Shown here: in pieces, positions 1-64,000 of the stretch
Layout: each line of letters starts with the position of its first letter
How positions within the stretch are numbered: position 1 is the stretch's first letter
NCBI RefSeq assembly: GCF_001477495.1
Contig: NZ_LDTF01000036.1
Span: forward strand, 1 to 64,000
Direction of reading: 5' to 3'
DNA from: Sphingomonas yabuuchiae
GTDB taxonomy: Bacteria > Pseudomonadota > Alphaproteobacteria > Sphingomonadales > Sphingomonadaceae
Length of the DNA: 64,000 nt
Position numbers and translations under genes: made by a program
The notes under the pieces: model-generated
The model's database searches: none
What the model was told of the DNA's origin: nothing
The model's input: the letters and a program-made list of their open reading frames with translations, nothing else

Positions 1-72
1 GAACACTGGCACGCGCCGCCCCCTGCCCGCCCTGCCCCCGACCCAGCTTGTCGGCGGCGCGTGCCAGTGTTC
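1..72. repeat. Perfect 20-bp inverted repeat at the window edge
   Basis: Bases 1-20 (starting gaacactggc) are the exact reverse complement of bases 53-72, with a 32-base spacer. The repeat lies in the HAMP-coding part of the histidine kinase gene. A perfect 20-base stem inside a coding region at the very end of a sequence could be a fold-back or assembly artefact, or a genuine hairpin. The sequence alone does not decide. Confidence 0.8.
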
Positions 73-622
73 GCAAGGGGTGCAGGATACGTCCGATCAG
101 CGCACCGCTGAGCAGCATCAGCGCGATCGCCGGGATCAGCGCGAGCAGCACCCGCCCGAGCGCGAGATCGAGTGTCCGAACCCCTTCACGCATCCGGAAG
201 CTGAGCAGCGATCCGTCATCCAATCGCAGATCACCCGAAACGACAGACGTCCGCCCCGGTGAGGTCAGCCGCAAATGGATATCGGTCGCCGCCAGCGACG
301 GCTCCCAGTCGACGATCTGGCGCTGCATGCTGTCCATGGCAGGGGCGATCTTCGGCCGTGGCGGCGCAGAGGACGACCAGCTGACGATATAGCGATCGGT
401 GGTCAGCTCCTCGGCCACCTCCGGTCGTTCGCCGGCGGGGCGTTCGTTGAGCACGCGACGGGCGACGATAAGATGTTCGGCCAGACGCCGGGCTTCGTCG
501 TCGCGCACCGACACATGGCTGGCGCGTTCGTAGAGATAGGTGGAAATCGCGAACTCGATCGTAACCGCCAGCAGCAGGATCGCGACGATCCGGCCGAGCA
601 GGCCGACCGAGGGGCGGATCAC
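1..622 (-). CDS. Sensor histidine kinase, N-terminal part (cut by window edge)
   Basis: This is the first 207 codons of a membrane sensor kinase. It begins with a GTG whose last bases overlap the stop of the upstream response regulator (GTGA). Residues about 8-30 form a first membrane helix (GRIVAILLLAVTIEFAI). A periplasmic segment of about 125 residues follows, then a second helix (VLLALIPAIALMLLSGALI) and the start of a HAMP linker (ILHPLRTLARAADKLGRG). The catalytic core lies outside the window. The overlap with the regulator gene shows the two form one two-component pair; the signal is unknown. The last visible codons fall in a perfect inverted repeat, so the HAMP end should be treated with care. 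Confidence 0.85.
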   Translation of the reverse strand, partial: MIRPSVGLLGRIVAILLLAVTIEFAISTYLYERASHVSVRDDEARRLAEHLIVARRVLNERPAGERPEVAEELTTDRYIVSWSSSAPPRPKIAPAMDSMQRQIVDWEPSLAATDIHLRLTSPGRTSVVSGDLRLDDGSLLSFRMREGVRTLDLALGRVLLALIPAIALMLLSGALIGRILHPLRTLARAADKLGRGQGGQGAARASV

Positions 623-1329
623 CGCCGTTCCACCGGCACGTTCAGCATATAGCCGACGCCGCGCACCGTGACGATCGGCGCAGCCCCGCCCGCCCCCGAC
701 AGCTTGCGGCGGAGGCGGCTGACCAGCACGTCGATGCTGCGGTCGGAGCTGTCCCCGATCCGCGCGCGCGACAACTCGATCAGTCGCTCCCGCGCGATGA
801 CACGCTGCGCATTGTCCAGAAAGGCGACGAGCAGGTCGAACTCCGCCCCCGTCAATTCCACCTGTGCACCCGAAGGCGACATCAGTTCGCGACGCGGCAG
901 ATTGGCGGTCCAGCCGTCAAAGCCCAGAATTCCCGCCTCGCGCTCGCCCGGCGTGTTTTCCAGTCCGCCGCGACGCAAAACGGCGCGGATGCGTGCGACC
1001 AACTCGCGGGTGCCGAAAGGCTTGGCGAGGTAATCGTCCGCACCCAGTTCCAGCCCGACCACCCGGTCGACCTCGCTTCCCTTGGCGCTGATGAAGATGA
1101 TGGGAACCGTGCTTTTCTGGCGGACCTGGCGGCAGAGATCGATACCGCTCGTGCCCGGAAGCATGATGTCGAGCAGGATCAGATCGATCTGCCCCACCTC
1201 CAGCGCCTGCCACATCTCGGGCGCGGCATTGGCCAGCTTCACGGCGAAACCATTTTCCTGAAGCGCACGCGCTGTCAGGGTGCGGAGGGCGGGATCGTCC
1301 TCGACGATCAGGATGGTGGGCGGCGTCAC
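619..1329 (-). CDS. OmpR-family DNA-binding response regulator
   Basis: This 236-residue protein has a receiver domain (residues about 5-118) with the acidic pair in VEDD, the phosphoacceptor Asp in LILLDIMLPG and the conserved Lys in LAKPFG. A C-terminal winged-helix output domain follows (about 140-233, ending RGVGYMLNV). It would be phosphorylated by the kinase whose GTG start overlaps its stop, and then bind promoter DNA. The start is GTG, 9 bases after the stop of the carbonic anhydrase-like gene. The four genes from malate synthase to the kinase are therefore probably co-transcribed. The target genes are not evident. Confidence 0.93.
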   Translation of the reverse strand: MTPPTILIVEDDPALRTLTARALQENGFAVKLANAAPEMWQALEVGQIDLILLDIMLPGTSGIDLCRQVRQKSTVPIIFISAKGSEVDRVVGLELGADDYLAKPFGTRELVARIRAVLRRGGLENTPGEREAGILGFDGWTANLPRRELMSPSGAQVELTGAEFDLLVAFLDNAQRVIARERLIELSRARIGDSSDRSIDVLVSRLRRKLSGAGGAAPIVTVRGVGYMLNVPVERR

Positions 1330-1338
1330 CCCCTTTGG

Positions 1339-1908
1339 CTAGGCAGGTCCCGTCCGTCCGTCAACGTCTTCGCCCGGTTGATCCGCGTCCAGCCGCGTCA
1401 GCCCGGCGGCGTAAAGTCGGCCGCGTTCCGCATAGCCAAAGGCGGAGGTCCGCAGCCGCGCGATCTGCTCGGGCTCCAATGTCCGGACGGCGCGCGCGGG
1501 TGCCCCGACGATCAGGCTGCCGGGCGGAAACACCTTGCCCTCCGTAACCAGCGCGCCAGCGCCGACCAGCGACCCGGCCCCGATTACCGCGTCGTTCAGG
1601 ACGGTTGCGCCCATGCCGATCAGGCATCCGTCCTCCACCGTGCAGCCATGCAGGATCGCGCGGTGCCCGACCGTGCAGTCCGCCCCGATGGTCAGCGGGC
1701 TTCCGGGATCGGAATGAAGGGCCGCGCCGTCCTGGATGTTGGTCCGCGCACCGATGTGCACGGGGCCGTTGTCGGCGCGGACCACCGCGCCGAACCAGAG
1801 GCTGACCTGTTCGCCCAGCACGACCTCGCCGATGACGTCCGCCGAGGGGGCGATCCAGGCGGTGTCATGAAGGACCGGCCGGCGTTCCTCCAGTGCGTAA
1901 AGCGGCAT
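1339..1908 (-). CDS. Gamma-carbonic anhydrase family hexapeptide-repeat protein
   Basis: The protein has 189 residues from the start [11 protein letters not shown]. The body is a left-handed beta-helix of hexapeptide repeats (for example IGARTNIQDGAALH and IGADCTVGHRAILHG). Three histidines, in AALHSD, VGHRA and ILHG, match the zinc-ligand pattern of gamma-class carbonic anhydrases (YrdA/PaaY/CaiE-like). The ATG overlaps the stop of malate synthase (ATGA), which fixes the start; the reading frame stays open further upstream but only inside the malate synthase gene. Catalysis is unproven, since many family members have no measurable activity. Confidence 0.9.
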   Translation of the reverse strand: MPLYALEERRPVLHDTAWIAPSADVIGEVVLGEQVSLWFGAVVRADNGPVHIGARTNIQDGAALHSDPGSPLTIGADCTVGHRAILHGCTVEDGCLIGMGATVLNDAVIGAGSLVGAGALVTEGKVFPPGSLIVGAPARAVRTLEPEQIARLRTSAFGYAERGRLYAAGLTRLDADQPGEDVDGRTGPA

Positions 1909-3983
1909 CAGGCCTTCTCCTTCGACTTGGCCTTCGCACGATAGCGGTGGAGCAGCGGCTCGGTATAGCCATTGGGTTGTGCCAGCCCCTCGAAGATCAG
2001 CGCACGGGCCGCCTGCATCGCCAGGCCGTCCTTCGTCATCGGCTGGTAGAGCGGATCGCCCGCATTCTGCGCATCCACCTTGGCCGCCATGCGCGCCAGT
2101 GCCTCCTCGACCTGATCGGCCGAGACGATGCCGTGATGCAGCCAGTTGGCGATATGCTGCGACGAGATGCGCAACGTTGCCCGATCCTCCATCAGGCCGA
2201 TATCGTGAAGGTCGGGAACCTTGGAACAGCCCACCCCCTGATCGATCCACCGCACGACATAGCCGAGCAGCCCCTGCGCATTGTTGTCGAGTTCCGCCGC
2301 GATCTCCTCAGACGACCAGTCGGGCGCTTCGGCAATGGGCGGGGTGAGAAGCCGTTCCAGCGAGGCGACTGGTTCGGCGGCGCGCTGGGCTTGACGGGCG
2401 GCGGTGTCGATGCGGTGATAATGGGTGGCGTGCAGCGTGGCCGCAGTCGGTGACGGCACCCAGGCGGTGGAGGCGCCCGACAGCGGATGCGCCCCCTTTT
2501 GTGCAAGCATGTCGGCCATCCGGTCGGGGGCCGCCCACATGCCCTTGCCGATCTGTGCCCGACCGGCAAAGCCGCAGGCCAGCCCGATCTGGACGTTGCG
2601 ATCCTCATAGGCCGCGATCCAGTCGCATTCCTTCATCGCCGCCTTGCGCACCACCGGACCGCCCAGCATCGCGCTATGGACCTCGTCCCCGGTACGGTCG
2701 AGGAAACCCGTATTGATGAAGACGATCCGGTCCTTCACCGCATGGATACAGGCGGCCAGATTGGCCGATGTCCGGCGCTCCTCGTCCATAACGCCGATCT
2801 TGATGCGATGCCGGTCGAGGCCCAGCATATCCTCGACAGCGTCGAACAGGCGGTCGGCGAAGGCGGCTTCCTCCGGCCCGTGCATCTTGGGTTTGACGAT
2901 ATAGATCGAGCCGCCGCCCCGCATCGCGATCAGACTAGTGACGATCGCATCGAGGAAACCCTCGGGCGCTTCGCGACCGTCCGCCAGCCTGACCGCGGGC
3001 GTGGTCATCAGATGGCCGACATTGCGCACGAAGAGCAGACTGCGTCCCGGCAATGCGAAGACGGTGCCGTCGGGGGCGCGATATTCGCGATCCGACGCCA
3101 GCGTTCGCGTGATGGAGCGGCCACCCTTCTCGATCCGCGCCGTCAGCGTGCCATCGATCAGGCCGAGCCAATTCGCGTAGCCCGCCACCTTGTCTTCCGC
3201 ATCCACCGCCGCGACCGAATCCTCCAGATCGCAAATGGTGGTCAGTGCCGACTCCAGCACGACGTCCGCGATCCCGGCCTTGTCGGTACGACCGATCGGG
3301 TGGTTCGCATCAACCATGATCTCGATATGCAGGCCGTGATGGCTGAACAGCCAGCCCTTCTCGCTCCGCCCCCGGAACAGCGATGGGTCCTCCAGTCGCT
3401 CGATGGCGGTGGCAAGGTCGGGCACCTCATCCCAGCCCCCGGCAATCGGCAGGGCCTCGTCCAGAAATTCACGCGCCCAGCGGATCACCGCCGCCCCGCG
3501 CTCGGGGTCATAGCCCGTACCACCCGAAACAGGCGCGATGGCGTCGGTGCCGTATAGCGCGTCGTACAGGCTGCCCCAACGGGCATTGGCGGCATTGAGC
3601 AGGAAGCGCGCATTGAGCATCGGCACCACCAGCTGCGGCCCGGCCCGCGACGCGACTTCCTCGTCCACATGCTTTGGTGCGATGGTGAAGGGCGCGGGCT
3701 CGGGAACCAGATAGTCGATCTCGGTCAGGAACGCCCGCTGCGCCGCTCCGTCGCGTACTCCGCCCTGTCGATACCAGTCGTCGATCTCGGCTTGCAGAGC
3801 GTCACGACGACGCAACAGAGCGTCATTCTCCGGGCCGAAGCGGGTGATGATATCGGCTATACCGGCCCAGAAGCGATCCGGATCGACGCCGCTGCCGGGG
3901 AGCGCATGGTCCTCCAAAAAGCGGAAGAGAGCGGGGGCAATGGACAGGCCGTGGCGGTCGATCATGCGGCTTTCCTGAAGCAT
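1908..3983 (-). CDS. glcB: Malate synthase G
   Basis: This 691-residue enzyme condenses glyoxylate with acetyl-CoA to give malate, the second step of the glyoxylate shunt. Length and N-terminus ([17 protein letters not shown]) fit the monomeric G isoform. Signatures include the core [12 protein letters not shown], the arginine region [13 protein letters not shown], the metal-binding region [15 protein letters not shown] and the C-terminal catalytic segment [15 protein letters not shown]. The start MLQESRM is chosen because AGGAGAG lies a few bases upstream. A start at 3965 is possible. The frame is open to 4169, but that stretch lacks family similarity. A LysR gene is divergent and may regulate it. 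Confidence 0.97.
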
Positions 3984-4080
3984 AAAACTCTCCTTTTGCC
4001 CGATGACCGGAATGATAGAGCATCGCCATTCGCGTCGGTAGTCGGCATAATCGAATAGCTGTCGATCGCCGGAGGAACGA
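3984..4080. promoter_or_regulatory. Divergent intergenic region between glcB and LysR gene
   Basis: These 97 bases separate two divergent starts, and each gene has a good ribosome-binding site (AGGAGAG for glcB, GGAGGA for the LysR gene). The region must hold both promoters, and for a LysR gene it would normally hold its operator too. I could not pick a single convincing T-N11-A box. Confidence 0.45.
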
Positions 4081-4953
4081 ATGGACCCCGATATCGCATT
4101 GTTCGTCGATGTCGTTCGTGAGGGCAGTCTGGCGGGCGCGGCGCGTCTTTGGCGCCTGTCGCCCGCCATGGTGTCGAAACGAATTGCCCGGCTGGAGGGT
4201 CGATTGGGGATACGGCTGCTCCACCGTACGACCCGCCGTCTGGCCCCGACCGCGGCCGGGGCCGCTTTCCATACGGACGTCGCGCCGCTGGTCGCCGGGC
4301 TTCGCGCGGCCGAGGCGCGGGTGGCGCAGAAGGGTGGCGGCCCCGCCGGTCCGCTTCGGATAAGTGCACCGACTTCGTTCGGGCGGATGTGGATCGCGCC
4401 GTATTTGACCCCGTTTCTCGATCGCTATCCGGCGATCCGGCTTCGGCTCGATCTGACCGACGATTTCGTCGACATGATCGACAGCGGCATCGATCTGGCG
4501 ATCCGGATCACGGCGACGCCACCTTCCGGACTGGAAGCGCATCGATTGGCCGACAACCGCCGAATTCTTTGCGCAAGCCCCGCCTATCTCGCCCGAGCCG
4601 GAACTCCGCGAAGCATCACCGACCTCGCCGACCATGCACTGCTTGCCGCGCAGGGCCAGTTTCCCTGGCGCCTCACGGGGGCCATGGTGAACGGGGAAAG
4701 CCGTGTCGAAACCTCCTCCAGCGAGGTTGTTCGTGAACTGGTCCTCGGCGGCGCTGGGATCGCGCTTCGCTCGCTATGGGACGTGGGCGACGCGTTGGCG
4801 GACGGACGGCTGGTCCGTGTCCTTCCCGCGTATGAAGGATCGGCGGCGGTCGGCATCTGGGCGCTCCATGCGGCGGCGGGGGTGCCAGTGGCGGTAGGCG
4901 CCTTGCTCGAACATCTGCGCGAGGTCTGGCGCGACGCGGCATGGATGACATGA
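4081..4953 (+). CDS. LysR-family transcriptional regulator
   Basis: The 290-residue protein has an N-terminal winged helix (residues 1-60, with [20 protein letters not shown] and [11 protein letters not shown]). An effector-binding domain follows (about 88-285), with [17 protein letters not shown] and [20 protein letters not shown] typical of the DsdC/GcvA-like subgroup. The start follows GGAGGAACGA. It lies divergent to malate synthase G, 97 bases apart, the usual arrangement for a LysR regulator and its target. The ligand is unknown; a two-carbon or organic acid is only a guess. Confidence 0.92.
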
Positions 4954-5032
4954 CGTGCCCGTCATTTTTCCGTGCATCGTCTCCAAGGAGCCTCTAGGCA
5001 CGGGGTAACAGGGCTTAGGGAGATACGGGTCG

Positions 5033-5968
5033 ATGGCTGGTGGTCTGGTCGCATTGCTGGACGACGTGGCGGCGATCGCCAAGCTGGCGGCGGCATCGCT
5101 GGACGATGTCGCGGGCGCTTCGGCGCGGGCGGGTGCGAAGGCGGCGGGCGTGGTCATCGACGACACGGCCGTTACTCCGCGTTATGTCGTCGGGCTGGCG
5201 CCGCAGCGCGAACTGCCGATCATCGGCAAGATCGCGCTGGGCTCGCTGCGCAACAAGCTGATCTTTCTCCTGCCGGCCGCCCTCCTGCTCAGTGCCTTTG
5301 CGCCCTGGGCGATCACCCCGATCCTAATGGCAGGCGGCGCGTTCCTGTGTTTCGAGGCGAGCGAGAAAATCCTCGAAACGCTGACCGGCCATCATGCCGA
5401 GGCGGAGGATACCGCGCCGGTCGACGCCAGACAGTTGGAGGAACGGCAGGTATCCGGCGCGATCCGGACCGACCTGATCCTGTCGGCGGAAATCATGGCC
5501 ATCGCTTTGTCGGAACTTCCCGACCTGTCGATCGCCACCCAGGCCATCGCCCTGGCGCTGGTCGGCATCGCGATCACCGTGGGCGTGTACGGCGTGGTCG
5601 CGGCCATCGTGAAGATGGACGATATCGGCCTGCACCTGGCCGGTCGCGAGAATGCGACCGCCCAGGCGATCGGGCGTGGCCTGGTCAAGGCGATGCCGGT
5701 GGTCCTTCGCGTGCTGGCGATCGTCGGCACCGCCGCGATGGTCTGGGTCGGGGGCGGGATCATCGTCCATGGCATGGAAGAGTTCGGGCTGACCACCCTG
5801 CCCCATCTGATCCACGGAACCGCGCATCATGCGGGCGAGGCGCTGCCCGTCGGCGGTTCGGCGGCGGAGTGGCTGGTCGGGGCGATCGGCTCCGCCATTG
5901 TCGGCCTCGTCATCGGCGCCATCATCGTGGGCGTGCTGCACCTGATCCCCGGCAAGAAAGCGCATTGA
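5033..5968 (+). CDS. DUF808 family inner-membrane protein (YedI-like)
   Basis: The 311-residue protein begins MAGGLVALLDDVAAIAKLAA, the DUF808/YedI N-terminal signature. The following VIDDTAVTPRYVVGL and ELPIIGKIALGSLRNK are also characteristic. Four or more hydrophobic segments follow (about 80-110, 155-190, 220-250, 280-305). It is predicted to be an integral membrane protein of unknown function. AGGGAGA lies about 9 bases before the ATG. It stands alone, with no clear operon partner. Confidence 0.92.
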   Translation: MAGGLVALLDDVAAIAKLAAASLDDVAGASARAGAKAAGVVIDDTAVTPRYVVGLAPQRELPIIGKIALGSLRNKLIFLLPAALLLSAFAPWAITPILMAGGAFLCFEASEKILETLTGHHAEAEDTAPVDARQLEERQVSGAIRTDLILSAEIMAIALSELPDLSIATQAIALALVGIAITVGVYGVVAAIVKMDDIGLHLAGRENATAQAIGRGLVKAMPVVLRVLAIVGTAAMVWVGGGIIVHGMEEFGLTTLPHLIHGTAHHAGEALPVGGSAAEWLVGAIGSAIVGLVIGAIIVGVLHLIPGKKAH

Positions 5969-5974
5969 TCCGGG

Positions 5975-6199
5975 TCAGGCGGCCCTGACGCCATCGACCT
6001 CCATCACGTCCGGACTCAGCAGGTGGCCGGTCACGGCGACCGATTTGCCGACATGATCGATGGGAACCCGCATCAGGCGCAATTCCAGATGCCTGCCGTC
6101 ATCGCCTTCCAGCACGAAGGCACCGCCCCGGCGGACCAGACGACCGCTCCGGACCAGCGGCGGGGCGGTATCGGTGCTATCGTTCGTCGTCATGTCCAT
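5975..6199 (-). CDS. Small DUF5818-like protein
   Basis: This 74-residue protein starts at MDMTTNDSTD; a start at MTT (6193) is also possible. It contains SGRLVRRGGAFVLEGDDG and a C-terminal VGKSVAVTGHLLSPDVMEVDGV. This resembles the short DUF5818 proteins common in Sphingomonadales, predicted as small beta-rich folds of unknown role. It lies 31 bases downstream of the diguanylate cyclase gene on the same strand and may be co-transcribed with it. The family assignment is from memory of the pattern. Confidence 0.7.
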   Translation of the reverse strand: MDMTTNDSTDTAPPLVRSGRLVRRGGAFVLEGDDGRHLELRLMRVPIDHVGKSVAVTGHLLSPDVMEVDGVRAA

Positions 6200-6230
6200 A
6201 TAATACTGACGGGCGTGCGCAGGTTCCGGA

Positions 6231-9200
6231 TCAGGCAGCCCGCGCCACCCGGTCCCGTCCGCTTCGCTTCGCTTCGTAGAGCGCCTCATCGGCACGACGG
6301 ATCGTGGCCCCGACGTCTTCGCACGGACGCCATTCCGTCACGCCCGCACTGAAGGTGACGGTGATCGCTTGGCTGCCGACCAGCAGCGGGGTGCTGGCAA
6401 TTTCCTGCCGTAAGCGTTCGACGATGCCCGTCGCGCTGTCGAGCGTCGCGCCGTGAAAGAGGATCGCGATTTCCTCGCCACCATAGCGGGCGACGATGTC
6501 GTTTAATCTCATGCCCTTCAGCAGGCGGTCCGCCATGCGCACGAGCACTTCGTCGCCAGCGCCGTGGCCATAGCCGTCATTGATCCGCTTGAAATGATCG
6601 ATATCGAGCAGCGCGAAGGTAAAGCCGTTGTCCGTAGTGATCGCCTGGTCGCGCGCATCCTGAAGCGCCGCCATCAGGGTCCGGCGATTGGCAAGTCCGG
6701 TCAGGGGATCGGTGCTGGCCAGGCGGTCGAGTTGCTCGTTCGCGGCGCGTAATGCGCTCGTCCGCTCTTCGACCATGGCCTCCAGTATTCGCGCGCGACG
6801 GCGTACGACCGCGGTAACGGCCCAGAAGGTCGCCCCCAGCAACAACAGGAACAGAAGCGCCAGCCCGGCCCGGCCTGCCCAGCTTTCATACCATTGCGGG
6901 TCGACCGTGATCTCGACGCGACGCTCGACCATCCGTGCACCCAGGCCCGGGATATAGGCCCGGAGCTCCAGGCTATAAGTGCCGGAGGGAAGATTCGTAT
7001 AGGTCGCGCTGGCAGGCGTGCCTGCAGGCACCGTCATCCATGTCCGGTCGAAACCGGTCAGCCGATAGCTGTAGCGGATCGTCTCCGGCGCGTCATAATC
7101 GGCGAGGGCAAAGCCGATCCGCAGGGTACGCTTGTCCGTACCCCAGCGCAGCGACAGCGACTTGACGGCCGAGTCCACGGCCAGCGCGTGACCGTCGATA
7201 TCCGCCGAACTGACGATCAATGGCCCAGAACGAGCATGGCTCAGCCGCCCCAGCAGAACGTCGGGTTGCAAGACGATCAGCCCGTCGGGCGCACCGAACA
7301 GCAGCGACCCGTCCGCCATACGCGCCGCCGCGCGTTGATTGAAGGCGCTCGCGCTCAGTCCATCGCGCTGGCTCATGACCCGCACATGGCGGCTCACCGG
7401 GTCGATGACCGAGATGCCGCCGGCACTCGCGACCCAGGGACGTTGCTGGGCATCGAGGACGAGTGAGGCGACATTGTCGCCTGCCAGCCCCTGTGTTTCC
7501 GCGATCGCACGAAAGCGCCAGCCGCCTGCCACCGGCTGACCCAATGCTACGCCGCCATAGGTTCCCACCCATATCTTGCGCCCGGACGGGATGATCGAAC
7601 CGGCATAATCCTGCGGCAAGCTTCCTGGCCCGGGTGACCGGCTGGAAAAATTGGTGAACTTCCCCGCCGCCACGTTGAGACGACCGACGCCGCCGGGCGT
7701 GGCGACCATTACGCTGCCATCGGGCAGCGTGACGATATTGATGACTTCATTGTTGGGCAGGCTGTGCGGATCGGCGGCATCATGTTCGAACACCCGCACC
7801 TGTCCGTCGCTGCGCCGTCGAATGAACAGCCCCTTATAGGTGCCGATCAACAGGGAATCGGGTGTCTCGGCCAAAGAGATGACCGGAAGGTCGCCGAGCC
7901 CGTCTACCGTCAGCGCACGCTGGGACAGGCTGCGCGGATCGATCGCGACGACGCCGCGCGCGCCGACCAGGATGGTGCCATCCGACGACTCCAGCAGCGC
8001 CTTGATATCCTGCCCGCCATGCTGGCCGTTCAGGGTCAGCCGACGCACCCGACCTGCCGTCCGGTCGAGTGCATCGACGGTCCCGTTACTCAGGCCCAGC
8101 CAGACCTGATCATGTCGGTCGACCATGATTCCACGAACATTGTCGTCCGACAGCGACATGCGCGGATCGGGCATCGCCGATCCGATACGCAACGTTCCGC
8201 CGCCCAGCCCCTGCGTCCGCGCTGCGCCCATTTCGGTCGCAGCCCAGACGCCACCCGACCCGTCCAGCGCCAGTGCGCGCACCGTATCACCCGCAAGGGA
8301 CATCGGGTTGGCGCTCAGGTGTCGGATGGCGGTCACGGAAAAGCCGTTGCTGGGATCGATCAGCACGATTCCCATGCCGTCGGTACCGACCCAGAGCCGC
8401 CCGCGTTCGTCTTCGACGATCGCCCTGATCGTCCGGTGCCCGACCAGGGGGGCGGCCCCCCGCAAAGAGGGCGTTTGCGAAAAGCGTGCGTCGATGCCGC
8501 GATCGGTCGATGAATAGACGCCGTCTGAACCCGTCCCGACCCATAGCCGTCCGTGCCGATCGCGCAGAATCGACCAGACGTCACGGTTGTTCGCAGCATC
8601 GACAAGCGAAGTCCGCTGAAAACGTCCGGCCCCGGCCGGCCGAACCCACAACCCGCCTTCACAACCCGCCCAGAGCGTGCCGTCCGGATCGCGGTAAACC
8701 GCAAACGCGCCCTCGCGACGCCCATCGGCAGAGCGGATCGCCGATCCCGTCATGGAGTCGAGCTGGTCGGCCTTGGCGATGTAACGATGAACGCCGCCGT
8801 CCGACGCGATATAGGCTCCTCCCGAACCATCCGGCGTAAAACCGAAAATGCGGCTGCCGGTCGTTCCATTTCGAGCCTTCAACCGGATGAACCGGCCACT
8901 CGCCGGTTCATAACGCGCCAGTCCGCCGACATTGGTTCCGATCAGCAGCCCGCCATCGGGCAATGCCAAGAGCGAGCGGACATAATTGTCCGGCAGCGAA
9001 AAAGGATCGCTCGACAAGGCCTTGAAACTGCGGACACGCTGTCCGTCATAGCGGATCAGGCCGCCGCGCGTGCCGATCCACATGGTCCCGTCGCTGGCGC
9101 GGACGACGGCCGTCGCGGTGATGTGTGGCAGGCGCACCGCATCGCCGAGCTGTGTGAAGCTGGCCCATTGCCAAGCCGCCCATGGATCGCCGCGCGCCTC

Positions 9201-9269
9201 TGCCCGAACCATGACGGGCAGACACAGGAGCAACAAAAGGGCAGCGGCACCGAAGGATCGGAAGCGCAT
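6231..9269 (-). CDS. Periplasmic-propeller sensor diguanylate cyclase
   Basis: The protein has about 1012 residues. A signal peptide (MRFRSFGAAALLLLLCLPVMVRA) is followed by roughly 600 residues of two-component-regulator propeller repeats (TMWIGTRGGLIRYDG, RLWVGTGSDGVYSS and others). A Y_Y_Y domain (SYRLTGFDRTWMTVPAG), one membrane helix (AGLALLFLLLLGATFWAV), a short coil and a C-terminal GGDEF domain complete it. The active-site motif is GGEEI, acceptable for catalysis, and RLND five residues upstream is an intact inhibitory I-site. It should sense a periplasmic signal and make cyclic di-GMP. The start is the ATG at 9269; a TTG lies one codon upstream. Confidence 0.93.
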   Translation of the reverse strand: MRFRSFGAAALLLLLCLPVMVRAEARGDPWAAWQWASFTQLGDAVRLPHITATAVVRASDGTMWIGTRGGLIRYDGQRVRSFKALSSDPFSLPDNYVRSLLALPDGGLLIGTNVGGLARYEPASGRFIRLKARNGTTGSRIFGFTPDGSGGAYIASDGGVHRYIAKADQLDSMTGSAIRSADGRREGAFAVYRDPDGTLWAGCEGGLWVRPAGAGRFQRTSLVDAANNRDVWSILRDRHGRLWVGTGSDGVYSSTDRGIDARFSQTPSLRGAAPLVGHRTIRAIVEDERGRLWVGTDGMGIVLIDPSNGFSVTAIRHLSANPMSLAGDTVRALALDGSGGVWAATEMGAARTQGLGGGTLRIGSAMPDPRMSLSDDNVRGIMVDRHDQVWLGLSNGTVDALDRTAGRVRRLTLNGQHGGQDIKALLESSDGTILVGARGVVAIDPRSLSQRALTVDGLGDLPVISLAETPDSLLIGTYKGLFIRRRSDGQVRVFEHDAADPHSLPNNEVINIVTLPDGSVMVATPGGVGRLNVAAGKFTNFSSRSPGPGSLPQDYAGSIIPSGRKIWVGTYGGVALGQPVAGGWRFRAIAETQGLAGDNVASLVLDAQQRPWVASAGGISVIDPVSRHVRVMSQRDGLSASAFNQRAAARMADGSLLFGAPDGLIVLQPDVLLGRLSHARSGPLIVSSADIDGHALAVDSAVKSLSLRWGTDKRTLRIGFALADYDAPETIRYSYRLTGFDRTWMTVPAGTPASATYTNLPSGTYSLELRAYIPGLGARMVERRVEITVDPQWYESWAGRAGLALLFLLLLGATFWAVTAVVRRRARILEAMVEERTSALRAANEQLDRLASTDPLTGLANRRTLMAALQDARDQAITTDNGFTFALLDIDHFKRINDGYGHGAGDEVLVRMADRLLKGMRLNDIVARYGGEEIAILFHGATLDSATGIVERLRQEIASTPLLVGSQAITVTFSAGVTEWRPCEDVGATIRRADEALYEAKRSGRDRVARAA

Positions 9270-9379
9270 CAAATCATTATCCCGCGCCCCTTTTAGGCAA
9301 GGTTCGATAAGAGGATGTTAATTTCGATCAGTGCGGCTGCCGTGATCCCGACGAACCTGGGGCTTGACGTATCCGGACT

Positions 9380-9394
9380 GTTCCTGTTTCGTTT
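9380..9394 (+). promoter_or_regulatory. Degenerate SOS (LexA) box of the original dinB promoter
   Basis: The bases read GTTC-N7-GTTT, one mismatch from the alphaproteobacterial LexA site GTTC-N7-GTTC. The site lies 46 bases before the start of the dinB fragment at 9440. The rest of the 9270-9439 gap holds no gene I can see. LexA control of dinB is well known, which makes the position meaningful; binding is inferred. Confidence 0.5.
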
Positions 9395-9439
9395 TCAAGC
9401 CCGTAGCGTGCGGGCGCAAGGATCATTCCGGGCTTTTGC

Positions 9440-9559
9440 GTGTCAACGCCAACACCTTCTTCCGCCGAGCATCCGCAGCCTGAAGGCCGCAAGATCATCC
9501 ATGTGGATATGGACGCCTTCTATGCGTGGGCTCGACGATGCTGCGACGAACAAGCGTAA
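9440..9559 (+). pseudogene. dinB: dinB 5' fragment left behind at the island's left end
   Basis: A GTG opens a 39-codon frame whose residues 17-29 read RKIIHVDMDAFYA, the universally conserved start of DNA polymerase IV with its first catalytic aspartates. After DAFYA the frame runs into unrelated sequence (WARRCCDEQA) and stops. The intact gene 31.4 kb away carries the same motif (RKIIHVDQDAFYA). The simplest reading is that the original host dinB was split here by the incoming island. The normal DinB continuation SVEQRDDPALRG is missing here and present at the right end. Confidence 0.85.
9515..9525 (+). repeat. Left attachment core (attL)
   Basis: GCCTTCTATGC here is repeated exactly at 40944-40954. 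The wider stretches 9487-9525 and 40916-40954 match at 33 of 39 positions, and identity is lost immediately after the core. It codes for the AFYA part of DinB. It is inferred to be the strand-exchange site used by the tyrosine recombinase at 39211-40602. The exact crossover cannot be placed more finely by eye. Confidence 0.7.
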
Positions 9560-9677
9560 AACCGGGATTTTCGCGGGGTACTGCTGCCGCTTCGATGGCG
9601 CGGCACGATGTCAGGCAATCGCTTGGCAATCACCAGATCCAGTCTCCGGTGCGCGGAGGACTCCGAACGTCATTGGC

Positions 9678-10109
9678 TCATCCTGATGCCAGCCCATGCC
9701 TTCTCAGCTTCTCTCGATAGGCCGGATTGCACATGCGCTCGCTCGAGAGTCGGATGCCTTTGCGGAAGTAGAGGAAGAGGCGGAGCAGGCCGATCGCCAA
9801 GGCGGCCGCGATGATCGCGAACACGGCTTCTTCGGATCGGGTCACTTCCTTGACGAGCAGGAACGTGGCAAGCACGGTTCCGCCGATGCCGTAGAAGAAA
9901 AGCGTCGACCATCCTAGAGTGAGGAAGAGCCAGAACCTCCTGAATCCGCCCATCAGCTGCCATTCGGTGACCCGGTCGGCATGACTGTTGACGGTTTTGC
10001 AGCGTGGGCAATCGATGAGCGGCTCGCCTATCCCCGCGTAGGTGCGCACGTAGCCGCCCGTCAGGCTCTCGCCGCAGCCTCGGCATTTCAGATTGACGTA
10101 GACGCCCAC
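9678..10109 (-). CDS. Small zinc-ribbon membrane protein
   Basis: The 143-residue protein has an N-terminal zinc ribbon with two CxxC pairs (LKCRGCGESL and DCPRCKTV, residues about 9-40). Two membrane helices follow (about 58-85, FWLFLTLGWSTLFFYGIGG, and about 94-112, AVFAIIAAALAIGLLRLFL) and then a basic C-terminus. The GTG start follows AAGGAAAG. It is the last gene of the minus-strand operon led by 15351, 55 bases after the helicase stop. I do not recognise a family. A role as membrane anchor or effector of the helicase operon is speculation. Confidence 0.75.
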   Translation of the reverse strand: MGVYVNLKCRGCGESLTGGYVRTYAGIGEPLIDCPRCKTVNSHADRVTEWQLMGGFRRFWLFLTLGWSTLFFYGIGGTVLATFLLVKEVTRSEEAVFAIIAAALAIGLLRLFLYFRKGIRLSSERMCNPAYREKLRRHGLASG

Positions 10110-10164
10110 TTCCTCTTTCCTTCCTTCACATCCGATCCTCGCGGCAGGAACCTCAGTAGTGCGA

Positions 10165-12825
10165 TCAAATGCGCGCCGCTTCCAGTGGTAGCGCGCGCGC
10201 TCGACACCTCGGGTACTCCGAACATCCCAGGAAGGGGTCGTAGGGTCCCGAGTCCCTCAGGATCAGCGTGCCGGTCCCGCAGATCGGGCAACGGCAGCCG
10301 GCCTTCATGGGCGCCTCGATGCGATCGTTCCCGGCCGAAGGACTGCCGCTCCGAACGGCGACGTTCCGCTTGAATCGGCACGATGGTGACCCACTGCACG
10401 CCTGGAACGTGCCGTTCCTCCCATCGATCAGCTTCAGATGGCCTGACCGGCACGAGGGGCATGGTTCCAGGAGACCCCCGGTCGTTTTGATCCTGAGGTG
10501 TCCGCCGTTCGCGAGCTCCATCAAAAAACGCGAGGGTTCACCGATCGTCGTGTACATCCGGACCTGCCGCTTGGCGCGGGTCAGGGCGACGTAGAACAGC
10601 CGCCTCTCCTCGGACATCGGGAACGGGTCCGGTTCAGGCATGGCTAGATCCAACACGCTGTCGTCTGTCTGCTTGGCCGGAAACCCCATCAGGCCCTCGG
10701 TGAGGTTGACCAGCATGACGTAGTCCGCCTCCAGGCCTTTGGAGGCGTGGACCGTCCGGAATTGGAGATCGAATGCGCTGGCGTAGGAGCGCTGCCATCG
10801 TCCGATGTCGGCGGGTCGGTCCCGATTGTAGCGTCCGAGGACCATGACGCGAGGCCGGTGGCCGTTCGATCCATGCAGGGCGCCGGAAGCGACCTGCTTC
10901 CGCAGGGCGTCGAGATGATCGCGCAGCAGGGAGGTGGACGCCTCGCTCGTCTCCGATGCATACGCCACCAGCGCCGGACCATCATACTTATTGGTGGTGA
11001 CGACCGTCTTCGAGATCTGTTGGGGGTTGGCCTGGACGAAGGCGCTGGCCGCTTCGGACAGTGCTGCCGGACAGCGGAAGGTGGTGCTCAGCATGACCCT
11101 GGTGGAGTGCTCGAACGACGCCTTGAAGTGGCTCATCACGGAGAGATCGGCGCCGGCGAACCGGTTGATGCCCTGCCAGTCGTCACCGACCACGCACAGA
11201 CGCGCGTCGTGGCCGCGGCTCTTCAGCAGCGCCTTCAGGAGCCTGACGCGACCACGCGAGCTGTCCTGGAACTCGTCCGCTAGGATCAGGGTGTAAGGGC
11301 TTTCGTAGCCGGCCTCGAGATGCTCGGCCGCGGCTACGATCATGTCGTCGAAGTCGATGCACTCGATCGCCCGAAGCCTCTCCTCCCATTCCGCCGATAT
11401 CCGCTCGTAGAGGTCGACGAACCGCGTGAGGCGCGCCGTGTAGGCGTCGTCGGACCCGACCGGGATCGCCGCGCGGATCTGAGCGATCGTCAATCCGCTG
11501 CCCTTCACGTGCTGCTGGAAGGTCCGCAGGGTCGATGCGAGCTGACTGATGGTGGGCGGTGGCGGCCCCTTTCCCGTACGATCCGGATCGTGATGCAGGG
11601 ACAGGCCACGGGATTCGAGCTCGTGTCGGAGGCGGTCGAACGATCCGGGGCTGCGGATCTCATGCGACGTCGTCTCGAACAGATCGGTGCCCCGCTCCTC
11701 GTGGAGCCCCTGCTTCCAGCGGCGTTCTCCGAGATAGTCGCCCTCGAAGTGCGGCGGCGGCATGCCTTTACGGTTGAGTGCGAAGTGCTCGTGGTAGAGC
11801 CGGACGTCCGAGTAGTAGAAGTCGGGCTTGTACTGCCCGTACCGTGACGTGACGGTGTCGTATTCGTAGGGCCGTTCGTATTCGTACGACACGCCGTGGT
11901 GGAAGAGCCAGTTCGCGATGATCCGCTCCTCGTCGCTCTTCACCCGCTCGCCGTTGGTGGTGATGATGAACGGGTTCGCGCTGTCGCGAGGCGCGCTCCA
12001 GCGATCCAGGTCCCGTCCATAGACGGTGCGGAACACGTCCCAGTCCTCGCGGAACGTCGGATCCGATCGGCGCAGGTCCTCGACTATCTCGACGATCTTG
12101 GCGACTTCGTCCGTCTGGGACCCCACCCAGGGAGCGAGGGAGGGCCGTCTGCCGGTCGCTTCGCCGATCAGGCTTAGGCCGAACGCGCTGAAGGTGCGCG
12201 CCGTGATGCGATCGACGCCTTCGAACTGCGCCAGACGCGTCTGGATGCGTGCATCCAGTTCCTTGGCGGCATCCCTGTTGAACGCGAGGACCAGGATCTG
12301 CTCTGGCGCGACGAGCCCCTCGTGCAGTGCGTACCCGGCCTTCGCGACCATCGTCGACGTCTTGCCGGATCCTGCCGCAGCGACGATCTGCACGGCGTCG
12401 TCGAAGCAGATGCAGGCGTCCATCTGCTCGTCGGTGAGCGGGTTCTTCTCGACGCTGTCGAAGAACGGCTTCAGCGCCGCCTTCCGCTCGGCGAGATGCT
12501 GGAGGTTGTGGGCGGCGAACTCGGCGAGCAGTTCCTTCAGTTTGGCCGGCTTCTCGATCGAGGTCATGAAGTAGGTTCGGTCGGCGCCCGGCAGCGGGTA
12601 CGTCTCGATGATGCGGTGTGCGACGCTTTGGGAAATCCACCGGGTCCGGTCGACCTCGTGCTCCCAGCCTGCCCGCCAAGCCGCTTCGTCGGCTGCCTTC
12701 TTGCGCCGATACTCGCCGGTGTCGAATGGGGCCGGCGATCGACTGCCTGAGGACGACGAGCGGCTTCCGGAACTCGAAGCGCCCCCGGCGAGAACCAAGG
12801 CGCCAAGGACGAGCCACTCGATCAT
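10165..12825 (-). CDS. HelD-like UvrD superfamily helicase with nuclease-like insertion and zinc ribbons
   Basis: This 886-residue superfamily-1 helicase has a hydrophobic N-terminus (MIEWLVLGALVLAGG). Walker A is AAAGSGKTSTM (about 150-160), motif II is LADEFQDSSRGR (about 535), and there are C-terminal helicase motifs (VHASKGLEADYVMLV, VALTRAKRQV). Between them, around residues 290-340, YKPDFYY followed by YHEHFAL matches the PD-(D/E)XK-like insertion seen in some helicase IV relatives. Two topoisomerase-type zinc ribbons end the protein (CPSCRSGHLKL, CPICGTGTLIL). The ATG overlaps the stop of the upstream gene (ATGA). It probably unwinds and perhaps cuts DNA; a defence role is inferred from context. 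Confidence 0.9.
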   Translation of the reverse strand: MIEWLVLGALVLAGGASSSGSRSSSSGSRSPAPFDTGEYRRKKAADEAAWRAGWEHEVDRTRWISQSVAHRIIETYPLPGADRTYFMTSIEKPAKLKELLAEFAAHNLQHLAERKAALKPFFDSVEKNPLTDEQMDACICFDDAVQIVAAAGSGKTSTMVAKAGYALHEGLVAPEQILVLAFNRDAAKELDARIQTRLAQFEGVDRITARTFSAFGLSLIGEATGRRPSLAPWVGSQTDEVAKIVEIVEDLRRSDPTFREDWDVFRTVYGRDLDRWSAPRDSANPFIITTNGERVKSDEERIIANWLFHHGVSYEYERPYEYDTVTSRYGQYKPDFYYSDVRLYHEHFALNRKGMPPPHFEGDYLGERRWKQGLHEERGTDLFETTSHEIRSPGSFDRLRHELESRGLSLHHDPDRTGKGPPPPTISQLASTLRTFQQHVKGSGLTIAQIRAAIPVGSDDAYTARLTRFVDLYERISAEWEERLRAIECIDFDDMIVAAAEHLEAGYESPYTLILADEFQDSSRGRVRLLKALLKSRGHDARLCVVGDDWQGINRFAGADLSVMSHFKASFEHSTRVMLSTTFRCPAALSEAASAFVQANPQQISKTVVTTNKYDGPALVAYASETSEASTSLLRDHLDALRKQVASGALHGSNGHRPRVMVLGRYNRDRPADIGRWQRSYASAFDLQFRTVHASKGLEADYVMLVNLTEGLMGFPAKQTDDSVLDLAMPEPDPFPMSEERRLFYVALTRAKRQVRMYTTIGEPSRFLMELANGGHLRIKTTGGLLEPCPSCRSGHLKLIDGRNGTFQACSGSPSCRFKRNVAVRSGSPSAGNDRIEAPMKAGCRCPICGTGTLILRDSGPYDPFLGCSEYPRCRARALPLEAARI

Positions 12826-14000
12826 GGAGCGGGCCAGGGAAAGTCGAAGCGGCCCACGTAGTGGACGCGCCTTAGGCCCTCCAGATCGTCCTCCCACTGG
12901 CGAACCGCCTCGGCGAGGTTCGGGTTCCTGCGGCGCTTCGCGTTCCGCGCGAACGAGGCGAGACCTTCGGCGATCTTCCTGAGGCGCGTGCCCGTATCGG
13001 GCGCGCCCCACTGTCGCATGTAGGCGATGCCGTTGAGCGGCGGCAGGCGCATGACGAAGACGTGCCCGAGAAGCCGGAGCCGCTGTGCCGCGGACAACGT
13101 GCTGGATAGACCGACATGGTAGCCAAGATAGGCCAGCATGCCGATCTCCTGCCAGGCACCAGCGGCCGCACGGCCATCACCATCACCGGCGGGAGCATCG
13201 GTTGAGGGCCACGGGAAGCAGTCGGGGCTGTTTGGATCGACAGCCTGGAGACGCTCCCATTCCCGCTCCACCTCTGCCATCCGGCGCCTCGCCTCCACGA
13301 CGTCGGCCGCATCCGGGTTGGCTTCGGCGAACCGCTGGAGATAGCTGAAGGCCGCCTGCCAGCGACGTTGCAGCTCGGGGAACGGTGAAACGGTCTTCGG
13401 CGCTTCGGTGCTGGCCCCCGTCCTCATCCGGGCGTTGATAGCCAGTCGGGATGCCGCGTTCGAGGCGGCACCCTTCCGTCGCACGCTGGCGGTTTCGGGG
13501 GCGGCGGGACGGACGGCGATAGGTGCCATCCCGGTCCTGCGGGCCTTGACCTTCTTCGAAACCGTCGGCTGTCCGACCGGACCCGTCCTCTTCTTGGGCG
13601 TCTTCCGCTTTTTGGTCTGTTGGGTCCGCGTGGTGCCGGCGTCCGTTGGCGTCTTCGGCTTCTGCGCTGTGCTCGGCCCGGTTCGGGCCTGACGGCGAGC
13701 ATCGATTGCTACCGTCGGATGAGCGGACTTGGCGGCATCGGGTTTCGCGGGAGTGTCAGGATTGGGCATGCCCAGCGCGCTTCGCACCGCCATCTCCATG
13801 GCGGGGTTGATGGGCGCAGCATCTGAAGCGCCGCAGGCGGGCGCCTTAGCGTACGGCTTCTTGGTCGTCGACGGATGGAAGAGGACCGGTCCGGCCTGCC
13901 CTGAGGTCCGTACGACCTGCTCCGCGTGCCTAATCGCAGCCTCGACCATCCGAAGGCGCGCTGGATCCTTCCTCGTCTTCGATGAACGACTGCCCTTCAT
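12822..14000 (-). CDS. Unknown protein with basic low-complexity half and helical C-terminal domain
   Basis: The 392-residue protein is not recognised. Residues about 45-190 are a disordered stretch rich in Lys, Arg, Pro, Thr and Ala (for example QQTKKRKTPKKRTGPVG) that may contact nucleic acid. The C-terminal 190 residues are ordered and largely helical (MLAYLGYHVGLSSTLSAAQR, FVMRLPPLNGIAYMRQWG, RLRKIAEGLASFARNAKRR). Its stop overlaps the helicase start (ATGA), and it starts 16 bases after the TPR-like gene. Translational coupling to the helicase suggests a partner protein. Confidence 0.75.
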   Translation of the reverse strand: MKGSRSSKTRKDPARLRMVEAAIRHAEQVVRTSGQAGPVLFHPSTTKKPYAKAPACGASDAAPINPAMEMAVRSALGMPNPDTPAKPDAAKSAHPTVAIDARRQARTGPSTAQKPKTPTDAGTTRTQQTKKRKTPKKRTGPVGQPTVSKKVKARRTGMAPIAVRPAAPETASVRRKGAASNAASRLAINARMRTGASTEAPKTVSPFPELQRRWQAAFSYLQRFAEANPDAADVVEARRRMAEVEREWERLQAVDPNSPDCFPWPSTDAPAGDGDGRAAAGAWQEIGMLAYLGYHVGLSSTLSAAQRLRLLGHVFVMRLPPLNGIAYMRQWGAPDTGTRLRKIAEGLASFARNAKRRRNPNLAEAVRQWEDDLEGLRRVHYVGRFDFPWPAP

Positions 14001-14016
14001 CGGCAGGCACTCTGGC

Positions 14017-15351
14017 TCACCGTCGACCTCCCACTCTGGTCGAGACGAACCGCTCCGCTTCCGCGATGATGCCTTTGCAGTCGGAATCGAGCGCGTTGTG
14101 CATGGGCCCGAAGTCCATGCTCAGGAGACGGTCGTGGATGCGGTACAGCATGTACCGCCGCAGCTGGAGCATGTCCGGCATGTCGTACGAACACAGGAAG
14201 TTGTGCATCTTCGCCTGCGCGTCGGCATATGCGTCCCCTGACGGAGACTGAGCCACCTTCATGTCGATGAATTCGCCATCGTAGAGATCCAGGAGCTCCC
14301 GAGCCTCAGGATACAGGGCGAGGTCGTCGAACTTCCGGATGTCGTCGAGATCGTTGAACAGATGGTATTCGAGCAGTGTGCGATCGAACGAGTTCCAGTC
14401 CCACTGGGCCTGATGGATGTCGAAGGAGACGCAAATGATGCGTTCGGCGACATGGTCGCGCCCGGTCACCTTCAGATCGGCGACCAGCTTTTCTCGGGTG
14501 CCGTTCTCGTAGTTGCTGGCGAGCATCGACGCCCACTGGATCTCGCGGGACAGGATCAGGCCGAACTCGCGACCTTCGCGATCGTCGATCCTCTTTGCTT
14601 CCCGAAGGTCGAGGAGCGCCTCACGGCAGCGGACGCGCTTCATGAGGAGGTTGGCGCGGTTCATGTACGGTGAGGGATTGGGCCACGCGGCGATGGATCG
14701 GGTGTAGAGATCGATGGCCTCGTTCGATCGGAACGCGACGGCTGCCTCCATGCCGAGCTTGAACAGGCGTTCCCCTTCGGCTCGACCGGTCCCTGTCGGT
14801 GCGGGGGCAGGCGCGGGCTTCACGCCCAGATCGGCCAGCACCGCCTGCCAGCGGCCGGCCATCGCGACGCTGCCTTGGGCGATGCAGTTGTCGTGGAAGT
14901 GCTGAGCGTACTTGCGCCGTATGCCGTTCAAGGCGTCCTTGAAGCCGGAAGTGTACATGACGAAGACGTTGGCGAGCATCAGGTCGGTCAGGCTCGGCGA
15001 GACGTGCTGATCCATCTCCGCCTTGACGTCCTTCAGGAAGGACACGCCGGGGTTCGGTGACTTGACGTAGGAATCCTCCGAGCGACGACCCTCGTATTCG
15101 ATCTGGTGCAGACGCAGGGGCGAAAGCCTGGCTGCGCTCGCTGCCGTGCCTGCCGCATCGATCAGTCGGTCGTACTGCTCAGCCAGAAACCACCAGTTGT
15201 CCTGTTCGGTCGGAAGGAGAGCCGGAAGAGCGCTGGCGACCTTGGCTGCGATGGCCTGGAACTCTCCCGGCGCCGAAGGCCTGTCGACGTGGCCGATGTG
15301 CGGCAGCGCGATCTTCGTCCTGCCACCTCCGAACAGACTTCCGAAAACCAT
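14017..15351 (-). CDS. Unknown TPR-like protein, first gene of the helicase operon
   Basis: The protein has 444 residues from MVFGSLFGGGRTKIALP; the frame stays open to 15462, but GGGGGAT just before 15351 favours this start. Residues about 225-290 look like tetratricopeptide helices (ERLFKLGMEAAVAFRSNEAI, DLYTRSIAAWPNPSPYMNRA). The rest is helical with no family I recognise. It leads a four-gene minus-strand operon with the low-complexity protein, the HelD-like helicase and the zinc-ribbon membrane protein. TPR repeats usually mediate protein contacts, so a scaffold or sensor role is plausible but unproven. Confidence 0.75.
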   Translation of the reverse strand: MVFGSLFGGGRTKIALPHIGHVDRPSAPGEFQAIAAKVASALPALLPTEQDNWWFLAEQYDRLIDAAGTAASAARLSPLRLHQIEYEGRRSEDSYVKSPNPGVSFLKDVKAEMDQHVSPSLTDLMLANVFVMYTSGFKDALNGIRRKYAQHFHDNCIAQGSVAMAGRWQAVLADLGVKPAPAPAPTGTGRAEGERLFKLGMEAAVAFRSNEAIDLYTRSIAAWPNPSPYMNRANLLMKRVRCREALLDLREAKRIDDREGREFGLILSREIQWASMLASNYENGTREKLVADLKVTGRDHVAERIICVSFDIHQAQWDWNSFDRTLLEYHLFNDLDDIRKFDDLALYPEARELLDLYDGEFIDMKVAQSPSGDAYADAQAKMHNFLCSYDMPDMLQLRRYMLYRIHDRLLSMDFGPMHNALDSDCKGIIAEAERFVSTRVGGRR

Positions 15352-15659
15352 GCTATCCCCCGACTTCACACATTGTCCTGACACGGTGGACTCTGCAGAC
15401 CGATCCATCAACCACCCGCCTCCTTGAGACGCATCGATCGTGAGGCTGTGGTTTCCGCGCAACGATGTCCGCTTCTTCTCACATCTTCCGAAACGGAGAT
15501 CTGGCCCATGTTTCCGGGCCCATTTGGATGGAAGGGCAGGTTCAGGATCGAGATCGAGATCGCCTGTCCTCGGAAAAACGTCCTCGTGAACGGGTCAGTC
15601 GTCACATAGCACTGGCCGGGAACCAAAAGCGAACGTTATGCTGAGCAGGAGGAGCCTGC
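15352..15659. promoter_or_regulatory. Divergent intergenic region between helicase operon and SPARDA operon
   Basis: These 308 bases hold no gene I can support. They separate two divergent operons, so both promoters should lie here. AGGAGGA at 15647-15653 is a strong ribosome-binding site for the DUF4365-APAZ gene. Short repeats such as atcgagatcgagatcg (about 15548) are visible, but I see no clear operator. Confidence 0.5.
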
Positions 15660-17009
15660 ATGAAGAAGATCGGTCGCAGCGACATCATCGGACAGCATGG
15701 CATGGCGCACATCCAAGGCGTCGTGAACGGCATGGGCTTCATGTTCTATCCGACCGGCGGCGTCGAGGCGGGCATCGATGGCTACATCGAACTCCGGGAC
15801 ACGGACACTGGAGAGGTCAGCAACCTGCTCCTTCAGGTCCAGGGAAAGGCCAGCCAGCGGGAGCGACTGCAGGGGGAGACGGACACCAGCTTCGAATTCC
15901 CGTGCTCGGAAGCGGACATCGCGTACTGGATGCAGGGTACCGCTCCCGTGCTGCTCATCTTCGTCTGGCTGAAGGAGGGGAAGGCCTACTGGAAGTCGCT
16001 CAAGGACTGGTTCTCGGACGCTGAACGGATGAAGGCGCGCAAGGTCGTCTTCGACAAGGTTGCCGACGAGTTCACGCCAGCGGCCAAGGCCGGGATCGTA
16101 TCCGTGGCCGCTGCGGCCAGACCGGGAGCAGCTGGGCCGAGCGTCCGTATGGACGAGGAGCTGCTGATCAACCTGGTCGGTGTCGAATTCTCGAAGAGGA
16201 TCTACTGGGCACCGACGAGACATGGTTCCGACAAGTCGTTCGGTGCGGCACTCCGGGATCTCGATCGGCGGGCCGGTGCGGAATGGATCGTCCGCGGTAA
16301 GTCGGTCCTATCCTTCCATGATCTGGACAAGTGGCCTTGGAACCAGCTCTGCGAAGCGGAGGCGATGGAGGAATTCGACGTCGACGAATGGTCAGACAGC
16401 GATGACGAGGAACGGCAGCGGGACTTCGTGGCGCTGCTGAACCGTGCGATCGGGGAGTTCGTGCGCCCGCACCTCTATCACGATCGCGATTCCGGTGCGT
16501 TCTTCTTCAGCAAGCCCCGTGATCGGGACAATCTGAACCACGCCTACCGAAGCCTGCTCAACATCACCAGCAGACGTGTCGTCGGGGGCTACGGGAAGAG
16601 CAAGGAAGATCCTCGACGACCGTCATACTGGCGGCACTCCGCCTTCCAGCATCATTTCGTCCGGCTTGGCGGTAGATGGTTCGTGGAGATCACGCCCACC
16701 TACCACTTCACGTACGACGGACGGCGGGCGGATCGTTTTGCGGGTGAACGGCTGAAGAAGATCAAGGAGAAGGAGAACAACGCCGCCGTCATGGGTCAGT
16801 TCGTGATGTGGCGCGAGTTTCTCATCGCCCAGGGACAGGGCGACCTCCTGAAGGGGGCGTATCCCTTCATCTCGTTCAAGGCGATTGACCAGCTCGGGCT
16901 CGAGGTGGGCGTGCCTGACGAATTGTGGAAGTCGCAGGAGGCCGACCCCTCCTCTCCACTGTTCGAATATGCCTTGGTGGGCGAAACGGTCGAGGACGTC
17001 GCGGAATGA
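15660..17009 (+). CDS. SPARDA effector: DUF4365 nuclease fused to APAZ domain
   Basis: The 449-residue protein has two parts. Residues about 5-150 are a DUF4365 PD-(D/E)XK-like nuclease domain: GIDGYIELRD, then LLLQVQGKAS supplying the Q-x-K strand, then APVLLIFVWLKEGKAYW. Residues about 165-445 resemble the APAZ domain that pairs with short Argonautes (HHFVRLGGRWFVEITPTYHF, AGERLKKIKEKENNAAVMGQ). This architecture is the DREN-APAZ effector of short prokaryotic Argonaute SPARDA systems. On guide-directed recognition of invader nucleic acid, such complexes degrade cellular DNA and RNA and abort infection. AGGAGGA precedes the ATG. The stop overlaps the Argonaute start (ATGA). Confidence 0.88.
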   Translation: MKKIGRSDIIGQHGMAHIQGVVNGMGFMFYPTGGVEAGIDGYIELRDTDTGEVSNLLLQVQGKASQRERLQGETDTSFEFPCSEADIAYWMQGTAPVLLIFVWLKEGKAYWKSLKDWFSDAERMKARKVVFDKVADEFTPAAKAGIVSVAAAARPGAAGPSVRMDEELLINLVGVEFSKRIYWAPTRHGSDKSFGAALRDLDRRAGAEWIVRGKSVLSFHDLDKWPWNQLCEAEAMEEFDVDEWSDSDDEERQRDFVALLNRAIGEFVRPHLYHDRDSGAFFFSKPRDRDNLNHAYRSLLNITSRRVVGGYGKSKEDPRRPSYWRHSAFQHHFVRLGGRWFVEITPTYHFTYDGRRADRFAGERLKKIKEKENNAAVMGQFVMWREFLIAQGQGDLLKGAYPFISFKAIDQLGLEVGVPDELWKSQEADPSSPLFEYALVGETVEDVAE

Positions 17010-18457
17010 AGCTGACCCATCTCAAGGAACCGCCGCTCGAGTTCGGCGGCACGATGCGTCATCCGGACATCAGGTTCGGTCTGATGGACTATGGCCCGCT
17101 CGATGCGGGTCTGGAAGGCGCCCCCAAGCGGATCAGGCTCGGCGTCGTCGGTAGCGGCGAAACCGTGGAAGGCGTCGCGAGATGGATCGAGACGTGCTCG
17201 ACCGGGCTTCCGGCCAAGGAAAGCAGACAGCCCAACCTGTTTCCGCCATTCCCCGGAACCGGACTGGAGGAGACGTTCCGTTGCGAATTCGTCACCTCGA
17301 CCGAACTGCAACGTGTAATACCGCCGCGGGAGATCGCCCGACTGGTGGCCATTCCCGGTCAGCGCGACATGACGCGCGCGGTGGTCGAGACGATCACCAA
17401 CGAGATCGCCGTGCTGTCCGAGCGGAGCACGAAGCCCGACGTTGTTCTTGTTGCACTGCCGGTCGAGATCATCCAGCGGACCTACAATGCGAGGAACGCG
17501 GCCGGCGGCGAGGACGCCGACGAGCTCGAGGCGGGAGCCGATCTCGACTTCCGCGGCATGTTGAAGGCCGCATGCATGCGTCTTCACCTACCGATCCAGC
17601 TGCTCTGGCCGACCACGTTCGATCCGACCTTCAAGATCCCACGCAAGCTGAAGGAGTCTAGCGATCGCAGAACGCAGGACCAGGCGACGATCGCGTGGAA
17701 CCTGATGACCGCGATCTATTACAAGGCCGGCGGTCTGCCTTGGCGCCTCGCTCGGGACGCACGTCAGCTCCGGACGTCGTTCGTGGGCCTGAGCTTCTAT
17801 CGGTCTCTGGATGGCGAGCGCATACATACCAGCACGGCGCAGATGTTCGACGAACGGGGTGAAGGGCTGATTCTCCGGGGCGGGCGCATGGTCGAGAGCG
17901 AGGAGGACCGGAAGCCCCATCTGACTGCCGAGGACGCGTACGAGCTGCTGAGCAACTCGCTGCGCGTCTTCAAGGATCAGCACGGTCACTTCCCGGCGAG
18001 GGTCGTGCTGCACAAGACGTCCCGTTTCGACCGCAACGAGTTGAGCGGCTTCCACAAGGCCATCGACGAGCGCGACATCGACTATGCTGACTTCGTCTGG
18101 GTCCAGAAATCGATGACCCGCCTGTATCGGCTGGGGGTGTACCCGCCCCTTCGCGGATCCCTGGTGCGCTTCGACAAGGATCAGGCACTCCTCTATACTC
18201 GAGGAAGCGTCGAATTTTTCCGAACCTATCCCGGAATGTACGTACCTCGACCGCTGATGTTGCGGTGCCAGGCGCTAGGTCAGCCGCTTCAGCACATCGC
18301 GGAGGAGATGCTCGCCCTGACGAAGATGAATTGGAACAATACTCAGTTTGATAACGGCTTGCCGATCACGATCGCCGCGGCGAAGCATGTGGGTGAAGTG
18401 CTGAAGTACGTGGACGAGGGGCAGGTCATCGCCCCACGATACAGCTTCTATATGTAG
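17006..18457 (+). CDS. Short prokaryotic Argonaute (MID-PIWI), catalytically inactive
   Basis: The 483-residue protein contains only MID and PIWI domains. The C-terminus EMLALTKMNWNNTQFDNGLP followed by ITIAAAKHVGEVLKYV is the hallmark PIWI end. ALLYTRGSVEFFRTYPG and RVVLHKTSRFDRNEL also match the family. The first catalytic Asp of the PIWI tetrad is replaced in FVGLSFYRS, so no slicing is expected, as usual for short pAgos. It should bind a small guide and target and signal to the DUF4365-APAZ partner, with which it is translationally coupled (ATGA overlap). The frame is open upstream to 16925, but only within the partner gene. Confidence 0.93.
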   Translation: MKLTHLKEPPLEFGGTMRHPDIRFGLMDYGPLDAGLEGAPKRIRLGVVGSGETVEGVARWIETCSTGLPAKESRQPNLFPPFPGTGLEETFRCEFVTSTELQRVIPPREIARLVAIPGQRDMTRAVVETITNEIAVLSERSTKPDVVLVALPVEIIQRTYNARNAAGGEDADELEAGADLDFRGMLKAACMRLHLPIQLLWPTTFDPTFKIPRKLKESSDRRTQDQATIAWNLMTAIYYKAGGLPWRLARDARQLRTSFVGLSFYRSLDGERIHTSTAQMFDERGEGLILRGGRMVESEEDRKPHLTAEDAYELLSNSLRVFKDQHGHFPARVVLHKTSRFDRNELSGFHKAIDERDIDYADFVWVQKSMTRLYRLGVYPPLRGSLVRFDKDQALLYTRGSVEFFRTYPGMYVPRPLMLRCQALGQPLQHIAEEMLALTKMNWNNTQFDNGLPITIAAAKHVGEVLKYVDEGQVIAPRYSFYM

Positions 18458-18467
18458 GGAGACGGCC

Positions 18468-19289
18468 TTGAACGATGCAGTGGCGACGAAGCGCGGCCTT
18501 CGGGAGGAATTGGCCGCGGTGCTCGAAGACCCGTCGCGGGACAGCTTCCGCAATCTTCTCCGGGATCATACCGGTGAAGCTGCCAACCTGGACTTCAAGG
18601 CGGAGTGGCCGGCTGACGAGAAGCTGGCACGTCATGTCCTGGCGCTTGGCAACAGCGGTGGAGGCTGCATCGTCATCGGCGTGGCCGAGCGTGCGGACAA
18701 GTCGCTCGATCCCACCGGCCTGACCGAGTTCAAGGACAAGGTCGATGTCACGAAGAAGGTCAATCCGTTGATTCCGGACACGCTGATGCGGAATCTTCAC
18801 ATCGACGACTTCGCGTACGAGACATCGGACTATCAGGCCCTGCAGGGAAAACGCTTCCAGCTGGTCTCGGTACTGCCGAACCCCGAACATCTTCCGTACG
18901 TCGCGGAGCGCGCGAACGGCGACGCTCGAGCGGCCGCCATATACGTCCGCCGTGGCACCGAAAGCGTGGAGGCCAGCCACGAGGAACTCCAGCACATCAT
19001 CAACGCGCGCATCGCCACCGGGCACTCGACGGCAGCGGCGATGAAGCTCGAGGATCATCTCGATCAGCTGCAGGTGCTGAACGATCGCATCCCGAAGACG
19101 CTGGTCGTTCGACGGATGGGCGTTGCAGATCTTGCGGCCCAGTTGCAAAACTTGTCGGCGCTGTCACTGTTCGGTGGCTCTAATCGTAGTCCCAACCCTG
19201 ACTACCCGAAGGAGGACACCCAGGCTTTCATCCGAAGGATGTTCGAGGCGAAGAAGGCTAGGATCCAAAGGGATCTCGACGTCGAGTGA
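18468..19289 (+). CDS. AlbA_2/Schlafen-like domain protein, third gene of the SPARDA operon
   Basis: The 273-residue protein starts at a TTG ten bases after the Argonaute stop, with AGGGAGA upstream. Residues about 35-165 match the AlbA_2 (Schlafen-type putative nucleic-acid or ATP-binding) fold: EAANLDFKAEW, then RHVLALGNSGGGCIVIGVAE, then AIYVRRGTESVEASHEEL. A helical C-terminal extension of about 95 residues follows. Such domains occur in transcription regulators and in several defence genes. SPARDA is described as a two-gene system, so this linked gene may be an accessory or regulator. Spacing supports co-transcription. Confidence 0.85.
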   Translation: MNDAVATKRGLREELAAVLEDPSRDSFRNLLRDHTGEAANLDFKAEWPADEKLARHVLALGNSGGGCIVIGVAERADKSLDPTGLTEFKDKVDVTKKVNPLIPDTLMRNLHIDDFAYETSDYQALQGKRFQLVSVLPNPEHLPYVAERANGDARAAAIYVRRGTESVEASHEELQHIINARIATGHSTAAAMKLEDHLDQLQVLNDRIPKTLVVRRMGVADLAAQLQNLSALSLFGGSNRSPNPDYPKEDTQAFIRRMFEAKKARIQRDLDVE

Positions 19290-19321
19290 CGTCAGGCTTG
19301 AAGGATCGTCGGGATGTCCTG

Positions 19322-22300
19322 TTAGTTCGGTGGGTTCGATCCCGTCGAATGGAAGGCGATTGCGGGAAAAGCCGGCGATCCAGGCGTCCAGAATTCGGCC
19401 GAGTCGGAATGCACTGCGTAGAAGGATCGATCCAAGGTCGCGCGAACGGGCTGCGAAAGCGTAACGGCCTCGACGGTCCATTCATGCTCGCTGAGCCGCT
19501 CCGTCCGGAAGCCGACCGGGAGCGCATCGCCGTCGGCGATGAGCCGTTCGAGATCACCCAGATCGAACGCCGCGGGTTCGATGTCCGGCATGTCGTCCAG
19601 TGCAGCTTCGTCGTCGTCAAGATCGACGGCCGGCGGTGGACGGTTCAGATCCGCGGCGATCATCGCTTCCACGTCGACGACGGCTCCTGACAGGGCGAGC
19701 TCGGCGATGCGCTTGCTGACCGAGGAGAGGATCGGCTGCAGGCCTCCCACCAGGGATTCGAAAAGGCTGATGCGCGACGAGAGGGACTGATAGACCTGGG
19801 TCTCGATCGTGTCCGCATAGTGCAGGTTGACGATCCTGATCTCGTCGAAGCGTTGTCCGAGCCGATCGACCCGGCCGATGCGCTGTTCGACGCGCATCGG
19901 ATTCCACGGCATGTCGTAGTTGATCAGCGATCCGCAGAACTGAAAGTTGAGGCCTTCGGCTGCGGCATCAGTACAGAGCAGGATGTCTCCTTGGCCCTTG
20001 GCGAAGCGGCGCTTGATGTCCGCCCTTGAGACCCACCGCCAGCGTCCGTCGGCGCTGCGGATCTCGCCTCCTCGGCCGGAGAAGCAGATGACCTCACGGT
20101 TCGTGCGGTCGGCTACGAAGTCCCGTAGCGCGTCCATGGTGTCCGTGTAGCCCGTGAACACCATGGTCTGCTGGTAGCCCTCGGCTTCCAGTTTCGACAG
20201 TTCCTCGACGAGCGCCATCGCCTTGCTGTCCGGAGGAAGCTGCTTCACCGCGGTCAGCAGTTCCTCGATCGCCGCGGACTCGAGGAGCTGCCGCGCTTCC
20301 TGGTCGAGGACGGGAGTGTCGTCGACGTCGACCTCCTCACCTTCGTCCTCAAGACCGAGCATGTCGTCTTCGATGGCTTTCGATCGCTCAAGGCGTCCGC
20401 GCAGCGAGCAGGCCAGCGCCGCGAAGCTGGATGACAGCCGCTTGCGGTAGATCGTGAGGATGAAGCCGACCGCAGCACGCTTCTTCTCGTCCGCGTTCGC
20501 GTAGGCGTCGGTGATCAGCTTTTCGGTCGCCTCGTAGAGTTCTCGCTCCTCCGCCGACATGTCGACGAGGCGATCCCGGACATCGCGGGTAGCAATGCGC
20601 ACGTCCAGCTTTCCTGCGGCCTTGTAGCGACGCAGCAGAGCGCGCGTGTGTCGCGAGAGAAGCGCGGCGATCGGTGTCCAGCCCTTCAGGATCCGGATTG
20701 CAGCGGTCCGCTCCGTCGGCGTCAGGCGCCGCCGTTTGATTGACGAGGCGCCCCGGAGGGCGGAGAGCACGGTCTTCACCGCCACGCGGGATAGGGGCGC
20801 ATTTCGCCCGCCCGCGCCCATCCCCGCCGCGCGCGTCTCAGCGAGTTCGCCGTATGTGCGTTCAGTGGCTTGGAAAAGTGCAACGCACGCCTCGAACTCG
20901 TGCGTCGGAACGTTCGGCTGACGAAGCGCCTCGAAGTAGCGCTCGAAGTCGTCCGCGGTCCACTCGTCGGGCAGCCCCAGCAGCGACAGCAGGTCGTACA
21001 GCTCGAGTCCGTTGGTCTGCAGCGGCGTGGCGGTCAGCAGTACGAGACCCCGCGTACGGTGCTTCAGCTCGCGAAGAAGACGCATGAGCATGTTCGGCTC
21101 GGACTTCCGACCGGACCGTGAGACGCGAGCGTGGTGGGCTTCGTCCACCACGACCAGATCGTATTCCTCGGCACCGACCAGTTCCGGCCAACGCTCGCGC
21201 CGTCGGGCGAGATGGCTCGACATGATCACGAACGGCTCGCGCGACCAGTCCGATCGAGATACCGGCATGGCAACAATCTGCTTCGTTGCCGGATCATACC
21301 GGAGCATGTTCTGGCCGTCGTACATCGGCCAGTTCAGTGCGAACTTCTCACGCAGCTCGGCCTGCCACTGCGCGCAGACGTTGGCGGGTGCGAGGATGAT
21401 GCCTCTGCGCATGCGGCCCGCGAGCCAGGACTGCCGTAGGATCAGGCCGGCCTGGATGGTCTTGCCCAATCCGACCTCGTCGGCGATCAGCAGCCTCGGA
21501 GCATGATCCCGATGATCGCCGTACATGCGCAGGAACGCCTTGCGCTGATGCGGCCATGCATCGACGGGGCTCGTGGCTTCACCGACCCAGATGCCACCCT
21601 CCGGATCGTTCGCAGCGACAGCGATGCGGTCCCACAGGGAGGTATGGCTGGCCGCTTGCTCCACCGCCGCTGGATTCTGCACGATCACGGCAGGTGTTGC
21701 GGGTTCGTTCGGCTGATCGTCCCGGTCGTCACGTCGCGCGTCGTCGATCCGGGCGGGTATCTGGTCGTCGGGCGGCAGGAACTTCAGCAGCGCGTCGCGG
21801 ATCGCGGTCGGAACGTCGACAACCAGGATGCTTTCGGCTCGGTTGTTCCAATATCTCGCGAAGCAGGTGTCCTCGTCGTCGACGTACTCAGCAGCGGCGC
21901 CCCACGACGTGAACACGCTGATCGACTCGCCGTTGAGCTTCCAGCCCTGATAGGTCTCGTTGAGAGACCCGGTGAACGCCAGCCGGTTGCCGGTCTTGTC
22001 CTCGATGACGCCCGATTTCTCGTGAAAGATGACTGTGCCCGCGATTGGCTTGCGCGTCCCAGGCACGCATCGCACCGCGATGCGCACGTCGAGCAGTCCG
22101 TGCGCTACCAGCCAAGCGAGCAGTTCGAGCGCCTTGCGCTCGTCACCTTCCGGCGCGTCGGGCAACGCGTCGCCGACGCGATCGGCAACGAGTTCCGCCA
22201 TCGCCAGACCGCTCTCAATTGCATGGACCTCGTCCTCGTTCAGGGTGCAGCCCACGATCAGGCGCATCCGTCCTTCGTTCATCGCCAGGTGCTCGATCCC

Positions 22301-22453
22301 GGCCGATGCGAGCGCCAGCCCGGCCGCCGTGAAGTAGCCGGTGATGCGATCGTATCGCGTCGCCGTGGAGAGCGCCGGGACGTAGAACTTCCGCACGAGG
22401 TCGCCGTCCTCGCGCGTGAACTTGCGTTTCCAGGTCCGGTCCGTGAGCAGCAT
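19322..22453 (-). CDS. PLD-domain SNF2 helicase of a BREX/DISARM-related operon
   Basis: The 1043-residue protein has an N-terminal phospholipase-D-like region (residues about 30-190: YDRITGYFTAAGLALA, FHEKSGVIEDKTGNR, FTGSLNETYQGW) with an H-x-K motif. A SNF2/RapA-type helicase follows: Walker A ADEVGLGKTIQAGLIL (about 325-340), DEAH box VVVDEAHHARV (about 430) and C-terminal motif VI MRVEQRIGRVDRLGQ (about 880). It resembles the helicases of DISARM class 1 (DrmD) and related systems. Its ATG overlaps the stop of the membrane-protein gene by one base (TGATG). It ends convergent to the SPARDA operon, 32 bases apart. Confidence 0.9.
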   Translation of the reverse strand: MLLTDRTWKRKFTREDGDLVRKFYVPALSTATRYDRITGYFTAAGLALASAGIEHLAMNEGRMRLIVGCTLNEDEVHAIESGLAMAELVADRVGDALPDAPEGDERKALELLAWLVAHGLLDVRIAVRCVPGTRKPIAGTVIFHEKSGVIEDKTGNRLAFTGSLNETYQGWKLNGESISVFTSWGAAAEYVDDEDTCFARYWNNRAESILVVDVPTAIRDALLKFLPPDDQIPARIDDARRDDRDDQPNEPATPAVIVQNPAAVEQAASHTSLWDRIAVAANDPEGGIWVGEATSPVDAWPHQRKAFLRMYGDHRDHAPRLLIADEVGLGKTIQAGLILRQSWLAGRMRRGIILAPANVCAQWQAELREKFALNWPMYDGQNMLRYDPATKQIVAMPVSRSDWSREPFVIMSSHLARRRERWPELVGAEEYDLVVVDEAHHARVSRSGRKSEPNMLMRLLRELKHRTRGLVLLTATPLQTNGLELYDLLSLLGLPDEWTADDFERYFEALRQPNVPTHEFEACVALFQATERTYGELAETRAAGMGAGGRNAPLSRVAVKTVLSALRGASSIKRRRLTPTERTAAIRILKGWTPIAALLSRHTRALLRRYKAAGKLDVRIATRDVRDRLVDMSAEERELYEATEKLITDAYANADEKKRAAVGFILTIYRKRLSSSFAALACSLRGRLERSKAIEDDMLGLEDEGEEVDVDDTPVLDQEARQLLESAAIEELLTAVKQLPPDSKAMALVEELSKLEAEGYQQTMVFTGYTDTMDALRDFVADRTNREVICFSGRGGEIRSADGRWRWVSRADIKRRFAKGQGDILLCTDAAAEGLNFQFCGSLINYDMPWNPMRVEQRIGRVDRLGQRFDEIRIVNLHYADTIETQVYQSLSSRISLFESLVGGLQPILSSVSKRIAELALSGAVVDVEAMIAADLNRPPPAVDLDDDEAALDDMPDIEPAAFDLGDLERLIADGDALPVGFRTERLSEHEWTVEAVTLSQPVRATLDRSFYAVHSDSAEFWTPGSPAFPAIAFHSTGSNPPN

Positions 22454-23028
22454 CAGTGGGCCTTCGGTTCTGCGATCATCTGCTCGCGGGTGGAGCGGCC
22501 GGCGTTGGCGGAACGGGACTTGGCGGGGTCGGCGTTGGGGCCTGGTAGGCTGGCGCGCGGGGCGGCGGCGTCGAGCCCCGGCGATCGGTGTCCGGGAGCG
22601 ACGGTGGCTGTGGTCGATGGTTTCTGTCGGTCATTGGTCTGCACCACGTTGGCTGTCGTGAAGGAGAACAAACATAGAAGACTGACGGGAAAGGTCCAAA
22701 GGGAAACGCCATTCAGTACGTCTACGCTTCGGGTTGATGGCGGGGTGTGATCGTTGAGCGCGGACCGCCGCTTGTTCGCGGCGTTGCGGGCGGCCTGGAA
22801 GCTGATCGTCAGTGCGAGAAGACCGACGAAGTTGAAGAACCAGGCCGCAAGCAGAGCCGGCTTGAGCACGGCATCCTTCAGCGGAGCGACGTCTCCGACG
22901 AACGCGATCGAAGCCGCGAAGAGCGCCGTATGGACGAGACCGACGAAAGCGTCGCGGCCGGCATCGTTCTGGGCGTGAGCCAGATCGATGCCGTCGCGTT
23001 CGTGATTGTAGTCGCTCTCCGACCGCAT
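22453..23028 (-). CDS. Small membrane protein between methylase and helicase genes
   Basis: The 191-residue protein is not recognised. Three hydrophobic segments are visible: about 28-48 (FVGLVHTALFAASIAFVG), 55-78 (AVLKPALLAAWFFNFVGLL) and 108-128 (VSLWTFPVSLLCLFSFTTA). A disordered Ala/Pro/Thr-rich tail of about 60 residues follows. It is inserted between the methylase (6-base gap) and the helicase (1-base overlap), so it is part of the operon. A membrane protein is not a standard member of DISARM or BREX. It could tether the complex or act as an effector. Confidence 0.75.
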   Translation of the reverse strand: MRSESDYNHERDGIDLAHAQNDAGRDAFVGLVHTALFAASIAFVGDVAPLKDAVLKPALLAAWFFNFVGLLALTISFQAARNAANKRRSALNDHTPPSTRSVDVLNGVSLWTFPVSLLCLFSFTTANVVQTNDRQKPSTTATVAPGHRSPGLDAAAPRASLPGPNADPAKSRSANAGRSTREQMIAEPKAH

Positions 23029-23034
23029 CGTGGA

Positions 23035-25929
23035 TCAGGCGTCCAGCGGATCGTACAGGGACAGCTGCTTCGGCGCGCCGATCTCATCGCCGTAGACGAT
23101 GCGGCGGAGCTTCTCCAGCGCATCGAAGTCGTCCGCAGCCGGCTTGATCGCATCGTCGGCTTCGATGCCGGAGAACGTCTTGGACGGCGGCAGGACCTCT
23201 AGCAGGACTTCGAGAGCCACCTTGAACTCGTCGTCGTCGAGCAGGCCGTTCGCTTCCAACATATCGCGAGCGGCTTCGACGCTGGTCTTCTGTGCCGTCT
23301 GAGCCGCGTGATGGAGCGCATCGATCATTCCACGCGAGCCGTTCGCTGGACCCAACGCACCCTTGGCGACGCGCGTGGCCGAGTCCCACAGCTTGAGATC
23401 CGACCCCTTCTTCTCCGCCAGTCGTCCAACGACTTGGGTCATGTCGAGACCGACGGCACGCGCCAGCCGCAGACCTTCGTCGTAGGCGAACTGCGGTGCG
23501 CGGAATGCGTCCCACGCCAATGCGACCCATGCGGTAGCGGGGTCCATGTCATTCGCTGCACGCCGGTCGGCGAGCTGAGCGAGACGCCATGCCTTCACTT
23601 CGCGACGTGCGGCGTTCAATGCGTCCTCGGGGCGCACGGCGTAGGGATCGAACTCCTCGAGCAGATCACCCTGAGATCCCCTCTTCGCCGGCGGTAGTGG
23701 CGCCGGGTTGCCGCGGGTAAGCGGCCAGTGGCGTGAAAACGCCTCCAGCGCAGGACCAAAGCTCGCTAGGTAGAGGTCGACGCCGGTGATGCCGGCGATC
23801 TGGAAATCCCCAATGCGTTCGCGAACCGCCTTCGCGACGAGCGGCTCGACGTCTTCCCAGTAATTTGCTTCATCGCCTTCATCAATACGGGGCCGGCAGA
23901 CTAGAAAGATCGTGGAGTTTGCGGCAGCCTTATCCTTGATGTGTAGCGACCCTGAGGCTTCGGTGTTGACCGGCCAGGACGCCGTGATGACGAAGCCTGC
24001 GTGCATCAGCGACATCGCCAACGCATCCCACGCGCCTGTATCCTTATGCGTGAACATGACGGTCATGATGCCGTCGTCCTTCAGGACGCGACGACATTCG
24101 GCGAAAATGCCAGCCATCTTGTCCTGATAGTCGCGGTTGGCGAGCTTGGCAGCACCCTTCTGCCCTTGGAAATGAGTCTTATTGGCGACCGCCTCACTTT
24201 CTTTGTCGGCGAGACGGCGGGTGAACAACTCTGGCACGACCAGGCCGGCAGTGCGTTTGAGCCAGACGTAAAAGAAGTCGGACAGCTCGGCATACATTAC
24301 GTTGGCGCCGTAGGGCGGATCCATCACGACTGCGTCGACCGATCGATCGGCGATGTGTGGCATTGATGCCCCAGAGCCGTTGGTCACCGCAATCGTTCCG
24401 GTGACTTTCTGTACGGCATCCAGCATATCACCACGCTTATTGGCTCCGACCATTCCAATAAGCTCTCGTAGGGACTTGCCGGTTGCCTCGATCGCCCAAT
24501 CGAAGCCCATGCCTTCGATGAGGAGGGCCATCTCGGCATAGGACCACTTGAATGCAAAGTCGTGTCGATCAAAGGTGTTTGCCAACGTCTCACGATTGAC
24601 GATCCAACGCGTCATCCGCGAATTATAATCGCGTAGCTTGTCCATACCGATGGCGACATATACATAGGCCATCGCGCGAACTTCTGTCAGCGAGCCGTTC
24701 GATCGATCAGCTTCCAACATTTCTTGAAAGACCTCGACGGCTACCCCATGCGCCAATAGCTGGCGCGGTGAGAACATATCCCTCCAAAGGGGCATACCGT
24801 ACTGGCGGGGGCGATCGTCGTTAGTATTTTCGGGATACGCCTCGTTTGGCACGATATCCATCGCCTCCCACTCAGGAAGTTTGTCCGATAGTAAAGTAGC
24901 TACGAGCCCGCGATTGTCATCATTGGCGGTTGGCGCGCGATATCCGCGCACCCACTTCATCCGGTTCTTCCCGGTCTTGGTCTTGGTAATCACCTGTCTT
25001 TTGTAGACAACCGTGAACAGTTGCTCACCCATTCCGCCTGCTTGGGCTTGGCGTTTGATCTCGTCGCCATCAATCGGACGCCCACAATCAGGAAACGGAC
25101 AAATTCCATCGCCACCAGCTATCGTGCTTGGAGCGTGATCCTTACTGCTATCGACGATCTTGAAAGTGCAATGGCGAGCCGTGTCTCCGACGCCTGATGC
25201 CAAGTGCGTGACGATCGCTACGCCGGTTCCGTCAGGCGCAAGGCGCCAGTTAGGTGACAACGGCACCTGACCGGCACAGTATGGGCAGGCGATCGTGCGT
25301 GCCCACAGGTAAGCGTCGGGGCGGCAGTCCTTTTCGGGTTCCGCTGGGAACACGGTGGTCAAACGTGCTCGCACCTCACTTGCCCAAGTTGGTCCGATTG
25401 CTTCGTATTCCTGCAGTAGTTGGGCACCAAACTTGGCAGGATATTCGATTGTAGCTTTCTCGATGAGGCTAGCGACGGGGTTCAGATCGTTCGCAGCTGC
25501 CGACAGCCCCAAGCGGTAGGCCTCGAAAGGTATCGCTCCACCGCCGGCAGTTGGATCAAGGACCACGAACTCCTTATCTCCCAGGAGGTCGCCGAGCTCT
25601 TCCTCAGTAGGGTTGTGCAGGAAAGCTCGCGGATACCCATAGGCGTTAGCGCCGAGCCGCTCGCCTTGACGATCGGCGCGAGCGATCCGAACCCGCGCAG
25701 CAATCGGATCGCCGTGAATGCCGAGCGCATGCTTGAATGCGTCGCGATCCGCGTCCTCGGGCAGGATCGAAGCTAAGACTGCCGCGCGCGAAGCCACCAG
25801 CGGCCTCCGCGCCCACCAAACATGCAGCCGATTGGGCGCCGGGAAAGGGGTCATCGGGGTGCGCTCGCGCACGCTCTCGATGCCGATCTCGGCGATGGGC
25901 AAATAACGCTCGATCAGGCGAGTTGTCAT
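23035..25929 (-). CDS. DUF1156-domain DNA adenine methyltransferase (PglXI-like)
   Basis: The protein has about 964 residues. The N-terminus matches DUF1156 (RLIERYLPIAEIGIESVRER, LHVWWARRPLVASRAAVLAS). SAM motif I is VLDPTAGGGAIPFEAYRLG (about residue 125). A CxxC zinc-ribbon-like region lies near 215-285 (CPYCAGQVPL, CPFPDCGRPI). The catalytic motif is DAVVMDPPYGANVMYAEL (about 540), of the DPPY type that methylates adenine N6. In BREX type 3 and related systems such enzymes mark self DNA. The ATG at 25929 is chosen; a TTG at 25944, abutting the previous stop, is an alternative. It is co-transcribed with the DUF499 ATPase. Confidence 0.92.
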   Translation of the reverse strand: MTTRLIERYLPIAEIGIESVRERTPMTPFPAPNRLHVWWARRPLVASRAAVLASILPEDADRDAFKHALGIHGDPIAARVRIARADRQGERLGANAYGYPRAFLHNPTEEELGDLLGDKEFVVLDPTAGGGAIPFEAYRLGLSAAANDLNPVASLIEKATIEYPAKFGAQLLQEYEAIGPTWASEVRARLTTVFPAEPEKDCRPDAYLWARTIACPYCAGQVPLSPNWRLAPDGTGVAIVTHLASGVGDTARHCTFKIVDSSKDHAPSTIAGGDGICPFPDCGRPIDGDEIKRQAQAGGMGEQLFTVVYKRQVITKTKTGKNRMKWVRGYRAPTANDDNRGLVATLLSDKLPEWEAMDIVPNEAYPENTNDDRPRQYGMPLWRDMFSPRQLLAHGVAVEVFQEMLEADRSNGSLTEVRAMAYVYVAIGMDKLRDYNSRMTRWIVNRETLANTFDRHDFAFKWSYAEMALLIEGMGFDWAIEATGKSLRELIGMVGANKRGDMLDAVQKVTGTIAVTNGSGASMPHIADRSVDAVVMDPPYGANVMYAELSDFFYVWLKRTAGLVVPELFTRRLADKESEAVANKTHFQGQKGAAKLANRDYQDKMAGIFAECRRVLKDDGIMTVMFTHKDTGAWDALAMSLMHAGFVITASWPVNTEASGSLHIKDKAAANSTIFLVCRPRIDEGDEANYWEDVEPLVAKAVRERIGDFQIAGITGVDLYLASFGPALEAFSRHWPLTRGNPAPLPPAKRGSQGDLLEEFDPYAVRPEDALNAARREVKAWRLAQLADRRAANDMDPATAWVALAWDAFRAPQFAYDEGLRLARAVGLDMTQVVGRLAEKKGSDLKLWDSATRVAKGALGPANGSRGMIDALHHAAQTAQKTSVEAARDMLEANGLLDDDEFKVALEVLLEVLPPSKTFSGIEADDAIKPAADDFDALEKLRRIVYGDEIGAPKQLSLYDPLDA

Positions 25930-25944
25930 ACGGTCGTCTTTCAA

Positions 25945-26421
25945 TCAGCGAGCGGTTGAAGTGAGAAGGACTCGAAGCGCGGTCAGCACGCGGCGCGGGT
26001 TCTTGCGGTGTACGGCCATGCCCAGCCAGTAGGCGGCCTCCTCGCGCGGCATCTCCTCGATGCCTTCCGCTACCTGCACCATCGCGGAGCGCGATCGCAT
26101 CGGCGCGAGCACGCGGAACATAAGCGCGAGGCGGAGGGCAGCCGCCTCGTCGATGGGAAGACGGAGGCCATCGATCGGCATCACGTCGAGCCGGATGCCC
26201 GCGTCCTTCAGGCGCTTGAAGATGCGGATCTGGTTGATCTCCAGATTACGACCCGCCAGTCCGGCCACGCGGATCGGCGTGACGATATGCGGACTTGCGG
26301 ACGACGGCATCTGCCAGATGTCCACCTGCAGTTCGTTGCCGACGCGTCGCGCGCGCACCTCGTATGAAGGCTGGATCGCTGGCCGGTTCATGTAGTCGGC
26401 TTTCATTCTTGCATTCATCAT
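25945..26421 (-). CDS. Small conserved protein of the DUF499-DUF1156 operon
   Basis: The 158-residue soluble protein starts MMNARMKADYMNR. The ATG overlaps the stop of the DUF499 gene (ATGA), and the next gene follows at once. The C-terminal half (FRVLAPMRSRSAMVQVAEGI, EEAAYWLGMAVHRKNPRRVL) is helical. It looks like one of the small DUF proteins regularly found beside DUF499 and DUF1156 genes, possibly DUF7680 or a DUF3780 counterpart, but I am not certain which. No catalytic motif is visible; an adaptor role is likely. Confidence 0.75.
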   Translation of the reverse strand: MMNARMKADYMNRPAIQPSYEVRARRVGNELQVDIWQMPSSASPHIVTPIRVAGLAGRNLEINQIRIFKRLKDAGIRLDVMPIDGLRLPIDEAAALRLALMFRVLAPMRSRSAMVQVAEGIEEMPREEAAYWLGMAVHRKNPRRVLTALRVLLTSTAR

Positions 26422-29400
26422 GCTGCCACCTCCGCAGAGGCTTCCACGAACGCAGCGGCGGAGCCGAAGCGCGTGAGGCGCTCGGTGATCTTCTCCGCAG
26501 CGTCCGTCGTGAGATCCAGCCCGTCGGCGAAGGTCATTCGGATGACGACGTCGAACCGCTTCTCGCTGGCTGCGCGGAGCAGCGGCTCGACGTACTCCTT
26601 CAGGCTCTTCATCTCGCCGATCGTACCATCCGCCTTGATCGTGAGATCGCCGCCGGCAGCCGTGGACAGATCCCCGTCGATCTCGACGCGCTTGATAGCG
26701 TCGGGCACGGCATCGGCGACCGCCAGCAGCTTGAACGCATCTGCGTACTCGAAGGGAGAGATCGTCAGGGAGGCCAGGCGGCTGGCTTTGCTACTGCGTG
26801 CCTTCTGGAAGACGACCGTCAGCGCTTCCTTCAGGACGCCCTCGTGCGTGAAGACCGCACCCGCTCCGTAAGTGCTTCCAGGCTCCCTCACGGCCGATGC
26901 CGCGCCGGCGCCGCTCGGCGTTCCGATGACGGGCGTCGATCCGCCAACCTGCTGGAAGCCCTGATCCTGGGCGCCGTTCGTCGACGACCCGGCCGGACCG
27001 TCGCCACTGGTGGCAGTGCCACCGGACGGCGTGCTGACCACCACCCTCGGCCAGATGCCGTGCTCCTTGGCGTAGTCGGCGGTGAAGATGACCGACGACT
27101 CGTCGATGACGATGCTCGGCATCGGCTCGCCCTGACCGGCGACGAGATCCTCGCGCCTGTAGACGAAGAGGCCGTCCTCGATGCCCTTGCGGACCATCTT
27201 CTTGAACGGGTCGTCGCCGATGTGCATCGGCAGGCTGGCGTCCTTGCGGAACTCCTCGCGAAGCGCCGCCGTCGTGATCTGCCGCTTGAGCTTCAGTGGT
27301 GTCCGGTCACGGATGAACGCCGGCGCGTCGGGCGCGTCCTCCGGCGACTTCAGCTTTCCGCTGGCGGCGAGCTGCCGGACCACTTGGGTCTGCCCGATCC
27401 CAGGATTGGCTGCCGTCGCGGGATTGTCGATCGATGCGTACGCCAGACTGACCAGTCCCTCGCCAAGCGCCGCCTTCGACGGGTATAGGAGGTGGCGATA
27501 GCAACCTTGGATTGCGACGGCGACCGACGACTCCGCCCGGCTTTCCAAGCGAAGGATCTCTTGCTGCTGGTGTTCGGCGAGGTCGATCAGGCGTTCCGGA
27601 CGCTTCAGCTCGGACAGCGCCAGGCGGCGGGCCATCGCCTCGCGCATCTGCGGGACCGTGCGTTCGTCCGCCAGCAGGAACACGAGGTTGTTCCGCAGCA
27701 TCCGGAACTTGTCGCCTTCGCTGCCCTTGCGCGTGTACATGTTGGCGATGAACTCGGGAACCTCTTCGAGCTGCGACGAAACCTCTAGCGTCTCGTGCTT
27801 GACGACCACCAGCCGCGGCTTCCCTTCGCCTACGTCGTCCGGCACGTCGAACGCGCCGGCCGGGAATAGGATCGGGTCGAATGTCGGTCGGGATCCGCTG
27901 AAGATGTCCTTGATCCGGCTGTCGAGCTCGAGACGCACGCGCTCGGCATCGATGCCCTTCTCCTCTCTCGCGATGATCTGCGTCAGGTTCGCCTCCGCAT
28001 TGAATCGCAGGGGCGCACCGGGGCGGTCGTCGAGATAGGCGCTGTCCGTCTGGAAGCGGACGAGGCTTGCCTCCAGCAGGTCGAGATCGGATGCCGGCGA
28101 TGCGATCGAATAGCGCAGCTGCGCTGGCGTGATGCCACGCAGCTCGTTGTTGAAGGCCAGCGTGTGCACGAAGATCGTTCTGGCGGCATACGACGCGTAA
28201 GGCAGCAGGCCTGCGTTGACGTCGACATCTATCTGCTGCGCCAGCGCCGGCTTGCCAGAGGAGCCTGCGACGTCGTTGTTGATCGCAGGAACGAAGGCCG
28301 ACTGTCCGAGCCTGGTCGTGAACTCCCGCTGGACGCTGTCCTGGCTGAGGTCGATGTGATGCGCGTGGATCGCGTAGGCGTCCGCGACGCGGCTCTGCCA
28401 TATGCAGGAGATGGTCTTCGCGAGTATGCGTAGCATGCCGCGCACGCGCTGGAAGTCGGCCAGCGTCGACGTCTTGTCTGTGAGGGTGTCGATCAGATCC
28501 GGATGGAAAGGATAGGTGTCGATGAGCTTCGAGCCCCGAGCACCCTCCCGATTTTCGACGCGCTTGTCCGCCCAGATCGGGGCGAAGGCTGTTGCCACGT
28601 CAGCGGCACCCGACCGGACCTCTTCGAACAGGCGCCGCCTCAGCACCGCCACGGTCTCGTCGTCGCCCGTAGGGTTCAGGATGGTCGCCTTGCGGCCGGA
28701 GACGCTCTCCGCCTCCGAAATGAGTTTCGCCACGGCCTCGTTCTCCGCGGCGAAGGCGTCGGTCGCCTTGCCGTCGGAACGGACCGCCAGCGTGAAGACG
28801 ATCGCGGCCCTCGGCGAGGACTCCACTGCGGAGAACAATGCCTTGATGAACCCGGCGAGCTGATCTCGGCCACCTGCGCCGGGGCTCTTGCGCAGGTACT
28901 CCCCGATCTCGTCCAGAACGATCAGCGACGGCTGGTCGCCGAGCAGTTCCGCCAAAGTCTCCGAGCCCGGCGCACGGCGTTCCACGTCGGACGCCCGGAC
29001 CCGCTCATATCCCTCGCGACCGCGCAGCTGATAGGCGAGTTCGCCCCATGGCGTGTAGGCGAGAATGCCGTCTCCCATCGAGCGGCCATTGGTTGGGTCA
29101 GCCGCTTCGCCATCGAAGGCCGCGACTCGTGCACTGCCCGACATGATGACGTCGGTGAATTCGGACATGTTCGGAATGGCTGCCGCGTTGCGCGCCGCAT
29201 GGATCAGCGCGATCAGACCGTGGGTCTTGCCGCCGCCGAAGCTCGTATCGAGGCGGAACACGGAGGAGACGGCGCCGGGTGTACCGGACAGCCGTCTCAG
29301 CACCTGATCGAGAAGCTCGCGGAGACCTGCCGTGGGATAGGTGTTCTCGAAGAACCGGACGGGATCGACGTAGTCGGGCTTACCTGTCCCGTTCACGACG

Positions 29401-29495
29401 GGTCCGAGCCTTGCGGCGAAGTCCGCATCCGCCATCGTACCGGACAGCACGTCCTGGCGAGGGACGCAGAGGTCGTAGATCGTTGGCGTGGTCAC
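26418..29495 (-). CDS. DUF499-domain P-loop ATPase (PglY/BrxC-like)
   Basis: The 1025-residue protein starts with a GTG that overlaps the stop of the HTH gene (GTGA). The N-terminus (CVPRQDVLSGTMADADFAA) is typical of DUF499. Walker A is LDTSFGGGKTHGLIALI (about residues 83-100) and Walker B is LIVLDEIGEYLRKS (about 190). A mid-region of helices and a C-terminal domain of about 130 residues (LTISPFEYADAFKLLAV) follow, separated by a Gly/Ser/Thr-rich linker near 830-880. DUF499 ATPases occur in BREX-like systems next to methylases; they are thought to form large assemblies controlling restriction. Confidence 0.92.
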   Translation of the reverse strand: MTTPTIYDLCVPRQDVLSGTMADADFAARLGPVVNGTGKPDYVDPVRFFENTYPTAGLRELLDQVLRRLSGTPGAVSSVFRLDTSFGGGKTHGLIALIHAARNAAAIPNMSEFTDVIMSGSARVAAFDGEAADPTNGRSMGDGILAYTPWGELAYQLRGREGYERVRASDVERRAPGSETLAELLGDQPSLIVLDEIGEYLRKSPGAGGRDQLAGFIKALFSAVESSPRAAIVFTLAVRSDGKATDAFAAENEAVAKLISEAESVSGRKATILNPTGDDETVAVLRRRLFEEVRSGAADVATAFAPIWADKRVENREGARGSKLIDTYPFHPDLIDTLTDKTSTLADFQRVRGMLRILAKTISCIWQSRVADAYAIHAHHIDLSQDSVQREFTTRLGQSAFVPAINNDVAGSSGKPALAQQIDVDVNAGLLPYASYAARTIFVHTLAFNNELRGITPAQLRYSIASPASDLDLLEASLVRFQTDSAYLDDRPGAPLRFNAEANLTQIIAREEKGIDAERVRLELDSRIKDIFSGSRPTFDPILFPAGAFDVPDDVGEGKPRLVVVKHETLEVSSQLEEVPEFIANMYTRKGSEGDKFRMLRNNLVFLLADERTVPQMREAMARRLALSELKRPERLIDLAEHQQQEILRLESRAESSVAVAIQGCYRHLLYPSKAALGEGLVSLAYASIDNPATAANPGIGQTQVVRQLAASGKLKSPEDAPDAPAFIRDRTPLKLKRQITTAALREEFRKDASLPMHIGDDPFKKMVRKGIEDGLFVYRREDLVAGQGEPMPSIVIDESSVIFTADYAKEHGIWPRVVVSTPSGGTATSGDGPAGSSTNGAQDQGFQQVGGSTPVIGTPSGAGAASAVREPGSTYGAGAVFTHEGVLKEALTVVFQKARSSKASRLASLTISPFEYADAFKLLAVADAVPDAIKRVEIDGDLSTAAGGDLTIKADGTIGEMKSLKEYVEPLLRAASEKRFDVVIRMTFADGLDLTTDAAEKITERLTRFGSAAAFVEASAEVAA

Positions 29496-29740
29496 TTGTT
29501 GCTTTCCCCTATCCCGGACGTCCTCAGGCGGACGACCACATCGTGCATTCTTCCAACCCGCTCTTCGAGAAGCGTGGCCAATCTGTCGTTCAGGTCCGAA
29601 GGACGAGCGCTCGAACCCGACAACCAGTAGCGAACCATCCTGTCGCTGGTCCCGAGCGCCCTTGCCAGATCGCTCTGCCAGCGAAGGCCGAACAGCAGCT
29701 GTCCGACTTCGATCAGGACATCATCGGCTTCCTCAGGCAT
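29492..29740 (-). CDS. Small helix-turn-helix regulator, first gene of the DUF499 operon
   Basis: The 82-residue protein has a central helix-turn-helix (WQSDLARALGTSDRMVRYWL, residues about 22-41) and a helical C-terminus. It leads the six-gene operon, and its stop overlaps the DUF499 start (GTGA). AGGAA lies just before the ATG, inside a short palindrome that may be its own operator. An autoregulator that keeps the defence operon quiet is the likeliest role, by analogy with regulators in other defence operons. Confidence 0.82.
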   Translation of the reverse strand: MPEEADDVLIEVGQLLFGLRWQSDLARALGTSDRMVRYWLSGSSARPSDLNDRLATLLEERVGRMHDVVVRLRTSGIGESNK

Positions 29741-29741
29741 G

Positions 29742-29759
29742 TTTCCTAATTAGAGGAAA
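29742..29759. promoter_or_regulatory. Palindrome over the ribosome-binding site of the DUF499 operon
   Basis: TTTCCT at 29742-29747 and AGGAAA at 29754-29759 are inverted arms around a perfect CTAATTAG (29746-29753). The palindrome lies one base before the start codon of the HTH gene and contains its Shine-Dalgarno sequence. Bound protein would block translation or transcription of the operon, so it is a candidate operator for the HTH protein. The divergent DUF262 gene starts about 105 bases away. Confidence 0.5.
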
Positions 29760-29865
29760 TGGCATTCAGCCGCAATGGCTCATTGCTTCACCCGGCCACG
29801 CCGATTTGTGTGGAAAGCCTTATCTGCTCGCGTAGGTTCGATCGATTGTCCGAAGCGAGGTTTCG

Positions 29866-31530
29866 ATGCGTCTCAATCCCCAGCACTTCACGGTCGCCAA
29901 GCTCATGCAGAGCAGGCTTTTCAGGATACCCGATTATCAGCGGGCATATTCCTGGCAGAAGCGGCAGCGAGCCGACCTGTTCGAGGACATCAGGGAGGTG
30001 CATCGGACTGGTCGCGATCACTTCATGGCTACCGTCGTCGGCCTCGCTCGGGATATACGGATGATAGACGCCGACGAGTTCGGCGTCGTCGAACTCGTCG
30101 ATGGCCAGCAGCGCATCACGACGCTCGTCATCCTCATCAAGGCCATCGAGAAGGCGCTGAACGTCGACGATCAGACGGAGGGCAAAGTCCGGGAGGACCT
30201 GCGCAGGCTTCTGGTTAAGGGCGACGACCACAATCTCGTGCTTCTTCAGACCAACCACGACAGCAGCGACGTGTTCGCGAGCTACGTCAAGGATGGAGTC
30301 ATCAGGCGGGATGCGGTCGTCACGGCTGCCGATGAGAATGTCGTCAACGCTGCGGTAGAGTGCGAGGCCTTCGTTGCCAGTTGGACCGGTCTCGGCACGC
30401 TCGTCGATCTCGTTGCCACCATCCGCCACAAGCTGTCGATGATCTACCACGAGCTCGACGATGAAGGCACCGTCTACCGTGTCTTCGAGGTTCTCAACAG
30501 TCGGGGCCTAGACGTCCGTTGGATCGACAAGACGAAGAGCCAGTTGATGGCGTCCATCTTCGAGTACGTAGAGAAGGGGTCGAGAGCGGATGGGCTGCAC
30601 GAGATGCAGAACATCTGGAAGGACGTTTACCGCCGACTTGGCCTCGACGATGACCTCGGAGACGAGGCGCTTCGGTTCGCCGGCACGTGGTCGGACGAGG
30701 CTCGTCCCAACCGTGTCCTCAGCGAACAGGATGCGTCCGCGGCCTTGCTGAAGGCGGCCGGAACGAGGCTCGCTACGATTGTGAAGGCGGCGGCTTGGCT
30801 GAAGTTGGTGGTCGCGAAGGTCGTGGATCTGCACAACGACCAGCGTCGAGCTGCGGTGACGCGGATCGGGCAAGCCAGGTTTCTGGCGATCGCGATCATG
30901 CTCCGTGGCTTCGAGGAGAAGACCGAGGCGATGCTTCTCGGCGCGTGGGAACGGGTGACGTTCAGGATCTTCACGTTGGCCGGCAAGGACAGCCGGACCA
31001 AGGTCGGTGAGTATATCCGCTTGGGCTACGACGTGTTGAAGAACGACATGAGCGCCGACGATATACTGAAAGCGCTTGGCGAACTGGCGGAGGGGTTCGA
31101 CATCGAAGACATCATCGACGAGAACACGTGGGACGACTGGTACGGCGGTTACAACGAGGAGGTCCGGTATCTGCTGTTCCGCTACGAGGAGCATCTGGCG
31201 TCCATCAGCGGCGTGAAGATCAACGAGTCTCAATGGGCGAAGGTCTGGGCGGCGGATCCGGCCAAGTCGATCGAGCACATCATGCCCCAGAGTTCCAACA
31301 AGGGGTATGTGCACGGGCTCGGAAATCTGGCGATGCTTCCGCCAGGCGTGAACTCGTCGCTGAAGGACAAGCCTCCCGAGGACAAGGCCTCACGCTACGT
31401 GGAATGCGGGATGAACGCGACGATGGCGGTCGGGCGGGCGATCGAGGAAGGTCTGAAGTGGAACAAGGATGCGGTACGAGATCGTGCTGCCAAGATCGAA
31501 GCATTCGTACGGACAGAGTGGGGAGGCTGA
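29866..31530 (+). CDS. Fused GmrSD-type DUF262-DUF1524 nuclease
   Basis: The 554-residue protein has an N-terminal DUF262 (GmrS-like) domain, with FRIPDYQRAYSW (about residues 18-30) and VVELVDGQQRITTLVIL (about 75-90), the latter the ParB-like nucleotide-binding signature. A helical middle leads to a C-terminal DUF1524 (GmrD-like) His-Me/HNH-type nuclease segment with SIEHIMPQSSNKG and GLGNLAMLP. Such fusions act as modification-dependent (type IV-like) restriction enzymes against phage DNA. The gene is divergent from the DUF499 operon and monocistronic, closed by a strong hairpin at 31565. Confidence 0.92.
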   Translation: MRLNPQHFTVAKLMQSRLFRIPDYQRAYSWQKRQRADLFEDIREVHRTGRDHFMATVVGLARDIRMIDADEFGVVELVDGQQRITTLVILIKAIEKALNVDDQTEGKVREDLRRLLVKGDDHNLVLLQTNHDSSDVFASYVKDGVIRRDAVVTAADENVVNAAVECEAFVASWTGLGTLVDLVATIRHKLSMIYHELDDEGTVYRVFEVLNSRGLDVRWIDKTKSQLMASIFEYVEKGSRADGLHEMQNIWKDVYRRLGLDDDLGDEALRFAGTWSDEARPNRVLSEQDASAALLKAAGTRLATIVKAAAWLKLVVAKVVDLHNDQRRAAVTRIGQARFLAIAIMLRGFEEKTEAMLLGAWERVTFRIFTLAGKDSRTKVGEYIRLGYDVLKNDMSADDILKALGELAEGFDIEDIIDENTWDDWYGGYNEEVRYLLFRYEEHLASISGVKINESQWAKVWAADPAKSIEHIMPQSSNKGYVHGLGNLAMLPPGVNSSLKDKPPEDKASRYVECGMNATMAVGRAIEEGLKWNKDAVRDRAAKIEAFVRTEWGG

Positions 31531-31564
31531 TCAGCGGCACCTTCATCGATGACCCAATGAAATG

Positions 31565-31600
31565 AGCCCACCCCATGCGACGTTGAGCATGGGGTGGGCT
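31565..31600. terminator. Perfect 14-bp hairpin between convergent genes
   Basis: AGCCCACCCCATGC (31565-31578) and its exact complement (31587-31600) flank an 8-base loop. It sits between the stop of the DUF262-DUF1524 gene and the convergent end of the gene at 31656, the place for a shared terminator. No clear T-run follows on either strand, so it may act with Rho or as a transcript-end stabiliser. Confidence 0.6.
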
Positions 31601-31655
31601 GGGGATGACGGACTCGGTTCCAGCAGTTGGCTACGGCGACATCCCAATCTTTCAG

Positions 31656-32480
31656 TCAGGTGTTGTAGGCGATTCCCGGAATCTGCTTGCCCACTTCGTC
31701 GTCCGCCAGCGTCGCGACCACCGCTTCGAGCAGGTGATGCGTCAGGCGATCGGATCCGTAGCTGGTCGCCAGCTCCCCCCACGTCGGCCAACGATCCATT
31801 CGGATGCACAGCCATTCGTAGAAGCGGTCGCGCTGTTCGTCGGACTCCAGCCCCAGGGTCCACACCGTCTCGAAGATCGGCACCACGCCCTCTCCTCGCT
31901 TTGACAGGATGATCGAGGGCCGGCCCGCTTCATGGCGGCGCAGAAAGGCGACGTCCCAGCGCGCCGCCGCCTGTTCGACGCGCACCAGCCTGTCCTCCCG
32001 CATTTCGGGTCCGAGGCCCAGCTCGAAGAGCTGGGCGATGGTCGCGGCGGACGGCCGCTGCCTCCGCACGTCGTACGGTCGCGTGGCGAGCAGCATGTGG
32101 ATCACCGCCATCCCCTCCGCCGTCACGGCCTTGGCACCGTGCCCGTTCTCCGCCAGTTCGATCAGGCCCTCCTTGGCGAGCCACAGGTGGAACAGACAGA
32201 GGTACAGCCTGCTGGACTCGAATAGATCGTGCGCCTGCTCGTAGAAGGTCGGCTTGCGCCGCACGGTTGCAACGAGAACGGCGTGCATGGTCTCCAACAG
32301 TTCGTGAGGCGGTTCGCGGTTGTAGTTCGACATTCCCAGCCGACCGTTCCAGAAGGCCGCGCGCAGTGAGGCCCAGCGTTCGCCGGTCTCCTCGTCGACG
32401 AAGACCGTCTCGCCATCGACGTGCTCGCCCCTCAGCCAGTTGCCCCAGGGCAGATCGGGATCGAAGACGCGCGCGGTCAA
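31656..32480 (-). CDS. Unknown protein, last gene of the primase operon
   Basis: The 274-residue protein starts at a TTG that overlaps the stop of the previous gene (TTGA), giving LTARVFDPDLPWGNWLRGEH. Longer upstream frames are only shadows of the neighbour. It is mainly helical (KPTFYEQAHDLFESSRLYLC, SAATIAQLFELGLGPEMRED). I recognise no family. Translational coupling ties it to the 232-residue protein before it and so to the island's replication/control module. Confidence 0.72.
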   Translation of the reverse strand: MTARVFDPDLPWGNWLRGEHVDGETVFVDEETGERWASLRAAFWNGRLGMSNYNREPPHELLETMHAVLVATVRRKPTFYEQAHDLFESSRLYLCLFHLWLAKEGLIELAENGHGAKAVTAEGMAVIHMLLATRPYDVRRQRPSAATIAQLFELGLGPEMREDRLVRVEQAAARWDVAFLRRHEAGRPSIILSKRGEGVVPIFETVWTLGLESDEQRDRFYEWLCIRMDRWPTWGELATSYGSDRLTHHLLEAVVATLADDEVGKQIPGIAYNT

Positions 32481-33175
32481 CGCCTGTACTCCGTGTCGGA
32501 GGGAGCGATGATGGTGGAACCCGGGTCGGCGGATCGCGGATCGCGGCCCTCCTCGATCGCCTTCAGCTGTGCTGCGAGACGCACGCACTCGCCGTAGACG
32601 AAGGCCTCGGTCTTGTAGGTGGGGTCGTCGACGCCGAACGCTGGCGTCCGGGACCCCCGCGGGCGGCGGGCGTCCTCCGGCAGGAGGTCGGTCCGCTGAT
32701 TGCAGCTGAAGCCGAACCACCAGGCGTCGTCGTCCGCGGCTTCGTTCCGATGGACGCCCTGCTGGAACCCCGGAGGGACGCCGTTGGGGTGGCACACGCT
32801 GCGATCCTCATCTTCCCAGTCCTCGCAGGCGGCGGAATAGTCGAGACCGCCGTGCACGCCGATCGTGATTCCCGTGAGGGTTCCGCTCTCGCGGCCGAAG
32901 AGCGGATGGCCGGGCGGGACGGAGACGTATCCCTGGAGGTGTCCGCCCTCCGGGTTGCGACGGATGATGCATCCGTATCCCGACATCGGATCGGTCCATG
33001 CGATCTTGTCGGCTTCCGTCGCCCACGGTCCATCGTTCGAGGGGTGCACGTCCGGCACGTGATAGACGGCATCGACGTGGACGAGGCCGCCACCGTCCTT
33101 CCACGGACGGTGCAGGTCGGTTGCGGTGTTCGCCACGACGGGCAGCGAGATGGTGGAGGGCTTCTTCCTGGGCAT
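32477..33175 (-). CDS. Unknown protein downstream of the primase
   Basis: The protein has 232 residues from MPRKKPSTISLPVVANT, with GAGGAGAACGAA directly upstream fixing the start. It is polar, rich in Trp and acidic residues (DDDAWWFGFSCNQRTD), with GYGCIIRRNPEGGHLQGYVS and SVCHPNGVPPGFQQGVH. No membrane segment or known motif is seen. It follows the primase on the same strand after 74 bases holding a perfect hairpin (33196-33214). Function unknown. Confidence 0.75.
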   Translation of the reverse strand: MPRKKPSTISLPVVANTATDLHRPWKDGGGLVHVDAVYHVPDVHPSNDGPWATEADKIAWTDPMSGYGCIIRRNPEGGHLQGYVSVPPGHPLFGRESGTLTGITIGVHGGLDYSAACEDWEDEDRSVCHPNGVPPGFQQGVHRNEAADDDAWWFGFSCNQRTDLLPEDARRPRGSRTPAFGVDDPTYKTEAFVYGECVRLAAQLKAIEEGRDPRSADPGSTIIAPSDTEYRR

Positions 33176-33195
33176 TTCGTTCTCCTCGGATGAAG

Positions 33196-33214
33196 TCCGC
33201 CGACGCGGCGGACC
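33196..33214. other. Perfect hairpin between primase and downstream gene
   Basis: GTCCGCCG and CGGCGGAC flank a 3-base loop. It lies immediately upstream of the ribosome-binding site of the 232-residue protein. It may stabilise or process the transcript, or attenuate expression. It is one of several such hairpins in this operon. Confidence 0.6.
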
Positions 33215-33249
33215 GGTGGTGGTGATCGACGATGTTCGGTGTCCGCTGC

Positions 33250-34218
33250 TCAGGCGTGGAGGAGCAGCCACTCCTCGTTGAAGTCCTTCCCGGCACGGGG
33301 GACGAGGTCCTCCGCGGCGAGGCCGGCAGCCGCGTACGCGGCGATCGCTGCCGCTGCGGCGGCTCTGCCCGGTGCGTCTGCGTCGCCGCAGACGATCACG
33401 CTCTTTACTTCCGCTGGGAAGCGGACGTGCGGCAGGTTGCCATCGCCCACCGCCGCCCAGACGCTGGCCCCGGGGAACATGAGTCTCACCGCCAGTCCGT
33501 CCTCGACGCTCGCCGCCAGCATCACCGTCTCCGCGACGGGACTGAAGCGGACTGCGCAGCCGCGCACCCGGCCGAGCGACAGCCTCGGCGTGCCACGGGT
33601 CGACTTGCGCCCCTCTTGGTCGAGGAAGGTGCGCTGGATGCCAGCGAGCCGGCCTTCGCGGTCTTGCAGCGCCGCGATCATCGCCGGCTCGCGTCGACCC
33701 TCGCGACCGTCCGCATCCCACCAGCGCGCGACGTGCGAGTGGCGGATCGATCCGGGTACGGCGTGGCCGATGCCCCGGTTCGTGAGGTACGTCTCGCTCA
33801 GCGACCAGCCGATCGGCGTCGCCTCCTGCCAGATCTGACGGGCCCGCCTCACCGACTCCGCGCGACGCATCGCGATGATGACCGGGTTCTCGAGCTTCGG
33901 CGGCACGATGGTCGCTGTGCCGACCAGATCGAGGCAGGCCTGGCGGAAGTCGACGTGATGGAGACGCCGATGGAGTTCGATCACGTCGCCGCCCGCTTCG
34001 CAGCCGTGGCAGTGGAAGACCTGCTTGCCCTCGTTGACGAAGAAGCTGGCGGTATCCTCCGGGTGGAAGGGACACAGCCCCTTCAGTTCGTCGCCGCTCT
34101 TCTTCAGGTCGGTCGCTTCCGCCGCGACCCTGGCGATCGAGGTCTCCGCCTTGATGCGGGCGACGTCGATGCGCCCCTTCTCGTCCATGTATCTGGCCGG
34201 GAGGCCGATGCTGTCCAT
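33250..34218 (-). CDS. CHC2 zinc-finger / Toprim DNA primase of the island
   Basis: The protein has 322 residues from MDSIGLPARYMDEKGR. AAGGAG lies seven bases before this ATG; MHM at 34224 is too close to it. Residues about 45-85 form a CHC2 zinc ribbon (LCPFHPEDTASFF and FHCHGCEAGGDVIEL). The C-terminal third is a Toprim_3 domain with the catalytic Glu in ASVEDGLAV and the DxD motif in VIVCGDADAPG. It is DnaG-like and makes primers, as in P4-type satellites and other integrative elements. No fused helicase domain is present. It follows the AlpA-like and 225-residue genes. Confidence 0.9.
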   Translation of the reverse strand: MDSIGLPARYMDEKGRIDVARIKAETSIARVAAEATDLKKSGDELKGLCPFHPEDTASFFVNEGKQVFHCHGCEAGGDVIELHRRLHHVDFRQACLDLVGTATIVPPKLENPVIIAMRRAESVRRARQIWQEATPIGWSLSETYLTNRGIGHAVPGSIRHSHVARWWDADGREGRREPAMIAALQDREGRLAGIQRTFLDQEGRKSTRGTPRLSLGRVRGCAVRFSPVAETVMLAASVEDGLAVRLMFPGASVWAAVGDGNLPHVRFPAEVKSVIVCGDADAPGRAAAAAAIAAYAAAGLAAEDLVPRAGKDFNEEWLLLHA

Positions 34219-34348
34219 GTGCATGCTCCTTCGCTGGTCAATCGCCACGTTCGCGGTGGTCTTGGGCCTCTTTCCTTCGGCCCCTGCCTCCACCGCCCGG
34301 CTCAAGCCGGCCGGCGCTTCCGCGCCGCAGTCACTTTCATCGGAGATC

Positions 34349-34406
34349 CGCCCGCGCGTTCGCGCGCGGGCGCAACCATCCCGATCCGGGCGCCGTTGGC
34401 GCCCGG
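34349..34406. other. Two tandem perfect GC-rich hairpins upstream of the primase gene
   Basis: The first (34349-34372) is a 10-bp stem with a TTCG loop on the plus strand. The second (34386-34406) is a 9-bp stem with a 3-base loop. They fill the 201-base gap between the 225-residue gene and the primase, about 130 bases before the primase start. No T-run follows. Candidate roles are an attenuator, an RNA processing site or a single-strand origin. Confidence 0.65.
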
Positions 34407-34419
34407 CACCTTCCCGAAC

Positions 34420-35097
34420 TCAGCTCGAGCGGCGGGAATGCAGGTCGATCGAACCACCACGATCGCCCAGGCTGATCCGGGTGACGGCATGGGCCAGCAG
34501 GAACGGCGATGGAGGACGCAGTCCCATGCGGTACGTCCACCAGTCGGCGGCCGCCCGCTGGTTCAGCAGCATGTCCTCGCGCTTCGTGCCTTCGGGCCAC
34601 TCCGGGCCGATGCCCGCCTGCGCCGCCGCCACCAGCATCGGTGTTCCGAAGTCGACGAGCTGGCCGAAGATGGAGTCCCGGATGAGCGCCAGGCTCCAGT
34701 CGAAGGTGTTGGTTGCAGGCACGTTCGCCGCCAGGATCTCCTTCGCGTAGTCCTCGGTGTCCTCGTCGCAGGCCAGCACCTTGCCGTAGGTGTCGACGAC
34801 GAGCGGCCCCCTGGTCCTCGTCCCTGCTGCGGCGACCACCGCCGCCGCAGCGGCATAGCCCACCGCGACCTCGGTCATCCTGCCGGACGGATCGGGCAGC
34901 TTCAGGAGACCCTGCTGCCGATCGATCATTTCGATCGGGGCCGCCGCGATGCTGGAGCCCGAGCATCCCAGGAGGGTGGCGAGACGCACCAGCAGCGCGG
35001 GCGGTTCGGAGTTGGTCTTCGATGCGCGGTGGATCAGCGCGATCTGGTCGGGCGAGAGGTTTCCGCTCGCGAGCGGAAGATGATGTACGTTGTCCAT
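34420..35097 (-). CDS. Unknown protein between AlpA-like regulator and primase
   Basis: The protein has 225 residues from MDNVHHLPLASGNLSPDQI, with GAGGA upstream. An early segment (SPDQIALIHRASKTNSEPPA) resembles a helical DNA-binding or coiled region. An Ala-rich stretch (VAVGYAAAAAVVAAAGTRTR) and DWSLALIRDSIFGQLVDFG follow. I recognise no family. Its place between the AlpA-like gene and the primase suggests a role in island replication or control. Confidence 0.72.
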   Translation of the reverse strand: MDNVHHLPLASGNLSPDQIALIHRASKTNSEPPALLVRLATLLGCSGSSIAAAPIEMIDRQQGLLKLPDPSGRMTEVAVGYAAAAAVVAAAGTRTRGPLVVDTYGKVLACDEDTEDYAKEILAANVPATNTFDWSLALIRDSIFGQLVDFGTPMLVAAAQAGIGPEWPEGTKREDMLLNQRAAADWWTYRMGLRPPSPFLLAHAVTRISLGDRGGSIDLHSRRSS

Positions 35098-35165
35098 GAC
35101 GATGTCCTCGTTGTTCGCCGGAAGCCGTGGGGCGGCCTCCGTCCTTGCTGACGGGCTGCATTCTG

Positions 35166-35208
35166 CCGACGTCGCGTCGGGACGCGGACCCACGGCCGAA
35201 GTCGTGGG
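35166..35208. other. Hairpins between AlpA-like gene and the 225-residue gene
   Basis: CCGACG/CGTCGG (35166-35180, 3-base loop) is followed by CCCACG/CGTGGG (35189-35208, 8-base loop). They lie in the 129-base gap after the alpA-like gene. They continue the pattern of short perfect hairpins at each junction of this operon. Confidence 0.5.
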
Positions 35209-35226
35209 CCAGCGCAGGCAGGCGGA

Positions 35227-35484
35227 TCAGTTGGTGGGGTCGTATTCGCTGGTCGTGATGGCGCGGTTGCGGTCGATCCAGGCGTCGAGATCGTCCGGAT
35301 GGTACCTCACCGCCGTCCCCAGCTTGATGAAGCGGGGCGAGTTGTCGCCCTTGCGGCCGTAGAGCCGCATCTTCTCCAAGGTGTTCTTGGCCAGTCCGCA
35401 GTACGTCGCGGCCTCGGTGGTGGTCAGCAGGGGGCGGCGGCCGTGCGGCGTGGCGGGTGCGGCGCTGGTGACGTGGGTCTGCAT
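35227..35484 (-). CDS. AlpA-like excisionase / transcription regulator
   Basis: The 85-residue protein has a MerR-type helix-turn-helix (LLTTTEAATYCGLAKNTLEK) followed by RFIKLGTAVRYHPDDLDAWI. This is the classic layout of AlpA and phage or island excisionases. Such proteins direct the integrase towards excision or activate island genes. GAGGAGCA lies about 6 bases before the ATG and is part of a hairpin. It heads the operon running to 31656. Confidence 0.9.
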   Translation of the reverse strand: MQTHVTSAAPATPHGRRPLLTTTEAATYCGLAKNTLEKMRLYGRKGDNSPRFIKLGTAVRYHPDDLDAWIDRNRAITTSEYDPTN

Positions 35485-35490
35485 TCGACT

Positions 35491-35529
35491 TGCTCCTCGT
35501 ATGCCGCCTTGGGATCAGGCGGCGGAGCA
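35491..35529 (-). promoter_or_regulatory. Leader hairpin that pairs with the alpA ribosome-binding site
   Basis: Read on the minus strand, TGCTCC-GCCGCCT is followed by a 7-base loop, AGGCGGC, a 6-base bulge and GGAGCA. The outer GGAGCA is part of the Shine-Dalgarno sequence GAGGAGCA of the AlpA-like gene and pairs exactly with TGCTCC upstream. Folding would hide the ribosome-binding site, so translation may be switched by RNA structure or a bound factor. Structure is inferred from complementarity only. Confidence 0.55.
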
Positions 35530-35629
35530 CTTCTTGTATGCACGGCAATCGACGTGATCGTCGGCAAACATCCCCGGCGGGGGGTGGACATTGTTGGAGA
35601 GGTAATCCCAAGATATCGCCGCGGCTGAC

Positions 35630-36118
35630 ATGGCCGCGATGCCGATGGGGAGCGATGAATTGATCACCATGGGCCTACGGGCCGCTCCCAAGATCGTGAC
35701 GTTCGCGATCTACGATTCGACGGAGCAGAACGTGCTCAACGTCGAGGACATCGTCGTTCCGGCCGCCTTCGAATGGCCTCAAGCGCTGAAGTACGTCAGA
35801 GGCAACGTGCTCGACATCATGCGCGAATACGGCGTGGTGCGTGCAGGGGTCAGAACCAGTGAGCCGGTGGCGCAGCGTCCCTCGGTTGATCGCATGCAGA
35901 TCGAAGGCGTCTTGCAGGAGGCGTTCGCCAGCAGCACGCTCGAAGCCTATTTCGCCGGCCCCATCTCCGTCATGGCGGCGAAGCTCGGGATGGCGCGTAC
36001 GGCAGTGCTTCCGATGATCAAGCAGGCGCGGAACGACTTGGACGTCGAGGGTTGGGATCAATTGTCAGAGGCCAGACGGGAAGCCGTCCTCTGTGCCATT
36101 GGAGCCGTGAATGCTTAG
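35630..36118 (+). CDS. Possible RuvC/RNase H-fold protein paired with a kinase
   Basis: The 162-residue protein starts at MAAMPMGSDEL; starts at 35639 and 35645 are possible. The order of elements resembles a RuvC-like RNase H fold: a first strand with an acidic residue (IVTFAIYDSTEQNVLN), helices (ALKYVRGNVLDIMREYGVVR), then VDRMQIEGVLQEAFAS and a C-terminal helix (ARREAVLCAIGAVNA) where RuvC proteins carry DA. Several catalytic acids seem absent, so it may be inactive. The stop lies inside the kinase start region (8-base overlap). The fold assignment is inference and needs a profile search. Confidence 0.7.
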   Translation: MAAMPMGSDELITMGLRAAPKIVTFAIYDSTEQNVLNVEDIVVPAAFEWPQALKYVRGNVLDIMREYGVVRAGVRTSEPVAQRPSVDRMQIEGVLQEAFASSTLEAYFAGPISVMAAKLGMARTAVLPMIKQARNDLDVEGWDQLSEARREAVLCAIGAVNA

Positions 36119-37163
36119 GCCACACCGTCGCGCGGAGCTCAATCTCCGCTTCCTCCGTGAGATCGGTCACGACGGCCAGAACAGTCGGACCTACGTTGCC
36201 CACGACGCTCAGCTCAATGCCGAGATCGTCATCAAGGAGATCGCGAAGGCACGTCTCGATGTCGGCCGCTTCTTCGCGGAAGCGCAGGCGCTGTATGCAA
36301 GCGCCCATTCGAACGTGGTCCAGGTTCACTATGCCTGCGAGGACGATGACAGCATCTATGTGGCGATGCCGTTCTATCGACGCGGTTCGCTGAAGGACGT
36401 CCTGTCGCAGCGCTTCCTGAGCGTACGGGAGATCGTCACGCTGGGCTGTCAGGTTCTGGCGGGCCTGCAGCACGTCCATTCCAACCGATTGGTCCACTTC
36501 GACATCAAGCCCGACAACGTGCTGCTGTCCGATCGGGGCGAGGCGCTGCTGTCGGACTTCGGCCTCGCGAGTCCGATCGGGGCGCGAGGCTTTGCCGAGC
36601 TCGATGTCCCTTATATCCGGATACTGCCGCCCGAGGGGTTCTCGGGATACGAGTTCCCAAGGACGTTCGACATCTATCAAGTCGGCGTCCTGCTCTACCG
36701 GATGTGCTGCGGAAACGAGGAGTTCGACCGTCAGTTCGGTCGCTTCGTGACGAGCACCGCTGCGGGCGATCGGTTCGATCGGAACGCCTTCCGGGTCGCC
36801 GTGGTGAATGGCCAGTTCCCCGACAAGCGGATGTTCCCCGCGCACATCCCGGAACGCATGCGCAGCGTGGTCCGGAAGTGCTTGGAGACGGATCCAGCAG
36901 CGCGGTTCGGTTCAGCCCTGGATGCTATGAACGCATTAGGGCTGGTCGAGGGCGCCCACCTGGACTGGGTGTATTCCAAGCCGCCGGGTTGCCAGAGGTG
37001 GGAAAAGAACGTAGAGGGAACGAAGTACGAGTTCGAGTTGTCCGACGCGGGCGGCACCACCTGCTACCGCATCTCGTCGACGGGAGCACGGAGAAGGGTC
37101 ACGCCGGGTTGCACCGACGGCATGACCGATAGGCAGGTGCGGACATTCCTCGGAGACACCTGA
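36111..37163 (+). CDS. Serine/threonine protein kinase with small C-terminal domain
   Basis: The 350-residue protein is a Hanks-type kinase: ATP Lys in AEIVIKEIAKA (about residue 43), helix-C Glu in RFFAEAQAL, catalytic loop LVHFDIKPDNVLL (HFD in place of HRD), DFG in LLSDFGLAS, and LPPEGFSG as the activation-segment end. The last 70 residues form a separate domain (RWEKNVEGTKYEFELSDAGG). GGAG sits 6 bases before the ATG, inside the preceding gene, so the two are coupled. Kinases of this kind occur in phage defence (Stk2, PglW-like), which fits the island. Confidence 0.9.
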   Translation: MLRPHRRAELNLRFLREIGHDGQNSRTYVAHDAQLNAEIVIKEIAKARLDVGRFFAEAQALYASAHSNVVQVHYACEDDDSIYVAMPFYRRGSLKDVLSQRFLSVREIVTLGCQVLAGLQHVHSNRLVHFDIKPDNVLLSDRGEALLSDFGLASPIGARGFAELDVPYIRILPPEGFSGYEFPRTFDIYQVGVLLYRMCCGNEEFDRQFGRFVTSTAAGDRFDRNAFRVAVVNGQFPDKRMFPAHIPERMRSVVRKCLETDPAARFGSALDAMNALGLVEGAHLDWVYSKPPGCQRWEKNVEGTKYEFELSDAGGTTCYRISSTGARRRVTPGCTDGMTDRQVRTFLGDT

Positions 37164-37339
37164 TGTCCAGAATCAGGAACGATCCCGGCAAGTATCAGAC
37201 GCGATCCGATCGTCTTCCTCAGGTCGAAGGTCGTCCTTCCCCCTGCGCGCAGCGGAAGGCTGAACGCGAAGAGGGATGGAGATCGGCACCGATCGATGGT
37301 GGATGGTACATCGACTTCCGTGATCGGAAGCGGGACTGA
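37163..37339 (+). CDS. 58-residue basic protein, third gene of the kinase set
   Basis: The ATG overlaps the kinase stop by one base (TGATG). The frame gives MSRIRNDPGKYQTRSDR, ends WYIDFRDRKRD, and is followed by TGA. It is short, polar and strongly basic with no motif I recognise. The start overlap suggests a real translationally coupled gene, possibly a kinase substrate or an inhibitor. It could be a chance frame. Confidence 0.55.
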   Translation: MSRIRNDPGKYQTRSDRLPQVEGRPSPCAQRKAEREEGWRSAPIDGGWYIDFRDRKRD

Positions 37340-37346
37340 CGGCGCT

Positions 37347-38150
37347 TCAGGCTGCGAGGAGTATCCCTACCTGATTGGTGTCGTCGGACGTCGGCGCGAC
37401 CGCGGCCCATGCCGCCTTCAGCTGCCGCTCCGTGAGCGTATCGCCTGAAATCTCACGACATGCCTGCCAGACGTGGCTCGGCCACCGCGGCACGACCCGA
37501 ACGTCCGAGCCGTCCGGCTGCACCGGACCGTACAGCGTCGGGAACGTCTCGTTGTACCCGGTGATCTCGACGCCGCGGAAACGGGCCGGAACATGGAATG
37601 TGCCGTCCGCGTCACAGAACCTGTCGTAGGGGTGGGGCGACCTGAACGGCCCCTCGTCCTCGAGGCTGGCGACGTGGCATGGACTGGCGGTGGAGATCTC
37701 CACGTAGTCCGAGCCGATCAGTCGCAGGGAGATGTGGGAGACGCTTCCCTCCTCGTCGTCGAGAGGGATGACCCGACAGTCGACCAGATGGAACGGGTGA
37801 TCGTCCCAGTCGCGCGGATCGTCCACGTCGTAGTCGGGCACCTTGTCACCTGGCACATCCGGTCCGTTCGTGGAGACGTAGGTGCATTCGGATGGGGACC
37901 AGACGATGCAGATCGAATTGAGCGGAAAGCGCGCGACGTTGCGTCTCACCACGTCGAGCAGCGCTTGGCGCTGGCTGGCGTTAATGGGGGTGTCCTGATG
38001 GAGGCCGCACGCCCGAGCCATGGCGCTGCCGTCGGTTCCGTCGATGGGCGCGATGGAGTCGAGGAACTGGTCGAGCCGGACCCGTCGATCCAGATCGCAG
38101 CGCTGTTCGACGATGAAGGGGAATGGTCCCGGAATCGGCCGCGTGGTCAT
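37347..38150 (-). CDS. Unknown protein
   Basis: The protein has 267 residues from MTTRPIPGPFPFIVEQRCD. AGGA eight bases upstream favours this start over MKNM at 38159. It is acidic and looks globular, with YDVDDPRDWDDHPFHLVDCR, SHISLRLIGSDYVEISTASP and RFRGVEITGYNETFPTLYG. No family recognised. It is convergent with the kinase set (7-base gap) and shares its strand with the gene at 38199-39089, whose stop is 48 bases upstream. Confidence 0.72.
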   Translation of the reverse strand: MTTRPIPGPFPFIVEQRCDLDRRVRLDQFLDSIAPIDGTDGSAMARACGLHQDTPINASQRQALLDVVRRNVARFPLNSICIVWSPSECTYVSTNGPDVPGDKVPDYDVDDPRDWDDHPFHLVDCRVIPLDDEEGSVSHISLRLIGSDYVEISTASPCHVASLEDEGPFRSPHPYDRFCDADGTFHVPARFRGVEITGYNETFPTLYGPVQPDGSDVRVVPRWPSHVWQACREISGDTLTERQLKAAWAAVAPTSDDTNQVGILLAA

Positions 38151-38198
38151 ATTTTTCATCCTGCGATGGAAGCTCCTCGCTGGATTTCCATGACGTTC

Positions 38199-39089
38199 TC
38201 AAGAGCCTCTCGGTCTCCCGCCATTGGCGATGTGCGGGAAGTCCTTCTTCACCCGCTCCCTGGCCTGATCGAAAACCGAATCCGAGAACGGACGATTGAT
38301 CGTCTTCGCCACGATGTGCCGGAGGGTGTCCTTCCTCCAATCTGATGGCCTGGTGCTGAGGTAAGCGCGTAGTGCCTGCTCACATTGGACGATGAGGCGG
38401 TCCTGCGGGGTCATGCCGCCGACCGGACGATCGGCCGGTAGCGCTCGACCGCTGTTGAGGGCCAGCGGCTTCTCTCTTGCGTATGCCGTCAGCTTCTTGG
38501 TGAGACCTTCGGTCTCCAGGAAGATATGATGCGTGCCCGCAGCCGCCGATGGCGTGCCCGGCGTCATGCGGCAGGAGGCAAGTCGCCCGACGGGATCGTC
38601 CATCTCCCAGTCGGAAGGATCGATGTCCTCCAGCCGTCCTCCTCCGATCGGGCGCGCATAGGTGCGGATCGATCCCCGGGCGGCCAGCTTCGCAATCGCA
38701 CCGGCTATTGCCCTGGCCGCCAACCGGGCATCGTGACGAATGCTGTTGTGCGTATCCGTTTCAAAGAGTCGGACCTCTTCCTCATCCGTCCATCCGACCG
38801 GGCGACTCATGCCTTCGTCGATCGAGAGCTCCTCCGTGACTGAGCCGGACCCATCATCGAATACTCGGCGATTGGGGGCGGACCAGTCCAGCCCACGGGG
38901 GAGCGGCAGATTGTGGTCACCAGCGTGCGACAGGAGATGGTCCTCCCAAGGATCGATCATCGCACGCCCGAGACGGATCGCGGCCTCGGCGAGGAATACA
39001 TGTCGACTGGTCGGCCAAGTTGAAGGGTCGGAATACCATTCGGTCCAGTCAACGGAAGAGATGCGGTCCTGCTCGACTCCGTCTTCCAT
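38199..39089 (-). CDS. Unknown protein upstream of the integrase end
   Basis: The protein has 296 residues from MEDGVEQDRISSVDWTEWY. GGAG six bases upstream favours this start, with 39110 as the alternative. It is polar and mostly helical. A segment near 110-135 (DARLAARAIAGAIAKLAARG) and a C-terminal helix-turn-helix-like stretch (RHIVAKTINRPFSDSVFDQA) suggest DNA contact, but this is weak. No family recognised. The 121-base gap to the integrase end holds nothing I can name. Confidence 0.72.
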   Translation of the reverse strand: MEDGVEQDRISSVDWTEWYSDPSTWPTSRHVFLAEAAIRLGRAMIDPWEDHLLSHAGDHNLPLPRGLDWSAPNRRVFDDGSGSVTEELSIDEGMSRPVGWTDEEEVRLFETDTHNSIRHDARLAARAIAGAIAKLAARGSIRTYARPIGGGRLEDIDPSDWEMDDPVGRLASCRMTPGTPSAAAGTHHIFLETEGLTKKLTAYAREKPLALNSGRALPADRPVGGMTPQDRLIVQCEQALRAYLSTRPSDWRKDTLRHIVAKTINRPFSDSVFDQARERVKKDFPHIANGGRPRGS

Positions 39090-39210
39090 GATGCTCCATC
39101 GCCTTGACATGGACGACGGAGCATTTCCTCCCTCGGCCCTCCATCATATGATAGACGGACATACGGTGGTGTCCATCGTGATGGCGGGCTCGAACGGCTT
39201 ACTACATTCC

Positions 39211-40602
39211 CTATTTGACCTTGCCCTCCTTCGCCTTCTTGACCCTCGCGTCGTCGTACTTCCGCTGCGGCCACGAGGACCGGAGCTTCTGCCACATCGG
39301 CTTGATCTCGAACCTGCCGAGAGGGGCGAGATCCTTCCCACCCGGCCAGGCGTCGGGCCTCTCCATGAGGGCGTCGAGGTGCGTGTTCCACGCGTCGACG
39401 GCCCGGCGGACGGCCGCACGGCGCTGGGCGCGGTTGTACTTGCTGCGCGGCACCTTGTGAGCGATCGCGAATTCGAGGTCGTCGCCGGGTAGGTTGAACG
39501 GCTCGTCCGCCATGATCGTGACGCCCGTGGTGCGGAAGTCGTGAGGCACCCAGTGCTCGAACTCGGCCATTGCGATGCCCTCCGCGTCGGCGAGGTCGAT
39601 GCGGCGCTGGACGTGTGCATCGATGTTGGCCTTGTCCTGCGTGGAGACCTTGATCGATTTCGACCCGTCGAAGCTGAATACGAAGCCGCGCCGCTTCCTG
39701 GGATCGGGATGGAGCCGTTCCAGGATCGCGACCACCTGACGGGGCAGGTCCATCACGTGGATCTCCTTGGTCTTCATCCGCGACGCGGGGATCGTCCAAA
39801 GCCAGGTGGCCTGGTCGATCTCCTCCCAACGCATCGCGGCGACCTCCTCCTTGCGCTTGAGGGTGCGCATGATGCACTCGTAGACGAGGCCGTGGGTCGT
39901 GCCGTTGTCGCGGAAGGCTTCCAGCAGGCGCTGGATCTCCGCCTGGCGCAGTACGCGCTCCCTTACGACCTGTGCCGGCACATCGAAGGCGTCGGCGGGA
40001 GACTTGGCGATCGTGCCGCGCTTCCTGGCGTCGTTCAGGATCACCTTCAGGTAGATCAGCCCCCAGGTTCGCGCCGAGATCGATCGGAGCGCCAGTTCCT
40101 TGAGGAAGGTGTCGATGTCGCCGGAGGTGAGCCGGTCGATGCGCTTGTCGGGCATCAGTCCCGCGACGTCGCGGGACAGGATGCGTTCGTGCTGCAGGGT
40201 GAGCGGCTTGCGCTCGATCTTGCGGCGCTCGATGTAGTCGGCGACGTAGGTCTTGATGACGAGCGACTTGGAGGCGTCCGCCTCCCTCGCTTCTGCGCGG
40301 CGCTTGTCGACCGGATCCACGCCCCGGCTCTTCTGGAAGGCGTGCTCCTGCGCGATCTCCCGCGCCTGCGCCGGCGTGACGTCGCCGAGCCTGCCGATCG
40401 TGATGCGCCTGGCGGGCCGCATCGGCAGGCGGTACTGGTAGACGAACACGACGATGCCGTTCTGCTGACGGTACGCGCCGAAGCCCAGCAGGCGGTCGTC
40501 CCAGACGAACTCCTTCCGGCCGGGCGCGGACGGTGGGATCGACTTGATGGTGTCCTTGGTGAGGGTGCGGCGTTCTCGCGGCAAGGTCGATGCTCCTTCC
40601 AT
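39211..40602 (-). CDS. int: Tyrosine recombinase (P4-type integrase)
   Basis: The 463-residue protein has the P4-type layout: N-terminal DUF4102 arm-binding domain (RRTLTKDTIKSIPPSAPGRK, WDDRLLGFGAYR), a SAM-like core-binding region (about 115-215) and a C-terminal catalytic domain. The likely catalytic residues are Arg in RTLKRKEEVAAMRW, His and Arg in HDFRTTGVTIM, His in AIAHKV and the nucleophile Tyr in RSKYNRAQ. It should catalyse integration at the dinB core. The ATG at 40602 lacks a clear upstream ribosome-binding site. GGAAGGAG lies 8 bases before an in-frame TTG at 40584, which may be the true start. Confidence 0.93.
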   Translation of the reverse strand: MEGASTLPRERRTLTKDTIKSIPPSAPGRKEFVWDDRLLGFGAYRQQNGIVVFVYQYRLPMRPARRITIGRLGDVTPAQAREIAQEHAFQKSRGVDPVDKRRAEAREADASKSLVIKTYVADYIERRKIERKPLTLQHERILSRDVAGLMPDKRIDRLTSGDIDTFLKELALRSISARTWGLIYLKVILNDARKRGTIAKSPADAFDVPAQVVRERVLRQAEIQRLLEAFRDNGTTHGLVYECIMRTLKRKEEVAAMRWEEIDQATWLWTIPASRMKTKEIHVMDLPRQVVAILERLHPDPRKRRGFVFSFDGSKSIKVSTQDKANIDAHVQRRIDLADAEGIAMAEFEHWVPHDFRTTGVTIMADEPFNLPGDDLEFAIAHKVPRSKYNRAQRRAAVRRAVDAWNTHLDALMERPDAWPGGKDLAPLGRFEIKPMWQKLRSSWPQRKYDDARVKKAKEGKVK

Positions 40603-40767
40603 TGGTCGGAGTCACTGTTGCCGCCCTCGATCCTGGTCGCGCCCCATGGAGGCCAAGCACGTCAGCCTGTCGGCGCCGAGCGATCCATCATGCCTTGCCA
40701 TGCGCTTCAGAAGGGCCATCTACCGTCTGTCGCTGGCACTGCCGTATGTCACCCGTCTTCGGCGTCC

Positions 40768-40782
40768 GTTCTTGTCATGTTC
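40768..40782. promoter_or_regulatory. Perfect SOS (LexA) box between integrase and dinB
   Basis: The bases read GTTC-TTGTCAT-GTTC, an exact match to the alphaproteobacterial LexA site GTTC-N7-GTTC. It lies in the 281-base gap between the divergent integrase and dinB starts and belongs to the island side of the junction. It can place dinB, and possibly the integrase, under DNA-damage control. The rest of the gap should hold the attP arm sites and two promoters. Confidence 0.7.
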
Positions 40783-40883
40783 CAATATCCGCTGGTGTTC
40801 TGGGCAATCGCCGGGTAATCTCCACGAACTAAACCGTGGCCATTGGGGGCGAACGTGGGCAGACTCCCGAAAGGGCTAAGTCA

Positions 40884-41987
40884 TTGAGCAGCCAAGACGA
40901 TAAGCCTCCACCCATCCGCAAGATAATCCACGTCGATCAGGATGCCTTCTATGCCTCGGTAGAGCAGCGCGACGATCCGGCGTTGCGTGGGCGCCCGCTT
41001 GCCGTGGGCGGATCGCGCGCAAGGGGAGTCGTCGCGGCGGCGAGTTACGAGGCCCGAACGTTCGGCGTTCGCTCGGCCATGCCCTCAGTGACGGCATTAC
41101 GAAAATGCCCGGACCTGGTGTTCGTGCCACCACGGTTCGACGTCTATCGCGAGGTCTCGCAACAGATCCGCGCGATCTTCGCGCGCTATACCGAACTGAT
41201 CGAACCGCTGTCGCTCGACGAAGCCTATCTCGACGTCACGGAAGACCGTGCTTCCCTGGGGTCGGCCACCGCCATCGCCAATGCCATTCGCGAGGCGATC
41301 CGTGCCGAGACGGGGCTGACCGCCTCCGCAGGGGTCAGCTACAACAAATTCATCGCCAAGCTCGCATCGGACCAGAACAAGCCCGACGGCATATGCATCA
41401 TCCCGCCGACGCACGGTGCGACCTTTGTCGCGGGATTGCCGGTGAAGCGATTCCATGGGGTCGGTCCGGTCACGGCCCGTAAAATGGAGGCGCTGGGTAT
41501 CCTGACCGGACAGGATCTGCGCGACCGACCGTTGGATTTCCTGCAACGCCATTTCGGCAGTTACGCCGACTATCTCTATGGCGCCGCGCGCGGCATCGAC
41601 CATCGACCGGTCCGTGCACATCGCATCGCCAAGTCGGTCGGGGCCGAGCGTACCTTCGAGTCCGACCTGTCTGATCGCGACGGCTTGCGAACCGCGCTGG
41701 AGCGGGTGCTCGACGCCGCCTGGACCCGGATCGAACGAAGCGGCGTCGCGGGTCGGACGGTGACCCTGAAGGTACGGCACAGTGACTTTCGGACCATCAC
41801 ACGGGCCCGCTCGGCCCATCGCCCGATCCGTGACCGCGCCGAGTTCCTTGCGGTCGGGCTCGATCTGTTGGACCAGCAATTGCCGGTGACGCTCGGGGTC
41901 CGTCTGCTCGGACTGACGCTGTCCGGCCTTTGCGGTGACGATGATGGCGTACCGTCCGGTCCGACCCAGGCGGAGTTGCCGCTGTGA
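40884..41987 (+). CDS. dinB: DNA polymerase IV with island-supplied 5' end
   Basis: The protein has 367 residues from the TTG at 40884; a GTG at 40836 is in frame. This Y-family polymerase carries out error-prone translesion synthesis. It has the palm motifs RKIIHVDQDAFYASVEQRD (usually VDMDAF, here Gln for Met), EPLSLDEAYLDVTED with the catalytic SLDE, the SAGVSYNKFIAKLAS motif, a helix-hairpin-helix (KRFHGVGPVTARKMEAL) and a C-terminal little finger. It ends EAELPL-like (QAELPL), a plausible beta-clamp-binding tail. Codons up to about 40954 come from the island. The remainder is host. Confidence 0.93.
   Translation: MSSQDDKPPPIRKIIHVDQDAFYASVEQRDDPALRGRPLAVGGSRARGVVAAASYEARTFGVRSAMPSVTALRKCPDLVFVPPRFDVYREVSQQIRAIFARYTELIEPLSLDEAYLDVTEDRASLGSATAIANAIREAIRAETGLTASAGVSYNKFIAKLASDQNKPDGICIIPPTHGATFVAGLPVKRFHGVGPVTARKMEALGILTGQDLRDRPLDFLQRHFGSYADYLYGAARGIDHRPVRAHRIAKSVGAERTFESDLSDRDGLRTALERVLDAAWTRIERSGVAGRTVTLKVRHSDFRTITRARSAHRPIRDRAEFLAVGLDLLDQQLPVTLGVRLLGLTLSGLCGDDDGVPSGPTQAELPL
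40944..40954 (+). repeat. Right attachment core (attR)
   Basis: GCCTTCTATGC is identical to 9515-9525. Here it is followed by the normal dinB continuation (SVEQRDDPALRGRP). At the left end it is followed by island sequence. This identifies the right junction of the island. Confidence 0.7.
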
Positions 41988-41994
41988 CGGACGA

Positions 41995-43767
41995 TCAGGC
42001 CGCCCGTTCGACCCGACGCTCCCCCACCCCGTCCGCATCGAGCGTCAGGATCGCCACCGCGCCGGTGCCCCGACCCGCGCTGCGCAGTTCGAGTGTCCCG
42101 CCCATTCCCGCCATGGAATTTGCGCACCAGTGGAGGCCGAGCCCGCCGGACTTTTCGGTCCGTGTCGAATAGCCCGGCTGGAACAACCGCGTCGCCTGGG
42201 CGGGCTCGAACCCCTCGCCGTCATCGATGATGCGGACAGATTGCCGCCCGTCATGCGGCTTTGGAATGTCGACGGTGATCGCGCCATGATCGCGCCCCGT
42301 CGCGACGATCGCCTCGACCGCGTTGGAGAGAAGGTTGCCGATCACCTGGCTCAGGATCACCCGGTTCGCCATGACGCTGGCCGGATGCGCCGGGAAGGCA
42401 AAGCTGATCGATACGGCATGGGCATAACGTGCGATCGTCGCGTTGCGCGCCACGATCTCGCTGACGTCGCAGCTTTCGCGGGCGGGCCGCTCGTGCGCCC
42501 GGGCCTGTTGCGCGCCGATGATCTCGAGCGTCTGGCGCATGGCATCGCGTCCCACCTCCAATTGCCGCCGGACCTCGGTGCGGGCCAGCGCTTCCGCGTC
42601 GAATGCGGCGGACAGGAAGGTGACCAGCTTGGCGCGTCTTTCCGGCCCGACATCGCCTTGCGCCAGTTCGGCAAGCGCCCGATCGAGCAGGTCGCGCCGG
42701 GTGCTGTCGTGTTGCCCAACCCCGTGGCTGAGGATCGTCGCCAGGGGCGCCAGGGCGTTGCGGACATTGTGCAGGACCGCGACGGCGCTTTCCGAACGGC
42801 CGAGTGCGAAGCTCTGGATTGCGTTGCGTTCGCGCAAATCCTTCAACTGGCTGAGCATCGCGTTGAAGTTACGGCCGAGCGATCCGAATTCCTCGCACTG
42901 GCTTTGATCATCCTCGAACGGCAGCAGCGCGCCCGATGCCTGGACCCGCTGCATATGCCGCTCGACGCGGTCGAGCGGAACGAGGACGAACCGCCCAAGC
43001 GCACGGCGCAGCATGAGCAGGAGCAGCACCAGCAAAAGGATCGACGCCGCCGCCGCCAACAGCAGAACGCGGCGGCCGAGCAGCACGACCTCGCGTGAGA
43101 CCCGGAACCGGGCCGAGGCGACGGGCCGCCCGTCAGGTCCATCGACCGGAACGGCGATATCGATGAATTGCGCACCGCGGGTGGTCGCCGCATTGCTGGA
43201 AAAAGTCCCGATGGAAAGGTCCACCGACCGCCCGAGCAGGCCAGACAGATTGCGCCCTGTCAAACGCCGCGCCACGGCGACATGGATATTGCCGCGCGGA
43301 CTGTCCGCTATGCCGATGGCCAGAAGGTTTTTCCCGACGGGCAGATAGAAGCGCTTCGAGCGTCCCGCGTTCACGAGATGCTCGAAATCCAGGCGATCCA
43401 GCGCCGCTTCGACCTGACGTGCCTCCTTGGTCAAAGGTCCCTGAATGCTGCCGCTCTCACCGGCCACACGCCGGTACACGATGCCTTGGGCCGGCCCAGT
43501 CGACACGATGCCATGGGAGGCGATGGCACCGGACTGTTCGCGTGCGGCAATCTCGCTTATCGCCGCGAAGTCCGACAACACCGTCTGGGCGCGACTGCGA
43601 TAGCCTTCCGTCGCCCGCGCCTCCAGTTCGGCAAAGCCCGGCGAGATGACCAGCGTCAGCAGGACGGCCAGCGCCAGGGCTCCGCCGATCCCGGTCAGGG
43701 TCAGAAGCGACACCATGGTCTCACGAAGCGACCGTGGCCGTCGTCCGCGTCCATTCCACCGGCGCAT
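41995..43767 (-). CDS. Sensor histidine kinase, partner of the GGDEF-EAL regulator
   Basis: The 590-residue membrane kinase has two helices (about 18-48, VSLLTLTGIGGALALAVLLT, and about 228-255, VLLLAAAASILLLVLLLLML). They flank a 180-residue periplasmic sensor. A HAMP linker, a phosphoacceptor region with SAVAVLHNVRNALAPL and a HATPase domain (VIGNLLSNAVEAI, IIDDGEGFEP, SGGLGLHWCANSMAGMGG) follow. It starts 14 bases after the stop of the response regulator gene, so the two are co-transcribed. It lies just outside the island, convergent with dinB. Confidence 0.92.
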   Translation of the reverse strand: MRRWNGRGRRPRSLRETMVSLLTLTGIGGALALAVLLTLVISPGFAELEARATEGYRSRAQTVLSDFAAISEIAAREQSGAIASHGIVSTGPAQGIVYRRVAGESGSIQGPLTKEARQVEAALDRLDFEHLVNAGRSKRFYLPVGKNLLAIGIADSPRGNIHVAVARRLTGRNLSGLLGRSVDLSIGTFSSNAATTRGAQFIDIAVPVDGPDGRPVASARFRVSREVVLLGRRVLLLAAAASILLLVLLLLMLRRALGRFVLVPLDRVERHMQRVQASGALLPFEDDQSQCEEFGSLGRNFNAMLSQLKDLRERNAIQSFALGRSESAVAVLHNVRNALAPLATILSHGVGQHDSTRRDLLDRALAELAQGDVGPERRAKLVTFLSAAFDAEALARTEVRRQLEVGRDAMRQTLEIIGAQQARAHERPARESCDVSEIVARNATIARYAHAVSISFAFPAHPASVMANRVILSQVIGNLLSNAVEAIVATGRDHGAITVDIPKPHDGRQSVRIIDDGEGFEPAQATRLFQPGYSTRTEKSGGLGLHWCANSMAGMGGTLELRSAGRGTGAVAILTLDADGVGERRVERAA

Positions 43768-43781
43768 GACGGTTCGCCTTC

Positions 43782-45680
43782 TCAGCGCACCGCGCCTGCC
43801 ATGACGGCAGCCGCCGTCTGAGCCTCGCCGGGAAGCGTCAGGAATTTCCGTTCGGCCAGTTTGCGCGCTTCCGTCGCCGCAACGGGTTTGGAGAAGAGAT
43901 AACCCTGGAGATGGCTGGCCCCCGCGACACGTAGCGCCTGCGCCTGGGACTCCGTCTCGACGCCTTCAGCAATCACGCCCAGGCCCAGCGCCCGACCGAG
44001 ATGGATGATGGAATGGACGATCGCCGCGGACTCGCGCTCGCGCCCCATGCCGTCTATGAAGCTGCGGTCGATCTTCAGGCAGTCCAGCGCAAATTTGCGG
44101 ATATTGTAGAGGCTGGAATAGCCTGTGCCGAAATCGTCGAGCGCGATACGAAAGCCCAGTGCCCGCAGTTCGCAAAGGGTCTGCGCGGCATGTTCCGCAT
44201 CGTCGAAGATGGCCGTTTCGGTAATCTCGATCTGGACCCGCTGGGGCTCCACGCCCGCCCGCCGGACGCTCTCCATCACATGCCCGACGAAATGCGAGCG
44301 GCGGAACTGGATCGGGCTGAAATTCACCGAAACATATTGCCCCGGCCAATGCTGCAGCTCGGCCAGAGCATGGTCGAGAATCCAGTCGCCCAGATCATGG
44401 ATCAGGGTGCTTTCCTCAGCCAGCGGGATAAAGACGGCCGGGCTGATCGCCCCGCGTTCGGGCGTACTCCAGCGGACCAGCGCCTCGAATCCGACAATGT
44501 CCAGGCTGCTTCTGGCGACAATCGGCTGATAGGCCAGGCTCAGTTCGTCGCGGGCGATGGCCTGGCTCAGGCCCGCCTCGATCTCGCGGCGGACGCGAAT
44601 GCCTTCGTCCATGCTGGCATCGAACACCCGGACCGTGCCGCGCCCCGAACGCTTGGCTTCGTTCAGCGCCATGTCGGCCTGCCGGACGAGATCGGTGGGG
44701 TCCCGTTCCCCGCCCGGCTGACACATCACCAATCCGCACGATGCGCCGCAGCGGACCGCATGGCCCAGCACGTTGAAGGTCGAGGCACAGGCCAAGACGA
44801 TCCGGTCACACGCGACGACGGCTAGATCGATGTCTTCGGCGTCGAAGAAGATGCCGAACTCGTCGCCGCCCAGCCGGGCGAGCATCGCGCCCTCGGGCAT
44901 GTTGGCCTGGATGGCCGTGCAAACCTCGCGGATCAATTCATCTCCGGCGAGATGACCGAGCGTGTCGTTGACCAGCTTGAAGCGATCGAGATCGAGCATG
45001 GCGGTAACGAACCGACCGTCCCGACGCCCCCGCTCGGTCAGGCCACGCAGGAAGGCGACCCGGTTGGGCGCATCGGTCAGGGCATCGTGCATGGCGATAT
45101 GCATCGCCCGGCTTTCATTCGCCTCCAGTTCGGCGGTCTTTTCCTCCAGCGTCGCAACCTGTGTGGCCAGCAAGGCGCGGGCGGCGGCCAGTTCGCGATC
45201 ATTGTCCCAGCGGTGGCACAGGGCATGCGCCATCTGCTGGACTTCGATTACCTCGAACGGTTTGGCGATGTAGAAGATCTTGTCGGCCGGACCCGCCACT
45301 TTGCCGATCTCGGCGGGGGTGAAATCGGAATAGCCCGTGACGATGACGATATGGATATCGGGGTCGAGGGCCCTAATACGCCGTGCGGTTTCGCGACCGT
45401 CGATCCCCGGCGGCATCCGTATGTCGATGAACGCGACCGCGAAAGGCGATCCGTCCGCCTTGGCTCGCTCGACCGCGGCAACCGCCTCCAGGCCTTGGTG
45501 GCAATGATGCCGATCGAGCAGGAGGTCGTCTTCATCCTCGCTGGCTACCTCTCCGAACAGTTCGGTCGCCATCGCGTCCAGCGTAACGTTCCGCCCCGAG
45601 AAGCACAGTTCATAGCTCTCGTGAACAGCCGGTTCGTCGTCGACGATCAGAATACGCATCCGGCTACCACCCGTCTTCAT
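43782..45680 (-). CDS. Response regulator with GGDEF and EAL domains
   Basis: The protein has about 632 residues; a start at MRILIVDDE (45659) is equally plausible. A receiver domain (DDE, phosphoacceptor in FIDIRMPPG, Lys in IAKPFE), a short coiled coil (AELEANESRAMHIAMHDAL), a GGDEF domain with intact RLGGDEFGIFF and an EAL domain with GFEALVRW, ETAIFDDAE, DDFGTGYSSLYNI and GVETESQAQ follow in order. Both output domains look catalytically complete, so it could make or break cyclic di-GMP. Phosphorylation by the downstream kinase would select between them. Confidence 0.93.
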   Translation of the reverse strand: MKTGGSRMRILIVDDEPAVHESYELCFSGRNVTLDAMATELFGEVASEDEDDLLLDRHHCHQGLEAVAAVERAKADGSPFAVAFIDIRMPPGIDGRETARRIRALDPDIHIVIVTGYSDFTPAEIGKVAGPADKIFYIAKPFEVIEVQQMAHALCHRWDNDRELAAARALLATQVATLEEKTAELEANESRAMHIAMHDALTDAPNRVAFLRGLTERGRRDGRFVTAMLDLDRFKLVNDTLGHLAGDELIREVCTAIQANMPEGAMLARLGGDEFGIFFDAEDIDLAVVACDRIVLACASTFNVLGHAVRCGASCGLVMCQPGGERDPTDLVRQADMALNEAKRSGRGTVRVFDASMDEGIRVRREIEAGLSQAIARDELSLAYQPIVARSSLDIVGFEALVRWSTPERGAISPAVFIPLAEESTLIHDLGDWILDHALAELQHWPGQYVSVNFSPIQFRRSHFVGHVMESVRRAGVEPQRVQIEITETAIFDDAEHAAQTLCELRALGFRIALDDFGTGYSSLYNIRKFALDCLKIDRSFIDGMGRERESAAIVHSIIHLGRALGLGVIAEGVETESQAQALRVAGASHLQGYLFSKPVAATEARKLAERKFLTLPGEAQTAAAVMAGAVR

Positions 45681-45737
45681 TACTCAGCACGACGACAGAC
45701 GGTAACCGGATACGCTTAATGTGACGTAAATGGTCAG

Positions 45738-47561
45738 TTATTCGACCGTAACGCTCTTGGCCAGATTGCGGGGCTGGTCGACATCGGTACCCTTGGCGAC
45801 GGCGACATGATAGGCGAGCAGCTGCACCGGCACCGCATAGACGATCGGCGCGATCAGCGGGTGGACCTTCGGCATGGTGATGGTGGCGATGCAGCCATCG
45901 CCCGCCGCTTCGATCCCGTCATAGTCGGAGATCAGGATCACCTTGCCGCCGCGCGCCTGAACCTCCTGCATGTTCGACACCGTCTTTTCGAACAGCGGGC
46001 CGGAGGGCGCGATGACGATGACGGGGACATGCTCGTCGATCAGCGCGATGGGGCCGTGCTTCATCTCGCCCGCCGCATAACCTTCGGCATGGATGTAGCT
46101 GATTTCCTTCAGCTTCAGTGCGCCTTCGAGCGCCAGCGGATAGTCGGTGCCACGTCCCAGGTAGAGGACGTCGCGTGCGCCAGCGACGGCACCCGCCATG
46201 CCCTCGATCGCTTCGTCATAGGCCAGCGCGCCGTTAATCGCGGCGGGCGCTTCGGCCAGGTGACGAACGATCTGCTTTTCCTCGTCGGCCGACAGCCGTC
46301 CCTTGGCCTTCGCCAGATTGGCGGCGAGGGCGGCCAGCACGCTCAGCTGGCAGGTGAAGGCCTTGGTCGAGGCGACACCGATCTCCGGCCCGGCATGGGT
46401 CGGCAGCAGCAGATCGGCCTCACGTGCCATCGAACTGGTGGGCACGTTGACCACCGCCGCGATCGTCTGGCCCTCGTTCTTGGCGTGGCGAAGGGCCGCC
46501 AGCGTATCGGCGGTCTCACCCGACTGGCTGATGACGATCATCAACCCGCCCGGCTCCATGACGGGCGCGCGGTAGCGGAATTCGGACGCGACATCCAGGT
46601 CGACCGGCACGCGGGCGAATTGCTCGAACCAGTATTTGGCGACCATGCCCGCATAGAAGCTGGTGCCGCAGGCGACGATGGTCACGCGCTTGATGCCCGA
46701 CAGGTCGAAGTCCGGAATGGGCAGCGCGACCTTGCCTTCCAGCCGCTGGAGATACGAGCGCAGCGTCTGAGCGACGACGATCGGCTGCTCGTAGATTTCC
46801 TTCTGCATGAAGTGGCGATGATTGCCCTTGTCGATCAGCGCGCCGGTGACGCCCGACAGGGTAATGGGCCGGTCGACGGGGGTGTTGTCACGGTCATAGA
46901 CCTGAGCGCCGTCGCGTGTGCAGACCACCCAGTCGCCCTCGTCGAGATAGGCGATACGCTGGGTCAGGGGCGCCAGCGCCAGCGCATCCGACCCCAGATA
47001 GGTCTCGTCATCGCCGTAACCGACCACCAGCGGCGAGCCGAGCCGCGCGCCGATCAGCATGTCGGGCTGGTCGCGGAACAGGATGGCGAGCGCGAAGGCC
47101 CCGTGCAGCCGCGGCAGCACCTCCCGAACGGCGGCAACGGGGTCGAGACCCTGCTCCACCTTTTCGCTGACCAGATGCGCCACGACCTCGGTGTCGGTTT
47201 CGCTGGTGAACACCCGGCCGCGCCCGATCAGTTCGTCGCGCAAGGCCTTGAAATTCTCGATGATACCGTTGTGTACGACCGCGACGTGATCGGTCGCATG
47301 GGGGTGCGCGTTGTTGGTCGTCGGGCCACCATGCGTCGCCCAACGGGTATGCGCGATGCCGATGGAGCCGGGCAGCGGATGCGCCGCCAGTTCCTTGGCC
47401 AGATTGACCAGCTTGCCCGACGCGCGGCGGCGCTCGATCTCGCCCTGGTCGATCGTCGCGATGCCCGCCGAGTCATAGCCCCGATATTCCAGGCGACGCA
47501 GCCCGTCGAGCAGCCGCTCGGCCACGTCGTCTCCGCCCAGAATTCCTACGATACCGCACAT
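45738..47561 (-). CDS. glmS: Glutamine--fructose-6-phosphate aminotransferase
   Basis: The 607-residue enzyme converts fructose-6-phosphate and glutamine to glucosamine-6-phosphate, the first step to UDP-GlcNAc for wall and LPS. MCGIVGILGG gives the Cys nucleophile of the N-terminal glutaminase domain. Two SIS isomerase domains follow (VACGTSFYAGMVAKYW, ISQSGETADTLAALRHA, LGRGTDYPLALEGALKLKEI). The C-terminus is PRNLAKSVTVE. It lies 19 bases downstream of glmU, as is common. No glmS ribozyme is expected or seen in this group. Confidence 0.98.
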   Translation of the reverse strand: MCGIVGILGGDDVAERLLDGLRRLEYRGYDSAGIATIDQGEIERRRASGKLVNLAKELAAHPLPGSIGIAHTRWATHGGPTTNNAHPHATDHVAVVHNGIIENFKALRDELIGRGRVFTSETDTEVVAHLVSEKVEQGLDPVAAVREVLPRLHGAFALAILFRDQPDMLIGARLGSPLVVGYGDDETYLGSDALALAPLTQRIAYLDEGDWVVCTRDGAQVYDRDNTPVDRPITLSGVTGALIDKGNHRHFMQKEIYEQPIVVAQTLRSYLQRLEGKVALPIPDFDLSGIKRVTIVACGTSFYAGMVAKYWFEQFARVPVDLDVASEFRYRAPVMEPGGLMIVISQSGETADTLAALRHAKNEGQTIAAVVNVPTSSMAREADLLLPTHAGPEIGVASTKAFTCQLSVLAALAANLAKAKGRLSADEEKQIVRHLAEAPAAINGALAYDEAIEGMAGAVAGARDVLYLGRGTDYPLALEGALKLKEISYIHAEGYAAGEMKHGPIALIDEHVPVIVIAPSGPLFEKTVSNMQEVQARGGKVILISDYDGIEAAGDGCIATITMPKVHPLIAPIVYAVPVQLLAYHVAVAKGTDVDQPRNLAKSVTVE

Positions 47562-47580
47562 AAGCTACTTACTCCCCAGC

Positions 47581-48933
47581 CTATTTCGCGGCCTTTTTGG
47601 CCGTCATCATGTCTCTGAAACGTTTGGCCCAACCGGCCTTGGTCTGCCGCTCGGCCCGGATGAGGGCAAGGGCATCGGGCTCCACGTCGCTCGTCAGGAC
47701 CGATCCCGCCCCGACGATCGCGCCCGCACCGATCGTGACGGGCGCGACCAATGACGAGTTCGAGCCGACAAAGGCCCCATCGCCGATCACGGTTTTATAC
47801 TTCAGGAAGCCGTCATAATTGCAGGTGATGGTGCCCGCGCCGATATTGGCCCCCGCGCCCACTTCGGCATCGCCCAGATAGGTCAGATGATTGGCCTTGG
47901 CGCCAGGGCCGAGCACGGCCTTCTTCATCTCGACGAAATTGCCGACCCGAGCCCCCTCGCGCACATCGGCCCCGGGACGAAGGCGCGCATAGGGGCCGAT
48001 ATCCGCGCCGGTGGCGACGGTCGCGCCCTCCAGATGGCTGAAGGCGTGGATGGTCACGCCGTCTGCGACATGCACCCCGGGACCGAACACCACATGCGGC
48101 TCGATCACCACATCGCGACCCAGCCGGGTATCGTGCGAGAACCAGACCGTCTCGGGGGCGATGAGCGTCGCGCCGTCAGCCATCGCACGGGCACGACGAC
48201 GGATCTGCCAGTCGCCCTCGACCACCGCCAATTCCGCACGGCTGTTGACGCCCGCGACCTCGCCCGCGCCCGTTTCAATGACGGCCGAGTAACGCCCATC
48301 GGCAGCGGCCAGCATGACGATATCGGGCAGGTAATATTCGCCCGCCGCATTGTCGTTGCCGACCCGGTCAAGCAGACCGAACAAGTCCGTCGAACGGACA
48401 GCCATCAACCCGGAATTGCAGAGGGTTACGGCGCGCTCTTCAGGATCGGCATCCTTGAACTCGACCATGCGCGCGATCCGGCCGCTCTGATCGGCAATCA
48501 CCCGACCATACGCCGCAGGATCGTCAGGACGGAACCCCAGCACCACCGCCGCCGGCGCATCCGCTTCGCCCAGCCGGTCGATCATCGCGCGCATCGTCCG
48601 TGTCTCGACCAGCGGAACGTCGCCGTAGAGGATCAGCACATCGCCATCAAAACCGGCCAGCGCGTCGCGCGCCTTGGCGACCGCATGACCGGTGCCAAGC
48701 TGTTCGGCCTGCAGCGCGGTGGCGACGCCGAGCGGGGCAACCGCAGCCTCAACCTGCTCGCGCCCGGCCCCCGTCACCACGACCATGCGTTCGGGCGACA
48801 ACGCCTTCACGCTATCGATCAGGTGAAGCAGCATCGGCCGCCCGGCAATGGGGTGGAGGACCTTGTGAAGGTCGGACTTCATGCGGGTGCCCTTGCCCGC
48901 GGCGAGGATGATGGCGGCGATCGGTCTCGTCAT
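47581..48933 (-). CDS. glmU: Bifunctional UDP-GlcNAc pyrophosphorylase / GlcN-1-P acetyltransferase
   Basis: The 450-residue enzyme performs the last two steps to UDP-GlcNAc. The N-terminal uridyltransferase domain has IILAAGKGTRMKSDLHKVLH and LQAEQLGTGHAV. The C-terminal half is a hexapeptide beta-helix acetyltransferase (VGNFVEMKKAVLGPGAKANH, TITCNYDGFLKYKT). The start MTRPIAAI fits the family; MAGATV at 48951 is possible. glmS follows on the same strand, forming a glmUS operon. The phosphatase gene is divergent, 62 bases away. Confidence 0.98.
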   Translation of the reverse strand: MTRPIAAIILAAGKGTRMKSDLHKVLHPIAGRPMLLHLIDSVKALSPERMVVVTGAGREQVEAAVAPLGVATALQAEQLGTGHAVAKARDALAGFDGDVLILYGDVPLVETRTMRAMIDRLGEADAPAAVVLGFRPDDPAAYGRVIADQSGRIARMVEFKDADPEERAVTLCNSGLMAVRSTDLFGLLDRVGNDNAAGEYYLPDIVMLAAADGRYSAVIETGAGEVAGVNSRAELAVVEGDWQIRRRARAMADGATLIAPETVWFSHDTRLGRDVVIEPHVVFGPGVHVADGVTIHAFSHLEGATVATGADIGPYARLRPGADVREGARVGNFVEMKKAVLGPGAKANHLTYLGDAEVGAGANIGAGTITCNYDGFLKYKTVIGDGAFVGSNSSLVAPVTIGAGAIVGAGSVLTSDVEPDALALIRAERQTKAGWAKRFRDMMTAKKAAK

Positions 48934-48995
48934 GACGGTTGCGCCTGCCATGGATTTTCGGTCAAGGCCAGTCGGAGACTGCACCGGGACCGAAC

Positions 48996-49688
48996 ATGGA
49001 CGTCAATTCATCGCGTGGTTTTCCCTTCGCCATCGTCGGCTTCGACCTGGACGGCACGCTGCTGGATACCAGCGGCGATCTGACCGCCGCCGTCAACCAC
49101 GCACTGGGCTCGATCGGCCGTGCGCCGCTGAGCGCCGAGGCCGTCAAGCCGATGATCGGCGGCGGCGCCCGCGCGATGCTGCAGCATGGGCTGGACGCGA
49201 CCGGCGGCCATGATGCCGACACGCTCGATCGGCTGCACCGCCTGCTGCTCGAATATTATGAGGCCCATCTGGCGGTACATACCGTGCCTTTTCCCGGCGC
49301 GATCGAGGCGCTGGATGCACTGGCGGCGCGCGGCGTGACGCTGGGCATCATGACCAACAAGCTGGAGCGATTTGCTCGGGCGATCCTTGACGCCCTAGAC
49401 CTGACCGGCCGCTTCGCCTCGATCATCGGCGGCGATACGCTGGGCATCGCGAAGCCCTCCCCCAGGCCGATCCTGGCGCTGGTCGAGCAATGCGGAGGCG
49501 GCAGGGCGGCGTTCGTCGGCGACTCCATCTTCGATGTTCAGGCGGCGCGTGCGGCAGGGCTGCCGGTCATCGCCTGCTCCTTCGGGTTCCTCAGCCAGCC
49601 GGTCGAAGCCCTGGGGGGCGACGCGATCATCGACAGCTATGCCGAGCTTATCCCAACCCTGACGCGGCTTTCCCTTTCCGCCATTTGA
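48996..49688 (+). CDS. gph: Phosphoglycolate phosphatase-like HAD hydrolase
   Basis: The 230-residue HAD-superfamily protein has motif I VGFDLDGTLLDTSGDLTAAV, motif II MTNKLERF, a Lys in IAKPSPRPIL and motif III VGDSIFDVQAARAAG. It probably dephosphorylates 2-phosphoglycolate, as Gph proteins do; other small phosphates cannot be excluded. The start MDVNSSRGFPFAIVGFD is chosen over a longer frame at 48939. Its last 41 bases overlap the convergent end of the nucleotidyltransferase gene. Confidence 0.9.
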   Translation: MDVNSSRGFPFAIVGFDLDGTLLDTSGDLTAAVNHALGSIGRAPLSAEAVKPMIGGGARAMLQHGLDATGGHDADTLDRLHRLLLEYYEAHLAVHTVPFPGAIEALDALAARGVTLGIMTNKLERFARAILDALDLTGRFASIIGGDTLGIAKPSPRPILALVEQCGGGRAAFVGDSIFDVQAARAAGLPVIACSFGFLSQPVEALGGDAIIDSYAELIPTLTRLSLSAI

Positions 49689-50664
49689 TCCACAAATGCC
49701 GGATGAGCATCGGCAGCGGCATTCGAATGAGGTGGGAGCGGATGTAAAAGACCGCCCGCAACGTCTTGTGCCGCTCCCGTCCCCATTCGTCGCGCGCCAT
49801 CATGCGGCGTCGGTAAAGGCGATCGATCATGGTCAACCTTTGCCACCGGGGAGGAACGGTCGTGCCATAAACCGCGTGCGTCAGACGCAGTGCACGATCG
49901 ACGGCGGACGAAAGGCCATGACGCGCCGCCCGCGCCTTCAGCCCCTCCATGCCCCGCTCTTCGATCAGCGCATGGATATCCCACAGATTGCGGAGCCCAC
50001 CGGCCAATTCGCCATCGGCGAACAGATGCGCCGCCGCATGAACGATCATGTCCGTATGGCACAGCACCGCCAACCCGCCCTCCAGCACCTCGGCATCGAC
50101 GATCAGCGCCTGCGCATCCGGTGTGGGCCTCGCCGTCAGCGGCAGGATGGTGTGATGCACATCGACCATCCGCCCCCGCTCGCCATGGACCAGCGGAGGA
50201 AGTTCGTGCATCCATTGGCGATAATAGAGATCGTCATAGGGATCGGATTTCATCCACTCCCACCCGGCATCGACCAGCAGCTTCTCGGCATGGTCGAGCA
50301 GCTTGCGTGGAAGCAGGATATCGCAGTCGCCGATGCCCCGGCCTTGCCCCGCCGCCAGCCCCGCGGCGACGAGGGCGGTGCCTTTCAGCAGGATGACCGG
50401 ATGCCCCAGGGGCCGGAGTGCCAGTGCGACCCGGTTCGCCTCCCAAAGCGCCGTCCGTCGCGCTTCGTCGGCATCGATCCGCGCCTCCGCCAGCGCGCCC
50501 GCGACCAAGTCGGGCAGGGCAAGTCCCGCCAGCCGATGGGCCAGCGTTCCCGCCAGCGTCTCGGCCCTCGCAACCGCCAGCACCTCGGTCCAATGCGCTG
50601 GATCGACCGCATCAGCCCGCTCGGGGTCCCGCAGCAGCGCGACCAGCGTCTGGACCGCGCTCAC
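49648..50664 (-). CDS. Nucleotidyltransferase family protein of the HPr-rel-A operon
   Basis: The protein has 338 residues from a GTG that overlaps the kinase stop (GTGA); a TTG at 50676 is also in frame. It matches the uncharacterised nucleotidyltransferase family often called NTP_transf_5: PVILLKGTALVAAG, then GIGDCDILLPRKLL with the metal-binding DxD-like pair, then MVDVHHTILPL. Relatives sit beside PqqD-like and HprK-like genes and in lasso-peptide clusters. It may nucleotidylate a peptide or small substrate. The 3' end overlaps gph by 41 bases, antisense. Confidence 0.88.
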   Translation of the reverse strand: MSAVQTLVALLRDPERADAVDPAHWTEVLAVARAETLAGTLAHRLAGLALPDLVAGALAEARIDADEARRTALWEANRVALALRPLGHPVILLKGTALVAAGLAAGQGRGIGDCDILLPRKLLDHAEKLLVDAGWEWMKSDPYDDLYYRQWMHELPPLVHGERGRMVDVHHTILPLTARPTPDAQALIVDAEVLEGGLAVLCHTDMIVHAAAHLFADGELAGGLRNLWDIHALIEERGMEGLKARAARHGLSSAVDRALRLTHAVYGTTVPPRWQRLTMIDRLYRRRMMARDEWGRERHKTLRAVFYIRSHLIRMPLPMLIRHLWIKWRKGKAASGLG

Positions 50665-51506
50665 AGCGCCTCCCAAAGGGCTTCGACGGCGGCGACACCG
50701 GCTTCGCCGTCGGGATAGTCCAGCGCGACCGCCGGAACCTGCGCACGCAGACGGGTCAGCGCCTGGAACCCCGACTCCCCCATCGCGACATAATTGGTCG
50801 ACGCCTGGGTCAGGCGCATAAAGGTTTCGGTCGGCGCAAGGCCAGTCAGGGCAGCGGGAAAACCGAAGCGCGGGAAGATAAGCAGCGCAGGCTTCGCAGG
50901 CTGATCCATCGCCGCGATCGCGGCGGCAGGGGGCGCGACGTGGCGCACGTCACCCTTGGGCGTGCCCGTCAGCAGCGGGCCGACGCGATAGCCTTCGGGA
51001 ATGAGCGATAGGCTCTCATTCTTCAGGCTGACCGGACGAGGAAAGGGATGCGCCAGGCCCGTGTCCGGATCGATCATGGCGAACTCGTCACCCAGGAAGC
51101 GCCAGCCCCGTTGCGACAGCATCAGCGCCAGCGTCGACTTGCCCGCCCCCGATACGCCGCTCATCAGGATCGCCCGATCGCCACGCGCGACCACCGCAGC
51201 ATGGAGCAGCAGATGACGGCGATGGCCGAGCGCAACCTGCAGGTTCATGCCCATCTCGGCCGCCAGCAACCCCTGCGCGAGCGGCAAGGGCGACGCGTCG
51301 GCCAGCCAATAATCCCCCGCCACCCGAACGGACGGCCGCACCCAGCGCCGCCAGGGCGATATAGCCTCCAACCGAACGCTGTAATCGGCGAATGCGGGGC
51401 GCGGATAGTCGCGATACAGCGCATCCAGCGCCGCGATCAGCGCATGCCAGTCCGATCCGATCCGGAAACCGACCGGCCCGACCCGCAAGGTGATCCGATG
51501 CCTCAC
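50661..51506 (-). CDS. HprK-related kinase A
   Basis: The 281-residue protein has the P-loop GVSGAGKSTLALML (about residues 117-130), followed by WRFLGDEFAMIDPDTG, the HPr-kinase/phosphorylase-like core. It lacks the N-terminal domain of true HprK. RHLLLHAAVVARGDRAILMSG is characteristic of the HprK-related kinase A family. Start and stop overlap both neighbours (ATGA, GTGA). It is thought to phosphorylate a peptide or protein partner in the HPr-rel-A system. No PTS HPr gene is nearby. Confidence 0.92.
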   Translation of the reverse strand: MRHRITLRVGPVGFRIGSDWHALIAALDALYRDYPRPAFADYSVRLEAISPWRRWVRPSVRVAGDYWLADASPLPLAQGLLAAEMGMNLQVALGHRRHLLLHAAVVARGDRAILMSGVSGAGKSTLALMLSQRGWRFLGDEFAMIDPDTGLAHPFPRPVSLKNESLSLIPEGYRVGPLLTGTPKGDVRHVAPPAAAIAAMDQPAKPALLIFPRFGFPAALTGLAPTETFMRLTQASTNYVAMGESGFQALTRLRAQVPAVALDYPDGEAGVAAVEALWEAL

Positions 51507-51781
51507 ACCCGCTCGACCAACCCGGCCGCCTCCAGTTCGGCCAGACGAGCCTGCAGCACCGCCGAACCGTCTGCGTCAGCCAGGTCGTAAGTCTGCGCCA
51601 GTCGCGCGAGCAACGCGCCCATATCCAATGCTTCATCCGCCAGCGCCTCCAGTATCTGCGGCGCCGGTTCGTTCAGCAAATGGGTCACGCCGGAGGGGCG
51701 ATGGAAAACGGCCGTGAACATATCCAGCGGCTCGACGATCAAGAGCGACGCCGCCGCCGCGCGGTAGCGCGGACCGGCCAC
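51503..51781 (-). CDS. PqqD-like peptide chaperone of the HPr-rel-A system
   Basis: The 92-residue protein resembles the PqqD fold that binds leader peptides: MFTAVFHRPSGVTHLLNEPA, then ILEALADEALDMGALLARLA, then LQARLAELEAAGLVERV. It starts with GTG four bases after the stop of the secreted protein gene, and its stop overlaps the kinase start (ATGA). In PqqD/RRE-type systems this protein delivers a precursor to a modifying enzyme, here probably the kinase and the nucleotidyltransferase. Confidence 0.88.
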   Translation of the reverse strand: MAGPRYRAAAASLLIVEPLDMFTAVFHRPSGVTHLLNEPAPQILEALADEALDMGALLARLAQTYDLADADGSAVLQARLAELEAAGLVERV

Positions 51782-51785
51782 CGGA

Positions 51786-52253
51786 TCAGGTCCTGGGGTT
51801 CTGGACGGACAGGAAACAGGTATAGCCGCTCTGGCCGCCGCTCAGCTTCTTGATATATTTGAGATAGGCGTCGTTGGAATAATAGGTGGTGCCGGGTAGC
51901 GACATGCCCCTGTAGAGGGCATTGCGCACTTCCTCGCCGGTAAAGGGGCGTGGCGGCGGGGGATAAGGCCCGCCGAACAGCGCCCCCGCCGCGCCCAGCG
52001 GACCGGGATTGACGACATTGCCATTCCTGTCGATGTACTTCCCCGCATCGCCCGGACCGGGCACCGGAATCTGACAGTTCAGCACCGATGCCGTCGTCTG
52101 GGCCAGCGCCGGGCGGACGGCGATGACCGTGCTCGCCCCGACCGCACCCAGCATCAGCGTCCGGCGGCTGGTCACGCTGGAGGCAGGCGCATCGCCCTGC
52201 GCGTCGGGCGCAAAGGCCGATGCGGGAGCGGGATCGGAGGGCGTGTCGTCCAT
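51786..52253 (-). CDS. Tat-type secreted protein, candidate substrate of the HPr-rel-A operon
   Basis: The protein has about 155 residues from MDDTPSDPAPASAFAPDAQG; a start at 52271 is possible. A twin-arginine-like signal (SRRTLMLGAVGASTVIA, then RPALAQ) marks residues about 38-60. The mature part is Gly/Pro-rich (ALFGGPYPPPPRPFTGEEVR) and ends YTCFLSVQNPRT. It is the first gene of the tight four-gene operon, which makes it the natural candidate for modification by the downstream enzymes. The long N-terminal region before the signal is unusual and could serve as a recognition leader. Function unknown. Confidence 0.8.
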   Translation of the reverse strand: MDDTPSDPAPASAFAPDAQGDAPASSVTSRRTLMLGAVGASTVIAVRPALAQTTASVLNCQIPVPGPGDAGKYIDRNGNVVNPGPLGAAGALFGGPYPPPPRPFTGEEVRNALYRGMSLPGTTYYSNDAYLKYIKKLSGGQSGYTCFLSVQNPRT

Positions 52254-52397
52254 GACGAAGCGATCTCCCATATTCGTCGGTCCGCGACAAGAACCTGCGC
52301 AAGTGCAGTCGCTTCCCAAAACTGGAAGCCGGGTCCGTGCCGGTCCGCCGTTCAGCGGTGGAGACAGGGCGCGCGTGCGCCGCTACATCGACACGTC

Positions 52398-53642
52398 ATG
52401 GGATTCGGCATTCGCACCTTATGGGCCATCGTCGTTGTCGTGGTGGCCGCCGCCGTCGTATTCCTGACGGCAGGCCCCGCTCCCGCCATCATCGCGCTGG
52501 TCGGCGGAATCGCGGCCGCCCTGGTCGCCAGTGAGGGCGTACCGATCGAAGCCGAGGACGACCCCGCTGCCGAGGAGGGGCATACCGGCCTTTCCCCGCT
52601 GCTCGAAGAGGCGCTGGACGCGATCGTCGAGCCGGTGCTGCTGATTGAGGGCGGACGTGTGATCCTGGCCAATCGCTCGGCACGTGGGTTGCTCGGCAAG
52701 CATATCGTCGGCGAGGATGCCCGCATCGCGATTCGCCACCCCGCCGCCGCCGAACGCCTGCTGGCCAAGGAAGGCGTGACCGACCCAGGTCATCCGATCT
52801 CGCTTGTCGGTCTCGGCTCGCTGGAACAGCGTTGGGAAATGCGCGTCGCCGATACCACCAGCGGCCAGCGTATCGTCCACCTGATCGAGCAGACGGCGCA
52901 TGACGCCGCCGAGCGGATGCGCGTCGATTTCGTGGCCAATGCCAGCCACGAACTGCGCACCCCCCTCGCCTCCATCCTGGGGTTCATCGAAACCCTGGGC
53001 GATGAAGCGGGCGAGGACGCTGAAATCCGCGCACGCTTCCTGAAGGTGATGTTCGACGAGGCACGGCGGATGCAGCGGCTGGTCGAGGACCTGATCTCGC
53101 TCAGCCGGATCGAGGCGGACAAATATCGCCAGCCCGCCCAGCCCGTCGACATGGCCGAACTGGTCGACCATGTCTGGGAGGAATTCCTCGACTCCGGCGC
53201 GCCACGCGCCGACGACATCGCTTGCGAACTTGGTGAAGACCTGCCGCCGATCGCCGGGGACCGGGCGCAATTGTCGCAAATGCTGCACAATCTGATCGGC
53301 AATGCGATGAAATATGGAAAGGCGGAGACGCCGGTGCGCGTCAGACTGGATCGCGACGGCGCCATGCTGCGCCTGAGCGTAGCCGACCGGGGCGAAGGCA
53401 TCGCCGCCAGCCATCTACCGCGCCTGACCGAACGTTTCTACCGCGTCGACTCGGGGCGTAGCCGCAGCATCGGCGGTACGGGCTTGGGCCTCGCCATCGT
53501 GAAGCACATCGTCGAGCGGCATCGCGGCAAGCTGGAAATCGCCAGCGAGGTCGGCGTGGGCACGACCGTAACCGTGCGCCTGCCCGTGCTGAAGGCACCG
53601 GAAAAGAACGCTTTCGAGGGCGCTGTCACAAAACCACAATAA
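52398..53642 (+). CDS. phoR: Phosphate regulon sensor histidine kinase PhoR
   Basis: The 414-residue kinase starts with one or two membrane helices (GIRTLWAIVVVVVAAAVVFL). A PAS-like domain (ALDAIVEPVLLIEGGRVIL, about 70-170), the H-box FVANASHELRTPLASILGFI and a HATPase domain (MLHNLIGNAMKYGK, VADRGEGIAASHLP, GGTGLGLAIVKHIVERH) follow. Its place directly before pstSCAB-phoU-phoB identifies it as PhoR. It phosphorylates PhoB when phosphate is low. Confidence 0.96.
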   Translation: MGFGIRTLWAIVVVVVAAAVVFLTAGPAPAIIALVGGIAAALVASEGVPIEAEDDPAAEEGHTGLSPLLEEALDAIVEPVLLIEGGRVILANRSARGLLGKHIVGEDARIAIRHPAAAERLLAKEGVTDPGHPISLVGLGSLEQRWEMRVADTTSGQRIVHLIEQTAHDAAERMRVDFVANASHELRTPLASILGFIETLGDEAGEDAEIRARFLKVMFDEARRMQRLVEDLISLSRIEADKYRQPAQPVDMAELVDHVWEEFLDSGAPRADDIACELGEDLPPIAGDRAQLSQMLHNLIGNAMKYGKAETPVRVRLDRDGAMLRLSVADRGEGIAASHLPRLTERFYRVDSGRSRSIGGTGLGLAIVKHIVERHRGKLEIASEVGVGTTVTVRLPVLKAPEKNAFEGAVTKPQ

Positions 53643-53651
53643 AAATGTCAC
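53623..53651 (+). promoter_or_regulatory. Pho-box-like direct repeats upstream of pstS
   Basis: Three 7-base units with 11-base spacing are visible: CTGTCAC, CCACAAT and ATGTCAC, each separated by AAAA. The classic Pho box is CTGTCAT repeated every 11 bases. The array overlaps the phoR stop codon and precedes pstS by 63 bases. It should let phosphorylated PhoB drive pstS and the downstream genes. Confidence 0.75.
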
Positions 53652-53714
53652 ACGGGAGTATGGCGAGCGTGGCAGCGCCGGTTCGCACCCGTTCCGGTGT
53701 TTCCAAGGATCTCG

Positions 53715-54761
53715 ATGCGTCTGCCCTGCCTTCTCGCCGCGATGTTCGCGCTGGCGGCCTGCCACGATCAGGCCAATGGCGGCGGCGCGGGCGTGCGGGA
53801 GCAGATCACCGCTGTCGGCTCGTCGACCGTCTATCCCTTCACCACGATCATCGCCGAGCGTTTCGTCGCGGCCGATCCCGATGCCAAGGCGCCGGTCATC
53901 GAGTCGACGGGTACGGGCGCGGGCATGAAGCTGTTCTGTGCGGGGATCGGGGCGGGTCATCCTGATCTGGAAGACGCGTCACGCCGCATGAAGGTCAGCG
54001 AATTTCGCGACTGCGCGGCGCACGGCGCGGGCGAACTGCTGGAAATCCAGGTCGGGATCGACGGCATCGCCTTTGCCGAATCCAAGCGCGGGCCTCACAT
54101 GGCACTGACCACGGTCGACATCTACCGTGCACTGGCGGCGCATCCCGGTGGCAGGCCCAACGCCGCGCGCACCTGGGCCGACGTCAATCCGGCGCTGCCT
54201 GCCATTCCGATCCAGGTCTATGGCCCGCCCGCGACCAGCGGCACGCGCGACGCTCTCGCCGAACTGATCCTGGCCAAGGGCTGCGATGCGGTCGAACCGG
54301 GCGCCCCTGCGCTGGCGGCCCGTGATCCCGAGGCGCATCGCCTGTTCTGCGAGCGCGTCCGCGAGGACGGCGCCTATATCGATGCGGGCGAGAACGACAA
54401 TCTCATCGTCCAGAAGCTCCAGGCCAATCCCGACGCGCTGGGTGTCTTCGGCTATTCCTATCTCGAGGAGAATCGCCAGACGGTCGACGGGGTGACGATC
54501 AATGGCGTCAAGCCGACCTATGACGCCATCGCCGCGGACCGTTACCCGGGATCGCGCCCCCTCTATGTCTATGCCAAGAAGGCGCATCTCGACGCCATTC
54601 CGGGGCTTCGCGCTTTCCTGCGGCTTTATGCCGACAACTGGGGCAAGGGTGGGCCACTGGTGCGCCGGGGTCTGATCGCCTCGCCGGAGGCTGTCCAGGC
54701 CCGGTCGCGCGCCATCATCGCCCGCGAGATCACGCTCGATCCGGCGAGCCTGCCGTCGTGA
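53715..54761 (+). CDS. pstS: Phosphate ABC transporter substrate-binding lipoprotein PstS
   Basis: The 348-residue protein has a signal peptide ending in a lipobox (MFALAACHDQ, Cys about residue 17), so it is likely lipid-anchored. The phosphate-binding motif AVGSSTVYPFTTIIAERF follows, with VIESTGTGAGMKLFC, then YGPPATSGTRDAL and LGVFGYSYLEEN. It captures phosphate in the periplasm for PstCAB. The ATG follows AAGGA. Its stop overlaps the GTG of pstC (GTGA). Confidence 0.95.
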   Translation: MRLPCLLAAMFALAACHDQANGGGAGVREQITAVGSSTVYPFTTIIAERFVAADPDAKAPVIESTGTGAGMKLFCAGIGAGHPDLEDASRRMKVSEFRDCAAHGAGELLEIQVGIDGIAFAESKRGPHMALTTVDIYRALAAHPGGRPNAARTWADVNPALPAIPIQVYGPPATSGTRDALAELILAKGCDAVEPGAPALAARDPEAHRLFCERVREDGAYIDAGENDNLIVQKLQANPDALGVFGYSYLEENRQTVDGVTINGVKPTYDAIAADRYPGSRPLYVYAKKAHLDAIPGLRAFLRLYADNWGKGGPLVRRGLIASPEAVQARSRAIIAREITLDPASLPS

Positions 54762-56134
54762 ACGGCGTCGTTCTTCTGATCCTGACGGTCGGGCTGGGCA
54801 TCATCGCCTGGGCCTCGACACGGATGCATGCGCTCGGCTTCCGACGCCGCGTGGGAACGCGTGCCAGTTCGCTGCCCCATCATTATGGATGGTATGTCGC
54901 GCTGTGGACGGCAGCGCCGCCGCTGATCTTCCTCGCCATCTGGGCCGCGACGTCCCCCGCGCTCGTCACCGACATGGTGGTCCACACGCCAGCCGCCGTG
55001 CAGCTTCCCCCGCCCGGTTTCGAGCGGGCGGCCATCCTCTCGGAGGCACGATCGCTCGCGGCGGGACAGGCGCATGGCGCCTTCCATGCGCTGTCACGAA
55101 CGCTTGCCCCCGCCTATGACGCCGCCCAGACCCGGATCGACTGGATCGCCACGGCGATCGTCCTGCTGCTGGCACTGGCGGGCGGCGCCTATGCCTATCT
55201 CCACATTCGTCCGGACTTCTCGGCACGCACCCGGATCGAGCGCGTCGTGCTCGGGCTTCTGCTGGGCGCGTCGCTGATCGCGATCCTGACCACCGCCGGG
55301 ATCGTCGCCTCCCTGCTATATGAGGCCGGGCGCTTTTTCTCGGTGGTGCCGGTCACCGATTTCCTGCTTGGGACGCATTGGAGCCCCCAGTCGATCGACC
55401 CGCGCAATCCGGGCGCGTCGCTGGGTGCGGTGCCTTTGTTCTGGGGCACCTTCTTCATCGGGGCGGTGATCGCCATGGCGGTCGCCATCCCGTTCGGGCT
55501 CATGAGCGCCATCTATCTGACCCAATATGCCGCGCCGCGCGCGCGCCGGATCATGAAGCCGGTCCTGGAGGTGCTCGCGGGTATCCCGACCGTCGTCTAT
55601 GGCTATTTCGCCGCGCTGACCGTCGCCCCCGCCGTCCGCCAATTCGCGGTTTCGATCGGCATCCATTGGGCGTCGTCCGAGAGCGCCCTGGCGGCGGGGC
55701 TGGTCATGGGAGTGATGATCATCCCCTTCGTCTCGTCCATGGCCGATGACAGCCTGGCCGCCGTGCCCAGCTCGATGCGGGACGGCAGCCTGGCGATGGG
55801 GGCCACGCCGTCCGAGACGATCACCCGCGTCATGCTGCCCGCCGCGCTGCCCGGCGTGGTCGGCGGCGTCCTGCTGGCGGTCAGCCGCGCGATCGGCGAG
55901 ACGATGATCGTCGTCATGGCCGCCAGCGGCGTCGCCACGCTGACCGCCAACCCCTTTGCCAGCACGACGACGGTCACACGCCAGATCGTCGACCTCCTGA
56001 CCGGAGAGGCCGAGTTCGACAGCCCCAAGACGCTGGCGGCCTTTGCCCTCGGCCTGACGCTCTTCCTCATCACGCTGCTGCTCAACATCGTCGCGCTGAA
56101 CGTGGTGAAGCGGTATCGGGAAACCTATGAATAA
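54758..56134 (+). CDS. pstC: Phosphate ABC transporter permease PstC
   Basis: The 458-residue permease is longer than E. coli PstC, with an extra N-terminal region holding two helices and a periplasmic segment, as in other alphaproteobacteria. The binding-protein-dependent transport fold lies in the second half (GTFFIGAVIAMAVAIPFGLM, VLEVLAGIPTVVYGYFAALT), with the EAA-like loop GATPSETITRVMLPAALPG. It forms the membrane channel with PstA. It starts at GTG overlapping the pstS stop and overlaps pstA by 8 bases. Confidence 0.95.
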   Translation: MNGVVLLILTVGLGIIAWASTRMHALGFRRRVGTRASSLPHHYGWYVALWTAAPPLIFLAIWAATSPALVTDMVVHTPAAVQLPPPGFERAAILSEARSLAAGQAHGAFHALSRTLAPAYDAAQTRIDWIATAIVLLLALAGGAYAYLHIRPDFSARTRIERVVLGLLLGASLIAILTTAGIVASLLYEAGRFFSVVPVTDFLLGTHWSPQSIDPRNPGASLGAVPLFWGTFFIGAVIAMAVAIPFGLMSAIYLTQYAAPRARRIMKPVLEVLAGIPTVVYGYFAALTVAPAVRQFAVSIGIHWASSESALAAGLVMGVMIIPFVSSMADDSLAAVPSSMRDGSLAMGATPSETITRVMLPAALPGVVGGVLLAVSRAIGETMIVVMAASGVATLTANPFASTTTVTRQIVDLLTGEAEFDSPKTLAAFALGLTLFLITLLLNIVALNVVKRYRETYE

Positions 56135-57392
56135 TCCGCCCTCCCAGCCTCTGGCCACGGGGTGGAGCAGCCCCGCCATGGCCCGTCGCCTGCGTCGGCG
56201 CTATGCCGCCGAGCGTCGCTTCCGGCGGCTGGGCGCGGCGGCCGTCGCCTTGTCCGCAGCGTTCCTCGCATTCCTGCTGATCACCATGTTGGCGCAGGGG
56301 ATACGCGGCTTCACCGAGACGCGGGTGGCCATGCCGGTGAACCTCGCCGCTGCCGAATTGCCGATCGAACCTGCCCGCCTGAAGGCGCGCGGGGCCGATC
56401 TGGCGCTGGCCGGAGCCGGGCTGGAGGATGCGGTGAATAGTGCCGCGACGACCACCTTCGGCTCGATGGGGACGGACCTTCTGTCGCCCGGCGCCTGGAT
56501 CGTCGTGCGCGACGCGATCAAGGCCGACCCTGGCCTGCTTCATCGCACCACCCGCTTCGAACTGCCGATCGCCAGCCGCTACGACGTGGCCGCCAAGGGT
56601 GTCGGGACACCCGAGGCCGAGCGCGTCGTCGCAGGGTTGCAGGCGCGCGGTGTCCTGTCGACGGGTTGGGACATGGGCTTCCTGTCCGACGCCGATGCCA
56701 CCGACCCGACGCGGGTCGGTATCTGGGGCGCGGCGAAGGGCTCTCTGCTGACGATGGTCGTCACGCTGGCGCTGGCCTTCCCCATCGGCGTTCTGGCCGC
56801 CCTCTATCTCGAAGAAATCGCACCCAAGAACCGCTGGACCGACATGATCGAGGTTTCGATCAACAATCTGGCGGCGGTCCCCTCGATCATCTTCGGGCTT
56901 TTGGGATTGGCGGTGTTCCTCGGTACTTTCGGCCTGCCGCGCTCCGCCCCGCTGGTCGGCGGCCTGACGCTCGCGCTGATGACCATGCCGGTCATCGTCA
57001 TCGCGGGGCGCAACGCGATCAAGGCGGTTCCGCCGTCGATCCGCGATGCGGCACTGGCGGTGGGTGCTTCGCGGGTGCAGGTGATCTTTCACCATGTCCT
57101 GCCACTCGCCTTGCCCGGCATCCTGACCGGCACGATCATCGGCATGGCACGTGCGCTAGGCGAGACCGCGCCGCTGCTGATGATCGGCATGCGCGCCTTC
57201 ATCGCCGCGCCGCCACGCGGGCTGACCGATCCGGCGACTGTCCTACCGGTCCAGATTTTCCTGTGGTCGGATCAGGTCGACCGGGGCTTCATCGAAAAGA
57301 CGTCGGCCGCGATCATTGTCCTGCTCGTCTTCCTGCTCGCGATGAACGGGCTGGCTATCTATCTCCGCAATCGGTTCGAGACACGCTGGTGA
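56127..57392 (+). CDS. pstA: Phosphate ABC transporter permease PstA
   Basis: The 421-residue permease has an extended N-terminal cytoplasmic and periplasmic region. The transport fold starts near residue 200 ([40 protein letters not shown]). The EAA loop is [20 protein letters not shown]. It pairs with PstC. Its start overlaps the end of pstC by 8 bases, and its stop overlaps the pstB start (GTGA), so translation is coupled. Confidence 0.95.
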
Positions 57393-58150
57393 ATACCCCG
57401 AAGATAACCGCGCGCAACGTCAGCGTGTCCTATGCCGAAAAGCAGGCGATCCATGACATCTCGATCGATGTCGACATGGATCACGTCATCGCGTTCATCG
57501 GCCCGTCGGGCTGCGGGAAATCGACCTTCCTGCGGACGCTCAACCGCATGAACGACACCATCCCCTCGGCGCTGGTCTCGGGTGACGTGCGCTTGGACGG
57601 GCAGGACATCTATGCGCCCGAAATGGACGTGGTGCAGCTGCGCGCGCGCGTCGGCATGGTGTTCCAGAAGCCCAACCCTTTCCCCAAGTCGATCTATGAA
57701 AACGTCGCCTATGGGCCGCGCATCCACGGCTTGGCGACCTCGCGATGCGAGATGGACGCCATCGTCGAGCGCTCGCTGACCCGGGCGGGCCTGTGGAACG
57801 AGGTCAAGGATCGCCTGTCGGAAAGCGGCACCGCACTATCGGGCGGCCAGCAGCAGCGGCTGTGCATCGCCCGTGCCATCGCCGTCGATCCCGAAGTCAT
57901 CCTGATGGACGAGCCGTGCAGCGCACTCGATCCGATCGCGACCGCGCGTATCGAGGAGCTGATCCACGACCTGCGCGGCCGCTACGCCATCGCGATCGTC
58001 ACCCACAATATGCAGCAGGCCGCCCGCGTCTCGCAGCGTACCGCCTTTTTCCACCTTGGCACTTTGGTCGAGTACGGCAAGACGTCCGACATCTTCACGA
58101 ACCCGAAGGAAGAACGGACGAAGGACTATATTACCGGCCGTTACGGCTGA
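57389..58150 (+). CDS. pstB: Phosphate ABC transporter ATPase PstB
   Basis: The 253-residue ATPase has Walker [22 protein letters not shown]-loop [20 protein letters not shown], signature [15 protein letters not shown], Walker [16 protein letters not shown] and the His switch [12 protein letters not shown]. It powers PstSCAB phosphate uptake. The GTG overlaps the pstA stop. The long frame that runs in from 56666 in another reading is not coding. Confidence 0.97.
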
Positions 58151-58161
58151 GGACGAGGATC

Positions 58162-58845
58162 ATGGACCACACCGTAAAAGCCTTTGACAACGATATCGGC
58201 CGCCTGCGCGGGCTGATCAGCCAGATGGGCGGATTGGCCGAGGAGGCGATCGCCAATGCCATCAAGGCGCTGCAACGCTCCGACCTGGAACTGGCGCGCA
58301 AGGTGCGCGAGGACGACAAGGCGATCGATCTGATCGAGGCGGAGGTCGAGCGGCTGGCGGTGCGGACGATCGCGCTCCGGGCGCCGATGGCGAACGATCT
58401 GCGCGAGGTGGTCGCGGCGCTCAAGATCGCCAGCGTCGTCGAGCGTATCGGCGACTATGCCAAGAACATCGCCAAGCGCGTTCCGATGATCGAGAGCGAG
58501 GACCGGATCGAACCCGTCTCGATCCTGCCCGCCATGGCCAAGATCGCGTCCGCAATGGTGCATGACGTGCTCGACGCCTTTGCCGCGCGCGATGCCGAGG
58601 CGGCGATCCGGGTCCGCGACAGCGATAACGCGCTCGACGATTTCTACGATTCCATCTTCCGCACGCTCGTCACCCATATGGTCGAGAATCCCAAGACGAT
58701 CGGACAGGTCGCGCACCTGCTGTTCATCGCCAAGAATCTCGAACGGATCGGTGACCATGCGACCAACGTCGCGGAAATGGTCTATTTCGCCGCCACCGGT
58801 ACCCAGATGGGTGAGCGGGACCGCGGCGGCACATGGCCTTCTTGA
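58162..58845 (+). CDS. phoU: Phosphate signalling protein PhoU
   Basis: The 227-residue all-helical protein has two PhoU repeats (about 10-100 and 115-215) with metal-binding motifs such as VVERIGDYAKNIAKR and NLERIGDHATNVAEM. It links PstB transport state to PhoR, keeping the regulon off when phosphate is plentiful. GGACGAGGA lies just before the ATG, 11 bases after pstB. Confidence 0.97.
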   Translation: MDHTVKAFDNDIGRLRGLISQMGGLAEEAIANAIKALQRSDLELARKVREDDKAIDLIEAEVERLAVRTIALRAPMANDLREVVAALKIASVVERIGDYAKNIAKRVPMIESEDRIEPVSILPAMAKIASAMVHDVLDAFAARDAEAAIRVRDSDNALDDFYDSIFRTLVTHMVENPKTIGQVAHLLFIAKNLERIGDHATNVAEMVYFAATGTQMGERDRGGTWPS

Positions 58846-58858
58846 GGGAACAGGCACG

Positions 58859-59551
58859 ATGGCACGGGTAAAGATGTTGCTGGTCGAGGACGACGCCGCG
58901 CTGGCGGAACTGCTCGTCTTCCATTTCAAGCGCGAAGATTTCGACGTCACCCATACGGTCGACGGCGAGGAGGCGCTGCTGCTGGCGCGGGAGAGCACGC
59001 CCGACATCGTCCTGCTCGACTGGATGGTCGAGGGGATTTCGGGGATCGAGGTCTGCCGCCGCCTGCGTCGCTCGGCCGAGACTGCGAACGTGCCGATCAT
59101 CATGCTGACCGCGCGTGGCGAGGAAGAAGACCGGGTGCGCGGGCTGGAGACGGGCGCGGACGATTACGTCACCAAGCCCTTCTCCCCGCGCGAACTGGTC
59201 GCACGTGTCGGCGCGGTGCTGCGCCGCGTCCGTCCCGCCCTCGCAGGCGAGGCGCTGACCTATGCCGATATCGAGATGGACACGGTCGGCCACAAGGTTC
59301 GTCGCGCGGGCGAAGTCGTCTCGCTCGGGCCGACCGAATTCCGCCTGCTCAAGCATTTCCTGGAGCATCCCGGCTGGGTCTTCTCGCGTGAGCGGCTGCT
59401 CGATGCGGTGTGGGGGCATGATTCGGATATCGAGAGCCGGACGGTCGATGTGCATATCCGTCGCCTGCGCAAGGCGATCAACATCGGCGACCGCCCCGAC
59501 ATCATCCGGACCGTGCGTTCGGCGGGCTATTCGCTCGACGCGGGGGGCTGA
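58859..59551 (+). CDS. phoB: Phosphate regulon response regulator PhoB
   Basis: The 230-residue OmpR-type regulator has a receiver (VEDD, phosphoacceptor in IVLLDWMVEG, Lys in VTKPFSPREL). The winged-helix DNA-binding domain has SLGPTEFRLLKHFLEHPG, RERLLDAVWGHDSDIESRTV and VHIRRLRKAI. It is last in the phoR-pst-phoU-phoB operon and should bind the repeats at 53623-53651. Separation of phoB from phoR by the pst genes is usual in alphaproteobacteria. Confidence 0.97.
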   Translation: MARVKMLLVEDDAALAELLVFHFKREDFDVTHTVDGEEALLLARESTPDIVLLDWMVEGISGIEVCRRLRRSAETANVPIIMLTARGEEEDRVRGLETGADDYVTKPFSPRELVARVGAVLRRVRPALAGEALTYADIEMDTVGHKVRRAGEVVSLGPTEFRLLKHFLEHPGWVFSRERLLDAVWGHDSDIESRTVDVHIRRLRKAINIGDRPDIIRTVRSAGYSLDAGG

Positions 59552-59670
59552 GCCAAGCCTCTGAAATTCCTGTTAGGATCGGGTCGCAGGCGAAACGATG
59601 GAGCCAAGTGCGGCATGGGACGTTCTGCCCCACGCGCTAACGCACTTGCGCTTCTGAACAGGAGATTCGC

Positions 59671-60048
59671 ATGAAGCTCGTTTTTCTGGCCGCCACCGCA
59701 CTGATGGCGGCGCCCGCTATCGCCCAGCAGACCCAGACCGACACCACCGCCCAGGCGGGGATGCAGGCTGGCGCGTCGGCCCAAACCGACACGACCACGA
59801 CGCAGACCCAAACCGACACGTCCGGTTCGATGCAGGCCAATGCCGCCGCCACCGCCGGTACGATGACCGCCGGTGGCTATCAGCCCGCCCAGCCGCCGAT
59901 GGCATCGCAGCCCGCACCCGGTGCGCCGGTCGTATTCCAGCAGGCGCCCAGCCCGTCGCAGGCCTATCCGGCCCCGGCGCCGCTGAAGAGCTATCCGATA
60001 TGCAAGAAAGGTCAGTATGACCAATGCCGTCAGCGTGGCGGCAAATAA
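59671..60048 (+). CDS. Secreted Gln/Thr/Ala-rich protein
   Basis: The 125-residue protein has a clear signal peptide (MKLVFLAATALMAAPAIAQ). The mature part is low-complexity, with repeated QTQTDT-like units (QTQTDTTAQAG, TTTQTQTDTSG), then a Pro/Ala-rich region and a C-terminus with two Cys (YPICKKGQYDQCRQRGGK) that could form a disulfide. It is probably periplasmic and disordered, of unknown function. AACAGGAGAT precedes the ATG. A terminator-like hairpin follows 27 bases after its stop. Confidence 0.85.
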   Translation: MKLVFLAATALMAAPAIAQQTQTDTTAQAGMQAGASAQTDTTTTQTQTDTSGSMQANAAATAGTMTAGGYQPAQPPMASQPAPGAPVVFQQAPSPSQAYPAPAPLKSYPICKKGQYDQCRQRGGK

Positions 60049-60075
60049 ACAGCCCATCACCCGGCTGTGAAAATG

Positions 60076-60104
60076 GCGCCGGTTCCCAACATGGGGGCCG
60101 GCGC
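60076..60104. terminator. Bidirectional terminator-like hairpin
   Basis: GCGCCGG (60076-60082) and CCGGCGC (60098-60104) pair perfectly, with a further CCC/GGG inside. TTTT follows on the plus strand, and AAAA lies just before the stem (60070-60073), giving a T-run on the other strand too. It sits between the secreted protein gene and the convergent DUF2794 gene. Confidence 0.8.
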
Positions 60105-60121
60105 TTTTCCTTGGGGAGCGG

Positions 60122-60454
60122 TTATTCCTCGACCAGTTTCATCAGTCGCCGCTCGACCGGGGCCAGAACCGGACCCAGTTCATGCCCGCGCTTCAGTACC
60201 GCCCCGCCCTCGCCGATCAGTGCCCACATGCCTTGCCGGTTGCGTAGCGCGGGACGCTTCTCGATTCGGAATTCGGGACGCTCGGCCGCGCGGCGAAAGG
60301 CGGAGAAGATCGCCGCATCGCGTCCCATATCCATCGCGTAGTCGCGCCAGTGCCCGGCGGCGACCATCCGGCCATAGAGGTCGAGGATACGGGTCAGCTC
60401 CGCGCGGTCGAACCCCACCTGCCCCGCCGCCTTGGGAAAGGGTACGACCCCCAT
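60122..60454 (-). CDS. DUF2794 family protein
   Basis: The 110-residue protein matches DUF2794: VPFPKAAGQVGFDRAEL, then ILDLYGRMVAAGHWRDYAMD, then IFSAFRRAAERPEFRIEKRP and GGAVLKRGHELGPVL. It is widespread in alphaproteobacteria and of unknown function. The ATG overlaps the cysE stop (ATGA), so it is translated with cysE; longer upstream frames are not coding. Confidence 0.92.
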   Translation of the reverse strand: MGVVPFPKAAGQVGFDRAELTRILDLYGRMVAAGHWRDYAMDMGRDAAIFSAFRRAAERPEFRIEKRPALRNRQGMWALIGEGGAVLKRGHELGPVLAPVERRLMKLVEE

Positions 60455-61137
60455 CAGGCCCGGTCGCGCTCTTCGCCCTGCTCGGCCAGCACCGCGTCCA
60501 GCCGCCGCCGCATCGTCTCCAGCTCGCAACGGAGCATTTCGATCTTCTGGGTCTGGGGATCGAACATCTCGGAACACGGCGTGCCGTAGGGAACGAAGCG
60601 CTTCTCCGGCGCCGCCCCGCCCTCGACGATCGTCGGGCGAGCCGGAATGCCGACCATCACCGCCCCCTCGGGCACGTCGCGGGTGACCACCGCGTTCGCG
60701 CCGACCCGCGCGCGCGGACCGACGATGATCGGACCCAGTACCTGCGCGCCGGATCCTACGATGGCGCCGTCCATCAGGGTCGGATGCCGCTTGCCCGCCA
60801 CGCCATTGTCCGGGCTGGTGCCGCCCAGGGTCACGCACTGATAGATGGTGACGTCGTCACCGATCTCCGCCGTCTCGCCGATGACGACGAAGCCGTGGTC
60901 GATGAAGAAGTTGCGGCCGATCTTGGCACCGGGGTGAATATCGATCGCGGTCAGGAAGCGGGTGAAGTGATTGACCAGCCGCGCGAGGAAGAAGGCTCGC
61001 GACTTATACAGCCGATGCGCGACCCGGTGCCCGGCCAGCGCCCAGACGCCGGGGTACAGCAAAATCTCCGCACGCGAATGCGGAGCGGGATCGCGAGCCC
61101 GGATCGAATCGAGATAAGCGGCCAATCGGCTCGGCAT
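60454..61137 (-). CDS. cysE: Serine O-acetyltransferase
   Basis: The 227-residue enzyme acetylates serine with acetyl-CoA to O-acetylserine, the precursor of cysteine. An N-terminal helical part (VWALAGHRVAHRLYKSRAFF) precedes a left-handed beta-helix with DIHPGAKIGRNFFIDHGFVV, then TLGGTSPDNGVAGKRHPTL and VGANAVVTRDVPEGAVMVG. It is the shorter EpsC/SRPI type. Start 61137 is preferred because GGGGA lies 7 bases upstream; 61143 is possible. It is divergent from the TSUP permease gene. Confidence 0.93.
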   Translation of the reverse strand: MPSRLAAYLDSIRARDPAPHSRAEILLYPGVWALAGHRVAHRLYKSRAFFLARLVNHFTRFLTAIDIHPGAKIGRNFFIDHGFVVIGETAEIGDDVTIYQCVTLGGTSPDNGVAGKRHPTLMDGAIVGSGAQVLGPIIVGPRARVGANAVVTRDVPEGAVMVGIPARPTIVEGGAAPEKRFVPYGTPCSEMFDPQTQKIEMLRCELETMRRRLDAVLAEQGEERDRA

Positions 61138-61288
61138 GAGCATGTCCCCAGATGCGATACGCGCATTTAGGCATAGGCCCGGCCAAAATCCAGATCGACC
61201 CATTCTCGCTTGGGTTCGGGCAAACTCTATCGCGGTTGCAGCGTTGCCTGCGAAACGGCATGGCCGCCGGTCATAAAGCACAGGAGAC

Positions 61289-62056
61289 ATGATGGACCCG
61301 ACCAGTACCGAACTGATCCACATCCTGCCGTTCGTGGCCGTGGGATTTGCCGCGCAGGTGGTCGACGGTGCGCTGGGCATGGCCTTCGGGGTGATCTCCA
61401 ACACGCTGCTGATCAGCCTGGGCGTTCCGCCTGCCGCCGCATCGGCGGGCGTGCACAGCGTCGAGACCTTCACCACTGCCGTCTCCGGGATCAGCCATGC
61501 GGTACATCGCAACGTCAACTGGCGGCTATTCCTGCGACTGATGATCCCCGGCGTGATCGGCGGCGCGCTGGGCGCCTATGTGCTGTCCAACATTGATGCG
61601 GCCGTGGTGAAGCCCTTCATCCTGGCCTATCTGACCGGCATCGGCGTCTATCTGCTGATCCGCGCCTGGCGACACAAGGCGGCGACCCGCGAGCCCAAGA
61701 TCGTCGAGCCCCTGGGTTTCCTCGGCGGCTTTCTGGACGCAGCGGGCGGCGGCGGCTGGGGGCCGGTCGTGACGTCGAACCTGCTGGCCCAGGGCGCCGC
61801 GCCTCGCACCACCATCGGCACGGTCAATACGGCCGAATTCTTCCTGACGGCGACCATCTCGGCAACGTTCATCACGCAGCTTGGCTGGGGCGCTTTTACC
61901 ATGGCGACGGTCGGGCTGCTGATCGGCGGCATTTGCGCGGCGCCGTTCGGCGCGATGCTGGCGAAGCGGGTTCCGGCGCGGACCCTGTTGACGCTGGTCG
62001 GGGTGATCCTGACGCTCACCAGCCTGTGGGGGCTCTATCAGGCAATCAAGGGATAA
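61289..62056 (+). CDS. TauE/SafE (TSUP) family sulfite-exporter-like permease
   Basis: The 255-residue membrane protein has about eight helices in two TSUP repeats, with FVAVGFAAQVVDGALGMAFG and LGFLGGFLDAAGGGGWGPVV as the paired signature motifs. The family moves small anions such as sulfite, taurine degradation products or organosulfonates. Adjacency to cysE, divergent across 151 bases, suggests a sulfur-related role, which is inference. AGGAGAC precedes the ATG. Confidence 0.92.
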   Translation: MMDPTSTELIHILPFVAVGFAAQVVDGALGMAFGVISNTLLISLGVPPAAASAGVHSVETFTTAVSGISHAVHRNVNWRLFLRLMIPGVIGGALGAYVLSNIDAAVVKPFILAYLTGIGVYLLIRAWRHKAATREPKIVEPLGFLGGFLDAAGGGGWGPVVTSNLLAQGAAPRTTIGTVNTAEFFLTATISATFITQLGWGAFTMATVGLLIGGICAAPFGAMLAKRVPARTLLTLVGVILTLTSLWGLYQAIKG

Positions 62057-62059
62057 CTC

Positions 62060-62181
62060 CTCCCCGGCACGGGGAGGTGGCAGGCCACAGGCCTGGCGGA
62101 CGGGGGCTTCCGCAAGGTACGTCCTTAGCGGGGAGCCCCCTCCACCATGCTGCGCATGGTCCCCCTCCCCGTGCCGGGGAG
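62060..62181. repeat. Long palindromic intergenic repeat
   Basis: CTCCCCGGCACGGGGAGG (62060-62077) is the exact reverse complement of 62164-62181, and each arm is itself nearly palindromic. The stretch between them holds further GC-rich inverted segments (for example caccatgctgcgcatggt). It fills the gap between the TSUP gene and the convergent ahpD-like gene. The shape suggests a dispersed REP/MITE-like element, and it may also end both transcripts. Confidence 0.75.
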
Positions 62182-62189
62182 AACTCCGA

Positions 62190-62711
62190 TTACGCTACCG
62201 CCGAGTGGACGGTGGCCACCGCCTGCATCACCGCCGCGATGCGGACGGCGGTCTGGATGACCTCCGCCGACGCACCGGCCTTCTTTAGCACCGCCTCATG
62301 CGCATCAATGCACATGCCGCAGCCGTTGATCGCCGACACCGCCAGGCTGAACAGCTCGAAATCGATCTTGTCGATACCCGGTGCGCCGATCACGTTCATG
62401 CGCAGCTTGGCGGGCATGTTGCGATATTCCTGGTTCCCGGCCAGATGGGTGAAGCGGTAATAGACGTTGTTCATCGCCATCACCGCCGCCGCCGCGCGCG
62501 CCGCATTGGCGGCTTCGGGCGACAGCTTGGGGGCGCATTCCGCCTCGGCGGCTTCGACCAGCGGCTTGTGGCCGGTGCCATGCGCGCAGGCGAGCAGCAG
62601 GCCGTACTTGCGCTGATCGTTCAGCACCGGCTCGTTGAGCAGCGAGCCGACGTTCAGGCGGATGTCCTTGGCGAAGTCGGGCAGCTGCCCGGCAAATTCC
62701 TTGAGTGACAT
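62190..62711 (-). CDS. ahpD: AhpD-like alkylhydroperoxidase
   Basis: The 173-residue helical protein carries the redox site AINGCGMCIDAHEAVLKKAG (Cys-x-x-Cys with the downstream His) of the AhpD/CMD family. The N-terminus MSLKEFAGQLPDFAKDIRLN fits AhpD. It probably reduces AhpC-type peroxiredoxins or acts directly on peroxides. It is on the same strand as and downstream of ahpC (about 125 bases), and the cluster is completed by divergent oxyR. Confidence 0.92.
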   Translation of the reverse strand: MSLKEFAGQLPDFAKDIRLNVGSLLNEPVLNDQRKYGLLLACAHGTGHKPLVEAAEAECAPKLSPEAANAARAAAAVMAMNNVYYRFTHLAGNQEYRNMPAKLRMNVIGAPGIDKIDFELFSLAVSAINGCGMCIDAHEAVLKKAGASAEVIQTAVRIAAVMQAVATVHSAVA

Positions 62712-62835
62712 GAAGGGGATTGCTCCAGATAAACGACGCCCCAGTCCGGACCGCCGATCCGCGATGGACCAGCGACCCTCGCCGGGGCGTCGGAAATGTT
62801 GGGTCCGGGGACGTCAACGCCCCCGGACGACGGGA

Positions 62836-63381
62836 TTACTCGGCCGCGAGCTGGAGGACGTCGTCGCCCTTGTTCCAGTTGCACGGGCACAGCTCGTCGG
62901 TCTGCAGCGCGTCGAGGACACGCAGCGTCTCGGCCGGGTTGCGGCCGACGTTCAGGCCGTTGATCGTCACGTGCTGGATGACATTGTCGGGATCGATGAT
63001 GAAGGTCGCGCGATACGCGACATGCTCATTCTTGTCGACGATACCCAGCGCGTCAGCCAGGACGCGGCCATTGTCCGCGATCCAGGGGAAGTCGGCCGCG
63101 GCCAGATCCGGGTCCGACTTGCGCCACGCCAGGTGGACGTGCGCGGTGTCTGTCGACGCGCCGATCAGCACGGCGTCGCGGTCCTCGAAGTCGCCCTTCA
63201 GCTCGGAATAGCCCACGATCTCGGTCGGGCACACGAAGGTGAAGTCCTTCGGCCAGTAGAACAGGACCTTCCACTTGCCCTCATAGGAGGTGTCGCTGAT
63301 CGTCTCGCCGGCGGGCAGCGCGTTGGTGCCCTGCTGGACGGGAACGGTGAATGCGGGGAGCTTGTCTCCAACGGTCAACAT
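62836..63381 (-). CDS. ahpC: Alkyl hydroperoxide reductase C-type peroxiredoxin
   Basis: The 181-residue two-Cys peroxiredoxin has the peroxidatic Cys in FYWPKDFTFVCPTEIVGYSE and the resolving Cys in TDELCPCNWNKGDD. It reduces hydrogen and organic peroxides with electrons probably from AhpD. AAGGAGG lies ahead of the ATG. The 154-base gap to divergent oxyR should contain the OxyR-controlled promoter. Confidence 0.95.
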   Translation of the reverse strand: MLTVGDKLPAFTVPVQQGTNALPAGETISDTSYEGKWKVLFYWPKDFTFVCPTEIVGYSELKGDFEDRDAVLIGASTDTAHVHLAWRKSDPDLAAADFPWIADNGRVLADALGIVDKNEHVAYRATFIIDPDNVIQHVTINGLNVGRNPAETLRVLDALQTDELCPCNWNKGDDVLQLAAE

Positions 63382-63535
63382 GGCAATCTGCCTCCTTCTT
63401 TGAAAATTCGGCTCCAGCCATCCTCTCGCCACGTCGGCGGTTGGCCCGCCTGTATTCGTTGCAGCGACGGATATGGGGACTGGCGCCTTTGATCCAACAA
63501 GCTATTTGTCACATCGCAATCGACTGAGACGATCA
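63382..63535. promoter_or_regulatory. Divergent ahpC/oxyR control region
   Basis: This 154-base gap lies between ahpC and oxyR. CTAT-N7-ATCG at 63502-63516 resembles the central part of the OxyR motif (CTAT-N7-ATAG) with one mismatch; the outer elements are poor. A site 20 bases before the oxyR start would suit autoregulation, while the ahpC promoter would lie towards 63400. Confidence 0.35.
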
Positions 63536-64000
63536 ATGGCCGCGACCTACCTACCGACCTTGAAACAGTTACAATATCTCGTGGCCCTGCAGGACCATGG
63601 CCATTTCGGCCGGGCGGCGGATGCGTGTTTCGTGACGCAATCCACGCTGTCAGCGGGCCTGCGCGAACTGGAAACGCTGATCGGTGTGACGCTGGTCGAG
63701 CGGACGCGGCGTGTCGTGCGCTTCACGCCGCTGGGCGAGCGGATCGCCGACAAGGCCCGCCGCGTCCTGCGCGAGGCGGACGAGCTGGGCGACATGGCCC
63801 GCGCCGCCGGACGGCCATTGTCGGGCGAGATGCGCATGTCGGTGATCCCGACCATCGCCCCTTTCATGCTGCCGCGCATCCTGCCCCGTCTGCGGCGCGA
63901 CTTTCCCGACCTGAAGCTGTTCCTGCGCGAGGAGCCCAGCGGCCCGGCGTGCGAGCGTCTGCACAACGGACGAACCGATTGCGTGCTGCTCGCCCTCCCC
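63536..64000 (+). CDS. oxyR: LysR-family peroxide regulator OxyR (cut by window end)
   Basis: The first 155 codons of a LysR regulator are present: helix-turn-helix QLQYLVALQDHGHFGRAADA, then FVTQSTLSAGLRELE and TLVERTRRVVRFTPLG, then the start of the effector domain (MRMSVIPTIAPFMLPRILPR). The residues match OxyR better than generic LysR, and the divergent position next to ahpC and ahpD supports it. The redox cysteines lie beyond the window. Confidence 0.9.
   Translation, partial: MAATYLPTLKQLQYLVALQDHGHFGRAADACFVTQSTLSAGLRELETLIGVTLVERTRRVVRFTPLGERIADKARRVLREADELGDMARAAGRPLSGEMRMSVIPTIAPFMLPRILPRLRRDFPDLKLFLREEPSGPACERLHNGRTDCVLLALP

What the first reader, a model, noticed from the sequence alone, without database searches (positions are those of the whole stretch)
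35630..37339. Possible new three-gene set: RuvC-like protein, Ser/Thr kinase and tiny basic protein
A 162-residue protein with a plausible RNase H/RuvC-like outline overlaps a complete Hanks-type kinase with a novel C-terminal domain. The kinase in turn overlaps a 58-residue basic protein (TGATG). The triple lies in a defence island and is not a system I recognise. A DNA-structure sensor driving a kinase is one possible reading.
Basis: inference. Interest (0 to 1): 0.72.

Follow-up and report, generated by a model that had tools for sequence, protein, structure and literature searches.

The report
Phage-exclusion kinase with dead RuvC partner
Three overlapping genes encode a protein kinase, a probably inactivated relative of a DNA-junction-cutting enzyme, and a tiny basic protein; the same trio sits in phages whose kinase is known to block a rival phage, so this looks like a relative of a known self-sacrifice defence whose partner proteins have gone largely unexamined.

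Summary
In detail: three overlapping + strand genes lie at about 35,660-37,339 (RuvC-like protein, complete kinase, 58-residue basic protein). They are not an unknown set. The same genes in the same order form the stk locus of 933W-type phages, whose kinase aborts HK97 infection (Friedman 2011, seen only as cited by others). The trio also occurs in Bacillus SPbeta phages, alpha-, beta- and gammaproteobacteria and one cyanobacterial MAG. RuvC-like gene and kinase look inseparable: 88 of 88 loci found by the first carry the kinase next to it; 60 of 61 found by the kinase carry the RuvC-like gene next to it, the exception being cut by a contig end. The third gene is present in 45 of 45 representatives and is under purifying selection. 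The model of the RuvC-like protein matches RuvC (Z 18), but the residues aligned with RuvC's first two catalytic acids are arginine in 42 of 42, so it is probably not a nuclease. Best reading: a 933W-Stk-type abortive-infection module in which a dead RuvC gates the kinase. Family membership is well supported; the sensor role is inferred. No paper listing I saw described the trio as one system.

The parts
35660..36118 (+).
   Evidence: start; PHROG 3875; model pLDDT 94.7; RuvC Z 18.0; Arg at both mapped catalytic positions
36111..37163 (+). Hanks-type protein kinase, stk family, 350 aa, non-RD (HFD)
   Evidence: Pfam Pkinase 1.1e-36; PHROG 2361 2.1e-62; catalytic residues in 42 of 42
36966..37160 (+). 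C-terminal domain of the kinase (residues 286-350), fast-evolving, fold not identified
   Evidence: Confident in model; mean identity 25% against 50% for the kinase domain; not covered by the structure list
37163..37339 (+). 58-residue basic protein, third gene of the module
   Evidence: purifying selection on homologues; leave-one-out profile match 1.1e-12
35227..35484 (-). Context: divergent HTH_17 (Xis/AlpA-like) gene
   Evidence: Pfam HTH_17 1.5e-8
39211..40602 (-). Context: tyrosine integrase of the element
   Evidence: Pfam Arm-DNA-bind_3 6.2e-11 and Phage_integrase 6.1e-10

Best explanation
A three-gene abortive-infection module of the 933W-Stk type. Shown here: gene order, tight linkage, a predicted RuvC fold with arginine at the two mapped catalytic-acid positions, intact kinase active-site residues, and purifying selection on all three genes. 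Inferred: the RuvC-like protein no longer cuts and is the sensing or gating subunit; it keeps the kinase quiet in an uninfected cell and releases it on meeting a phage recombination product (branched DNA or a phage recombination protein). The kinase then phosphorylates cell proteins and the infection is aborted at the cell's expense, as published for 933W Stk. The small basic protein, translated last and coupled to the kinase, is most likely a kinase-binding regulator (inhibitor or adaptor); this is the weakest step.
For: Same trio in the stk locus of 933W-type phages, whose kinase is reported to be activated by and to abort HK97 infection (passages). RuvC-like gene and kinase adjacent in 88 of 88 and 60 of 61 loci by reciprocal searches (the one exception starts at a contig end). 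Same 14 phage records found with either protein. RuvC fold Z 18.0, R17 and R75 in 42 of 42 at the positions of RuvC's Asp and Glu. Kinase K42, E57, D131, K133, N136, D149 in 42 of 42. Phage, plasmid and defence-island settings in several copies.
Against: No phage-exclusion test exists for this copy or for any copy outside 933W that I saw. Nothing shows that the RuvC-like protein binds DNA or the kinase. hhalign with RuvC is weak overall (probability 28%, E 6e-4, 67 columns). Some copies lie beside metabolic genes (ThiC, SBF, PGI) and not in recognisable defence islands. 8 of 22 module-bearing phage records carry their own RecT-type annealing protein, which speaks against sensing recombination in general. 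The small proteins of the SPbeta group show no detectable similarity to the alphaproteobacterial ones.
Confidence: 0.6

Rival explanations
1. Toxin-antitoxin-like wiring: the kinase is the toxin and the RuvC-like and/or small protein is its dedicated inhibitor; a phage protein removes the inhibitor, and no nucleic acid is sensed.
For: Tight co-inheritance (r = 0.90); in 4 of 88 loci the kinase frame is broken while the RuvC-like gene stays open, as if the kinase were the costly part; fast-evolving small protein and kinase C-terminal domain.
Against: An inhibitor need not keep the RuvC fold with 16 invariant residues, four of them glutamate and four arginine. The search started from the RuvC-like gene, so loci with a broken RuvC-like gene would be missed.
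Confidence: 0.25
2. The RuvC-like protein is an active, altered junction nuclease and is the effector; the kinase switches it on.
For: RuvC fold; four glutamates (E78, E92, E97, E151) invariant in 42 of 42.
Against: The residues aligned with RuvC's first Asp and its Glu are Arg in 42 of 42; position 148, facing RuvC D138 by eye, is variable (E 26, N 5, A 4 among 42).
Confidence: 0.07
3. A lysogeny or mobile-element regulator (as reported for the KKP kinase-kinase-phosphatase module of Pf phages), with phage exclusion a side effect.
For: Phage copies follow the prophage repressor gene; the KKP abstract (PMC11341870, search listing) describes a prophage kinase module with both roles.
Against: Copies beside metabolic genes have no such element in the few neighbours tested; the window copy has no CI-type repressor directly upstream.
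Confidence: 0.12

Closest known systems
stk locus of 933W-type phages (phi24B EF517298, phi315 PV189403); Stk of 933W, Friedman et al. 2011 (not held; seen as cited in PMC8008677, PMC3564112, PMC3681748)
   Same: Same three genes, order and overlap style; kinase 37% and RuvC-like protein 32% identical to the window; same PHROG families 3875 and 2361
   Different: Window copy is not behind a CI-type repressor but in an integrase element beside Hma-like genes; third proteins only marginally similar; no phenotype known
SPbetaL7/L6 genes 73-72-71 (Bacillus phages)
   Same: RuvC-like, kinase and a 60-aa ORF in order
   Different: Third ORF starts 24 nt after the kinase stop and has no detectable similarity to the alphaproteobacterial one
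RuvC Holliday-junction resolvase
   Same: Fold, Z 16.6-18.0 over 140-149 residues
   Different: First Asp and the Glu of the catalytic site aligned to Arg in 42 of 42; the genome has a separate canonical RuvC
PD-T4-6 and mad6 kinases (PADLOC)
   Same: Kinase domain, 1.5e-35 and 6.1e-43
   Different: mad6 match covers 52-310 of 659 positions and NCBIfam MAD6 scores 106 against a cut-off of 460; here the kinase is always paired with the RuvC-like gene where upstream sequence exists
KKP kinase-kinase-phosphatase module (PMC11341870, abstract start in listing only)
   Same: Prophage-borne kinase module with antiphage effect
   Different: Different partners as described there: two kinases and a phosphatase

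Membership tests
933W-type stk module | Kinase of the stk family with catalytic residues intact | tested here: met
   37% identity, PHROG 2361 2.1e-62, residues in 42 of 42
933W-type stk module | RuvC-like gene directly upstream, overlapping the kinase start | tested here: met
   8-nt overlap in the window; adjacent in 88 of 88 loci
933W-type stk module | Small basic ORF directly after the kinase | tested here: met
   sequence similarity to the enteric form only marginal
933W-type stk module | Aborts infection by another phage | not testable with these tools
   Needs phage assays; known for 933W from citing passages only
RuvC resolvase (nuclease) | RuvC fold | tested here: met
RuvC resolvase (nuclease) | Catalytic acids (first Asp and Glu) | tested here: not met
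   Arg17 and Arg75 at the aligned positions in 42 of 42; the alignment itself is weak overall
RuvC resolvase (nuclease) | Cleaves Holliday junctions | not testable with these tools
   No assay possible
MADS (MAD6 kinase) | Score above the NCBIfam MAD6 cut-off | tested here: not met
   106.4 bits against 460
PD-T4-6 | Match to PADLOC kinase models | tested here: inconclusive
   1.5e-35 over 13-269 of 311, but 35 kinase-containing models of several systems match members of A4, so the match is generic
PD-T4-6 | Stand-alone kinase gene (recalled) | tested here: not met
   Kinase paired with the RuvC-like gene in 60 of 61 kinase-found loci, the other cut at a contig end

The most novel reading that the evidence does not exclude
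A conserved three-protein innate-immune switch spanning Proteobacteria, Bacillus phages and perhaps a cyanobacterium: a RuvC whose metal-binding acids became arginines reads branched phage DNA or a phage annealing protein without cutting, and by direct contact turns on a non-RD kinase that aborts infection, while the small basic protein sets the threshold. The published 933W Stk would then be one third of the machine.
Probability: 0.4. Interest if true: 0.82.

Novelty: new member of a known kind. Interest (0 to 1): 0.6.

Why it matters
How the Stk kinase stays silent until a rival phage arrives was not explained in anything I could read. This work offers two candidate regulators that travel with it, and named residues (R17 and R75 of the RuvC-like protein, K42 and D131 of the kinase) to mutate. 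If the dead RuvC is the sensor, a housekeeping recombination enzyme was turned into an infection sensor for a signalling kinase, which would be a new way to start abortive infection and would make the trigger question directly testable in harmless hosts.

Tried and rejected
Rejected: chance ORFs. Rejected: a wholly unknown set. Rejected: MADS membership and a stand-alone PD-T4-6 kinase. Led nowhere: Pfam, NCBIfam and PADLOC for the window's RuvC-like and small proteins (0 families); PDB by sequence (none; one match at E 1.1); promoter and terminator scan (0 and 0 found); BFVD search of the kinase (the 50 rows shown are kinases of other viruses, many unnamed). The structure list for the kinase covers residues 6-285, so nothing can be said about the fold of its C-terminal domain. 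Profile alignment with RuvC is weak as a whole and covers residues 9-75 only; the placing of E151 and position 148 against RuvC's last acids is by eye.

Paper searches aimed at the trio: (23, 86 and 87 returned no paper; one listed 20 of 25). Searches on Stk and HK97: (48 listed 40 of 15,588 and 78 listed 20 of 111). I saw titles and abstract starts, and passages of five papers; most subscription papers and bioRxiv preprints are absent from the library, so the absence of a description is weak evidence.

Rows dropped before counts: the 42-sequence sets A3 and A4 hold the window plus loci from L011 on, leaving out RuvC-like proteins 93% or more identical to one kept, fragments under 140 aa and loci with a broken kinase frame. 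The size and position limits for the third gene were set after seeing the list; its shuffles keep base composition only. dN/dS of the third gene could be calculated in 12 of 18 chosen pairs; in the other 6 dS is saturated. The L034/L044 kinase row is not valid, since L044's kinase frame is broken, and is not used. The 88 loci include near-identical phage copies and at least one contig present in two collections (L032/L042). The 22 records were my choice among the phage and viral loci. first tested only presence; adjacency was tested afterwards.

Full report
What is there. The window holds three overlapping genes on the + strand: a RuvC-like protein (ATG 35630 as first read, more likely TTG 35660), a kinase (36111-37163) and a 58-residue basic protein (37163-37339). 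The TTG start is preferred because a GGGGAG stretch precedes it by 7 nt, the annotated start of the phi315 homologue aligns with it, and the extra N-terminal residues are the poorly modelled ones. A divergent HTH_17 gene lies upstream and a tyrosine integrase gene about 2 kb downstream.

It is a family, not a one-off. tblastn with the RuvC-like protein found 5 plasmid records and 14 phage records. A profile scan of one genome per species found 29 loci and a scan of viral contigs 50. The named genomes are mostly alpha- and gammaproteobacteria, plus Lampropedia, a betaproteobacterium, and a metagenome-assembled Scytolyngbya, a cyanobacterium (a binning error is possible). The named phages include Bacillus SPbetaL6 and L7. 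The module is rare: 1 of 61 genomes around the own one, 2 of 385 of the class and 2 of 398 of the phylum, each count including the own genome. Of 5,426 complete E. coli genomes, 223 match the phi315-type trio, 221 of them over at least 80% of it.

Linkage. In 88 of 88 loci (L002-L089) a kinase of the same family follows on the same strand next to the RuvC-like gene (first seen). Counting the window too, the two genes overlap by 8 nt in 32, 7 nt in 30, 4 nt in 19 and 1 nt in 6 of 89, and do not overlap in 2. In reverse, a scan with the kinase alignment gave 61 viral loci; 60 have the RuvC-like gene next to the kinase, and the other begins at a contig end with the kinase. The same 14 phage records are found with either protein. 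Pairwise distances of the two proteins correlate at r = 0.90 (0 of 2,000 permutations as high; shared ancestry not corrected). In 4 of 88 loci the kinase frame is broken while the RuvC-like gene stays open; since the search started from the RuvC-like gene, the opposite case would have been missed.

Identity of the kinase. It matches PHROG 2361 (2.1e-62) and is 37% identical to the phi315 kinase. That kinase is identical over its full length to the gene named stk in the phi24B immunity region, which is annotated as similar to 933W. Passages in three papers say that the 933W kinase is co-transcribed with cI and aborts HK97 infection (PMC3564112), is expressed in the lysogen and mediates abortive infection by HK97 (PMC8008677), and is a tyrosine kinase activated by HK97 with little activity in uninfected cells (PMC3681748). 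The original paper was not held. Kinase residues K42, E57, D131, K133, N136 and D149 are present in 42 of 42, and the Arg of the usual HRD motif is Phe in 41 and Met in 1 of 42, so it is of the non-RD type. Residues 286-350 are modelled confidently but average 25% identity between members, against 50% for residues 12-285.

Identity of the first gene. The model (pLDDT 94.7, pTM 0.89) matches RuvC of Pseudomonas, Deinococcus, Thermus and E. coli at Z 16.6-18.0. Chloroplast resolvases and a lactococcal phage RuvC follow at about 12-13, and IS621-type, Tex and Spt6 RNase H folds at about 11. The first 12 Foldseek rows are all RuvC. Ten of 42 members match Pfam RuvC weakly, best 3.9e-4. Profile alignment with 16 canonical RuvC proteins from alphaproteobacterial genomes (of 20 loci, 4 not extracted) places R17 on the first catalytic Asp and R75 on the catalytic Glu (weak overall). 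Both lie in the expected strands of the model (12-19 and 71-75), and both are Arg in 42 of 42. E151, near the start of the last helix, is invariant and may stand for the last acid; position 148 is variable. The simplest reading is a RuvC that has lost metal-dependent cutting. The genome keeps a canonical RuvC on contig C182.

The third gene. All 45 representative loci have an ORF of 45-80 codons starting between -30 and +35 nt of the kinase stop, against 13.7% of shuffled downstream sequences; all 45 proteins are net basic, +1 to +11. dN/dS is 0.07-0.41 in the 12 of 18 pairs where it could be calculated. The window protein matches a model built from the 16 other alphaproteobacterial-type ones (1.1e-12). 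A model that includes the window reaches the cyanobacterial copy (7.2e-11) and several gamma and beta copies, the enteric ones only marginally, and the SPbeta group (L010, L087-L089) not at all.

Setting. In phi24B, phi315, an E. coli plasmid and a Providencia plasmid the trio lies behind a repressor gene (annotated CI, CI-like, HTH and LexA-family). In Mesorhizobium it follows DUF4433 and macro-domain genes. In the window it lies in an integrase-bearing stretch with HmaB/HmaC-like and PLD-helicase genes. Of 20 neighbours tested elsewhere, some are defence- or phage-like (PLD/SNF2 helicase, ResIII helicase, OLD-like, HipA_C, S24 repressor), some are metabolic or transport genes (ThiC, SBF, phosphoglucose isomerase, MFS and others), and the rest had no match. 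It behaves like a stand-alone cassette.

Trigger, a lead only. I recall, without having read it here, that HK97 orf41 is the reported activator of 933W Stk. In the HK97 record no gene in the stretch I read (15,000-39,732) is labelled 41; the slot between genes 40 and 42 is erf, whose product is labelled Gp40 a second time. It is an ERF-family annealing protein (2.1e-44). If orf41 is erf, a link between a recombination protein and a RuvC-derived partner suggests itself. My recollection may be wrong, and the paper may use another numbering. Of 22 module-bearing phage records that I chose, 0 have an ERF match and 8 a RecT-type match. That would fit a trigger specific to ERF rather than any annealing protein, but Erf relatives are uncommon anyway (572 of 50,697 phage records) and many of the 22 may be fragments.

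Verdict. The set belongs with the 933W stk locus, so it is a new member of a known kind. The new content is that Stk comes with two partners that travel with it, one of them a RuvC with arginines where the catalytic acids should be, and that the trio spans distant bacteria. None of my paper searches (several lists capped) showed a paper describing the trio.

Noticed in passing
19322-29495 (-): Gene group matching HmaB (2.3e-72), HmaC (1e-101) and a PLD/SNF2 helicase (PLD_Helicase 1.6e-71, HmaA 1.5e-50) in PADLOC: probably an Hma-like or DUF1156/DUF499 defence system.
   Followed up: partly
10165-13011 (-): UvrD-type helicase with a topoisomerase zinc finger; PADLOC helicase models (RTasHel, GajB) match, probably generically.
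   Followed up: no
37347-38159 and 38199-39110 (-): Two genes between the trio and the integrase without any significant Pfam, NCBIfam or PADLOC match.
   Followed up: no
L007, L044, L053, L059: Kinase frame broken (with insertion sequences annotated downstream in L007) while the RuvC-like gene is open.
   Followed up: partly
L005 2227-3947: DUF4433 and macro-domain genes (DarT/DarG-like, label recalled) directly upstream of the Mesorhizobium trio.
   Followed up: no
L111 (AF069529 23000-26000): In the HK97 record the erf gene fills the unlabelled slot 41, and its product is labelled Gp40, as is that of the next gene.
   Followed up: partly
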